A stretch of DNA of 42,808 nt from Ilumatobacteraceae bacterium (GTDB lineage Bacteria; Actinomycetota; Acidimicrobiia; Acidimicrobiales; Iamiaceae). The translations under genes and the position numbers were made by a program. This document shows, piece by piece, positions 1 through 42,808 of the stretch; positions within the stretch are counted from its first letter, which is position 1, and each line of letters starts with the position of its first letter. Under the pieces are notes generated by a model. The model was not told the DNA's origin and made no database searches. It saw only the letters and a program-made list of their open reading frames with translations. The stretch spans positions 1 to 42,808 of the forward strand of contig JAOBWH010000190.1 of assembly GCA_025463265.1 (NCBI GenBank), given 5' to 3'.

Positions 1-1
1 C

Positions 2-121
2 GCTGCTCCCGCCCGCCCGGCCCCGGCTGCGGCGTCGCCAGCAGCGGCCCCGGCGACGGGCGGCGGCCTCCGCAGCACGATGGGCCGCAAGAAGCCGCCC
101 GGCACCACCCCGCCCGCCTGA
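2..121 (+). CDS. 3' end of an unidentified Ala/Pro-rich protein (partial)
   Basis: An open frame enters from the left edge and stops at TGA 119-121. The 39 visible residues are Ala/Pro-rich and end in a basic stretch (GRKKPP) and a Pro/Thr tail, like a disordered C-terminus. It stops 37 bases before the vWA gene on the same strand, so the two could share a transcript. No domain is visible; function unknown. The frame choice rests on composition and on the good spacing to the next gene. Confidence 0.4.
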   Translation, partial: AAPARPAPAAASPAAAPATGGGLRSTMGRKKPPGTTPPA

Positions 122-158
122 CCGCACGAACGACCGCACGAACCAGCAAGGACACACC

Positions 159-1046
159 ATGACCTCGGACACCTATCCCGGCGACGACCCGACCATGCCC
201 GCTGAGGCCGGCGACGACCGGTGGACCGCAGAAGGCACCGACGGCTACGGCGATCCCGTCGCGGATCCCGGCGCCCCGCCGGTCGACCCGACGTACGCCG
301 CGCCGGTCGACCCCACGTACGCCGCGCCGCCGGACCCGTACCTGGTCCAGGGCAACAACGAGGGCCAGTTCGGCAACCTCGGCTACGCGGTCGACATCGT
401 GTTCGTGATCGACATCACGGGCAGCATGACGCCGGTCATCGATCAGGTGAAGGCCGGCGCCCTCAGCTTCCACGACCGCCTGCTGGACGTGATGGGGGCG
501 AAGGACAAGTACGTGAGCAGCCTGCGCCTGCGGGTCGTCGCCTACCGCGACTACCTCGACAACCCGAGCGACGCCCTGTTCCAGACCCCGTTCTTCCAGC
601 TCCCCGACGAGCGCGCCGGTTTCGACGCCTACGTCCAGGGCCTCTACGCCGATGGCGGTGGCGACGAGCCGGAGTCCGGTCTCGAGGGCCTCGCCCTCGC
701 GCTCCAGTCCGACTGGGAGCGCGGTCTCGACCGCCGCCGCCACGTGGTGGTGCTGTTCACCGACGCCTCCGCCCACCCGCTGGAGGCGGCGCACGGCCGC
801 CACATCCCGGGGTACCCGGCCATCCCCGCCACCTTCGACGACCTCACCGACACGTGGGACGACCCGCAGGGCATGGTGATGGAGTTCTCGGCCAAGCGGC
901 TCCTCATGTACGCACCGGACGTCTACCCGTGGAACGTGATCTCGGCGAGCTGGGACAACGTCCTGCACTACCCGTCGACCGCTGGGCGCGGCCTCAACGA
1001 GGTCGAGTTCGGGCAGATCGTCGATGCCATCGCCGGCAGCGTCTGA
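159..1046 (+). CDS. von Willebrand factor A (vWA) domain protein
   Basis: This 295-residue protein has an acidic, Pro-rich N-terminal tail (1-70) and a single vWA domain (about 76-290). The MIDAS metal-site signature D85-I-T-G-S89 ends the first hydrophobic strand, GGGDEPES lies at 167-174, and a second acidic turn (TDAS, 201-204) follows strand 4. GGGDxPES is typical of a bacterial vWA subgroup. vWA domains bind protein partners through a divalent metal. No signal peptide or TM segment is visible, so it is probably cytoplasmic. ATG follows AAGGAC at good spacing. A 24-bp tandem repeat encodes two copies of VDPTYAAP in the tail. The next gene (44 bp on) encodes an FHA protein, so partner-binding or phospho-signalling work is plausible; the target is unknown. 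Confidence 0.85.
   Translation: MTSDTYPGDDPTMPAEAGDDRWTAEGTDGYGDPVADPGAPPVDPTYAAPVDPTYAAPPDPYLVQGNNEGQFGNLGYAVDIVFVIDITGSMTPVIDQVKAGALSFHDRLLDVMGAKDKYVSSLRLRVVAYRDYLDNPSDALFQTPFFQLPDERAGFDAYVQGLYADGGGDEPESGLEGLALALQSDWERGLDRRRHVVVLFTDASAHPLEAAHGRHIPGYPAIPATFDDLTDTWDDPQGMVMEFSAKRLLMYAPDVYPWNVISASWDNVLHYPSTAGRGLNEVEFGQIVDAIAGSV
278..325 (+). repeat. 24-bp in-frame tandem duplication in the vWA gene
   Basis: Two adjacent 24-base units (278-301 and 302-325) differ at one base and encode the repeated octapeptide VDPTYAAP in the disordered N-terminal tail. The copy number could vary between strains by slippage without changing the frame. Confidence 0.85.
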
Positions 1047-1090
1047 TCCCCGCCGTCGGCGGTCGGTCACGGTCTCAGGGAGGAGAGCCC

Positions 1091-2356
1091 ATGTCGGAGT
1101 GGCGAGCAGATCCGGTCGGTCGCCATCAGGAGCGGCTGCACGACGGCGCCCGGTGGACCGATCAGGTCCGTGACCGCGGCATCGTCAACACCGACGCGTC
1201 CGGGCTCGATGCGGTCCAGCCTCCGGCCCCGCCGCCCCTGGCCGTGCCGATGGTCCCGACGGTTCCCGCACCGGCCCCGGTGCCGGGCGCGCCAGCCCCC
1301 GTGTTCGGTCGCGTCGGGAACCCGTCCGCTCCCGGACTGGCCGCCTCGCCCATGGTGCCGGCGATCTCGTCGTCGGCCGCACCGACCGGTCACCACGACG
1401 GCTCGTACCGGCCGGGAACCGCGCCGCCCGGGCAGTCGGCCGCGCTGTCGAGCATGGGCAACAACTCGATCATCACCGGCCTGATCGCTGGTGGGATCGG
1501 TGGTGGTATCGGCGCCGTCATCGCCGAGGTGCTGAAGAGTCCCGACAAGATGACGGCGGACTCCGAGACCGCGCTGCGCCTCAACACGGGCATCTGGGTG
1601 ATGCTCGCCGGCGCGACCATCGGCCTGGTGCTCGCCGCGTGGCCGGCCCTCACCGCCAAGGCGTGGGGCAAGGCGGCCCGCGACGGTGCCTTCGGTGCGG
1701 TGGCCGGTGGGATCGCCGGGTTCATCGGCGGCTTCGCCGCCCAGTGGCTCTACTCCGCGATGTTGGAGGACATGGACTACACGTCCTCGCAGTCCGACAT
1801 GGAGAACCGGATCCGGCTCAGCCGCATGCTGGCGTGGGGCCTGTTCGGCGCCGCCACCGGCCTCGGGCTGGGCATCCGAGACGGTGCCAAGAAGGCGTTC
1901 AACGGCCTGTTGGGCGGGGCCATCGGCGGTGCGATCGGCGGCCTCATCTTCCAGCAGATCGCCTTCTCCGGCGACGAGACCAGCGGGTTCCAGGTCCGCC
2001 TGATCGGCCTGGTGGCGACGGGTGTGGGCATCGGCCTCGGCATCGGCATCGTCGACCGCCTGCGCCGCGAGGCGTGGCTCAAGCTGACCACCGGCCCGCT
2101 CCGCGGCCGCGAGGTGATCCTGTACAAGGAGACCACCACCATCGGCGGCGACAGCCGCTGCGACCTCGTCTTGGCGAACGACCCGTCCGTCAGCGGACAG
2201 CACGCCTCGTTCCGGCGCTCCGGTGGTGCCGCGACCACGGTGACCCCGATGGGACCCGTCACGGTCAACGGCACCGAGATCTCCGCACCCGTCGGGGTGA
2301 AGGACGGCGACGTCGTCCAGGTCGGCTCCACGAGCATCACCTACGAGGAGCGGTAG
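1091..2356 (+). CDS. DUF2510 - glycine-rich membrane - FHA domain protein
   Basis: The 421-residue protein has three parts. Residues 1-35 match the DUF2510 pattern (W-x-A-D-P-x-G-R near the start, then D-G-A-R-W-T), a short module at the N-terminus of many actinobacterial membrane proteins. A Pro/Ala linker follows (40-120). Residues about 125-320 hold several hydrophobic segments full of GxxxG spacing (GGIGGGIG, GGAIGGAIGG). A C-terminal FHA domain (about 333-421) has TTTIGGDSRCDLVLANDPSVSGQH, written here as IGG...DPSVSGQH. FHA domains bind phosphothreonine. The frame stays open far upstream inside the vWA gene, but ATG 1091 has a GGAGGA Shine-Dalgarno sequence and begins the DUF2510 motif. 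It sits between the vWA gene and a small membrane gene, probably one operon. No kinase gene is in view. Confidence 0.8.
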   Translation: MSEWRADPVGRHQERLHDGARWTDQVRDRGIVNTDASGLDAVQPPAPPPLAVPMVPTVPAPAPVPGAPAPVFGRVGNPSAPGLAASPMVPAISSSAAPTGHHDGSYRPGTAPPGQSAALSSMGNNSIITGLIAGGIGGGIGAVIAEVLKSPDKMTADSETALRLNTGIWVMLAGATIGLVLAAWPALTAKAWGKAARDGAFGAVAGGIAGFIGGFAAQWLYSAMLEDMDYTSSQSDMENRIRLSRMLAWGLFGAATGLGLGIRDGAKKAFNGLLGGAIGGAIGGLIFQQIAFSGDETSGFQVRLIGLVATGVGIGLGIGIVDRLRREAWLKLTTGPLRGREVILYKETTTIGGDSRCDLVLANDPSVSGQHASFRRSGGAATTVTPMGPVTVNGTEISAPVGVKDGDVVQVGSTSITYEER

Positions 2357-2359
2357 CCC

Positions 2360-2860
2360 GTGGCTCCGGTCATCGGGGGCATCTTCGTCCTGTACTCCAC
2401 CGGGTCCGGTGAGGTGCTGTGGGCCAAGACGCTCCTCGTCAACGGCCTGATCTGGGGCGGGGTCTTCCTGGTCGTGACGGTCATCCGGGCGCTGATGCGC
2501 AGCCGTGGATCGTCGTCGTCCGCATCGGCGCCGCGACCGAAGGCCTCCGGATCCGCCCCGGCGACGATCGAGCCCGAGGGGCTCAGGCTGAAGACGTCGG
2601 CCTCGCTTGCGGACGGCGGCGGGGTGCCCGACGAGCCCGCGGTGGTGCGTTCCATCGCTCCGGTGGGTCGAGCGCCCGACGGACCCGGCACGCCGTCGGC
2701 CGCCGAGCCGCCCAAGCTGCGGATGTCGATGGGCCGCCAAACCGCCGGTCCGTCCGTGCCCGTCGTGGCGATCAGAAGCCGCCCGTGCGCCGTCTGCGGA
2801 ACCATGGGGCCGGCCTCATCGGCCGCCTGTACCGTCTGCGGCCGAGCGATGGCCGGCTGA
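2360..2860 (+). CDS. small membrane protein with C-terminal CxxC...CxxC zinc ribbon
   Basis: A 166-residue protein starting at GTG only 3 bases after the stop of the FHA gene, so translation is probably coupled (the purine-rich end of the upstream gene, GAGGAGCGG, can serve as ribosome binding site). It has one hydrophobic segment (about 18-42), a Pro/Ala/Ser-rich middle without predicted fold, and a C-terminal C-x-V-C ... C-x-V-C pair in the last 25 residues that should bind one zinc. The convergent next gene has an almost identical CxVCG pair at its N-terminus. Function unknown; adaptor or membrane-assembly role is a guess from context. Confidence 0.7.
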   Translation: MAPVIGGIFVLYSTGSGEVLWAKTLLVNGLIWGGVFLVVTVIRALMRSRGSSSSASAPRPKASGSAPATIEPEGLRLKTSASLADGGGVPDEPAVVRSIAPVGRAPDGPGTPSAAEPPKLRMSMGRQTAGPSVPVVAIRSRPCAVCGTMGPASSAACTVCGRAMAG

Positions 2861-2881
2861 CGGCTCACGGCGGAACGGCCT

Positions 2882-4279
2882 TCAGGGACGGATGAGGGGC
2901 GCGCTGAGGAGCAGGACCCGGCCGGTGGCACCGAGCGGGGTCGGCTCGGATCCGGCTGGGGCGGTGAGGTCGAAGAGCAGGGCCGGTTGGGCTGGGCCGC
3001 TCGCCAGCTGGCGGAACGACACGATCGCCTGGTCGCCTCGGGCGTCGATGTCGACCGAATAGCCGCCCTCCCCGAGGTAGGGGCTGCCCACCACCGGGTA
3101 ACGGGCCACCTCGCTCGCCGTCCCGCTGTCGACGATGCGCAGGTCGGTGAGGCTCTCCTGGGTCTCGCTGTACTCCACCGACGCTATGCGGCCCCGATCG
3201 TCGACCGACCCGGACCCGCAGTCGATCTCGTCGTACTCGTAGGTCACCGTGCAGGCGGCCGTGATGGGCCGGAGCTGATCGTCGAGGAAGTTCCAGGTGG
3301 ACATGCCCTCGCCGGAAGACAGGTACGAGATGCGATCCTCGCGAACGCTGACGTCGTCGATCCCCCACTCGTACCCCCAAGCCTGCGGGATGGTGAGGAG
3401 GTCCCGGCCGCCCTCGATGTCACGGATCACGAAGCTCGCCTCGAACTGTTCGGCCTCGCCGAGCTCGGGGTCGAACGCACCACGTGCGTAGACGGCCACC
3501 GGACGGTCGCCCAAGCGGCCGGCGGCGACCAGGCCGACCCAGTCCTGGTCGAGGTCCGGGGAGGTGATGAGCGGCTGCGGCTCCGCGACACCGGCGGGCA
3601 GGTACCAGATGGTGCCCTCCTCCTCGGTCGCAGGCTGCTGGGTGGCCAGGTCCCACATCGAGGCGGAGAGGCCGTGGTCGGTGGAGCGGAGGTCCTGGAA
3701 CACCAGCCCGCCTCGGCCGTCGTCGAACGCAGCTGCGACGGGATGGTCCACGATGGTCGATCGCTTCCCGTCCGCCCCCTGCACGTGGACGCCGTCGTCG
3801 TCGAGCACGAGGTACCCGTCGACCTCACCTGCCTGCGCGATCGCCGACCCCGACTTCGTCTTGGAGGTGGTCTTCGTCGTCGGCTTCGTCGGGGATCCCG
3901 CCGTGGCGGTCGAGTCGTCCTCGCTTGACCGGCTGGTGGGAGCCGACGAGTCCTGGTCGCCGTCGGACGAGCTGAGCGACCCGGCCACGAGCCCGACGCT
4001 GATCCCGACGACCGCAGCCACCACCGCAGCCACCGCGAGCGTCGCCGGCTTCAGCCGCCGCCGTCCGGGCGCCCGAGCCGCCGCCTGTGGCGCATCGGCG
4101 ATTGCCGGCGACATCAGGTCCTGCGTCGCCGGCGCGGGTGCGGGGGGTGCGTGGGGAGCGAGAGGATGCGATGTGACGGGCGCACGCTCGGCCTCGCCGA
4201 CCGGGCCACCAGCACTCCCGCACACCGCGCAGTTCCCCGTCGGTGCCATGACCGTCCCACAGACCTCGCAGACCCTCAC
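2882..4279 (-). CDS. zinc-ribbon / single-TM protein with large extracytoplasmic domain
   Basis: The 465-residue protein begins with a zinc ribbon (C4-x2-C7 ... C17-x2-C20), then a Pro/Ala linker, one TM helix (about 77-101, rich in Val/Ala), a Ser/Thr/Lys-rich stalk and about 310 outer residues with recurring hydrophobic-strand/turn patterns that suggest a beta-propeller or similar all-beta fold (inference). Topology would put the ribbon inside and the stalk and domain outside. I start at GTG 4279 because GGGAGGAGG ends 4 bases upstream; a GTG at 4294 in the same frame lies inside that ribosome binding site. It converges on the vWA-FHA-zinc-ribbon genes and shares the CxVCG motif with the last of them, which suggests one functional group. 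Confidence 0.7.
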   Translation of the reverse strand: MRVCEVCGTVMAPTGNCAVCGSAGGPVGEAERAPVTSHPLAPHAPPAPAPATQDLMSPAIADAPQAAARAPGRRRLKPATLAVAAVVAAVVGISVGLVAGSLSSSDGDQDSSAPTSRSSEDDSTATAGSPTKPTTKTTSKTKSGSAIAQAGEVDGYLVLDDDGVHVQGADGKRSTIVDHPVAAAFDDGRGGLVFQDLRSTDHGLSASMWDLATQQPATEEEGTIWYLPAGVAEPQPLITSPDLDQDWVGLVAAGRLGDRPVAVYARGAFDPELGEAEQFEASFVIRDIEGGRDLLTIPQAWGYEWGIDDVSVREDRISYLSSGEGMSTWNFLDDQLRPITAACTVTYEYDEIDCGSGSVDDRGRIASVEYSETQESLTDLRIVDSGTASEVARYPVVGSPYLGEGGYSVDIDARGDQAIVSFRQLASGPAQPALLFDLTAPAGSEPTPLGATGRVLLLSAPLIRP

Positions 4280-4419
4280 CCCGCCTCCTCCCACCTGGCC
4301 CCACCCGGGACGCCCGCCACAAGGTACCGCCCACCCGGCGGATCCCTGGAGGCCACCTGGCGGGTGGACGCTGTTTCGAGCGGCGCGACGAGCAGCTCGT
4401 AGGGCGGTCGACGCTCCGC

Positions 4420-5232
4420 TCAGGCCTCCGGTCGGTAGAGCGCGGCGAGGGCGATGGCAGCCGACGTGGCGACGTTGACCGAGTCGGTGCCCGGCGTCAT
4501 GGGAATGCGCACCCGCTGGTCGGCTGCGGCCATCGCTCCCTCGCTCAGGCCCGGGCCCTCCGCACCCACGAGCACCACGACCTCGTCGGGCAGCTGTTCG
4601 AGCACGGATCCGAGCGGCGTCGCGTCTGCTGCGGGCGTGAGCGCGAGCACGGCCGAGCCGTCGCGGCGGAGGTCGCTGAGGATCGTCGGCCAGGACTCGG
4701 GTCCGACCCGGGCGAACGGCACGCGGAGCACGTGGCCGAGCGACACCCGGGTGGTCCTCCGGTAGAGCGGATCAGCGGTCGTCGGGTCGAGCAGCACCGC
4801 ATCCACCCCGAAGGCCGACGCGTTCCGGAACAGCGCGCCGAGGTTCTCGTAGTCGTTCACTCCTTCGAGGACGAGCACTCGGCGCGCCCCGGCCAGGACC
4901 GCCTCCGGGGTCAGGCCAGCAGGGCGTTCGGCCACGCCCACGACCCCGCGGTGGAAGTGGACGCCGGTCACGTGCTCGAGTGCCGACTCGGGGATGGCGT
5001 AGACGGGCACGGCCGGGTCGACGATCGACTGGGCGCGTGCCACGTGCTTCGTCGCAACGAGGGCGGACCGAACGGGATAGGGCGACTCGGCGAGCGCTTC
5101 GAGCGACAGCCAGCCCTCGACGGTGAAGATGCCGGCGTTGCGCTCGACCCGGGCCCGGACGTTCGGCTCCCGGAGATGCCGGTAGTCAGCCAGTCGGGCA
5201 TCGTCGAGGTCGTCCACCATCACGAGGGGCAT
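4420..5232 (-). CDS. SpoU/TrmH-family RNA 2'-O-ribose methyltransferase
   Basis: A 270-residue SPOUT-class methyltransferase that should transfer a methyl group from S-adenosylmethionine to a ribose 2'-OH of rRNA or tRNA. The three SpoU motifs are present: motif 1 N130-L-G-A-L-F-R136-N, motif 2 GAEGPGLS (223-230), motif 3 IPMTPGTDSVNVATSAA (243-259), which form the knotted cofactor site. Residues 1-100 match the usual substrate-binding domain (NAGIFTVEGW at 32-41). The frame is open further upstream, but the added residues are Trp/Arg/Pro-rich and unlike the family, so ATG 5232 is preferred; ATG 5220 is possible. The exact target nucleotide cannot be read from sequence, so no symbol is given. 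It stands alone. Confidence 0.9.
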   Translation of the reverse strand: MPLVMVDDLDDARLADYRHLREPNVRARVERNAGIFTVEGWLSLEALAESPYPVRSALVATKHVARAQSIVDPAVPVYAIPESALEHVTGVHFHRGVVGVAERPAGLTPEAVLAGARRVLVLEGVNDYENLGALFRNASAFGVDAVLLDPTTADPLYRRTTRVSLGHVLRVPFARVGPESWPTILSDLRRDGSAVLALTPAADATPLGSVLEQLPDEVVVLVGAEGPGLSEGAMAAADQRVRIPMTPGTDSVNVATSAAIALAALYRPEA

Positions 5233-5325
5233 GCCCCGAGCCTCGCGCCACCACCAACACCGAGCGAAGCTGCCGAGCAGCGAAGGGGTCGTCGCGTGCG
5301 CAGGCTCGGCACCCTCTGGTGAACG

Positions 5326-5358
5326 GCAAGAGCCCGGGCGCACGGCCCGGGCTCTTGC
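5326..5358 (-). terminator. intrinsic terminator-like hairpin after the ABC transporter operon
   Basis: A perfect 13-bp inverted repeat (GCAAGAGCCCGGG at 5326-5338 and its complement at 5346-5358) around a 7-base loop. It lies 17 bases past the stop of the ABC permease (minus strand). No long T-run follows, as is common in high-GC actinobacteria. Confidence 0.75.
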
Positions 5359-5375
5359 TGTGCGGCGCAGGTGCG

Positions 5376-6203
5376 TCAGTTCGAGTCACGCCGGTAGAGC
5401 AGGGCCGTGCCGACGGCGAGGCCGATGAGGGCGTATCCGGCGAAGATCAGGGCGTAGGCCGGGCGTGCCAGCTGGTTGGCGATGATCACCGGGGCCTCGA
5501 ACTGCGATCCGGCATCGAGGAGGCGGTAGCCGGCGCTGAAGGGCAGGAGGTGGAGGACGGCATCGGGCAGGAGCGGGGCGAAGAGGCTCTCGACCACGAA
5601 CGACCACATCAGGAGGCCGGTGATGGCGCCGGCGGTGTGACGGGCGATCATGCCGACGCCGAGGCCGATCAGGGCCGCGAGCACGATGTAGAGCGATGCC
5701 CACAGCGCCCGGCTGACGAGGTGCGACCCGCCGCCGAGCTCAGCGCCTCCGATGGCAGCGCCGGTGAACCCGGCGGCCATCCCGGTGACGCCGAGGGCGA
5801 GTCCGACGCCTGCGGCGGTGGTGGTCTTGGCGGCGACGATCACCCAGCGGGCCGGCCGGGCGGCGAGGATCACGGCAAGGGTGCCGTGCTGGGCCTCGCT
5901 GGTGAACATGAGGATGCCGGCGACCGCAGCGAGCATCGCGACGAGCGGGAGCGGGTAGATGAAGAGCTCCGAGGCGGGGAGCGGCGGGTCGGTGGCACGG
6001 GCGGTGGCGGCCAGTCCTCCGGCGATGACGGCGCTCACCGCAGCGGTGAGGGCGAGGATCGCCTTGTTGGCTCGCAGCGAGGTGAGCTTGATCCACTCGC
6101 TGCGCAGCGCGGCGGGGATGGCGTGCAGGTCGTCGGCTCGGGTGCGCACGGCGGCGCGGTCGTCGTGGTCGGTCCAGGGGATGGTGGCGGCGGTGGCAGT
6201 CAT
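5376..6203 (-). CDS. ABC-2 type transporter permease
   Basis: A 275-residue integral membrane protein with about six hydrophobic helices after a 40-residue cytoplasmic N-terminus (R-S-E-W-I-K-L, typical of ABC-2 permeases just before helix 1). It should form the channel of the exporter powered by the ATPase encoded 45 bases upstream. The ATG start (6203) is well placed. The last gene of the small protein - ATPase - permease operon; a strong hairpin follows. Substrate unknown; ABC-2 exporters of this size in actinobacteria handle drugs, peptides or lipids, and nothing here discriminates. Confidence 0.88.
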   Translation of the reverse strand: MTATAATIPWTDHDDRAAVRTRADDLHAIPAALRSEWIKLTSLRANKAILALTAAVSAVIAGGLAATARATDPPLPASELFIYPLPLVAMLAAVAGILMFTSEAQHGTLAVILAARPARWVIVAAKTTTAAGVGLALGVTGMAAGFTGAAIGGAELGGGSHLVSRALWASLYIVLAALIGLGVGMIARHTAGAITGLLMWSFVVESLFAPLLPDAVLHLLPFSAGYRLLDAGSQFEAPVIIANQLARPAYALIFAGYALIGLAVGTALLYRRDSN

Positions 6204-6248
6204 GGTTCGGGTCCTTGTCGTTTCGGTTCGGTCGGTGGGTCAGCTGGT

Positions 6249-7141
<893 letters not shown>

Positions 7142-7145
<4 letters not shown>

Positions 7146-7477
7146 GAGCTTGCTCCTGGTGTCGTGGTGCGGTTCGGGTTGGTCGGGGAGATCGGGTGCT
7201 CGAGCGGCTCGCCCGGCGCGGTGCGGGTCAGCGAGAGCAAGGTGATGCCGAGGTCGCGGAGCTTCTGGAGCAGACCGTGCAGGGCGGCCTGGTCGACGAC
7301 GGGGCCCCTGAGGACGGTCGTGCCGTCTTCCTCGTTGGTGAGGGTGAGGCCGTCGAACCAGGTGGCCCACCGCGAGCTGAGGCGCCCGCTGACGCGGATC
7401 TCGTAGCGCTCGACGGCGGCCGGATCAGCCGGCGGGGCGCTCTCTGCCGGGTCGGTGGGGTGGTCGTCGGTGTTCAC
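7142..7477 (-). CDS. small protein of unknown function leading the ABC operon
   Basis: A 111-residue protein: acidic Pro-rich N-terminus (1-25), a compact alpha/beta-looking core (RYEIRVSGRLSSRWATWFDG through DLGITLLSLTRT, about 24-88) and a Pro/Thr tail. It starts at GTG 7477, 7 bases after a TACGTT box, so the mRNA is probably leaderless, and its stop overlaps the ATPase start (ATGA). The core pattern with a Trp-Phe pair and a closing LxxLRDLGI helix looks like a conserved family, but I cannot name it. Position at the head of a regulated ABC operon beside a MalT-like regulator suggests a regulatory or sensing role (inference). Confidence 0.7.
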
Positions 7478-7484
7478 GAAGGTG

Positions 7485-7490
7485 AACGTA
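7485..7490 (-). promoter_or_regulatory. -10 box of leaderless promoter for the small protein-ABC operon
   Basis: TACGTT on the minus strand ends 7 bases before GTG 7477, so transcription should begin at or next to the start codon. No good -35 is visible; a dyad (7510-7525) occupies that area, as expected for an activator-dependent promoter. Confidence 0.6.
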
Positions 7491-7509
7491 GGAACGGACG
7501 TGGTGAGCG

Positions 7510-7525
7510 CACATCACACGATGTG
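7510..7525. promoter_or_regulatory. 16-bp operator-like dyad CACATC-N4-GATGTG
   Basis: A perfect inverted repeat with 6-bp arms, centred about 27 bases upstream of the -10 box of the ABC operon, overlapping the -35 position. The MalT-like LuxR regulator gene ends 45 bases away and is the first candidate to bind it; the XRE-cupin regulator is the other. Confidence 0.55.
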
Positions 7526-7569
7526 GTGATCGTGGTGGTGATCTCGGTGGACGCCGCAGGAGAAGCTGG

Positions 7570-10272
7570 TCAGAGTCCCAGTTCGCCGGCGCGCGTCAGC
7601 GCCTCACGTCGGTTGGTGGCACCGAGCTTGGTGTAGATGTGCTTGGTGTGGGTGCGGAGCGTGTTGAGCGACACGTGCAGTTCCCGGGCGATGTCGGGCC
7701 CGCTCAGGTCGCCGCGCAGGAGCCGGAGCACGTCGATCTCCCGATCGCTCAGCCGGTCGAGGAGCAGGTCCTGCCGTGGGCGGGCCGTCGGTTCGGCACC
7801 CTGGGCGACCTCTGCGGCCGCCAGCACCGTCGCGGCGTACGAAGCGGGTCCTTCGGTCGTGGCGATCGAGCGCAGGAGCCGGGTGACCGCTGGTCCGGCG
7901 TGGAGGAACAGCCGGATGTGACCTTCCGGCTCCGCGCGCCGCAGCGCCTCCCCCAATGCTTGGTTTGCGGCCGGGACGTCATCGCGTGCGTCGTGCAGCG
8001 CCGAGAGCAGGACGAGGATCTCGATGGTGCTCCCGATCCGTCCGCCTTCCTCAGCAGCGTCGAGGAGCCGGTTCAGGAGCGTCCTCGCGTGTTCGGTCGG
8101 CGCCAGGCTCTTGTCAGCCGCTCCTCGTGCGACGAGCACCCGGGCGAAGGTGATGTGCTCGAACTCCTGGACGTAGGTGAGGGTGTCGTCGACCCCGAAT
8201 CGCCGACGGCGGGCCCAGTCCTCCGCGAGGTCGAGGTCGCCTCGCGCCAGCTGCACCCGGGCGCGGAGCGCCTCGACGGGCCTGACGGGTGGTGAGTAGT
8301 CGGTCGCGTAGAGCGGCAGGGCCTCGTCGAGGAGCGAGAGCGCCCCATCGAGGTCCCCGCGTGCGCGAAGCAGCCGAGCCGTGGTGACGCGCCGACGGTA
8401 CGGGTGCTGGGGCAGTCCGGCTGACTCGCCGAGCTCGGCGCTCGTCTCGAGGTGATCGGCGGCTCGGTCGAGCTCGTTGCGCTCGATGAGCACCTCGCTG
8501 AGGCCGACGTGCATGTCTGCGGCGCCCCGGAGCCCGGGATGTTCGACGGTGAGGTCGAGGGCGTGTTCGAGGGTGCGCTGGGCGTCGCGCAGGCGCCCTT
8601 GGGCGAGCTGCATGTCGGCCAGGGCGAGCGAGATGCCCATGGCATCGGGCAGGTAGCCGCCGACCTCGAACCGCTGGAGCGCTTCGGTGTAGCGCTCCTG
8701 GGCGCTGACGAGTTCGCCCTGGCTCCACTGGGCGAGGCCGAGGAGGGCCGAACCGGCTCCCCGCTGCAGCGGGTCCTGTTCGCCGGCCAGTGCAAGGGCG
8801 CGCGTCGCATGGGTGATCGTCCCGTCGGGGTCACCGGCGAGCAGGGAGAGCCCGGCACGGTGGATCGAGATCATCGCTGGGAGTTGCCGGTACGCCGCTT
8901 GGTCGATGACCACCGGCTGCTGGTCTGGCTCGAGCTGGGATTCGGCGAGGTCGAGGAGTGCCTCGACGCCGGTCGGGTCACCGCTGGCCATGCGGGCGCC
9001 GGCCAAGGTGTCTGCGAGGACGGGGCGGTCATCGAACACCTCGGGGGGCAGGGACTCGAGCCACGAACGGAGCTGGTCTTCTTGACGGGCCCGCTGCATC
9101 GCCGAGGCAGCGCGCTCGATCAGCTCCGCAGCGAGGAGGGGGTGCCCGCCCGACACCGCCTGGCTGATGGCTTCGTGGGGCTCGCCGTTGGCGGCGTACC
9201 AGGCGCTCGCTCGACGGTGCAGCTCGGGCACCAGGTCCGCGTGATCGTCGGCGAGCCTGGCCCGGAGGACGTCGCCGAAGAGGTGGTGGTACCGGTACCA
9301 GGTGCGGCGGTCGTCGAGCGCGATGAGGAACAGGTTCGACCGCTCGAGGTGCTCGAGGATCGCTCGGGCGTCGTCGCGCCCGGTGACGGCGGCGCACAGC
9401 GGCCCGGTGAGGCGAGGGAGGATCGAGGTGGCGAGGAGGAACTCGCGGACGTCGCTTGCCTGGTGCTCGAGCACCTCGTCGGCGAGGTAGTCGAGGATGA
9501 ACCGGTCGTCGCCGGCGAAATCGGCGACGAACGACGATGGGTCGCTGCGGCCCTGCATCGACAAGGCGGCGAGCTGGAGCGCGGCGATCCAGCCTTCGGT
9601 CCGCGAGTCGAGCACCTCGACGTCGCGGTCGGTGAGGGCCAGGTCCATGGCGTCGCCGAGGTACGAGCCAGCTTCCTCCGTGGTGAAGCGGAGGTCGGCG
9701 GCGCGGACCTCGAGCAGGTCCCCGCTGGCCCGCAGCGATGCGAGCGGGAGGGGCGGATCGGCACGGGTGGCGATGACCAGGCGGATCTGGGGCGGGAGGT
9801 GCTCGAGGAGGAACGCGAGGGACTGGTGGATGTCGGTCGACTCGATGAGGTGGTAGTCGTCGAGGACGAGAACCAGATCCTGGGCAGCGGTCTCGAGGTC
9901 GTTGATGAGGGTCGAGACCACAGCGTCGAGCGGTGCTCCGGGCGATTGGAGGAGCGTGGCGGCGTGGGAGCTCAGCTCTGGTGCCGCGGCGTCGAGCGTC
10001 GCCACGACGTAGGTCCAGAACGCGACCGGATCGTCGTCGCGCTGGTCGAGGGAGAGCCAGGCGGTGCCTTCGCTGTCGGCGAACCACTCGGCCACGAGCG
10101 TCGTCTTGCCGAAGCCGGCCGGGGCGGAGACCAAGGTGAGTGCCCGCTGCCGGCTTCGCTCGGCGAGGTGCGTCAGCCGAGGGCGGGCGATGAGGGTGCG
10201 CCGTCGTCGAGGCGGGTGCAGCTTCGTTGCGAGCAGTGGTGGCCTTGGGGCCGGTGGGCCGGTGTCGGTCAC
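7570..10272 (-). CDS. MalT-like LuxR-family transcriptional regulator (STAND ATPase)
   Basis: A 900-residue regulator in the usual MalT order: AAA/STAND ATPase with Walker A APAGFGKTT (50-58) and Walker B LVLVLDDYH (133-141), a winged-helix region, a long helical TPR-like sensor (about 430-820), and a C-terminal LuxR helix-turn-helix (about 836-900; LSDREIDVLRLL then ISxNTLRTHTKHIYTKL-like pattern). Family members oligomerise on binding a small inducer and ATP, then activate transcription. The frame is open for 91 codons upstream, but GTG 10272 overlaps the stop of the XRE-cupin gene (GTGA) and starts the normal family N-terminus. Likely regulates the ABC operon that follows it on the same strand; the inducer is unknown. 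Confidence 0.92.
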   Translation of the reverse strand: MTDTGPPAPRPPLLATKLHPPRRRRTLIARPRLTHLAERSRQRALTLVSAPAGFGKTTLVAEWFADSEGTAWLSLDQRDDDPVAFWTYVVATLDAAAPELSSHAATLLQSPGAPLDAVVSTLINDLETAAQDLVLVLDDYHLIESTDIHQSLAFLLEHLPPQIRLVIATRADPPLPLASLRASGDLLEVRAADLRFTTEEAGSYLGDAMDLALTDRDVEVLDSRTEGWIAALQLAALSMQGRSDPSSFVADFAGDDRFILDYLADEVLEHQASDVREFLLATSILPRLTGPLCAAVTGRDDARAILEHLERSNLFLIALDDRRTWYRYHHLFGDVLRARLADDHADLVPELHRRASAWYAANGEPHEAISQAVSGGHPLLAAELIERAASAMQRARQEDQLRSWLESLPPEVFDDRPVLADTLAGARMASGDPTGVEALLDLAESQLEPDQQPVVIDQAAYRQLPAMISIHRAGLSLLAGDPDGTITHATRALALAGEQDPLQRGAGSALLGLAQWSQGELVSAQERYTEALQRFEVGGYLPDAMGISLALADMQLAQGRLRDAQRTLEHALDLTVEHPGLRGAADMHVGLSEVLIERNELDRAADHLETSAELGESAGLPQHPYRRRVTTARLLRARGDLDGALSLLDEALPLYATDYSPPVRPVEALRARVQLARGDLDLAEDWARRRRFGVDDTLTYVQEFEHITFARVLVARGAADKSLAPTEHARTLLNRLLDAAEEGGRIGSTIEILVLLSALHDARDDVPAANQALGEALRRAEPEGHIRLFLHAGPAVTRLLRSIATTEGPASYAATVLAAAEVAQGAEPTARPRQDLLLDRLSDREIDVLRLLRGDLSGPDIARELHVSLNTLRTHTKHIYTKLGATNRREALTRAGELGL

Positions 10273-10865
10273 TCGCCGGGTGTCCGGCGATGGGGGGCGG
10301 CGCGGACGTGGATCCGTTCGCCGGACTGGCCGAGGAGGCTGAGCAGCTCGACCGGTTGGCCGCCTGCTGCACCGAACCAGTGCGGCACCGCGGTGTCGAA
10401 CTCGGCGACCTCGCCTCGGCTCATGGAGATGTCGTGGTCGGCGACGATGAGCCGCATCTCGCCGGCCAGGACGTACAGCCACTCGTAGCCCTCGTGGATG
10501 CGGAGCTCGGGAGGTTCGTCGGTCGGCTCGATGATCACCTTCCACGCCTGCAGCCCACCCGCCTGGCGGGTGAGCGGGATGACGACGCGGCCGTTTCGGT
10601 CTTGGGGCACGAACTGCACCCTCGGGTCACCGACCTCGGGGGCCCCGACGAGTTCGTCGAGCGGTACCTGGTGCGCCTCGGCGATGGGCAGCAGGAGCTC
10701 GAGGCTCGGCTTGCGCTGCCCTGACTCGAGCCGCGACAGCGTGCTCTTCGAGATGCCGGTCGCATCGGCCAGTTCGGTGAGCGTCACGCCGCGCCGGTCC
10801 CGCACTCGGCGCAAGCGCGGGCCGACCTCAGCCAGGACCGCAGCGAGCGGTGATGTCCCCTCCAC
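10269..10865 (-). CDS. XRE-family regulator with C-terminal cupin domain
   Basis: A 198-residue protein: HTH_3 DNA-binding domain (about 14-70; LTELADATGISKSTLSRLE) and a cupin_2 ligand-binding barrel (about 108-185; HEGYEWLYVLAGEM and the later PHWF strand). Such regulators usually control a neighbouring enzyme gene in response to a small molecule. It starts at GTG 10865 and diverges from the flavoprotein gene across a 91-bp spacer with an inverted repeat, and its stop overlaps the LuxR start (GTGA), so the two regulators are probably translated together. Autoregulation and control of the flavoprotein gene are the natural inference. Confidence 0.9.
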   Translation of the reverse strand: MEGTSPLAAVLAEVGPRLRRVRDRRGVTLTELADATGISKSTLSRLESGQRKPSLELLLPIAEAHQVPLDELVGAPEVGDPRVQFVPQDRNGRVVIPLTRQAGGLQAWKVIIEPTDEPPELRIHEGYEWLYVLAGEMRLIVADHDISMSRGEVAEFDTAVPHWFGAAGGQPVELLSLLGQSGERIHVRAAPHRRTPGE

Positions 10866-10896
10866 TGGGCCAGTTGACCACGCATTCCCGGAAACG

Positions 10897-10910
10897 GCAA
10901 CGCCTGTTGC
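10897..10910. promoter_or_regulatory. inverted repeat GCAAC-N4-GTTGC in a divergent promoter region
   Basis: A 5-bp-arm dyad in the 91-bp space between the divergent XRE-cupin and flavoprotein genes. A second short dyad, TTCC-C-GGAA, lies at 10885-10893. Either could be the operator of the XRE-cupin regulator. Confidence 0.35.
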
Positions 10911-10956
10911 GCATCGGGTTGAGGTGGACGACGCTCACCCCTGGAGGTGATCTCAG

Positions 10957-11958
10957 ATGGAGACGACCAAGAGGTACGACGTGGCGATCGTCGGCGGCGG
11001 AGCGGCCGGACTGAGTGCAGCACTGGTGCTGGGCCGGGCGCGCCGGCGAATCTTGGTGATCGATGCCGGCGCCCCTCGGAATGCGCCCGCCGCTCACATG
11101 CAGGGCTTCTTGTCCCGTGACGGGATGCCGCCGAGCGAACTGCTCGCTGTCGGCAGGGAAGAGGTAGCCGGCTACGGCGTCGAGCTCGTCGACGACACCG
11201 TGACCAGCCTCGAGCAGATCTCCGGCGGGGACGTCTGCAGCCCGGTCGAGGTCGCCTACCGGCTGCACCTCGCCGGCGGTTCAGCCGTCGACGCCCGTCG
11301 TGTGCTCGTCACCACCGGCGTGAGCGATCACATCCCCGACCTTCCCGGGATCCGCGAGCGGTGGGGACGCGACCTGCTCCACTGCCCCTACTGCCACGGC
11401 TGGGAGGTGCGCGACGAGCCGCTCGGCGTCCTCGGCACCAACGCGGGCTCGGTCCAGCACGCGCTGCTCATCCGCCAGTGGTCGAGCGATGTCACCTTCT
11501 TCGCTCACACCTCCGAGCTGACCGACATGGAGTGCCGCCGGCTCGACGCCCGAGGCATCACCGTCGTCTTCGGCGAGGTCGCACGGATCGTCGTCGAAGA
11601 CGACCGCCTGACCGGCGTCGAGCTGGTCGACGGCCGGTTCATGGCGCGCACTGCGGTGTTCGTCCGCCCCGGGATCCACCCCCACCCGGACGGTCTGCTC
11701 GCCGGCCTCGGATGCCACCACGACGACACGGGGTTCGTGACCACCGACCGCACCGGCCGAACGTCCAACCCCGGGGTCTGGGCAGCGGGCAACGTCGCCG
11801 ACCCGCGCGCCCAGGTCATCACCGCCGCCGGTGCGGGATCGGCTGCCGCCATCGCGATCAACAACGACCTGGTCCAGGCCGACACCGACCGAGCCGTCCG
11901 CACCGACCACGGCCTCGCACCCTCACGGCCTCAATGCGAAGCAGCTCCCAGGGGGTAA
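10957..11958 (+). CDS. thioredoxin-reductase-like NAD(P)/FAD-dependent oxidoreductase
   Basis: A 333-residue pyridine-nucleotide flavoprotein. FAD-binding GGGAAG (13-18) follows the first strand; the redox pair is C143-P-Y-C146 in HCPYCHGWE, and ATG..AAGNVAD near 290 is the second FAD motif (WAAGNVADPRAQ). The second dinucleotide fold is atypical (GVLGTNAGSVQHA rather than GxGxxA), as in the CPYCHG subgroup that differs from true TrxB (CAxC). It may reduce a thioredoxin-like or small-molecule disulfide substrate. ATG 10957 has a GGAGG 9 bases upstream. It diverges from an XRE-cupin regulator. The last 20 or so residues (Arg/Pro/Ala-rich) do not look like family sequence and lie at the island junction, so the native C-terminus may have been altered. 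Confidence 0.88.
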   Translation: METTKRYDVAIVGGGAAGLSAALVLGRARRRILVIDAGAPRNAPAAHMQGFLSRDGMPPSELLAVGREEVAGYGVELVDDTVTSLEQISGGDVCSPVEVAYRLHLAGGSAVDARRVLVTTGVSDHIPDLPGIRERWGRDLLHCPYCHGWEVRDEPLGVLGTNAGSVQHALLIRQWSSDVTFFAHTSELTDMECRRLDARGITVVFGEVARIVVEDDRLTGVELVDGRFMARTAVFVRPGIHPHPDGLLAGLGCHHDDTGFVTTDRTGRTSNPGVWAAGNVADPRAQVITAAGAGSAAAIAINNDLVQADTDRAVRTDHGLAPSRPQCEAAPRG

Positions 11959-12034
11959 TGAACCCTCGCTCCCAGATCCCGTCACGCAGCCACGACGGCT
12001 CCTGTTGGTAGGCGGGACGCTTCCGGCCAGCCAC
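11858..12034 (-). pseudogene. truncated gene remnant at the left island junction
   Basis: A 58-codon frame from GTG 12034 on the minus strand. Its first about 33 residues look like real protein (AYQQEPSWLRDGIWERGF then ITPWELLRI), while the rest, antiparallel to the end of the flavoprotein gene, is Arg/Gly noise. I read it as the 5' part of a larger gene cut off where island DNA meets the flavoprotein gene. I cannot name the family. Confidence 0.35.
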
Positions 12035-12039
12035 CTCGG

Positions 12040-12159
12040 TCAGATTCGCTGGCCGGTGCTGATGCGGTACCGGGTGTCGAGGTCGCCGGCGTAGTCGCTT
12101 CTGATGGTGACCTCGTCTTCATGGGTCACCATCACCGCACTGTGCATCACCTCGCTCAC
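12040..12159 (-). CDS. 39-residue putative ORF overlapping the upstream small membrane gene
   Basis: GTG 12159 overlaps the stop of the upstream gene as GTGA. The frame encodes 39 residues with ordinary composition (EVTIRSDYAGDLDTRYRIS), unlike the Arg/Pro-rich sequences of shadow frames. It may be a real small protein, a C-terminal part of the upstream gene displaced by a frameshift, or debris near the island end. No function can be given. Confidence 0.3.
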   Translation of the reverse strand: MSEVMHSAVMVTHEDEVTIRSDYAGDLDTRYRISTGQRI

Positions 12160-12515
12160 GCCGCCGCCGGACCCCTGACATGATCGTCTATCCAGGTGGG
12201 CCTGCGAAGCGAGTGATTGGGACCGTAGGCCTGCTGCCGCCAATGACCGCGCACGTCGGATTGGTGGTCGAGGGAGCGGCGGCTGGCGCTCGGAGCATCG
12301 GCTGCGGTCTCCAGTGCGTTCATGAGGAGCGCGCCCGCGCCGACGCCCGGCGTGCTGCCTGTGATCGTGTCCTCGTCTTTGGACAGAACGATGTAGCCGA
12401 CACCGAGGACGATGGCGGCACCGGCGGCACTCGCAGCGATCCAGAGCTTGCGGCGACTGGGCTGGGCGGGTGGCTCGGCTGGTGGCTCAACGGGGGGGCC
12501 TGGGATGGTGTCCAT
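12156..12515 (-). CDS. small single-pass membrane protein, unknown function
   Basis: A 119-residue frame: Pro/Glu-rich cytoplasmic N-terminus, Arg-Arg-Lys, then one clear TM helix (about 24-45, IAASAAGAAIVLGVGYIVL) and an outer region that becomes less protein-like after residue 80. Start ATG 12515 has GGGAG upstream. It diverges from the TIR gene. The C-terminal part could be out of frame; the 39-residue ORF that follows with a 4-base overlap may be its displaced end. Confidence 0.5.
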   Translation of the reverse strand: MDTIPGPPVEPPAEPPAQPSRRKLWIAASAAGAAIVLGVGYIVLSKDEDTITGSTPGVGAGALLMNALETAADAPSASRRSLDHQSDVRGHWRQQAYGPNHSLRRPTWIDDHVRGPAAA

Positions 12516-12684
12516 GTCTCGATCTCCCTGGCATTCGTCGTGGTCAGTCGGGGGTATCGGAGGCTAACTCATCCTCTCCGATCGGGGCCTTGAATCTCGG
12601 CGACCATCAGGCGCGTGGCAGGAGGCGCGGCGAGGTTCGTGATCTCGACGCATCGGCGCGGACTCGTCTGCGATCATCGCCCGT

Positions 12685-13290
12685 GTGGATGCCTTCCTGT
12701 CGCACAATCACGCCGATAAGGAGTCGGCGAGGCGTCTGGGCGCTCAGCTCACCCTCGCCGGGGCCTACGTCTGGTACGACGACTGGGAGGTGCGAGCAGG
12801 CGACTCGATACCGGGCAAGGTGAACGAAGCCTTGGCGTCGGTCGACACGGCAGTCCTCGTGTGGTCCGTCGACGCTGATCGGTCTGCCTGGGTTCGAGCC
12901 GAGCTTGAGACAGCGATCGTGCAGTCGCTCGGGGCTGATGACTTCTGCGTCATTCCCGTAGTGCTCGATGAGACGCCGCTGCCGTCGCTCTTACTTCCTC
13001 TGAAGCGGGTGGATCTACGCGACGGCGACGTGAGTCGGGCGGTAAACGAGATCATGGCCTTCTCGACGGACCAGCAGCGGCTGCTTGCGATCCAAGAGAC
13101 ACTCCGAGAGGCGGGATTCGAGGTTCGGCACTTCGAGGGCTACGGGCCGGTGGTGTGCTGTCCGGCTTGTGGAGCCGGTTTCGAACACCTCCGTGGCTGG
13201 TCGCAGGTGGATGTACAGCGAGACGATAGGTACGCCGGGGTCGAATGCGAACGATGCGGGTTCCAGGATGGTGGCGAAGTCGGTTGGTAA
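12685..13290 (+). CDS. TIR-domain protein with C-terminal zinc ribbon
   Basis: A 201-residue protein. Residues 1-125 form a TIR domain: FLSHNHADKESARRL (4-18), the WYDDWEVRAGDSIP loop (30-43), and SAWVRAELE (67-75) whose Glu73 is in the place of the catalytic Glu of NAD-cleaving TIRs. Residues 155-195 hold a zinc ribbon (C159-x2-C162 ... C188-x2-C191). TIR proteins of bacterial defence cleave NAD+ or make cyclic ADP-ribose signals when a partner senses infection. Start is GTG 12685; no ribosome binding site is seen. The neighbours are a small membrane protein (divergent) and a broken recombinase, so no obvious sensor partner (Argonaute, ThsA, STING) adjoins it. The zinc ribbon could be the sensor (inference). 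Confidence 0.82.
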   Translation: MDAFLSHNHADKESARRLGAQLTLAGAYVWYDDWEVRAGDSIPGKVNEALASVDTAVLVWSVDADRSAWVRAELETAIVQSLGADDFCVIPVVLDETPLPSLLLPLKRVDLRDGDVSRAVNEIMAFSTDQQRLLAIQETLREAGFEVRHFEGYGPVVCCPACGAGFEHLRGWSQVDVQRDDRYAGVECERCGFQDGGEVGW

Positions 13291-13306
13291 GTCCGCCAGG
13301 TCGGCC

Positions 13307-13339
13307 CTAGCCCTAGTGCTAGGTCGCAGCTAGTCCTAG
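13307..13339. repeat. cluster of five CTAG tetranucleotides upstream of the serine recombinase
   Basis: CTAG occurs at 13307, 13313, 13319, 13330 and 13336, that is five times in 33 bases, with partial inverted symmetry (CCTAG...CTAGG). The tetranucleotide is generally rare in bacteria. It lies 17 bases after the TIR gene and about 80 bases before the recombinase start, where a resolvase-type crossover or binding site would be expected. Confidence 0.5.
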
Positions 13340-13417
13340 CAAGCGATGCCGCGACCTGCATGTTCGCAATACCTACGGGAACCGACACAGCAGCAGCGTT
13401 CAGAGCTACAACAAGCC

Positions 13418-14174
13418 ATGCAGAACAACGCGAAGAAGCTACGGCTGATCGGCTACCTCCGGTGCTCCACAGAAGGCCAGGTCGAAAAGTTCGGCCTGGA
13501 GGCCCAGCGCCAGGCGATCAGCGCCTGGGCGAAGGCCAACGGCCACCGTGTAATCGAGGTGGTGTCCGACGACGCCATCTCGGGCACGGTCGAGGCGCTG
13601 GAGCGTGAGGGCCTGGCGGCGGCGATCGATGCCGTCCAGCAGGGCCGTGCCGACGGCGTTCTGTGCGCCCGGCTCGACCGGCTCGCTCGCAGCCTGACGG
13701 TCCAGGAAGCTGCGCTCGGGCTGATCTGGCAGGCGGAAGGCCGGGTGTTCTGCGCCGACTCCGGCGAGGTCGCCGAGGACGATGCCGATGACCCGATGCG
13801 GACCGCCCTGAGGCAGATCGTCGGGGCCATAGCCCAGCTCGACCGTGCGTTGATTTCTAAGCGCCTCCGCGATGGCCGCAGGGTCAAGGCCGAGCAGGGC
13901 GGGTTCGTCGGTGGAGCGCCTCGCTACGGCTTCCGTGCTGCAGGCGGAGCTTGTCGAGGACCCGGCCGAGCAGGCCGTGGTGGCACGGATGCTGGCCCTC
14001 CGGTCTGCTGGCAGTTCGCTCAACTCGGTGGCCGGGGTGATGAACTCCGAGGGTGTGCCCACGAAGCGGGGTGGCCGCTGGACCGCTTCAGCAGTCTCCC
14101 GAGCCATCGACCCCGAGGCTCGGGAGCGTGCTCGGCGGCGCGCAGCGATCGCTCGAAACCGACGGGTCGCCTGA
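13418..14174 (+). pseudogene. serine recombinase (resolvase family), frameshifted
   Basis: Two frames together make one small serine recombinase of about 251 residues. From ATG 13418 the catalytic domain is intact: GYLRCST with nucleophile Ser17, LDRLARS, and the C-terminal GGAPRYGFRA. Near 13930-13950 the protein continues in the next frame (LVEDPAEQAVVARM ... GVPTKRGGRW ... SAVSRA), the usual DNA-binding recombinase domain, to the stop at 14174. One base too many in GGCGGAG would explain the break; removing one G restores GFRAAGELVEDP. It is either inactivated, a sequencing error, or (unlikely) a programmed shift. A longer start at 13346 is possible. It marks the left part of the island as mobile DNA. 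Confidence 0.8.
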
Positions 14175-14224
14175 TCGGATGGGCCAGGTCTGGCCTGGCT
14201 TTGCTCCCGGCCGGTAGTTCGGGG

Positions 14225-15088
14225 CTACGAGGTCGTCTCGGCCGTGGGCGGTCCAGGTGGGTTTGAGGTCGGTGGTGCAAGGAAGCGGTTCGGGACCTTG
14301 ATGTCGTCGTGAGGGTTCGTCCAGAGGTACCGGCCGAGAACTATTAGGAGAGGTACTCCGACGAGGATGCCGAGGGCCGTGGCGATGTTCTCCGACGTTT
14401 CCGGCGAGACCGAGTTGAAGGTGACGATCCAGATCACTCCCCCGAAAAGCCCACGGAGCCAGGCGCAGGCTCCAATGCCACCAGCGATCATCGCCCAGAA
14501 CCTCCATCGGCCCGCTGAGATGGCTCCAGGACCGTTCATCGGCTTGTCGCCGCTGCGGCGTCGCGCTTCGACGGCGACGGCGAAGGTGATCGGCCCCCCA
14601 ATAGCGAGAAGCATGAACCAACCAAAGAGCCAGGCCCCCGTCTTGATCGCCGAATTCGAGGGTGTCGAGGGCCGGACCGTGGACCGTGGCCCGCGTTTCG
14701 GGTTGGGAACAGGGGCCAGCGCACAGAACTGCTCGGCCCACGAATTGACGCCCACGATCTGTCCGCCGCCGTTGATGGTGAACAGCGCAACGCCTGCCGA
14801 CTCGGCGAAAGTGCTGGCTTGGGGCGTGTAACCGCTGCCCGAGAAGAACAGGGCGTGCCGATGGCCGTGCGCGGCTCCCTTGAGGCGCTGAACATCCGGC
14901 CCACCTACCGGCTTGGCGTGCGCCTTGACTTGGCCTGCGATAGCGGGACCGACGAGGTCAAGACCCCCATCGGCACCAGAGGTCGTTAGGTTCACGTCGT
15001 GCCCGAGCGATCGGACGAAGTCCACGGCGGCGAATTCCATCGCCTGCCACGCGGTCGGCTCGCTCTGTCCGGTTGGCCCCCACCCCAC
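14225..15088 (-). CDS. Mrr-like restriction endonuclease fused to membrane helices
   Basis: A 287-residue protein. The N-terminal 110 residues match the Mrr_cat PD-(D/E)XK fold: GGLD44 strand, Q53-V-K55 in place of E-x-K, and FFSGSGYTPQA, the Mrr-family third strand. Two or three hydrophobic segments follow (about 148-175, 198-222, 232-256), then a Pro-rich tail. Membrane-anchored Mrr-like nucleases occur in phage-defence loci, where they may cut DNA entering at the envelope (inference). GTG 15088 is 6 bases after a TACGGT box, so it should be leaderless. It follows the NERD gene by 132 bp in the same direction but has its own promoter. Confidence 0.78.
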   Translation of the reverse strand: MGWGPTGQSEPTAWQAMEFAAVDFVRSLGHDVNLTTSGADGGLDLVGPAIAGQVKAHAKPVGGPDVQRLKGAAHGHRHALFFSGSGYTPQASTFAESAGVALFTINGGGQIVGVNSWAEQFCALAPVPNPKRGPRSTVRPSTPSNSAIKTGAWLFGWFMLLAIGGPITFAVAVEARRRSGDKPMNGPGAISAGRWRFWAMIAGGIGACAWLRGLFGGVIWIVTFNSVSPETSENIATALGILVGVPLLIVLGRYLWTNPHDDIKVPNRFLAPPTSNPPGPPTAETTS

Positions 15089-15094
15089 CTCGCC

Positions 15095-15100
15095 ACCGTA
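15095..15100 (-). promoter_or_regulatory. -10 box of leaderless promoter for the Mrr-like gene
   Basis: TACGGT (minus strand) with exactly 6 bases to GTG 15088. It also supports that start over any upstream alternative. Confidence 0.55.
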
Positions 15101-15220
15101 GTTCGACCTCCCGACACCGGGGTCCGTGATCTCGATGCCTGCTGCGCTGTGAGACCCGAGGTCCGCTCTGGCCAGGCGGAGTGGATGCTTTGGACGGCGG
15201 TCGAACCATCGTGCAGCCGC

Positions 15221-16051
15221 CTACTTCGAGGGGAGTCGGGCCGATAGGAGCCGGGCGATGCGGTCGATGTCCTCGGGTCCGAGTGGTCCCTCGGTCGCGA
15301 TGAGGTCGGCGAGCTTCGTGGGCCAACTGATCCACACCTCATCAAGTCGAAGCGGCTTGGCGAAGAAGATCGGCCACTCGGCCCCGACGAAGCTGAGTGC
15401 GGCCTGGATCGATGGCTTCTCGGTGCCGAGCGCCTTGGTCACGGCCTCGATCTGCCAGGCTAGGTCCGTGACGGTCTTGGTGCGGTCCCTGCCGCCGACG
15501 TAGAGCCGCAGGTCGGTCTTGAACCAGCCGCCCACATCGCGCTGCTCGACCTTGCCCTGGTACTTCTTGGCGTCGATGACCCAGACCCCGCTCGCTGCGA
15601 TGGCGAGGTGGTCGATGTTGCCGCGCGTGCCGGGCACCTTCCGGTCGTGGAGAAGTACCGCCTGGTCGCCGAGGCGGTCGTGAAGGACCTGGGCCACCCG
15701 CTCCTCGCCCGATGCCCCCGCGGCCCACGCCTTGGTGGTCTGGGGGTCGTCGGAGAGCCGCTTGGCGATCTTGCCCATCCGGCCGGTGCCCCACTTCTGC
15801 TCTATCTGCGCCTCACGTTTGGCGTGTCGCCGGTCATGCTCCTGTCGGGCTGACCGGCCGGGGTCGCCCACATCGATCGGAGGCGGTTCATGGACCGCGG
15901 TTCTGGCGGCGTCGCGCGGTGCGGCCGACGCCGTGGCGGCGGGGCAGGCGAGGCAGGTGACGGTCTTGGCAACGGGGTCCCATGTGGCGCGCGTTCCGGC
16001 GGGGAGCGGCGTCGCGCATGTGAAGCAGGTGTCGGCGCGACGGAGAGCCAT
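15221..16051 (-). CDS. zinc-ribbon / NERD (nuclease-related domain) protein
   Basis: A 276-residue protein with an N-terminal zinc ribbon (C9-x2-C12 ... C33-x2-C36), a charged linker, and a NERD domain (about 112-225): GASGEERVA, then NIDHLAIAASGVWVIDAKKY, whose D147 and D160-A-K162 are the family's equivalents of the PD-(D/E)XK active site. NERD is a predicted nuclease domain found with helicases and kinases. ATG 16051 is chosen because it directly precedes the ribbon; GTG 16066 is an alternative. It starts 25 bases after the DUF4268 stop, so it is probably the last gene of the mod-res-DUF4268-NERD run. Zinc ribbon plus nuclease suggests nucleic-acid or protein recognition coupled to cutting (inference). 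Confidence 0.8.
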   Translation of the reverse strand: MALRRADTCFTCATPLPAGTRATWDPVAKTVTCLACPAATASAAPRDAARTAVHEPPPIDVGDPGRSARQEHDRRHAKREAQIEQKWGTGRMGKIAKRLSDDPQTTKAWAAGASGEERVAQVLHDRLGDQAVLLHDRKVPGTRGNIDHLAIAASGVWVIDAKKYQGKVEQRDVGGWFKTDLRLYVGGRDRTKTVTDLAWQIEAVTKALGTEKPSIQAALSFVGAEWPIFFAKPLRLDEVWISWPTKLADLIATEGPLGPEDIDRIARLLSARLPSK

Positions 16052-16076
16052 GACCTTGGTCGCCACGAGGTCGGGG

Positions 16077-17048
16077 CTAGGCGTTCGGCTGGGTGGAGTC
16101 GAACGAGCGCACGTCGCTTGCCACAGTGGCGAGGGCACGGCGCATGCGTTCGCCTGCATCAAGGAACCAGTCGAGGAAGGTGGTCCAGCGGTCCTCGTCG
16201 TCGATGGTCCCCTCATCGAGGTAGGTAGCGATTCGGCAGGCTCGCCTGCCCTCGATGGGGTCGAACTCCAACGGCTGGCCGTAGGCAGCGTCGATGGTCT
16301 CGCGGCGGTCTCGGAGGAACTCGAACAGGGCGAGGTTGGCTCCGCCGTTGCCGCGGTCTATGTACAGCTCGTGGCGAAGGCGGCCGCCCTGAGCGAAGGA
16401 GGGGTTGATCTGTGTTCCGGGGAAGGGTCCACCGAAGGACATCCAGTTCGCTGGCTGGGGCGTACCCCGCCGTCCCCACTCGCTGTGCTCGATGGCCTGG
16501 CGACCGAGGTACGCCGCCCAGAACGAGCGGTACTTCTCGCTGCGGGCGCTGGCTGAACCAGTGCGAGTCGCTGATCGGACCCGCTTCTGCCAGTCGTTCG
16601 GCTTCGCTACGACGTCGAATAGCGGAGCGGGGGCGGAGGTGCCGATGCGGACCAGGCTGAGCACCACGCCGAAAAAGTGGGTGTCCTCGCCGGTCTGCTC
16701 GTTCAGCCAGTCGAGGGCCTGGCGATGCTCGTCGCGGAAGGACGTGGCGATCCAAACGATGGTGGTCGCGCCCGTGCCTGCTGCGTAGGTGAGGACCTGG
16801 CCAAGGTGGGTGTGGTCAGTGGACTCCAACTGGTTCTCGACCATGAGTACGGCGTCGTTGGTGAGGTCCTGCCCTATTAGGTCGAGCGAGTACCCGCCGA
16901 CCGGATGCTCGGCTGCGTGTAGCTCTAGTTCGATGCCGAGTGCTCTACCGAGCCGCTCGGCGTTGTCGAGGAGCCAGGGCGTGAAGTCGCGAGGTTCGCT
17001 CGCCCACACCGTGCGCGGTTCAACAGGTTCGATGTCACCGAGTTCCAC
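16077..17048 (-). CDS. DUF4268 protein with nuclease-like N-terminal domain
   Basis: A 323-residue protein. The N-terminal half has the pattern YSLDLIGQD ... VENQLESTDHTHLGQVLTY, which recalls PD-(D/E)XK nucleases (Asp in the strand, then E-N-Q for E-x-K). The C-terminal half (about 175-320, with FWAAYLGR and the closing helix RWTTFLDWFLDA) matches DUF4268. Genes of this family are often found with restriction and other defence genes. GTG 17048 lies 6 bases after TAGTGT, so the transcript is probably leaderless even though the type III res gene ends only 60 bases upstream. Its own promoter suggests it can be made without Res. No biochemical role is established to my knowledge. Confidence 0.75.
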   Translation of the reverse strand: MELGDIEPVEPRTVWASEPRDFTPWLLDNAERLGRALGIELELHAAEHPVGGYSLDLIGQDLTNDAVLMVENQLESTDHTHLGQVLTYAAGTGATTIVWIATSFRDEHRQALDWLNEQTGEDTHFFGVVLSLVRIGTSAPAPLFDVVAKPNDWQKRVRSATRTGSASARSEKYRSFWAAYLGRQAIEHSEWGRRGTPQPANWMSFGGPFPGTQINPSFAQGGRLRHELYIDRGNGGANLALFEFLRDRRETIDAAYGQPLEFDPIEGRRACRIATYLDEGTIDDEDRWTTFLDWFLDAGERMRRALATVASDVRSFDSTQPNA

Positions 17049-17054
17049 GGCGTG

Positions 17055-17060
17055 ACACTA
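17055..17060 (-). promoter_or_regulatory. -10 box of leaderless promoter for the DUF4268 gene
   Basis: TAGTGT (minus strand), 6 bases before GTG 17048, in the 60-bp gap after the res stop. Confidence 0.5.
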
Positions 17061-17108
17061 GGCCCGCGCTGGGATCCGAGGTTCGGGCGGGACGCAGAGG
17101 TACCCGGG

Positions 17109-19787
17109 CTATAGGTCGGCGGCTGACTTCAACCAACCGAAGTCGACGCCGATGGACTCGAAGTGCCGGTTTCCAAACAGGATCTTGAGACGTTCGGCTG
17201 GCCGCAGTTCGGTCAGGTCATTGGTACCCTTCGTTTCCCGGACGAGGTATGCGCGGTCGAGGCCGTCCTCGTCGGTCTTCACGATCGCCCAGTCGGGGTT
17301 GTAGGTGCCGAGTGGCGTGGCGACCTTGAACCACCAGGGGAGCTTGACGAACACCTTTACGTCCTCGCGCTTGGATAGAGCTTCGGCGAAGGCGCGTTCG
17401 ATGTCGGAGTCGATGATCACGTCCTCGTAGGCGCTGTTGTCCGCGGCCACGAGATTGGTCAGGTAGGACGTGAGTTCTGTCTCCTCAAGCAGTTGCATCT
17501 CGTAGACGGCGTCAGCGCCGCTGCCTGCGATCTTCTCGTAGGTGATGCCGGAGGCGAGTTCCTCCATGAGGGCGTTCTCGATCGCTGTGTGGGCCTCGTC
17601 CATGTACTTCTGCGGGTTCGTGGACGCCTCGCCGAGGGTCCCGCTGCCAACGAGTACTCGTCTGATGAGTGCCCGTGACACCGGCAGAGACCGTGCCAGA
17701 TGACCCAGCAGGTCGGGGATGGGATACGAACCGGCGAGGTCGGTCGGTGCCCGTTCGGTGATCACGGTGGCCGTCACGCCGGTCGTGTTGGACAACGTTT
17801 GGCGTGACTTGGTCGTGCGGATCTTCGGTGGCTGCAGGTCGCCGAGGTTTGCGAGCGTGGATGTTGCCCGGTCGACGACCTTGTCGGCGTCGTAGCTGAC
17901 CCGGTAGCGGGTGCGGTGCTTGATGGCGTCCCAGAGCGCCTTGAAGTCTGGGTCGTCGAGGACTCCGTCGCGCAGCCGGACCGTCTTTCGCTTACGGCGA
18001 TCCTTGACGCTGGCTCGGGCGAACTCGGTCCCAGACTCGTCCTCGATCTCCTTCTGCAGCGATGCTGCGAACTCCTCGTAGGACTCGTTGGCAACGATGG
18101 TGAGCCGGTTGACCATCGGGTCCTTGCACTGGTGGCCTGTCTGCATGAAGGGCAGGCGAAGGCCACGGCCGATCTCTTGGCGCTTCTTCACCTCGGATCG
18201 GGTGTCGTTCAAGGTGGTGATGACGAACACGTTCGGGTTGTCCCAGCCTTCGCGTAGGGCTGAATGACTGAAGATGAACCGAAGCGGCTCATCGCCGAAC
18301 ATCAGGTCGTCCTTCCGCCGCATGATTAGTTCGTAGGTGCGCCCATCATCGATGGTGGAGCCAGAGGTGTCCTTTGCATCGCCTCCTCGGGTCTTGGAGA
18401 AGTAGCTGCCCTGAGCCTCCTCCGCGGTGGGCAGGTCGAGGGTCTTGTACTTCGTCTGGGCCGCGAGGTCGTCGTATGCCTCGTAGAACCAACGGCGGAA
18501 CTTTGCATCCGGCGGGTCGTAGTTGGCGACACGGTCAATGAAGAACAGGCTCAGCACCTTGATCGGAGCGGGCAGATCGCCCGACGTGACACGGCGAGCA
18601 ATGTCGATCTCCTTGTCGAAATGCTCCCGGACCGCGGTGCGGATCTGTGTCTTCTGAATGGCGTCCCGGTCGGGACCGAAGCGCGTGCCCTTCTCAACCA
18701 CGATGCCGTTGGCGAACTCCACGGACTCCGTCTCGGCGTTGATCTCCTCGACCAGGTAGCCCTCGTACTGGGTCCGGCGTCCGCTCATCTCGTAGAGGTC
18801 CTCGTTCCCCGTGCCCTTGACCGTGAAGGTCTTTGGCTTGGGACCGGATCCTTCAGAGGTGTCGATCTTGATCCGTGCAGACACGCCGCGCTTCGACGCC
18901 GTCACCGACACGACCTCGATGTTGGGCCGATTGAGGTCGTCGTCTTGAACCACAGACCACACCTCGATCTGCTTGACCAGGTTCTGGCTGAGGGCGTCCG
19001 CTGGAGTCAGTCGGTGGACCAGGTTGTGGCGAGTGCGGTGGGTCGCTGAGTAGCGCAAGGTAGCGATGGGGTTCAAGCTCGCGATCGCCTTCTGGGAGAT
19101 CGGGCTTTCCATGTTCTGCGGCTCATCGAGCACCACGACCGGGTTCGTGGATCGCACGAAGTCGATAGGTGCGACGCCCATCGTTTGGTCCTGCGCCTGG
19201 TAGATCCGGTTCGTGTCCTTGTTGAAGGCATCCAGGTTGACGACCAGGATCGAGAGGTTCGTGCTCTGGGCGAAAGAGCGCAGGTCAGCCAGCCGAGCCG
19301 AGTTGTAGACCATTGATGTGTAGGGGACCCCGTCGTACAGGTCCCGAAGATGGTCACGTTGCAGCCGCAAGTTTGAGAGGGTGCCCTCGCGGATGGGCAC
19401 CGACGGCACCACGATGACGAACTTGGCGAAGCCGTAGACCCGGTGGAGTTCGAGGATGGTGCGCAAGTAGACGTAGGTCTTCCCGGTTCCGGTCTCCATC
19501 TCCACCGAGAAGTCGAGCGACTCCAGTTCTGCCTCACGAGGGAGACGCAGGGCTTCGGGTAGATGATTCTCGGCCTGCACGCTGCGCACGTTGTCCGCGA
19601 GAGTGCTGGCGTCGAGGACGAGGGAGTTGCCGATGCCGTGATCTGTGAACATCGTGCCTTCGTTCTCGGAGGGCATCTCGAACTGAGAACGGGCGAGACT
19701 CTGGCCGTCGAACACCCCGACGACCGCCGCAATCGCCTGGTGCTGGTACTCCTGATTCGGATCGAACTTGATTCCGTTGTCGCTCAT
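17109..19787 (-). CDS. type III restriction enzyme Res subunit
   Basis: An 892-residue SF2 translocase-nuclease that cuts DNA carrying unmodified sites together with Mod. Motifs in order: Walker A METGTGKT (97-104), motif II VVVLDEPQ (217-224), motif III SATHRT (248-253), motif V-like SALREGWDNPNVF (509-521), motif VI QEIGRGLRLP (537-546), and a C-terminal PD-(D/E)XK site D832 ... E851-T-K853. Length and order are those of intact Res proteins; no stop or frameshift is visible. Its ATG overlaps the stop of mod (ATGA), so it is translated by coupling. Because the mod gene is damaged, Res is probably not targeted in the usual way; see findings. Codon third positions carry more A/T than in the flanking core genes. 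Confidence 0.92.
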   Translation of the reverse strand: MSDNGIKFDPNQEYQHQAIAAVVGVFDGQSLARSQFEMPSENEGTMFTDHGIGNSLVLDASTLADNVRSVQAENHLPEALRLPREAELESLDFSVEMETGTGKTYVYLRTILELHRVYGFAKFVIVVPSVPIREGTLSNLRLQRDHLRDLYDGVPYTSMVYNSARLADLRSFAQSTNLSILVVNLDAFNKDTNRIYQAQDQTMGVAPIDFVRSTNPVVVLDEPQNMESPISQKAIASLNPIATLRYSATHRTRHNLVHRLTPADALSQNLVKQIEVWSVVQDDDLNRPNIEVVSVTASKRGVSARIKIDTSEGSGPKPKTFTVKGTGNEDLYEMSGRRTQYEGYLVEEINAETESVEFANGIVVEKGTRFGPDRDAIQKTQIRTAVREHFDKEIDIARRVTSGDLPAPIKVLSLFFIDRVANYDPPDAKFRRWFYEAYDDLAAQTKYKTLDLPTAEEAQGSYFSKTRGGDAKDTSGSTIDDGRTYELIMRRKDDLMFGDEPLRFIFSHSALREGWDNPNVFVITTLNDTRSEVKKRQEIGRGLRLPFMQTGHQCKDPMVNRLTIVANESYEEFAASLQKEIEDESGTEFARASVKDRRKRKTVRLRDGVLDDPDFKALWDAIKHRTRYRVSYDADKVVDRATSTLANLGDLQPPKIRTTKSRQTLSNTTGVTATVITERAPTDLAGSYPIPDLLGHLARSLPVSRALIRRVLVGSGTLGEASTNPQKYMDEAHTAIENALMEELASGITYEKIAGSGADAVYEMQLLEETELTSYLTNLVAADNSAYEDVIIDSDIERAFAEALSKREDVKVFVKLPWWFKVATPLGTYNPDWAIVKTDEDGLDRAYLVRETKGTNDLTELRPAERLKILFGNRHFESIGVDFGWLKSAADL

Positions 19788-21365
19788 GCGGTCTTCATCA
19801 CGATGTTGGCGTCGGCCAAGGAGAAGAACGCGTTCGTCTTCATCTCGTCGTTGCCGTTGAACGCCGCCTCCAGCATCACGACACGGGGCACGCCGAGGCC
19901 GACGAGGAAGTCAACGTGGTCCTGGGTCACCGACCGACCAAGGAACACTGCGACCCTTCCATCGCCGACCACGACCTGCTCGCCCTCGACCTCATGTCGG
20001 GCCAGCGTGGCATCGAGAGGGATCCCCTCCTTGAGAAGGATCTCCGCTGCCAGCCCCGAATCGGATGCCCCGGCGCGGACGTTGTGCTCGAACGCCAGCA
20101 GCGCCGCCTCCAAACCCTCCGCATCGGCCGGTGCCGCCTCGGCGTCCCACAGGTCGAAGTTGCTGTCGCCGAGTTGGTAGTACCGAAATCCGGGACCATC
20201 CCCGTCAGGGTGCTCCCTTGCGATCGACCGAACTAGCCGCTCCCGACAGATGTCCGCGATGGTGTCGAGGCCAACGGCCTTGGCGTTCTTGCCGGACTCC
20301 TTGGCCTCGTTCACCGGCTCTGGAAGCTGAACGAGAACAAATCGACGGTTGCTAGAAGGATGAATCTGATTGACGTGAATCACGCCGTGCCCGGCAGATC
20401 CTGAACCGGCGAAGAAGTCGAGGACCAGGTCGTCGGGGCCGGTGAGATACTCGACGAGAGTCGCGAGATCGATGAAGTGCTTCGGGTTGTCGAACACCCG
20501 CTGGTTGTCGAACATCTCATCGAACTTCTGGGAGGCCGTTTGCGCGTAACTGAACTGAACGCTCGGAAGTACCTGATCGTCTGAGTCAAACGTGTTCCGG
20601 CGACGGCCAGGGATGGTGGTGTGGTCGGGGCCGAAGGCGATTCGTCCGGCATCAATCTCCTCCTGCATCCGCTCGGGAGTCGAGAAGCGCCAACCGCCGC
20701 GCGGCTGCTTGCACGGCCTTCCCGTATCTGGATGCAACACGGGGTAGCGAGGCCCACCTCCGCCGGGCCAACCCACATCACCGTCTGTCCGGTATGGCCC
20801 CTGTTCATCGACCTTCGTGAAGCGCGCCAGCGGTTTACGGGGGTCATCGTCGTCCCACGTTGCGTACAGCGCCCTGAGTCCTTCGCGGACGGCGTCCCAG
20901 TCATCGCCAAACTCTGCATGCAGCCGGGTGAACTCATCTCGCACCTCGTCGACTCCGGGCTTCTCGGCGCGGAGCACAACGTCGTGTTCTTTGAGGTGGG
21001 CCTTGCTGCGGGCATAAACGTGCATGTACTCGTGGCCGACTGAGAACAACTTCGCGTCGTTCTTTCGGTTTCGATCCCACACCAGGCTGGCGACGAAGTT
21101 CTCGACGCCGAAGGCCGACCGGATGGAGGGTGGCGATGCTCCGGCGCTGCACTGCGCGGAGGGCCTCGGCTCGTCCAACCCATGACAGGGAATACCGCTC
21201 GTCCGCCTCTCCGGTAGCGGTGCCCAGCGCCTCCAGGAGCGCAGTGGCATCGATGGTGCCATCGACGAAAGCCTCGGGGATCAGTTCTCGAAGTGCCGCC
21301 TCTCGTTCGTCGATGGGCGCATCAGTTGCAAGGTCAACGCGTTCGGGGGTGTCTTCGTGGGGCAT
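19784..21365 (-). pseudogene. type III DNA methyltransferase Mod, internally deleted and frameshifted
   Basis: Two frames together resemble a Mod subunit (site-specific DNA-adenine methyltransferase). From ATG 21365 the normal N-terminus runs (IDEREAALRELIPEAF ... YSLSWVGRAEALRAV) to about 21130. From there the family sequence resumes in another frame at GVENFVASLVWDRNRKNDAK, through the cofactor motif LVLDFFAGSGSAGHG (about 19784 + 830 bases) to the stop. The segment that normally joins these parts, including the catalytic motif DPPY, is absent in all frames. The loss is on the order of 100 residues and also changes frame. The C-terminal frame is open from 21262 (GTG/ATG-type starts inside it give about 490 residues) and may still be translated and couple to res. 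It can no longer be a functional methyltransferase. Confidence 0.8.
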
Positions 21366-21505
21366 GTGGTCGCCGTGCTGGTCGTCGGTCCGCGGTCGGG
21401 CGTGATGGTATGTCCGACTTCGACGCTCCACCTGCCGAGCGTGCTGACGCTTGCCGAGTCACGGCTGCATGAAGTCGTGCGAGGATCGCCGCCGGGATCA
21501 ATCGC

Positions 21506-22240
21506 ATGAGGGGCGAGGCGTTGGCGCGAGATGAGTTCATAGAGAACAAGGCCACCAGGAATGAGCACCTGCTCAGTCCCCGCTTCGCTCCCGCCAACAT
21601 CCGTGAGCGAATGCAGCAGGCGTTCGATCCGCCGGTTACTGCGCTGAACGAGTGGGTCGTCGCCCTTCGAGACGACCCGAGACTCCCGCCCGACGCTGGA
21701 AGGACGATCCCGTTCTTCGACCCGCGCGGCGGCGGGGTCGAGGCCAAGGTCCTGTTTCTCATGCAGGACCCGTCCGAGGTCGCCACCTTCACCGGGTTCA
21801 TCAGCCCTGATAACAACGACCGCAGCGCCAACAACGCGACGCTGGCATGCCAGGAAGCGGGCCTAGAACCTCGTGACCGGGTCCACTGGAACATCTTCCC
21901 GTGGTGGGTGAACATCACCACGGGCGGCAAGCCGGTCGATCCATCCCGGCCACCGCAGAGCTACGCCGCCGCTAGACCTCTCGCCGCCCGGCTCCTCGGC
22001 GAGATGCTCGTCATGCTTCCCGCGCTCCAGGTTCTGATGCTTCTCGGCAACGAGGCGCAGGCCGGGTTCGAGCGGCTGGGAGCGCAGCGCGAGTTCTCGG
22101 GTCGGGGTATCACCGTGCTGCGTGGGCCGAGCACCTCGCCTCAGTCGTGGAACAACATCGACAGGGCAGACCCTCAGCAGCGGTATCGCCGAGAGATCGT
22201 CATCGAGAAGCTCACCGAAGCCGCCCGTTTGATCGCCTGA
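21506..22240 (+). CDS. uracil-DNA glycosylase superfamily-like protein
   Basis: A 244-residue protein whose core matches a bacterial UDG-superfamily branch: strand KVLFLMQDPS (81-90) in the place of the catalytic water-binding loop (GxDPGxx in classical UDGs), FISPDNNDRSANN (98-110), and HWNIFPWWV (127-135). The usual GQDPY motif is replaced by MQDPSE, so activity on uracil is uncertain. Start ATG 21506. Stop is 12 bases before the HNH gene, which has its own strong ribosome binding site; the two form a pair. UDG-fold proteins in defence loci are thought to act on modified phage bases, which would fit here (inference). Confidence 0.72.
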   Translation: MRGEALARDEFIENKATRNEHLLSPRFAPANIRERMQQAFDPPVTALNEWVVALRDDPRLPPDAGRTIPFFDPRGGGVEAKVLFLMQDPSEVATFTGFISPDNNDRSANNATLACQEAGLEPRDRVHWNIFPWWVNITTGGKPVDPSRPPQSYAAARPLAARLLGEMLVMLPALQVLMLLGNEAQAGFERLGAQREFSGRGITVLRGPSTSPQSWNNIDRADPQQRYRREIVIEKLTEAARLIA

Positions 22241-22252
22241 AGGAGAACCGCC

Positions 22253-22957
22253 GTGGCGTTGATCATCAGCTACGCATCCAACGGGCGTCGCGCCCAGGCC
22301 GAACTCGATGACTGGGAGGTTGACCGCGGGCCTGACGCGGGCGGGTTCTGGTTGCCCGAGCAGGCGGAGGACGGCGACCGGATTGCGTACTTCATCGGCG
22401 GCAAGCGCCAGGAGTTCGTCGCCACCGGCAGGGTGCAAGCGAACTGGAGGAGGGCAGGCCGCGGAACCTGGAAAGGCCACGAATACACCTGGGTCCGCCA
22501 ACCCCGCCCCATTCAGCCTCCGATCGGGGCCGCGGAGATGGAGCGGCTGTCGGGGCTGCAACCGCCGCGTGATGCAGAGGTGGTTCCCCGCCACCTTGCG
22601 GCTGCCGTCTGGGCAACCCTCCAGCACCGGCCGTTCGATCCAGAGGCGCGCGCCCTTGAGGGAACGCGAACTGAGGCCACCTCGAAGTACCGCAGCCCCA
22701 AGCTCCGTCAGGCAGCTCTGCAGCGTGCCAACGGGGTGTGCGAAGGCTGTGGCATCGACTATGGGACCTACGCCGGGAAGCTGGGCCGCAGATGCCTCGT
22801 CGTCCACCACACCAAGCAACTCCGCGACACAGACGAGCCAGCGTGGACCACAGTCAAGGAACTCGCCGTGGTGTGCGCCAACTGCCACATGCTCATCCAC
22901 CACGACCCCAAGGAGGCCCTCTCGATCGAGCAGCTGCATCGGGTGCTCCGCTCGTAG
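22253..22957 (+). CDS. HNH endonuclease with N-terminal EVE/PUA-like region
   Basis: A 234-residue protein. The C-terminus (about 145-225) is an HNH nuclease: C163-x2-C166, the H185-H186 pair in VVHHTKQL, and C208-x2-C211-H212 ... H216-H217. The N-terminal 80 residues (WLPEQAEDGDRIAYFIGG then EFVATGRV) recall EVE/PUA-like modified-base readers; this is a weaker call. Such reader-nuclease fusions cut DNA with modified cytosine (McrA-like logic). GTG 22253 follows AAGGAG at ideal spacing. Pairs with the UDG-like gene upstream, which also suggests modified-base recognition. Confidence 0.75.
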   Translation: MALIISYASNGRRAQAELDDWEVDRGPDAGGFWLPEQAEDGDRIAYFIGGKRQEFVATGRVQANWRRAGRGTWKGHEYTWVRQPRPIQPPIGAAEMERLSGLQPPRDAEVVPRHLAAAVWATLQHRPFDPEARALEGTRTEATSKYRSPKLRQAALQRANGVCEGCGIDYGTYAGKLGRRCLVVHHTKQLRDTDEPAWTTVKELAVVCANCHMLIHHDPKEALSIEQLHRVLRS

Positions 22958-23259
22958 CAGGCCACGGCAATCCTCGATGTCGGCACCCTGACCCTCAACT
23001 GCTGACGCTCAACCCTCGAGCATTCCCGCCAACCCTGAACCAGCCCACACATTGCCCCACACCGGAATCAGGGTCCCACGGGGCCTGCGAGCCGGACCGA
23101 GGGCATACAGGGCGAGACAGCGCCCAACAGTGGCGAGATGAAGCCGCTCGTGACGGCAACCGGGTCGATCAGCGCCCGGGAACCCTCGACCTGTAGCTCC
23201 TCAAGCCGTGGGAACCCTCTACCGCCCGCGCCGCACGCAGCGACGCGGGCTGACAGGGG
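22958..23259. other. 302-bp intergenic region without a convincing gene
   Basis: Both strands carry only short frames of Pro/Arg/Cys-rich noise. It has several loose repeats of the word ACCCT(C/G)A, two copies of GGGAACCCTC about 40 bases apart near 23180-23220, and a GC hairpin next to the following minus-strand gene. No RNA gene or attachment site is recognised. Confidence 0.5.
23224..23250 (-). terminator. terminator-like hairpin after the 136-residue unknown gene
   Basis: GCCCGCG (23224-23230) and CGCGGGC (23244-23250) form a 7-bp stem with a 13-base loop, 10 bases past the stop of the minus-strand gene. No T-run, so confidence is limited. Confidence 0.4.
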
Positions 23260-23670
23260 CTAGGCGGCTTCGCCGTCGATGACATCGCGCCAGTGGGGCG
23301 GGAGGTTGTTGTCCTTGGCGTACTGCTCCCAGGTGGAGGCGGGGGCGCTCGTGGGCGTGCCCGGCAGCGACCAGTAGGAGATCCGCCCGAGGTAGCTCCA
23401 CCGGCCGGTCGCCTCCCCGTACTGGAACTCGACCTTGCCCTGCCCGGCGAGGGTCCCCATCCGGCGAGCGAGGTAGGACGAGACGCTGTAGCGCCGCGGG
23501 CCGTAGGTGGTGTGACCGAACTCGCCGAGGAGCTCCTGGTACTCGTCCGGGTGGGCGAGCAGGAAGCGGCGCTCGATGATCGGCCATTCGACGGGACCCT
23601 CGCCGGGGACGAGGAGGCTGAGCAGCTTCTCGTAGATGCGGAGGCGCTTTGCGATGGATGACTTGGACAT
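23260..23670 (-). CDS. hypothetical protein (136 residues)
   Basis: A well-formed 136-residue protein without Cys motifs or TM segments. It begins with a basic helix (SKSSIAKRLRIYEKLLSLL), has a Tyr/Arg-rich middle (GHTTYGPRRYSVSSYLARRM) that could be a winged-helix-like DNA-binding fold, and ends in a TWEQYAKDNNLPPHWRDVIDGE helix. ATG 23670 has AAGGGAG upstream. Diverges from the next unknown gene over 74 bp that includes an A/T-rich repeat. I do not recognise the family; the recurring pattern suggests a conserved island gene, perhaps a regulator. Confidence 0.65.
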   Translation of the reverse strand: MSKSSIAKRLRIYEKLLSLLVPGEGPVEWPIIERRFLLAHPDEYQELLGEFGHTTYGPRRYSVSSYLARRMGTLAGQGKVEFQYGEATGRWSYLGRISYWSLPGTPTSAPASTWEQYAKDNNLPPHWRDVIDGEAA

Positions 23671-23732
23671 GACGGTACTCCCTTGTGGTGCTTGACCGCA
23701 CGAAGCATATACAAGGCATATGCACAGTCCAC

Positions 23733-23738
23733 TAGGAT
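23733..23738 (+). promoter_or_regulatory. -10 box of leaderless promoter for the 132-residue unknown gene
   Basis: TAGGAT with 6 bases to ATG 23745. Just upstream, GCATAT occurs twice (23705-23710 and 23716-23721) in an unusually A/T-rich patch shared with the divergent gene, a candidate operator. Confidence 0.6.
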
Positions 23739-23744
23739 GTGGCG

Positions 23745-24143
23745 ATGCAGATCACTATGACCCTGAACCCTGAGGACCCGACCGAACTCGCGTCGTCCAT
23801 CGCATTCCTCCAGCGGCTCACGAACCCCACCTCCGGTCAAGACGATGTCGAAGTGGTTCGGGGCCGCGTGCGTTCTCTCCTTCGCGGCTATGGCAGCGGT
23901 CGCCTCAACTACGTCCGGCTCATCGCCGAGCGCGCACCCGAGCGGGTGCCAGTCGACGAGGTCGTGGCGCTGTTCGACTCGCCCAAGGCCATCGGCGGAA
24001 CTCACTCGTCCATCGAGCGGTCGTGGCGCTCCTCTGGTGGCAGCGGGATGTTCATCGAGACGGATCGCCACGGCGACTCCCGCATGGACGCGAACCTCGC
24101 CGCCATCGCGCTCGAAGTCCTCGCCGAACTCCCACCGCCCTGA
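23745..24143 (+). CDS. hypothetical protein (132 residues), possible winged-helix fold
   Basis: A 132-residue protein with no TM segment. The centre (VRGRVRSLLRGYGSGRLNYVRLIAE, abbreviated RSLLRGYG...YVRLIAE, then SPKAIGGTHSSIERSW) has the look of a small helix-rich nucleic-acid-binding domain, and FIETDRHGDSRMD follows. ATG 23745 is preferred over GTG 23739 because it is 6 bases after the -10 box, as in other island genes. I do not recognise the family. It lies between a divergent unknown gene and a nuclease-fold gene in the same direction, 48 bp downstream. Confidence 0.65.
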   Translation: MQITMTLNPEDPTELASSIAFLQRLTNPTSGQDDVEVVRGRVRSLLRGYGSGRLNYVRLIAERAPERVPVDEVVALFDSPKAIGGTHSSIERSWRSSGGSGMFIETDRHGDSRMDANLAAIALEVLAELPPP

Positions 24144-24191
24144 CCGACCCCCTCGGCCGCGCCGTGGGACGGGTTAGGGAAGGATGCGGCG

Positions 24192-24731
24192 ATGGACGCG
24201 TTCGAGGATCTGACCGCCCGGCTGCTGTGGCGTGAGGGCTACTGGACTCGTCAGAGCTACAAGGTGGACATCACGAAGGCGGACAAGGCGTCGCTCGCCA
24301 ACCCGTACATGCCGCGCCCCGAGATCGACATCGTCGGCTACCGGCCCGCCACGGACACCGTCGTGTGGGTGGAGTGCAAGTCGTACCTGGATTCCGATGG
24401 CGTTCACATCTCCGCGTTCGACGGCACCAACGAGAAGTTCGCCAAGCGGTTCCGAGTGTTCACCAACCCGACCTTCCGCTCAGTCGTCAGCGAGCGCCTC
24501 CTGGAACAGCTCCTGGAAGACGGACTAATCCGTCCGACGGCCAAGCTGCGCTACTGGCTGGTCGCCGGACGAATCGCCGGGGCATGCCAGGAGAGCGTCC
24601 CAGCCCACTTCGCCGCCAACGGCTGGACCCTCCGCGACCGGGCCTGGATCCGCACCTCGCTCCAGGCCATCGCCAAAGAGGGCTACGAGGACGACGTGGT
24701 CACGATGGCTGCGAAGATGCTGGGGGACTAA
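24192..24731 (+). CDS. PD-(D/E)XK restriction-endonuclease-like protein
   Basis: A 179-residue protein with a PD-(D/E)XK core at its N-terminus: PEID46 strand, then VVWVE61-C-K63-SYLDS, preceded by a helix with FEDLTARLLWREGYW, the arrangement of small restriction-endonuclease-fold proteins. The remainder is helical with no other motif. GGAAGG lies 8 bases before ATG 24192. The next gene converges on it 11 bases after its stop. It lacks a visible partner methylase; it could be a stand-alone nuclease or work with the preceding 132-residue protein. Cys62 between the catalytic residues is typical for some subfamilies. Confidence 0.75.
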   Translation: MDAFEDLTARLLWREGYWTRQSYKVDITKADKASLANPYMPRPEIDIVGYRPATDTVVWVECKSYLDSDGVHISAFDGTNEKFAKRFRVFTNPTFRSVVSERLLEQLLEDGLIRPTAKLRYWLVAGRIAGACQESVPAHFAANGWTLRDRAWIRTSLQAIAKEGYEDDVVTMAAKMLGD

Positions 24732-24742
24732 GACGCACGGCC

Positions 24743-25210
24743 TCAGCGCCGGTTCACCGTGGCAACGAACTCCGAACCGCACTTGCCGCAGCGATGCCGA
24801 CCGCTCGCGGGCACCCGATTCTGTGTGCCGCACGATGGACACCCGATCTGAACTGGCCCCGTAGGACCAGCGGCAGAGGGAACGAATCCGTCGGCCGGGA
24901 CTGTGCGCACCTGGTCGCTCCCGCATCTGGGGCAGCGGGAGAACTGTTCGTAGCGCAGGCCGTTATGGAACTTGTCGACTCGGCGGCGGAGGAAGATCAT
25001 TCGCAGGGGGAACAGCACCAGCCACAGCACCAGGAAGGCGATGTAGAAGGGTGCGAGGAAGATCGCGAAGGGCAGTAGGTACCAGGGCCACCCCGAGATG
25101 ATCGAACCAGGAGACATCCGCTTCGCTGGCTCGACCTCCTCCGCCCACCGTGCGTATGAGCAGGAGTCGCAGACCCTCGGAACCACAGCTCCACCCACAG
25201 CCTTCGCCAC
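24743..25210 (-). CDS. membrane protein with multiple CxxC zinc knuckles
   Basis: A 155-residue protein with CxxC at 14/17, 93/96, 124/127 and 141/144, enough for two zinc ribbons, and a hydrophobic hairpin (about 42-75, WPWYLLPFAIFLAPFYIAF then VLWLVLFPL). Both ends would be on the same side of the membrane. No enzyme motif. GTG 25210 lies 6 bases after TAGGCT, so it is probably leaderless. A membrane-bound recruiter or sensor is a guess. Convergent with the nuclease-fold gene and divergent from the tyrosine recombinase. Confidence 0.68.
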   Translation of the reverse strand: MAKAVGGAVVPRVCDSCSYARWAEEVEPAKRMSPGSIISGWPWYLLPFAIFLAPFYIAFLVLWLVLFPLRMIFLRRRVDKFHNGLRYEQFSRCPRCGSDQVRTVPADGFVPSAAGPTGPVQIGCPSCGTQNRVPASGRHRCGKCGSEFVATVNRR

Positions 25211-25512
25211 GGGCTGAGCCTAGGTCTCGAACCTGACTGCGTCGTGGGGACCTGCGTACCACCGATGGCCTCGCGCACTGGGTGAGTCCGGGCCGAGCGG
25301 GTGGCCGTCGCAGAGTTTTCCGGGCGCGTGGTTAGGCATTGCCCGGGCCCTGGGCCGTGCAGATGAAGCCGATGGCCTCGTCCCCGCAGAGCTACAACAA
25401 CGTCTCCCCTGGTCAGAAGCTGCGGAGGCTGGCCCTCCCGAGAGCATCCACTTGCCTTCCTATTCTCCGGGGGTGGACACCCAGCGCAGACGAGTACCGA
25501 AAGGAGGCCCCG
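25211..25512. other. 302-bp region upstream of the tyrosine recombinase
   Basis: No gene is supported on either strand. It holds the promoter of the minus-strand zinc protein, two copies of CCGATGGCCTCG (25262-25273 and 25369-25380), and a GC-rich near-palindrome GCCCGGGCCCTGGGC at about 25340-25354. Phage-type integrases often have arm sites next to the gene, but I cannot prove an attachment site here. Confidence 0.4.
25217..25222 (-). promoter_or_regulatory. -10 box of leaderless promoter for the CxxC membrane gene
   Basis: TAGGCT (minus strand), 6 bases before GTG 25210. Confidence 0.5.
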
Positions 25513-26628
25513 GTGGCATTCATCAAGACGCGGAAGACCAGCAAGGGCGAGCCTCGGTACGACGTGGGCTACCGCGACCCCACCGGCAAGGTCCGGCGCA
25601 AGACCTTCCGCCGCCTGAAGGACGCCGAGAGCTACAAGCGTACCGTCGAGGTCGACGTGATCCAGGGCGTCTGGATCGACCCGCACGCCGGTGAGGTCGC
25701 CCTTGCCGAATACGCCGTCAACTGGCTGGAGGTGAAGCGGCCGCACATCAGCATCAACACCTATCGGCTCTACGAGAGCGAGCTGCGCTGCCACATCCTG
25801 CCTGCGCTTGGGGACTACCCCCTCGTGGCGTTGACGCCGTCGGTCATCAGGAAGTGGCACTCGAAGATGGTGGACGCCGCCCGGCCAGGACCTGTGACGG
25901 TCGCAAAGGTGTACCGGCTGCTCCGGTCCATGATGACGACCGCTGTCGAGGACGAGATGCTCCTCAGGAACCCCTGCATCATCAAAGGCGCAGGACAGGA
26001 GTTCAGCCCCGAACGGCCAATGCTTAGCGCATCCGATGTCATCCGCTTGGCCCAGGCGGTGCCCGCGAATCGACGCCTGCTCGTGCTGCTGGGCGGCTTC
26101 TCAGGGCTGCGCCTTGGTGAGCTTCTTGCCCTCCGTCGCCGCCATGTCGATGCCCTTCACGGACGCATCATCGTGAACGAGTCTGCGATCGATGTGACGG
26201 GAGTGCCAAGCGCCACCAAGGCCCCCAAGAGCGAGGCTGGCCGTCGAACGGTCCACCTGGCGTCGGAACTCATGCGAGAGATCGAGGCGCACCTCGATGC
26301 CTTCGCCGCCGTCGATCCCGAGGCGCACCTGTTCACCGGGGTGCGCGGCGGGCGGTTGCGGCGGGCGACCTGGCACAAGGAGTGGACCGACGCCAGGAAG
26401 GCGCTGAGTCTGACGGGGTACGTCTTCCACGACACCCGCCACCATGCGGGCACCACGTTCTCGCAGTTGGGAGCGACGACGAAGGAGTCGATGCGGCGGC
26501 TGGGCCAGTCGACGCCGCAGGCAGCGATGCGCTACCAGCACGCCACCGACGAGCGCGACCAGGAACTCGCAGCGAAGCAAGAGCGCCTCATGGCGGAGGC
26601 GATCCAGGTCGCGATCGGCCGTCTCTAG
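25513..26628 (+). CDS. tyrosine recombinase / integrase (phage integrase family)
   Basis: A 371-residue integrase that should excise or insert the surrounding element. Order: AP2-like arm-binding N-terminus (1-60), SAM-like core-binding domain (about 62-160) and catalytic domain (about 168-360) with R200 (GLRLGE), a Lys in the beta-hairpin (about K236), H306-D-T-R309, and nucleophile Tyr341. The second conserved His/Trp of LGH is Gln332 (LGQSTPQ), a known but less common state. GTG 25513 has AAAGGAGG at ideal spacing; a longer frame upstream is noise. It runs toward the tRNA-Gly, 3.3 kb away, and its end overlaps the convergent GHKL gene by 4 bases. Confidence 0.92.
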   Translation: MAFIKTRKTSKGEPRYDVGYRDPTGKVRRKTFRRLKDAESYKRTVEVDVIQGVWIDPHAGEVALAEYAVNWLEVKRPHISINTYRLYESELRCHILPALGDYPLVALTPSVIRKWHSKMVDAARPGPVTVAKVYRLLRSMMTTAVEDEMLLRNPCIIKGAGQEFSPERPMLSASDVIRLAQAVPANRRLLVLLGGFSGLRLGELLALRRRHVDALHGRIIVNESAIDVTGVPSATKAPKSEAGRRTVHLASELMREIEAHLDAFAAVDPEAHLFTGVRGGRLRRATWHKEWTDARKALSLTGYVFHDTRHHAGTTFSQLGATTKESMRRLGQSTPQAAMRYQHATDERDQELAAKQERLMAEAIQVAIGRL

Positions 26629-28601
26629 GTGGCGGGGAAATCAGGCGGGCGTGTCGCTGAGGCGTCGTCATCTCGGTCGGGCGGAAGCAGTCGGCTCAGC
26701 GTGTCCGTCACCGATGCCTCCTCGTTCGGGCTGTACGACAAGCGGTCGCGGTAGAAATGGAGCCGCTGCCGGTTCTCCTCCAGGATCTCGGCCCAACGCC
26801 GCACTCGAATGGTGTAGGGATGCTTGGCGGAGGTCACCCCCACCGGAAGCTGGTCTTGATGCGTCATTTCCTCGATGTAGGAGTCGTAGTCATCGCCCAC
26901 GAGCCAGAAATCCCAGGTGACGTTGGGCGCGTGGTAGGTCGGATCCTTCGTGACAGCAATCGCGTACTGCGTGATCTGCGATAGCTCTTTCTCTGTGAGG
27001 GTCAGTGATGGACGCTTTAGTTCGACTACAAGGTGACGCTGACCCGTAGGGCCGTGGGCCGTACGGGACAGCATCAGGTCGATTCGGCGACGGGTGTTTC
27101 CGCCCGCGTCCGCTACGGCTTGTACGTCGGTGGTGTCGCGACCGAGAAGCTTGAGGTGTGCCTTCAGCACGGTCGTGAGCGAGCGCTCCGAGACGACAAG
27201 AGAGAATTCCTCACCGAACACCCACGTTCGGTTGTGGGCCAGGATCTTGTGCAGGTGGTCTCGTTCGTTCACATGGGTCTTGCCCTCAGGATCGAACAGC
27301 AGAAGTTGAAGGTCGCTTAGAAACCCGAGTCGATCAGTCACCGTCCGGGTGGCCTCGATGATTGAAGGTAGAGACGCAGTGGTGAGGATCTCATCGAAGT
27401 CGTCGAGTTGCTGAGGCGTCAGGTCCAGCACCTCAGTGAGCACCCGATGGAGTGATCCGGGGGACTGCTCGAGGGCCTCGCGGATGAGCCGCAACGAGAG
27501 TCGTGCAGCCCGAGGGTCATGAGCTACTGCCGGGGCAGCGGTTGCAGCGACGGCGTCGAAGACCGCGCGTTCCGTCTGTTCCAGAGCCGTGGTCGGTGCC
27601 GAAGGGTATGGGTAGACGTTGCTCGCCTTCCAGCCCTCGATCACTGTGCGCTTGGAGTCGGCGTCTCGACGATCCAGGTAGTCACCCAATGCACTGCGCG
27701 CTTCGGCGACGACGGGGCCAAGCAAGGCGTCGCCCATCTCAGCCAGCATCAGTCGGTCCTCGTGGAGGGCGAAGCCCGGCCACTCGACGTAGGTCGTCAC
27801 CTTCCGCTTGCTGGTTGGAAGATCGGTCGTGATCTCGTGCAGTACGACCCCATTCCCGTCGCACAGCAGGAGCATGGGCCTGAACCCAACGACGGATGAA
27901 CGCCACTCCACAAGCCGGACCTGCGGAGTGCCAAGGCCCACTCCGGGTCGCGGGCGAAGGGACACGCGCTCCTCGTTTTCGCGGATCGTCGCCGGGTCAA
28001 GAGGATGCCCGTCGTACTGAACGCGAACCTTCGGGTACTTCGCGAGGTACGCAGCGAGCCGAACGAGCAGGAAGTCGCTGGCGTTGTCCCCGAGGAGCGC
28101 GCCCGCCAGTTCGCGAGGTTGCTCGATAGTCACGGTTGTGCCCGGCGAGCCGGTCGCAAGTTGTTCGGGGCCTTCGACCTTGAACTCGGCGTCAGCCAGC
28201 GTGGCGACGACGGTCGCGCGCTCGAGGCCAGAGGTTCCTTCGGCCACGGACGACCAGATGACGGAGCCGCCAAGGGCAAAGGCCCGGAACCTGCCCTGGC
28301 CCTTCTTGCCGTGAAGCGAGCGCTTCCCGTTTTGGGAGAGGGTCTGGCCCTTCTTCCACGAGCCGCCAAGTTTCCTGAAGTCGCGGACGGCCTCGTCGTA
28401 GGTCATGCCGTGCCCGTCGTCGGTCAACACGATCCGGTCAACGCCATCGATCGGCGTGCGTCCGATAGAGACCGCCACGTTCTCCGCCTCGGCGTCGAGG
28501 CTGTTCCACACCAGTTCGAGGACACCCGCCAGCGGCTGGGTGGGCTTGCACAGTTCGTCGAACTGGTCGGCCTCAAGCTCGACCCGGAAGTTCTCGGTCA
28601 C
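26625..28601 (-). CDS. GHKL (Hsp90/MORC-like) ATPase fused to a PD-(D/E)XK nuclease domain
   Basis: A 658-residue protein. The N-terminal GHKL ATPase has the N-box ELVWNSLDAEA (29-39), G1 DDGHGM (61-66) and G2/lid GKKGQGRF (98-105) that bind ATP-Mg. A transducer-like region follows (about 190-330), then a helical middle and a C-terminal nuclease with D508 (RRIDLML) and E527-L-K529 (VVELKRPS), continuing into the usual third strand and helix. GHKL ATPases of this kind have been described beside or fused to restriction nucleases (MutL/MORC-like restriction proteins). ATP-driven dimer closure probably controls DNA binding or cutting. GTG 28601 lies 6 bases after TACGGT: leaderless. Divergent, 123 bp, from a metalloprotease gene. 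C-terminus overlaps the integrase end by 4 bases. Confidence 0.85.
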   Translation of the reverse strand: MTENFRVELEADQFDELCKPTQPLAGVLELVWNSLDAEAENVAVSIGRTPIDGVDRIVLTDDGHGMTYDEAVRDFRKLGGSWKKGQTLSQNGKRSLHGKKGQGRFRAFALGGSVIWSSVAEGTSGLERATVVATLADAEFKVEGPEQLATGSPGTTVTIEQPRELAGALLGDNASDFLLVRLAAYLAKYPKVRVQYDGHPLDPATIRENEERVSLRPRPGVGLGTPQVRLVEWRSSVVGFRPMLLLCDGNGVVLHEITTDLPTSKRKVTTYVEWPGFALHEDRLMLAEMGDALLGPVVAEARSALGDYLDRRDADSKRTVIEGWKASNVYPYPSAPTTALEQTERAVFDAVAATAAPAVAHDPRAARLSLRLIREALEQSPGSLHRVLTEVLDLTPQQLDDFDEILTTASLPSIIEATRTVTDRLGFLSDLQLLLFDPEGKTHVNERDHLHKILAHNRTWVFGEEFSLVVSERSLTTVLKAHLKLLGRDTTDVQAVADAGGNTRRRIDLMLSRTAHGPTGQRHLVVELKRPSLTLTEKELSQITQYAIAVTKDPTYHAPNVTWDFWLVGDDYDSYIEEMTHQDQLPVGVTSAKHPYTIRVRRWAEILEENRQRLHFYRDRLSYSPNEEASVTDTLSRLLPPDRDDDASATRPPDFPAT

Positions 28602-28607
28602 CCACCA

Positions 28608-28613
28608 ACCGTA
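28608..28613 (-). promoter_or_regulatory. -10 box of leaderless promoter for the GHKL-nuclease gene
   Basis: TACGGT (minus strand), 6 bases before GTG 28601, in the 123-bp divergent region shared with the metalloprotease. Confidence 0.55.
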
Positions 28614-28724
28614 CGCCGCCCCAATGACAGCGGAACTACGACGAGACTCGCCTGCCTCGTCAACTCCTCCGGCTCCGCTGCCGACTGCAGAGTAGAGATG
28701 GGGGGGTAGGTCGAAAGGACACAG

Positions 28725-29864
28725 ATGACGGGTCTAAGCGGATGCAACTGGAACCTTGCGGCCTCGGAGCAAAGCTTTCTGCGGGAGTACCCCGGTGAGC
28801 CGAGGAACTGGTACCACCGGATGGAAGCGGAGACCAGGTCAGGCTGGGGGGCCAAGGCGCAGGACATCCTGGACTTGGAGCCGCCTCACTCGAACGACTT
28901 CTGGCTGGAGGGGTCGCTCATCGACCTGCTGAACCTGTCGCCGCCTTCGATCCGCCAACAGGTCGACGCAGTCTTCGTCGTGAGAACGATGAGCCTGCAG
29001 ATGAACGCCGAGGCCTGGATGCCTCGCAAGGGAGAACAACTCGTGGGTGTCTACGACGGGACGCGCGGCGTTCTCCTGGCCTACGCGGCGATCATGCGAC
29101 GCTGCTACCACCTGATGCGCAGTCAGGCGGAGAGAGGCCACGGAACTGTCGGGGAAACGGTCACTTCCTACCTGTCCGAGATGGATGAGCTGTTAGCTGA
29201 CCCGGTGGTGGAAATACTGAACCGTCAACGGCAGGGCTGGGCCTCGGGCCAGGATGCGTATCTCGATGAAGCCGCTGCGGACCTGCTCAATTCGTACGAC
29301 GAGGTCGGACCGAGTGGGCTGGTCACGATCCGTGAACTGCTCGACCTGGCCGATCACTTCGTTTTGGGCCACGAGATCGGTCACCACGTCCTTGCGCACA
29401 CCCATCCACCGCAGTGGGGCGGGTGCGCCTTCCCGGCTCGGCTCCTGCTCGCCCAGGCGCGTCATGACCTCGGGGTCGAGGTCGGCCACGGCTGGACGGA
29501 GCGACAGGAGATGGAGTTCGACGCCGATGCCTTCGGCTTCTTGCTGTACGCGGGATGGTTCACGGAGGACGAACCTGATCGAACAGAGTGGTACCGGGCA
29601 ATCTTCGCCGCGATGCTCGCCCTTCCTGCCCTGGAAGACCTGGCAAGCGGTCCGGTACCCGACTCCGGCAAGCGGTTCGCCATGAGCGAACCGGAGTACC
29701 CGCCGTTGGCTGATCGCATCGACCAAATCGCGCGCCTGGTCCAAGCCTTTCCCCAGGAGCTGCAGAAGGAAGACCCGCACCACCCGGTCGGGTTGCTGCA
29801 GCAGATGCTCCTGTTCCGTGCGTTCCTCGTCGATTCCCGACGCCCGGTTGGCGATCGGAAGTGA
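28725..29864 (+). CDS. HExxH zinc metalloprotease of unknown family
   Basis: A 379-residue soluble protein with no signal peptide or TM segment. The zinc site is H216-E-I-G-H220 in FVLGHEIGHHVLAH, with the third ligand probably E264 in E-F-D-A-D, the ExxAD arrangement of M48-type gluzincins; the helix QEMEFDADAFGFLL fits. The N-terminal 150 residues are helical without known motif. ATG 28725 has AAAGGA upstream. It diverges from the GHKL-nuclease gene and is the last gene before the tRNA-Gly terminator. A cytoplasmic M48-like protease in a defence island may process a partner (candidate: the GHKL-nuclease) or kill the infected cell; this is inference. Confidence 0.8.
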   Translation: MTGLSGCNWNLAASEQSFLREYPGEPRNWYHRMEAETRSGWGAKAQDILDLEPPHSNDFWLEGSLIDLLNLSPPSIRQQVDAVFVVRTMSLQMNAEAWMPRKGEQLVGVYDGTRGVLLAYAAIMRRCYHLMRSQAERGHGTVGETVTSYLSEMDELLADPVVEILNRQRQGWASGQDAYLDEAAADLLNSYDEVGPSGLVTIRELLDLADHFVLGHEIGHHVLAHTHPPQWGGCAFPARLLLAQARHDLGVEVGHGWTERQEMEFDADAFGFLLYAGWFTEDEPDRTEWYRAIFAAMLALPALEDLASGPVPDSGKRFAMSEPEYPPLADRIDQIARLVQAFPQELQKEDPHHPVGLLQQMLLFRAFLVDSRRPVGDRK

Positions 29865-29874
29865 ACAACGGTCC

Positions 29875-29896
29875 GCGCGATGGACGCGCGATGGAC
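29875..29896. repeat. 11-bp perfect tandem repeat (GCGCGATGGAC x2)
   Basis: Two copies abut at 29875-29885 and 29886-29896, flanked by GGTCC and GGACC, between the metalloprotease gene and the tRNA-Gly terminator. It lies at the right island end and may be a recombination scar or part of an attachment site. Confidence 0.6.
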
Positions 29897-29918
29897 CCCG
29901 GCGTCTTACCGAAACGAC

Positions 29919-29948
29919 GAAGGCCCCGGTCGTCTGACCAGGGCCTTC
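29919..29948. terminator. bidirectional terminator hairpin between tRNA-Gly and metalloprotease
   Basis: GAAGGCCC (29919-29926) pairs with GGGCCTTC (29941-29948); after one mismatch the inner GGTC/GACC adds four pairs around a GTCT loop. It sits just past the 3' end of the tRNA on the minus strand and 55 bases past the metalloprotease on the plus strand, so it can serve both. Confidence 0.8.
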
Positions 29949-29954
29949 TTGCGG

Positions 29955-30025
29955 AGCGGGTGAGGAGAATCGAACTCCCGTATTCAGCTTGGGAAGCTGA
30001 TGTTCTGCCATTGAACTACACCCGC
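29955..30025 (-). tRNA. tRNA-Gly, anticodon CCC
   Basis: 71 bases on the minus strand fold as a standard cloverleaf. The acceptor arms GCGGGTG and CACCCGC pair fully, the T arm contains GTTCGATTC, and the anticodon stem TCAGC/GCTGA encloses loop TTCCCAA with anticodon CCC (reads GGG). The discriminator base is U, as in bacterial tRNA-Gly. CCA is not encoded. The accessory island abuts the 3' side, the usual place for integrase targets, though no second copy of the tRNA end was found by eye. Confidence 0.97.
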
Positions 30026-30181
30026 GTGGGGCGTCGACCTGGGGCCCGGGGGCTTCTGGGTCGGCGATCCGGCGAGGGGTGACCTTACCTGACCGTGGTC
30101 GTCGGCCGCCCAGCGGGATCGGGCGATGAGTCGGGTGGCCGGGCGCCGTCCAACCCGGTGGACCACACGAGGGAGCGCGCC

Positions 30182-30691
30182 ATGACCAACCCACCCACCG
30201 TCGCCGAGGTGCTGACCGGCGAGGACGTCGAGCCCATCGGCTGGGACGAGGCGTGCGGCCGCATCGCCGACGCCCGCTTCTCGTGGCTCGCCACCAGCCG
30301 CCGTGACGGGCGCCCCCACGTCCGTCCGTGCCTCACCATCTGGCTCGACGGTCGGCTCCACTCGACCACGCGCATCGACGCCGCCAAGGGCCGCCACCTC
30401 GTCGCCGACGGCCGCTGCTCGGTGTCGGTGGCGTCCGAGGGCATGGACCTCGTGGTCGAGGGAACGGCCGCGTTCGTCACCGATCCGGATCACCTGCAGC
30501 GCCTCGCCGACGCCTACCGCGACAAGTACGGCTGGCCCCCGGTGGTGGTCGACGGCGTCTTCGACGCTCCCTACGGCGCCCCGACCGCCGGCGACCCGCC
30601 GTACCACCCGTTCGCCATCACGCCCGAGGTCGTCTTCGCCTTCGGCACCGAGGAGGCCTTCGGCCCCCGGAGCACCCGCTTCACCTTCTGA
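30182..30691 (+). CDS. pyridoxamine 5'-phosphate oxidase (PPOX)-family protein
   Basis: A 169-residue split-barrel flavin- or F420-binding protein. The family pattern is clear: FSWLATSRRDGRPHVRPC (strands 1-2, contacting the cofactor phosphate), LHSTTRIDAAKGRHL (Lys/Arg after the helix), and VSVASEGMDLVVEGTA. The C-terminus has TPEVVFAFG, the usual last strand. Substrate is not predictable; actinobacterial members include F420-dependent reductases and heme-related enzymes. The frame is open upstream, but ATG 30182 has GAGGGAG before it and starts the normal N-terminus. Stand-alone gene after the tRNA. Confidence 0.85.
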   Translation: MTNPPTVAEVLTGEDVEPIGWDEACGRIADARFSWLATSRRDGRPHVRPCLTIWLDGRLHSTTRIDAAKGRHLVADGRCSVSVASEGMDLVVEGTAAFVTDPDHLQRLADAYRDKYGWPPVVVDGVFDAPYGAPTAGDPPYHPFAITPEVVFAFGTEEAFGPRSTRFTF

Positions 30692-30730
30692 CCCGAACCC
30701 GCAGGGCACGGCGTGGGGGAAGGGCTGTCG

Positions 30731-30736
30731 TACGCT
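30731..30736 (+). promoter_or_regulatory. -10 box upstream of the kinase-like/flippase-like gene
   Basis: TACGCT with 9 bases to ATG 30746. It is the reason to prefer that start over GTG 30713. Confidence 0.5.
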
Positions 30737-30745
30737 GCGGCCGGG

Positions 30746-33232
30746 ATGAGCGAGGAGGCGCGGGGCCGCGACGGGACGGGTGCGGGCACCGCCGGGCCCG
30801 TCGACGGCTCCGGTGCGGGCGCACGCGCGCTGGACCCGCACCACCTGCTGGCCGAGGGCGGGCCCCGGACGTGGGCGCCGTCGTTCTTCGGGGTGGTGCC
30901 GGCGGGCAGCGTGCGTCGTCGGCCGAGCGACGCCCTGCACCTCGCCATCGCGCTGATCGTGGTGGGCGCCTGTTACGTCGTGACCGACGGGTTCGCGCCT
31001 CGCGACGACCGCGCCTTCCGCTGGCTGGACGACCTGCCCGGGTGGATCGACGCCATCGGCACCGCGCTCTTCATCACGTGCACGCTGGGCGCGGTCGTGG
31101 TGGTGATCGGCGCCCTGCTCCTCTCCCGGAACGTCCGCCTCGCACTGACCCTGGTGGTGCTGGCCGGGGCCACGGCGGTGCTGGCGTGGCTGGCGGCGGG
31201 GGTGATCCACATCGACGACGTCCGTCGGGCGGCCGGTGGCACGGTGGACCAGCGCGTCACCGAGAGCCCGGTGTGGCTGGCGATCGCGGTGGCGGTGCTG
31301 CTGGCCGTGGCTCCCTACCTGGTGCGTCCAGCGCGGCGCAGCGTGTGGCTCATCACGGGGCTGGCGCTGGTGGGAGCCGTGCTCGGAGCGATCGGCCCGC
31401 TGCCGTCGATCATCGGGGCGCTCGGTCTGGGCTGGGCGATGTCGGCGGTGGTCAGCCTGGTGATCGGCACCCCGAAGGCCACGCCGACGCAGGGCTCGGT
31501 CGAGCGGGCGCTCGAGGAGCTCGGCGTGGTGCTGGTCGACCTGGAGCTCGCCGATGCGCAGACGTGGGGTGAGACCCGGTTCGTGGCGGAGGCTCCCGAC
31601 GGCGCCCCCGCTTCGGTCGTGGTCATCGGCCGCGACGCCACCGACGCCCGCTTCCTCTCCAAGATCTGGCGTCGGGTGATGTACCGCGACGCCGGCCCGT
31701 CGGTGTCGGCGTCGCGCCGGTCGCAGCTCGAGCACCGGGCCTACCTGCTGCTGATGGCGGCGAAGGCGGGCGTGTCGGTGCCGGAGGTGGTGGTCGCAGC
31801 GACGGCCGGGCCCGAGGAGGTGGCGGTGCTGGCCCTGCTCGACCCGCCCGGTGCACCGTTCGGCCTCCTCGAGCCCGAGGATCTCGACGACGACCTGCTC
31901 GACGACGCGTGGGTGCAGCTCGGCCGGCTCCACGGGGCGCGGATCGCCCACGGGATGATCGGGCCGGAGAACCTGATGCGCACCGGCGACGGGACCGCGG
32001 CGCTGCTCGATCTGTCCCGGGGCTTGGCGGGCGCCCCGCCCGATCGGCTGGCGCGGGACCGGGTCGACCTGCTCGTGAGCACGGCGGTGCTCGTCGGTGA
32101 CGAACGGGCGCTCGCCGCCGCAGGCAAGGCGCTCGGCGACGACGGCCTGGCGGAGCTCCTTCCGTACCTCGAGTCGGCCGCGCTCTCCCCGGCGGCCCGG
32201 CGCGCCCTGCCGGACCGCAAGCAGCAGCTGAAGGACCTGCGCGAGGCGGGGGCGGCGTGGACGGGCGTCGAGGTCCCCGAGCTGACCCAGCTACGCCGCA
32301 TCTCGCCGAGCAGCGTGGTGATGGCGGTGGCGACGTTCGTCGGCTTCTACCTGATCGTCTCCCAGTTCGCCGGGGTGGACCTGTGGGCCTCGCTGCAGGA
32401 CGCGGAGCCGGCGTGGGTGCTGGTCGCGTTCGCCATCTCGTTCGCCCCGAACTTCTTCGGGACCATCACCGTGCAGGGCACCGTCACCCAGCCGCTGCCG
32501 TTCGGGCCCCTCCTGGCCGAGCAGTTCGCCAACAACTTCACCGGGCTCATCGGCGGGACGGTGGCCAACACGGCGCTCGTCATCCGCTTCTTCCAGAAGC
32601 AGGGTCTGGCGGTGGCGGTGGCCGCCAGCTCCGGCGTCATGAACTCGCTGGCGAACGGGATCGTGGAGATGGCCCTGATCCTCTGCGCCCTCGTGTTCAC
32701 CGACTTCTCGTTCTCCTCGGACTCGGTCGGCGGCGGTACCGGGAACATCGAGGCCTACGTCTTGATCGGCATCGTCGCCGTGGGCGTGGCGGTGACGATC
32801 CTGGTGCTGGCGCCCAAGCTGCGGGCCACGCTCCGGCGCGTCGTGGGCCCGCAGGTCGAAGCGGCCAAGGCCAACCTGAGCGGCATCCTCCGCGATCCCC
32901 GCAAGGCGGCTCGGATCTTCGGCGGCCAGCTCTGCTCGCAGATCGCCTACGCCCTGGTGATCGACGCCGCCCTCCACGCCTACGGGTCGTCGCTGCCGCT
33001 CGGCACGATCATCATCATCAACTCGCTCGCCTCGCTGGTCGGCGGCATGGCGCCGATCCCCGGTGGGCTCGGCGTGATCGAGGCCGGGCTCATCGCCGGT
33101 CTGACCGCCGCTGGCGTCGAGCAGTCGGTCGCCGTCGCCACCACCTTCACCGCCCGCATGTGCACGGCCTACCTGCCGCCCATCTGGGGCTGGTTCGCCC
33201 TCAGCTGGCTCCGCCGCCACGACTACGTCTGA
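30746..33232 (+). CDS. multi-domain membrane protein: kinase-like domain plus lysylphosphatidylglycerol-synthase-type TM domain
   Basis: An 828-residue protein in three blocks. Residues about 55-245 hold five or six TM helices. Residues about 260-500 resemble a RIO/ABC1/aminoglycoside-kinase-like domain, but the catalytic loop is H402-G-M-I-G-P-E-N instead of HGDLxxxN, and the metal-site strand is LLD422-LS; a weakened or dead kinase is likely. Residues about 515-825 have some eight helices of the UPF0104/LPG-synthase TM (flippase-like) family, with the hallmark GGMAPIPGGLGVIEAGLIAG split here as GGMAPIPGG and GVIEAGLI near the C-terminus. Similar fusions exist in actinobacteria; lipid or glycan translocation at the membrane is the best guess. 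ATG 30746 is chosen over upstream GTG 30713 by the -10 box. Confidence 0.8.
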   Translation: MSEEARGRDGTGAGTAGPVDGSGAGARALDPHHLLAEGGPRTWAPSFFGVVPAGSVRRRPSDALHLAIALIVVGACYVVTDGFAPRDDRAFRWLDDLPGWIDAIGTALFITCTLGAVVVVIGALLLSRNVRLALTLVVLAGATAVLAWLAAGVIHIDDVRRAAGGTVDQRVTESPVWLAIAVAVLLAVAPYLVRPARRSVWLITGLALVGAVLGAIGPLPSIIGALGLGWAMSAVVSLVIGTPKATPTQGSVERALEELGVVLVDLELADAQTWGETRFVAEAPDGAPASVVVIGRDATDARFLSKIWRRVMYRDAGPSVSASRRSQLEHRAYLLLMAAKAGVSVPEVVVAATAGPEEVAVLALLDPPGAPFGLLEPEDLDDDLLDDAWVQLGRLHGARIAHGMIGPENLMRTGDGTAALLDLSRGLAGAPPDRLARDRVDLLVSTAVLVGDERALAAAGKALGDDGLAELLPYLESAALSPAARRALPDRKQQLKDLREAGAAWTGVEVPELTQLRRISPSSVVMAVATFVGFYLIVSQFAGVDLWASLQDAEPAWVLVAFAISFAPNFFGTITVQGTVTQPLPFGPLLAEQFANNFTGLIGGTVANTALVIRFFQKQGLAVAVAASSGVMNSLANGIVEMALILCALVFTDFSFSSDSVGGGTGNIEAYVLIGIVAVGVAVTILVLAPKLRATLRRVVGPQVEAAKANLSGILRDPRKAARIFGGQLCSQIAYALVIDAALHAYGSSLPLGTIIIINSLASLVGGMAPIPGGLGVIEAGLIAGLTAAGVEQSVAVATTFTARMCTAYLPPIWGWFALSWLRRHDYV

Positions 33233-33348
33233 CATCCCTCGGTCGGGTGCACCGGCGGGTCCGGAGTATGCGGACAACCGTTCCCGGGTACCGTCCTGCG
33301 GCCTGGCGGGTTGAACAGCGGCTCGCCTTCTCCCCGAGGACGCTCCCT

Positions 33349-33963
33349 TTGCGCACCACCAAGCTCCTGCCCGCCACCATCGCCGCCTTCGCCCTGGTGC
33401 TCGGGCTGGCCGCATGCGGCGGCAGCTCGTCGCCCAGCTCCGACAAGCCCACCACCACCAAGGCCGAGTCGGGCGGATCCGGCGGCAAGTCCACCACCAC
33501 CGAGGCCGGCGACTCCGGCAAGGCCACCACGACCGAGGCCGACTCCTCCACGACGGTGGTCGCCACCGGCGGCGGTGACTTCTGCGAGAACCTCGCCGAG
33601 TACATCAACGACAGCTCGTCCAGCGAGTACGACGCCACCGACCCCGAGTCGTACAAGAAGCTCATCGAGGAGTCCACGAAGAAGGGCAAGGAGCTCTTCG
33701 AGCAGGCCCCCGACGAGCTCGACGACTCGGTCGAGGTGCTGCTCGACGCCCAGGACCAGCTGGCAGCCGAGCTGGCCAAGGTCGACTACGACATCACCAA
33801 GATCGACCCCTCGTCGCTCGACGTCATGAGCACCCCGGAGATCCAGAAGGCCGGCGAGGAGCTCGACGCCTACGTGACCGACACCTGTGGCATCGACATC
33901 CCCCAGGTCACCGCGGCCACCATCCCGGACATGACCGTCCCGGACATGAGCACCCCGAACTGA
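33349..33963 (+). CDS. secreted lipoprotein, unknown function
   Basis: With TTG 33349 as start the 204-residue product opens with a textbook lipoprotein signal (MRTTKLL, hydrophobic core, lipobox L-A-A-C23), then a Thr/Ser/Lys-rich disordered stalk (28-85) and a helical C-terminal domain (about 88-180) with a disulfide-capable pair (C in FCENL and in DTCGI). GAGGA lies 9 bases upstream. ATG 33268 in the same frame would add 27 residues before the signal and is less likely. Attached to the outer face of the membrane. No family recognised. Repeated MTVPDMSTP-like ends close the tail. Confidence 0.75.
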   Translation: MRTTKLLPATIAAFALVLGLAACGGSSSPSSDKPTTTKAESGGSGGKSTTTEAGDSGKATTTEADSSTTVVATGGGDFCENLAEYINDSSSSEYDATDPESYKKLIEESTKKGKELFEQAPDELDDSVEVLLDAQDQLAAELAKVDYDITKIDPSSLDVMSTPEIQKAGEELDAYVTDTCGIDIPQVTAATIPDMTVPDMSTPN

Positions 33964-34062
33964 TCGTGGGACGGCCTTCTGGTCGCCGCCTTCGTGGCGG
34001 GGCCAGAGGACCGGCAGAGGCCCCTTGCTGGTCGGAGGGGTGGGCGGTGGCAGGCTGCGGTC

Positions 34063-34965
34063 ATGGGTGAGGAGCACGACGACGCGATCGCGCCGAGACT
34101 CGAGGGGACCGTGGGGCTCCGCAGCGGCCGGCGCCTCGGGTTCGCCGAGTTCGGGACGCCCCACGGGCAGCCCGTCATCTGGCTGCACGGCACGCCGGGC
34201 GCCCGGCGCCAGATCCCGGTCGAGGCCCGCCGCTACGCCTTGGAGCACGACCTGCGGATCGTGGGCATCGACCGCCCCGGCATCGGTTCGTCGACCCCGC
34301 ACCTCTACCGCTCGATGTCCGAGTTCGCTCCGGACCTGGCCGAGGTGGCGGACGAGATCGGCCTCGACGAGCTGATCGTCATCGGGCTCTCCGGCGGCGG
34401 GCCCTACGCGCTGGCTGCCGGCCACGCGTTCCCCGACCGGGTGCGCGCCGTGGGGGTGCTGGGCGGCGTGGCGCCCACCGTGGGCGACGACGCCATCGGT
34501 GGCGGCCTCGTCGCCATCGGCAAGCGGCTGTCCCCGGTGATCGCGGTGGGCCGGGTCCCGATCGGCATCGGGCTCACCGGGGTCATCCGGGTCATCAAGC
34601 CCCTCGCCTCGACGGGCCTGGACCTGTACGCCCGGCTGTCGCCGGCCGGTGACCGGGCCCTGCTGGAACGGCCCGAGTTCAAGGCCATGTTCCTCGACGA
34701 CCTGCTCAACGGCAGTCGCAAGCAGATCTCCGCCCCGCTCGCCGACGTGCTGCTCTTCTCGCGCCCCTGGGGCTTCGACCTCGCCGACGTCACCGTGCCC
34801 GTGCACTGGTGGCACGGCGACGCGGACCACATCATCCCGTTCGATCACGGCGTCCACGCCGTGACCCGCCTCCCCGACGCCGAGCTCCACGTCCTCCCCG
34901 GCGAGAGCCACCTCGGCGGCCTCGGCGTCGGCGAGGAGATCCTCCAGACCCTGCTCGAGGTCTGA
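34063..34965 (+). CDS. alpha/beta hydrolase
   Basis: A 300-residue alpha/beta-hydrolase fold enzyme. Oxyanion loop H42-G-T-P-G, nucleophile elbow G108-L-S110-G-G, acid in GDADHI (about D253/D255), and His283 in GESHLGG form the catalytic set. The cap region (about 140-220) is helical. Substrate unknown (ester or similar bond). ATG 34063 is 6 bases after GCAGGCT, a possible degenerate leaderless -10; the frame is open further upstream but the extra residues are noise. Lies 37 bases ahead of the dcd promoter, same direction. Confidence 0.88.
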   Translation: MGEEHDDAIAPRLEGTVGLRSGRRLGFAEFGTPHGQPVIWLHGTPGARRQIPVEARRYALEHDLRIVGIDRPGIGSSTPHLYRSMSEFAPDLAEVADEIGLDELIVIGLSGGGPYALAAGHAFPDRVRAVGVLGGVAPTVGDDAIGGGLVAIGKRLSPVIAVGRVPIGIGLTGVIRVIKPLASTGLDLYARLSPAGDRALLERPEFKAMFLDDLLNGSRKQISAPLADVLLFSRPWGFDLADVTVPVHWWHGDADHIIPFDHGVHAVTRLPDAELHVLPGESHLGGLGVGEEILQTLLEV

Positions 34966-35002
34966 GCCCCACACGGGTGGCTCGGCGACGAGGGTGGGGA
35001 GC

Positions 35003-35008
35003 TAGGTT
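35003..35008 (+). promoter_or_regulatory. -10 box of leaderless promoter for dcd
   Basis: TAGGTT with 8 bases to GTG 35017; no Shine-Dalgarno is present, which supports leaderless translation. Confidence 0.6.
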
Positions 35009-35016
35009 CCGGGGCC

Positions 35017-35589
35017 GTGATCCTCTCTGACCGCAGCATCCGCGAGGCCCTCGCTTCGGGCCGCATCGAGATCGACCCGCTCGACGAGTCGTGCATCCAG
35101 CCCTCGTCGGTCGATCTGACCATCGACCGGTACTTCCGGGTGTTCCGCAACCACACCACGCCGATCATCGACGTGAAGGAGAACCTCGAGGAGCTCACCG
35201 AGCTCGTCGAGATCCGCGACGAGCCGGAGTCGCGCTTCATGCTGCACCCCGGCGAGTTCGTGCTGGGCTCCACGGCGGAGCGCATCAAGCTGCCGACCGA
35301 CCTGGTGGGCCGGCTCGAGGGCAAGTCGAGCCTGGGCCGCCTCGGGCTGCTGATCCACTCCACGGCCGGGTTCATCGACGCCGGCTGGGACGGTCACGTG
35401 ACCCTCGAGCTGAGCAACATCGCCACCCTGCCCATCACGCTCTACCCGGGCATGAAGATCGGCCAGATCAGCTTCCTCCGGATGACGACGGAGGCCGATG
35501 TCCCATACGGCTCCGCCGCCGTCGGCTCCAAGTACCAGGGCCAGCGCGGCCCCACCCCGAGCCGCTACTGGGAGAACTTCAAGGAGTAG
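35017..35589 (+). CDS. dcd: dCTP deaminase (Dcd/DcdB family)
   Basis: A 190-residue trimeric nucleotide-pool enzyme that turns dCTP into dUTP (or, in the bifunctional actinobacterial form, directly into dUMP). Family motifs: PSSVDLTID (29-37), [23 protein letters not shown] region (101-123; KSSLGR binds phosphates), catalytic Glu131 in HVTLE, and the C-terminal lid [11 protein letters not shown]. Mono- versus bifunctional cannot be decided by eye. GTG 35017 fits the leaderless promoter and the conserved N-terminus ([11 protein letters not shown]). Its end overlaps the convergent CPBP gene by 11 bases. Confidence 0.95.
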
Positions 35590-36625
35590 TGCTCGGCACC
35601 GCTCCGTGGAGTCCACCGGCATCGTCGGCGGCCTCCCTGGTGCGGACCTCGCCGGGGACGACCATGTCGGTGTGCACCGGCAGGTAGCGGCCGTCGGCCA
35701 GCTCCAGGAGGGCCGGCTGCCCGTCGCGGAGGTCGATGGCCCGGACGGCGAGGCCGGTCTGGGTGTCGACCAGTCCGCCGTCGTCGCCCACGGTGATGCG
35801 GCGGGGACGGCCGTAGGCCAAGACGAGCAGGCAGAGGACCGAGGCCATGGCCAGGCCGCGGGCGTCGGCCGTGACGGCCGCACCGAACATCAGGAACGTG
35901 AGCAGGTTGGTGATGGCGTGGCCGATGGCGAGCGGCAGGACCGAACCGGAGCGGTAGACGATGAGCGCGGCCAGCGAGGCGAAGGCGAGGTAGGGGAGGA
36001 GGTCGAGCGGCGTCTGCATCTGCTCGAGGTGCCCGGGCAGCAGGATGAACCAGAGCCCGCCGCCGATCAGCCCGGCGATCCGGGCGGCGTTGGGCCGCAC
36101 GTTGCCGAGCCGGAGGGCGGCGGCGATGACGGCCGGGATGGCCAGGCGGTACACGAGCTCTTCGTTGAGCGCCGCCAGACCCAGCGCCGGCACCAGGTCG
36201 AGCCGGCCGTGGCGGGCGCACAGCGCGGTGATGCCGGCGAGCATCAGCACTGCGATGGTCCAGAAGACGACGGCGATGCGGCGGACCCCGGAGCGGCCCA
36301 GGAGCCGCGAGCCGCAGGCGAGGCCGAGGGCCATGGCCGGCAGCAGCGAGAACGACAGCGGGATCCCGCCGACCCAGAGGTTTGGCAGCAGGCCGGCGTA
36401 GCTCAAGATCTCCACGACCATCGTGATGCCGCACAGGCCGAGGACGAGCGTGCGGCGGCTGCTCAGCTGCTCGACCCGGGTGGGCCGGGGCACGTCCGGC
36501 ACCGGGGCGATGAGACCGTCGGACACGAGCCGCGACACCAGGTCGTTGGTGGCGGCGGGCACGCTCAGGTCGACGTGGGCTTTGGCAGCGAGGTCCGTGG
36601 CCTGGGCGGCCTCGGCGGTGGTCAT
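35579..36625 (-). CDS. CPBP (CAAX-protease/bacteriocin-processing) family membrane protease
   Basis: A 348-residue protein: a 55-residue cytoplasmic N-terminus, about eight TM helices (60-285) and a soluble C-terminal tail (about 290-348). The glutamic intramembrane protease motifs are present: E155-E-x3-R160 (NEELVYR), H199 in LLPGH, and H236-x3-N240 (GHAITN). Substrates of bacterial CPBPs are mostly unknown. ATG 36625 overlaps the stop of the DUF1385 gene (ATGA); the longer upstream frame is His/Arg noise. Forms a two-gene operon with DUF1385. Despite the family's name (Abi), nothing here ties it to phage defence. Confidence 0.88.
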
Positions 36626-37587
36626 CGAGCGGTGCCGGCGGCCAGGGGGGCCAGGTCGGTCGGGTCGGCCTGATCGGTGCCGTCGGCGGAAGCGAGGACG
36701 CCGGGAGCGAGGGGCTCGGCGGCGAGCGTGGCTTCGAGGGCGGCGACGGCGACCTCGATCATGTCGTCGGTGGGCTCGGCGGTGGTGATGCCCTGGAGCC
36801 AGGATCCCGGCGCCATGATGAGCCGCCCGATGAGCTGGTGCTGGTGGCGGCCGGCGAAGCGGATCGCCTCGTAGGCCAGCCCGGCCACCAGCGGGAGGCC
36901 GAGGATGCGACCAGCCACGAGCCACGGCCAGCTCTGGTGACCCATGAAGGCGTGGACGAACATCGTGGTGATCACGACGACGAGCAGGAACGCCGTGCCG
37001 CAGCGCGGGTGGCGGCGGCTGAAGTGGCGGATCTCGCCGGGCACGAGGGCGATGCGGTGCTCGAAGGCGTGGATGGTCATGTGCTCGGCGCCGTGGTAGG
37101 CGAACACCCGCTGCACCTGGGGCGAGCGGCCGAGCAGGGCGAGGTAGCCGACGAGGATGCCGAGGCGGATCATGCCCTCGGCGAGCGGGAACGTGACCGT
37201 CCCGTCGATGCCGGCGAGCTTCACGAGCACGGCGGGGAGGAGGCCGAAGATCCCGACGACCCCGATGAGGGCGATGGCGACGGTGGCGAAGAGGCCCTTG
37301 CGGGTGTAGCCGTCACCGCGCTCGTCGCCGCGCTCCTGGGCGGCCCAGATGGTGGCCTTGGTGCCGAGGGCGGCGGTCTCGCCGAGGGCCATGACGCCCC
37401 GGATGATGGGCAGCTGGCGCCACTTGTCGAGGCTGGCGGGCAGGACCCGGCTGGTGGTGCCGATGGTGCCGTCCTGGCGGCGGACCGCAGCGCCCCAGGA
37501 CTGGCCCCGGCGCATCATGACGCCCTCGAGCAGCGCCTGGCCCCCGATGGGTCCGACGGTGGTGTCGATCGCTTCAGCCTTGCTCAC
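36622..37587 (-). CDS. DUF1385 (YqhQ-like) membrane protein
   Basis: A 321-residue protein of the DUF1385 family. The N-terminal signature GGQALLEGVMMRRG (15-28) is nearly invariant, followed by TM helices (about 95-150) and YHGAEHMTIHAFEH with HPRCGTAFLLVV, the other conserved blocks; His/Cys clustering hints at a metal site. Function unknown. GTG 37587 has GGGAGGGG 7 bases upstream. First gene of the DUF1385-CPBP operon, behind a recognisable promoter with two dyads. The C-terminal 50 residues are a variable acidic/Ala tail. Confidence 0.9.
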   Translation of the reverse strand: MSKAEAIDTTVGPIGGQALLEGVMMRRGQSWGAAVRRQDGTIGTTSRVLPASLDKWRQLPIIRGVMALGETAALGTKATIWAAQERGDERGDGYTRKGLFATVAIALIGVVGIFGLLPAVLVKLAGIDGTVTFPLAEGMIRLGILVGYLALLGRSPQVQRVFAYHGAEHMTIHAFEHRIALVPGEIRHFSRRHPRCGTAFLLVVVITTMFVHAFMGHQSWPWLVAGRILGLPLVAGLAYEAIRFAGRHQHQLIGRLIMAPGSWLQGITTAEPTDDMIEVAVAALEATLAAEPLAPGVLASADGTDQADPTDLAPLAAGTAR

Positions 37588-37638
37588 TTGGCCCCTCCCA
37601 GGGTGCCGACCACGGAGAGCGATCGGTGTTGGGCCTGA

Positions 37639-37667
37639 ATACTACGCACAGTGGTATGCGTTGTCTA
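37639..37667 (-). promoter_or_regulatory. sigma-70-type promoter with overlapping dyads for DUF1385-CPBP
   Basis: On the minus strand, TAGACA (37667-37662), a 17-base spacer and TAGTAT (37644-37639). A dyad ACGCA-N8-TGCGT fills the spacer (37644-37661) and CTAGG-N8-CCTAG (37665-37682) covers the -35. Repression by a dimeric regulator is suggested. Confidence 0.6.
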
Positions 37668-37788
37668 GGCCGAATGACCTAGTTCCCACCGTGCTCGTTC
37701 GAACACCCAACGTGAGCTTCCCACTGATCGACCGGCCGCGCCCGGTGGCAGGGTGGAGGGGCCGGGTGGATGCGGCCGGGCGGAGCGG

Positions 37789-38220
37789 TCAGGCAGAGAG
37801 GGACTCGATGTGCGCTCGCCGGACCGCAGTGCGCTCACCGGGCTCCCGGGCCAGGACCTCGGCCAAGGCGTCGTGCAGCTCCGCAGCCCGGAACGGCCGG
37901 GTCAGCACGGCGTCGGCGTCGGCCTGCCACGCCTGCAGGGCGTTGGCCGGACCGGACACGATCACCACGACCCGGGTGCTGGTGGAGCGCGGGTGGTCGC
38001 CGCCGCGCAGCGAGCGCAGCTGGGCTACGTTGCCGGCCTCGAGGTCGAGGACCAGGGCCATGGCGGGCGCGCTCAGCACGCCGCCCACGACCTGGGTCGG
38101 CTCGGTGACGCGGACGGCCTCGTGGCCCGCCCCCTCGACGACGCGCGCCAGCACCTCGCACACCGTCTCGTCGGTGTTGGCAACGACGACGGTGGCCCGC
38201 CCTGCTCCCGCGTCGGACAA
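37789..38220 (-). CDS. degenerate response-regulator receiver domain protein
   Basis: A 143-residue single receiver-like domain. Strand-loop order fits CheY: VVVANTDETV (11-20, with Asp17 in the acidic pocket), ALVLDLEAG (D59 as possible phospho-acceptor), VVVIVSGPANA, and VLTRPF (107-110) where Arg replaces the conserved Lys. That exchange and the single acidic residue in the pocket suggest weak or no phosphorylation. No output domain. TTG 38220 is the likely start, 2 bases after the stop of the EtfD-like gene, so it is probably coupled to it; a frame open further upstream is noise. May bind a partner rather than signal by phosphate. Confidence 0.65.
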   Translation of the reverse strand: MSDAGAGRATVVVANTDETVCEVLARVVEGAGHEAVRVTEPTQVVGGVLSAPAMALVLDLEAGNVAQLRSLRGGDHPRSTSTRVVVIVSGPANALQAWQADADAVLTRPFRAAELHDALAEVLAREPGERTAVRRAHIESLSA

Positions 38221-38222
38221 GA

Positions 38223-40454
38223 TCAGTCCTGCGTCGTCTCGAGCACGCCGCCGACGCCGTTGGCCTCGCCGGCCTCCAGGGCTTCGAGCAGGTGCATGGC
38301 GATGTCGGCGACCTGGACGTCGTCGCCCTTGCCGAGCCCCTTCACACCGTCGTCGATCATGATGTAGCAGAACGGGCAGGCGGTGGCGACGCGCTCGGCA
38401 CCGGTGTCGAGGAGCTGCTCGGAGCGGGCGTCGTTGACCTTCGTGCCGATGGTCTCCTCCATCCACATCCGGGCGCCGCCGGCGCCGCAGCACATGCCCT
38501 TGGTGCCGTTGGCGGAGGCCTCGACGATCTCGATGCCGGCCAGCGACCCGATCACGTTGCGGGGCGCCATGTAGACGTCGTTGTGGCGGCCCAGGTAGCA
38601 GGAGTCGTGGTAGACGATCCGCTCCTCGAGCTTGGCCTCGCTGAGGTCGAGCTTGCCCTGGTCGATCAGCCACTCGAGGAACTGCGAGTGGTGCACGACC
38701 TCGTAGTTGCCGCCCAGCTGCGGGTACTCGTTCATCAGCGTGTTGAAGCAGTGCGGGCACTGCGTGATGATCTTCTTCACGCCCATGCCGTTCATCATCT
38801 CGATGTTCTGCATGGCCAGCATCTGGAAGATGTACTCGTTGCCGGCGCGGCGGGCGGAGTCTCCGGTGCAGTTCTCCGACGGGCCGAGGATGGCGAAGTC
38901 GATGTCGGCGCGCTGCATGAGCTTCGCCATGGCCTGGGTGACCTTCTGGTTCTTGTCGTCGAACGACCCGGCGCAGCCGACCCAGTAGAGGAACTCGTGG
39001 TCGAAGGCCTCGGAGCCGTCGACGATGGCCACGTCGTCGACCTTGGCAGTCCAGGCGGCCCGGTCCGACTGCGACATGCCCCAGGGGTTGCCCTGGTTCT
39101 CCATGCCGTTGAACGCAGAGCCGAGCTCGCTCGGGAAGCTGGCCTCCATGAGCGTGAGGTAGCGGCGCATGTCGAGGATCTTGTCGAGGATCTCGATGTT
39201 CACCGGGCAGATCTCGTCGCACGCCTTGCAGCTGGTGCAGGACCAGACCTCTTCGGGCGTGATGCGGTCGAAGACCGAGTTCGACTCGATGATGATGTCC
39301 GGCACCATGCCGATGGGCTCGCGGACCTTCGGCGTGCCCGAGTTCGCCATGACCTCGCCGGTCTTGAGGACGATCTCCCGGGGGTCGAGCGGCTTGCCGG
39401 TGGCGTGAGCCGGGCAGACCGCGGTGCAGCGGCCGCACATGGTGCAGGCGTCGGTGTCGAGCAGCTGCTTCCAGGTGAAGTCCTCCACGGTGGAGGCACC
39501 GAAGTTCTCCAGCTCGGTCTCCATGAGGTTCGGCATCGGCCGCATGGCGCCCTTGGGGCGGTCCTTGTCGCGCAGGAACATGTTCAGCGGCGACGTGAAC
39601 ATGTGCCGCATCATCGTGACCGGCAGGATCACCAGGAACACGATGAACGAGACCACGTGGGTGGCCCACCAGATCTGGTGCACGCCGGCGAGGTTGTCCA
39701 TGCCGTCGACGACCTGGGCGATCGGGTAGCCGATGATCGACCACCGCTCGAACGACGGCGAGCCCTCGAGGGCGATGCGCCAGCCCTCGGCGAGGAAGCC
39801 GGTGAGGGCGAGGGCGAACAGGGTGCCGAGGCCGAGCACGTGGTCGGACTTGGACTTGATGCGGATCCGGTACGGGCGGAACACGTAGCGGCGGATGATC
39901 GCCCAGGCGACCCCGACGAAGAGGAACGCGCCGGCCACGTCGCCCACCAGCGAGTACGCCTGGTAGGTGGTGCCGTGGAGGAACTTCCACGCCTCGGGGA
40001 CCTGGTGGTTGATCTCCAGCACGGTGGTGACGGCGAGCAGGACCAGGAACGAGAAGTAGATGAAGCTGTGCATCACGCCGGCGGCGGGATCTCGCAGCAG
40101 GGTCTGCATGTAGACGCCGGCCCGGTAGCTCTCGGCCCGGTTCTTGACGTTCTTCGGGGTGGTGGCCCGCTTGTCCGGGGCGCCGCGCTCCCAGTTCTTC
40201 ATCCGCAGCGAGAACATGTAGGAGCCGTAGATGATCACCACCGGGATGAGGACGTAGAACGCCAGCTTCACCGCAGACGGGATGTTGAAGAAGACCTCAC
40301 GGCCGATCGGCGACTCGTCGTGCCACTCGGTGATGATGGGGGTGATGCCCGAGATCGCCGTGAACGTGGCCACGCCGACGCCCAGCCCGAGGGCAAGGTG
40401 ATGCGGCTTGATCCGCTTGTCGCTCGGCTCGGGGGTGGTCGCTTCGGTAGCCAT
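38223..40454 (-). CDS. membrane iron-sulfur oxidoreductase, EtfD-like (HdrD/CCG family)
   Basis: A 743-residue protein with a six-helix cytochrome-b-like membrane domain (about 20-290), two 4Fe-4S clusters (C337-x2-C340-x2-C343-x3-C347 and C406-x2-C409-x2-C412-x3-C416), and two CCG domains (WVGCAGSFDD ... CPHCFN; HDSCYLG ... CCGAGGARMW ... ACPFC) of the heterodisulfide-reductase D type. The same layout is known in mycobacterial EtfD (Rv0338c), which passes electrons from ETF during fatty-acid oxidation to menaquinone. That role is inferred here. ATG 40454 is preferred; the frame stays open upstream but overlaps the lipoprotein gene. A TACGTT box is 10 bases upstream. Confidence 0.9.
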   Translation of the reverse strand: MATEATTPEPSDKRIKPHHLALGLGVGVATFTAISGITPIITEWHDESPIGREVFFNIPSAVKLAFYVLIPVVIIYGSYMFSLRMKNWERGAPDKRATTPKNVKNRAESYRAGVYMQTLLRDPAAGVMHSFIYFSFLVLLAVTTVLEINHQVPEAWKFLHGTTYQAYSLVGDVAGAFLFVGVAWAIIRRYVFRPYRIRIKSKSDHVLGLGTLFALALTGFLAEGWRIALEGSPSFERWSIIGYPIAQVVDGMDNLAGVHQIWWATHVVSFIVFLVILPVTMMRHMFTSPLNMFLRDKDRPKGAMRPMPNLMETELENFGASTVEDFTWKQLLDTDACTMCGRCTAVCPAHATGKPLDPREIVLKTGEVMANSGTPKVREPIGMVPDIIIESNSVFDRITPEEVWSCTSCKACDEICPVNIEILDKILDMRRYLTLMEASFPSELGSAFNGMENQGNPWGMSQSDRAAWTAKVDDVAIVDGSEAFDHEFLYWVGCAGSFDDKNQKVTQAMAKLMQRADIDFAILGPSENCTGDSARRAGNEYIFQMLAMQNIEMMNGMGVKKIITQCPHCFNTLMNEYPQLGGNYEVVHHSQFLEWLIDQGKLDLSEAKLEERIVYHDSCYLGRHNDVYMAPRNVIGSLAGIEIVEASANGTKGMCCGAGGARMWMEETIGTKVNDARSEQLLDTGAERVATACPFCYIMIDDGVKGLGKGDDVQVADIAMHLLEALEAGEANGVGGVLETTQD

Positions 40455-40464
40455 ATCAGGGGCA

Positions 40465-40470
40465 AACGTA
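40465..40470 (-). promoter_or_regulatory. -10 box upstream of the EtfD-like gene
   Basis: TACGTT (minus strand), 10 bases before ATG 40454, with no Shine-Dalgarno between. Confidence 0.45.
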
Positions 40471-40510
40471 CTCGCGCGACCTGGTCGGCACCGATTTCGG
40501 ACCGGTGCCC

Positions 40511-41266
40511 TCAGGGGTCCTCGGTCACGACCCAGGTCGACGTCCGAAGGGCGCCCATGCCGATGGTCCCGCCGGGCTGGATGTGCCCGGCGTACCAGCC
40601 CGCCTTGCCGGCGTAGACCCAGGTCGCCGGCAGGGTCACCTGCCCGGTGTGGGTGGGGTTCGACCACCCCGGCTCGGCCTCGTCGGGGCGCCAGCCCTTG
40701 ACGGTCACGATCCGGCCCTCGACGCGGGCGCAGACCTTCCAGGGCAGCGGCCGGGGGACGTTCCCCTGCGCGAACGGGGCCCGGAGCGAGACCGCCCCGT
40801 GGGCCTGGAAGTAGGGGTTGCGACCCGAATCCCAGGTGTAGACGTTGAACTGCCAGCTGGCGCCGTAGACGATGTTCTTGGCGACCACGATCGTGCGGAA
40901 GCGCGAACCGTCGATGCGGACGCGCAGGGCGATGCCCTGCTGGACCCAGTTGCTCCGGGAGTCGGTCCAGCTGGCGCAGGACTGCTGGTCCGTGACCGCC
41001 TTGGTGCTGGGAGGCCAGATCACCGTGCGGGTCGTCGACCCCTCGGGGGTCGACCGGTTCGTCTTCGGGGCGTCGATCCGGACTGCGCCGGGCCCGAGCT
41101 TCAAGGTGTAGCGGTCGCTGCCGTCGCGGGTGACGTAGTGCTGGGCGAGGTTCGGCGTCTTCGAGCGGTCGTAGAGCACGACCTCGGTGCGCTGGCACGC
41201 GGTGGCGACGAGCGCGACGCAGGCCGCCACGACCGCCATCCGTGCTGCTGGTGATCGTCGTCCCAT
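40511..41266 (-). CDS. secreted lipoprotein, unknown function
   Basis: A 251-residue lipoprotein: basic MGRRSPAAR, hydrophobic core, and lipobox V-A-T-A-C24. The mature part is rich in Trp and beta-strand patterns (ASWQFNVYTWDSG, GWYAGHIQPGG) with two Cys that may form a disulfide, like a carbohydrate-binding or jelly-roll fold (inference). AGGGGAC lies upstream of ATG 41266; a longer frame upstream is discarded because it puts 33 residues before the signal. Precedes the EtfD-like gene by 56 bp on the same strand; that gene appears to have its own promoter. Confidence 0.82.
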   Translation of the reverse strand: MGRRSPAARMAVVAACVALVATACQRTEVVLYDRSKTPNLAQHYVTRDGSDRYTLKLGPGAVRIDAPKTNRSTPEGSTTRTVIWPPSTKAVTDQQSCASWTDSRSNWVQQGIALRVRIDGSRFRTIVVAKNIVYGASWQFNVYTWDSGRNPYFQAHGAVSLRAPFAQGNVPRPLPWKVCARVEGRIVTVKGWRPDEAEPGWSNPTHTGQVTLPATWVYAGKAGWYAGHIQPGGTIGMGALRTSTWVVTEDP

Positions 41267-41402
41267 GCGAGTCCCCTGCGTCCGGCCTCCCGAGGTACGG
41301 AGCGCGATCGGGAAGCTAGCGAGGCGGCGCGCGCTGCGCGGGGATTTCTGTGACGGGTGGCACACGAACCACCCGGTTCCCGATCGAGGCGGGGTTCAGT
41401 CC

Positions 41403-41828
41403 TCAGCCGTAGATCTGGCGGTCCAGCTCCCGGACCCGGGCGGCCAGCTGGCCCAGCAGCTTCTGGGCCAGGCCGGGGACCTCTTCGATCACGCCGGCGA
41501 ACTCCCGGGCGCTCAGCACCAGGGTGGTCAGCTGCGTGTCCGCCGTGACCGTGGCCGTGCGGGGACCGTGGTCCAGCAGCGCCAGCTCGCCGATGGAGTC
41601 GCCCGGGCCGAGCGTCCCGACCTTGCGGCCGTTGCGCTTCACCGTCGCCGTGCCCTCGACGATGACGAACGCCTCGCGCCCGGCGTCGCCCTGGTCGACG
41701 AGCACGTGCCCCGCCGCCACCGTGACCTCGTTGGACGCCTTGGCGATGCGGCCGAGGTCGCGCTTGGACAGTGCCGAGAACAGCGGGATCTCAGCAAGGT
41801 GCTCGAGGTGCTTGGTACGTGTGGCCAT
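41403..41828 (-). CDS. cyclic-nucleotide-binding-domain (Crp-fold) protein without DNA-binding domain
   Basis: A 141-residue stand-alone cNMP-binding barrel. DQGDAGREAFVIVEG (45-59) and the phosphate-binding cassette G80-E-L-A-L ... R90-T-A-T are conserved, so it may really bind cAMP or cGMP. The C-terminal helix (VPGLAQKLLGQLAARVRELDRQ) is the dimer helix seen in Crp, but no HTH follows, unlike the Crp family. It may regulate a partner protein. ATG 41828, 8 bases after TAAGCT, is taken as start; the much longer open frame upstream overlaps the phosphoglycerate mutase gene and is noise. Confidence 0.85.
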   Translation of the reverse strand: MATRTKHLEHLAEIPLFSALSKRDLGRIAKASNEVTVAAGHVLVDQGDAGREAFVIVEGTATVKRNGRKVGTLGPGDSIGELALLDHGPRTATVTADTQLTTLVLSAREFAGVIEEVPGLAQKLLGQLAARVRELDRQIYG

Positions 41829-41836
41829 GGCGGGGG

Positions 41837-41842
41837 AGCTTA
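41837..41842 (-). promoter_or_regulatory. -10 box of leaderless promoter for the cNMP-binding protein
   Basis: TAAGCT (minus strand) with 8 bases to ATG 41828. Confidence 0.5.
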
Positions 41843-41878
41843 CGGACGACGCCGCGCCCGCGCCGCGGATCGCGGGTG

Positions 41879-42646
41879 TCAGGCGCCCTGGGTGGCCTGG
41901 CGGGCGACGGCTTCGGCGGCGGCCCTGATGGCTTCGGGGTCGCCGAGGGCCCGCTCGAGGGCGGGCGTGGACTCGGTGGGCCGGGCATCGTCGTCGAGAT
42001 CGTAGACGAGCGGGACCCCGGTGGGGATGTCGAGGCCGGAGATGTCGTCGTCGCTGATGCCGTCGAGGTGCTTCACCAGCGCGCGGAGGCTGTTGCCGTG
42101 AGCGGCGACGAGCACCGTGCGCCCGCCCGCCAGGTCCGGGACGATGACGTCGAACCAGTACGGGAGCATGCGGTCCACCACGTCGGCCAGGCACTCCGAC
42201 TGCGGGAGGACGTCGGCGGGGATCGAGGCGTAGCGGGGGTCGTGGTTCGGGTTGAACCGGTTGTCGGGGGCGGTGACCGGCGGCGGAGTGTCGTAGCTGC
42301 GCCGCCACACCTTCACCTGGTCCTCACCGAACTGGGCGGTGGCCTCGGCCTTGTTGCGTCCGGTGAGGTCGCCGTAGTGGCGCTCGTTCAGCCGCCAGTG
42401 CCGCTTCACCGGGAGCCACAGGAGGCCCATCTCGTCGAGGGCCAGGTTCGCGGTGCGGATGGCCCGGGTCTGCAGCGAGGTGTGGACCACGTCGGGCGCC
42501 AGGCCCGCACCGGCCATGAGGGTGCCGGCCGCGGTCGCCTCGGTCTTGCCCTTCTCGGACAGGTCGGCGTCGTACCAGCCCGTGAACAGGTTGTCGGCGT
42601 TCCAGGTGCTCTGGCCGTGACGGAGGAGGACGAGGGTCGACGTCAT
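41879..42646 (-). CDS. gpmA: 2,3-bisphosphoglycerate-dependent phosphoglycerate mutase
   Basis: A 255-residue glycolytic enzyme that interconverts 3- and 2-phosphoglycerate. [10 protein letters not shown] (7-16) has the phospho-acceptor His10; R61 (SLQTRA), E88 (RLNERHYG), and H183 (VAAHGNS) complete the active site. Length and the [12 protein letters not shown] block are those of GpmA. ATG 42646 is 8 bases after TACCCT; the frame open upstream is not family sequence. Diverges from the partial gene at the right edge. Confidence 0.96.
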
Positions 42647-42654
42647 GACCGGCG

Positions 42655-42660
42655 AGGGTA
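42655..42660 (-). promoter_or_regulatory. -10 box of leaderless promoter for gpmA
   Basis: TACCCT (minus strand) with 8 bases to ATG 42646. Confidence 0.55.
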
Positions 42661-42724
42661 GCGGCGCCCTGCGACCCGCTCGCAGCCCGATCCCCGGGTG
42701 CGTCGGGTCTTCCACCGACCCGGT

Positions 42725-42730
42725 TAGGTT
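42725..42730 (+). promoter_or_regulatory. -10 box of leaderless promoter for the right-edge gene
   Basis: TAGGTT with 8 bases to ATG 42739, identical in box and spacing to the dcd promoter. Confidence 0.55.
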
Positions 42731-42738
42731 CCGACCCG

Positions 42739-42808
42739 ATGTCCGTCGCGCCAGGGGAGCTCGACGCGGCGGTCCCGTCGGCTCCCGTTGGGGCGGCGGC
42801 CGCCGCCG
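42739..42808 (+). CDS. 5' end of a gene (partial, unknown)
   Basis: ATG 42739 opens a frame ([20 protein letters not shown], then Ala) that runs off the right edge. An Ala/Pro-rich beginning without motif. The leaderless promoter directly upstream is the main support. Divergent from gpmA. Confidence 0.5.

Follow-up and report, generated by a model that had tools for sequence, protein, structure and literature searches.

VcSduA, a protein of Vibrio cholerae described in 2025, protects against phages on its own while host viability is kept, and the substitutions E27A and K557A each abolish protection, such that ATPase and nuclease residues are both needed (PMC12137116). It has been assigned to Shedu type I-D (PMC12137116). 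The paraMORC3 proteins, defined by Iyer, Abhiman and Aravind in 2008, join a GHKL module to an S5-like domain and an RE-fold nuclease and carry E-D-ExK motifs (PMC2292703). The family is laterally mobile, members bearing the nuclease are often without conserved neighbours, and paraMORCs reside mostly in restriction-modification (R-M) neighbourhoods (PMC2292703).

In a stretch of 42,808 nucleotides from an Ilumatobacteraceae bacterium (contig JAOBWH010000190.1, hereafter the window) we analysed a gene for a 658-residue protein, P0001 (26625..28601, minus strand, start codon GTG at 28601), that combines a GHKL (MORC-like) ATPase with a C-terminal Shedu-like PD-(D/E)XK nuclease. Facing away from it across an intergenic region of 123 bp (28602..28724) lies P0002 (28725..29864, plus strand, start codon ATG at 28725), a 379-residue orphan with HEIGH and EFDAD zinc-protease motifs. 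A preliminary description of this DNA had given both genes these positions, strands and lengths and had read P0001 as a GHKL ATPase with a C-terminal PD-(D/E)XK site, and it was correct on both counts. P0001 matches Pfam HATPase_c_3 at 1.7e-15, over the curated cut-off, and in a 46-sequence alignment of family members from genomes and viral contigs the GHKL residues E29, N33, D36 and D61-x-G63-x-G65 are invariant, as are G98, G101 and G103-R104; judged from these residues, the ATP-binding site is intact. An AlphaFold2 model of P0001 (pLDDT 85.9) gave the ATPase modules of MORC3 and MORC2 as best structural matches to residues 8-324 (Z 19-20; 276-287 residues aligned at an rmsd of ~4), with Hsp90 and MutL ranking behind, and this part of the model contains, after the GHKL domain, a predicted S5-like transducer domain as in MORC proteins. 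The Foldseek/VIA lists are dominated by the ATPase half, and the missing Shedu structure there is uninformative.

The nuclease active-site region of P0001 spans codons 508-529 (27015..27080, minus strand) and reads D508...E527-x-K529 (VELKRP). D508, E527, L528, K529, P531, Q542 and Y546 are invariant in the 46-member alignment and so is E446, and P0001 thus carries E446, D508 and E527-x-K529 as an E-D-ExK motif. When a family profile of the C-terminal 250 residues of P0001 was compared by hhalign with a profile of 12 SduA_C proteins, the two matched with a probability of 95% (E 3.8e-8) and with their D...ExK blocks aligned, while in control comparisons the ATPase half of P0001 reached 0.3% against the same SduA profile and the C-terminal half 1.9% against the N-termini of type I HsdR proteins. 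Single models capture this kinship poorly: Pfam SduA_C (DUF4263) had no match at E 0.1 to P0001 or to 13 aligned relatives, the PADLOC SduA model weakly matched two of 14 family members (best 0.0043), and HSDR_N_2 matched 13 of the 14, in P0001 under its curated cut-off. A 679-residue GHKL protein from a Nodosilinea genome (L166), whose alignment with P0001 is collinear in each of the two halves and which matches Pfam SduA_C at 1.1e-4, under the cut-off, bridges the two families. At E 0.001 Pfam SduA_C found no match in the genomes of Vibrio relatives, and among SduA_C proteins sampled from 148 genomes belonging to a single genus, none had the length of a GHKL fusion of the VcSduA type.

VcSduA and P0001 are alike in being single proteins with an N-terminal GHKL ATPase, a middle domain and a C-terminal PD-(D/E)XK nuclease, in having equivalent catalytic residues (E29 and K529 in P0001, E27 and K557 in VcSduA) and in residing on a mobile island among other defence genes. 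They differ in that Pfam SduA_C fails to score P0001 and in the spacing of ATPase and nuclease, which is 500 residues in P0001 and 530 in VcSduA, the latter being known here by its published residue numbers alone. Across the P0001 family 496-518 residues separate the catalytic glutamate of the ATPase half from the lysine of the nuclease, unlike in VcSduA, so P0001 does not belong to the VcSduA subfamily itself. With paraMORC3 proteins it shares the GHKL module, the S5-like domain, the RE-fold nuclease, the E-D-ExK motifs, lateral mobility and the frequent lack of constant neighbours; compared by description only, the published paraMORC3 proteins are mainly proteobacterial or from Bacteroidetes, whereas the P0001 branch is rich in Actinomycetota. 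From these sequence features we assign P0001 to the paraMORC3 type, as a branch sister to VcSduA, and our literature search found no member of this exact branch that had been tested against phages. The assertion that no described system matches the locus accordingly holds for the pair of genes, but not for the GHKL-nuclease on its own (PMC2292703, PMC12137116).

Members of the P0001 family number in the hundreds and span nine or more phyla, including Actinomycetota, Pseudomonadota, Acidobacteriota, Cyanobacteriota, Planctomycetota and Myxococcota, and they occur on plasmids and in prophages. Searches of genome contigs returned 346 stretches with relatives, the best 80 of the 346 all being near full length, and those of plasmids returned 84 records, in 36 of which the match extends over 80% or more of P0001; another 26 loci were found on viral contigs. 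Full-length relatives are 28-52% identical to P0001, which clusters in a tree with Acidimicrobiaceae sequences (100/99) and matches the phage protein family phrog_6203 at 7.2e-68, the latter probably representing a GHKL-nuclease family carried by prophages. Within Actinomycetota the distribution is patchy, as a full-length match was present in two of the 395 other genomes of an even sample of 396 that included the window's own.

The genes around P0001 homologues change from locus to locus. The three nearest relatives with long flanks (51-52% identity) have no neighbour in common with the window: two lie opposite an Hma system (HmaA, HmaB), and near the third are genes for a TrwC relaxase and for a protein of PDC-S37/Hhe type. 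The Hma systems, divergent from the P0001 homologue (L043, 454-7502; L045, 1-7838), are 80-96% identical between the two genomes. Elsewhere the neighbours include a type ISP R-M system, an LlaMI R-M system with Drt2, and Abi and toxin-antitoxin genes, and the commonest neighbour family was present at no more than 8 of 123 loci, bar a cluster of 13, apparently antisense frames of genes in the flanks. One order of genes does recur: at seven Streptomyces and Arthrobacter loci (L050, L053, L054, L063, L064, L068 and L082) a YgjP-like metallopeptidase gene and a type I R-M restriction gene lie directly upstream of the P0001 homologue. Separately, L045 encodes, downstream of its 51%-identical P0001 relative, a ThiF-domain frame and a CapP-like M78 peptidase (3.9e-17) at 10239-13660, a pair that may be a separate defence system. 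As its neighbours vary, with R-M systems of types I, II and ISP among them, P0001 behaves as a standalone gene; as many relatives adjoin R-M genes, some may work with R-M.

In the window itself, P0001 and P0002 are the final two genes of a mobile defence island of ~18 kb, integrase included, that occupies the region from ~12 to 29.95 kb. GC content in this region is mostly 61-67%, with flanks at 67-74%, and it jumps sharply from 64% to 74% at a tRNA-Gly(CCC) gene (29953..30025, minus strand, found by ARAGORN), which forms the right boundary and is the probable integration site. A phage-type tyrosine integrase (25510..26628, plus strand; Phage_integrase 3.7e-13, Phage_int_SAM_3 7e-14, phrog_1 integrase 2e-55) is convergent with P0001, its stop overlapping the 3' end of that gene. 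Further to the left the island encodes a UDG-superfamily-like protein, an HNH protein, two small frames and a Mrr/DUF234-like frame (21506-24731), a type III R-M pair (17109-21262; res, REase_III 7.6e-241; mod, MTase_III 1e-62), a NERD-domain protein and a DUF4268 protein (15221-17048), the latter matching the candidate defence family PDC-S11 at 2.3e-105, and a TIR-domain protein (TIR_2 1.7e-22) followed by a serine resolvase (12685-14266). The TIR-domain protein has weaker matches to SAVED-TIR, PDC-S66 and ThsB, and the HNH protein a weak type IV restriction match; the two small frames were unmatched. The best candidate for a duplicated end of the tRNA-Gly gene (16622-16638, 15 of 17 bases, E 0.97) is at chance level, and the left boundary of the island is accordingly given as approximate; in same-genus genomes, where an empty integration site was sought, the right-flank gene does not adjoin this tRNA gene.

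P0002 is probably a true coding gene of foreign origin, because its GC content by codon position (69.7/42.9/78.7%) is like that of P0001 (68.6/45.1/76.8%) and unlike that of a host gene (GC3 94.9%). Its putative identity as a protease rests on motifs, H216-E217-I-G-H220 followed by E264-F-D-A267-D268, that is, HExxH and a downstream glutamate motif. The HEIGH/ExxAD signature ascribed to it in the preliminary description is therefore present, while family models give P0002 scores below the Pfam gathering thresholds (M48 13.8 bits, E 0.053, cut-off 20.3; M78 11.3 bits, E 0.32, cut-off 22). PADLOC returned weak local matches to U41 (3.7e-4) and capP (0.005); kinship with U41 was rejected, as this family merely re-finds the HExxH motif. 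CapP/ImmA (M78) peptidases likewise have an HExxH and a downstream glutamate motif, but just 14 residues of P0002 align with a CapP-like protein, and P0002 differs from these peptidases in its long unrelated N-terminal half and in having no repressor or HTH partner. We found no relatives of P0002 by tblastn of plasmids and phages, by HMM search of 396 genomes of the phylum and 395 of the class, or by scans, confirmed by pattern, of viral contigs and of genome contigs from 84,980 species, single-sequence scans of the latter kind detecting close relatives only. Marginal HMM matches were dismissed as chance, their alignment showing no HExxH in register, and patterns of motif spacing matched P0002 itself and nothing else. 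A single-sequence AlphaFold2 model was unusable (pLDDT 36.7).

The two genes had been proposed to share a divergent promoter and to form one system, with the protease activating the nuclease or the reverse; the action of CapP on CapH, or of proteases in other defence systems, would be a precedent. Their adjacency, divergent orientation, spacing of 123 bp and similar foreign codon composition are in keeping with this proposal, as are the intact zinc-protease motifs of P0002 and the metallopeptidases encoded near some relatives of P0001, namely the CapP-like M78 peptidase 2.8 kb downstream in L045 and the seven YgjP-like proteins directly upstream. The divergent geometry is real, but a search of the 123 bp detected neither a sigma-70-like promoter nor an inverted repeat. 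When P0002 was searched against all frames of at least 60 codons in 146 loci, 123 of them with a P0001 homologue and some of these with short flanks, only the window matched, and a P0002 homologue thus stood beside a P0001 homologue at 0 of 123 family loci, those of the 52%-identical relatives included, the observation that the preliminary description had itself named beforehand as speaking against the pair. Near the family, a strict pattern, blind to variants of the L045 type, picked up a single frame of the HExxH...ExxAD type in ~1.5 Mb of flanking sequence. Moreover, the YgjP genes accompany a restriction gene of type I R-M, and the CapP-like gene accompanies ThiF, so that both may belong to other systems, and VcSduA needs no partner (PMC12137116). 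The GHKL-nuclease and protease pair is not a conserved module, and we consider a single system of the two genes very unlikely; what endures of the proposed defence module is a nuclease of a defence kind within a defence island. Most probably, P0002 is carried in the island as a passenger without relation to P0001. We consider it very unlikely that P0002 is a new and very rare partner or regulator that makes a two-gene system, peculiar to this lineage, of a normally standalone GHKL-Shedu nuclease, in which case it might, for example, cleave an inhibitor or the nuclease itself upon phage infection.

That P0001 serves instead as a restriction or ATPase subunit of R-M, together with the type III R-M genes at 17109-21262 or with an unlinked methylase, would agree with the R-M neighbourhoods in which paraMORCs mostly lie and with the presence of the type III pair in the same island, 5 kb away. 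The type III system, however, already has its own helicase-nuclease, no methylase adjoins P0001, and several of its relatives are without an annotated R-M gene nearby. The BbrUII/HgiDII restriction enzymes (NF050001) resemble P0001 in their N-terminal GHKL stretch and in length (659 positions), but P0001 lacks their methylase partner and scores 58.9 bits where the cut-off is 550, with the best match limited to residues 27-124; membership in this family, far outside whose cut-off P0001 falls, was rejected. A role as an R-M subunit therefore seems unlikely. We regard as highly improbable that P0001 is a MutL-like DNA-repair or mobile-element maintenance factor rather than a defence protein: the MutL N-domain is among its sequence and structural matches and its relatives are common on plasmids, yet its nearest folds are those of MORC and not of MutL, its C-terminal half is a Shedu-like PD-(D/E)XK nuclease and not a MutL endonuclease, and its spread in Actinomycetota is patchy.

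We therefore favour, with a probability of about 0.75, the reading that P0001 belongs to the paraMORC3/GHKL-Shedu kind, works as an anti-phage effector on its own and is one item of an island integrated at tRNA-Gly. By analogy with VcSduA and GHKL enzymes, its MORC/MutL-like ATPase half would bind ATP and dimerise, the dimer would close round or next to DNA, and the resulting conformational change would license the C-terminal PD-(D/E)XK nuclease to cut invading DNA, thereby restricting phage. P0001 would act alone in this scheme, with the P0002 protease as a separate passenger.

P0001 is thus a real and probably functional defence gene; its kind is known, but its branch is under-annotated. VcSduA is the one tested example of GHKL-Shedu nucleases that we found in the literature, and our analysis outlines a large sister branch of it, rich in Actinomycetota and carried on plasmids and prophages, in which the ATPase and nuclease residues are invariant. 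Since the Pfam and PADLOC models mostly fail to recognise this branch as Shedu, surveys that use them undercount it.
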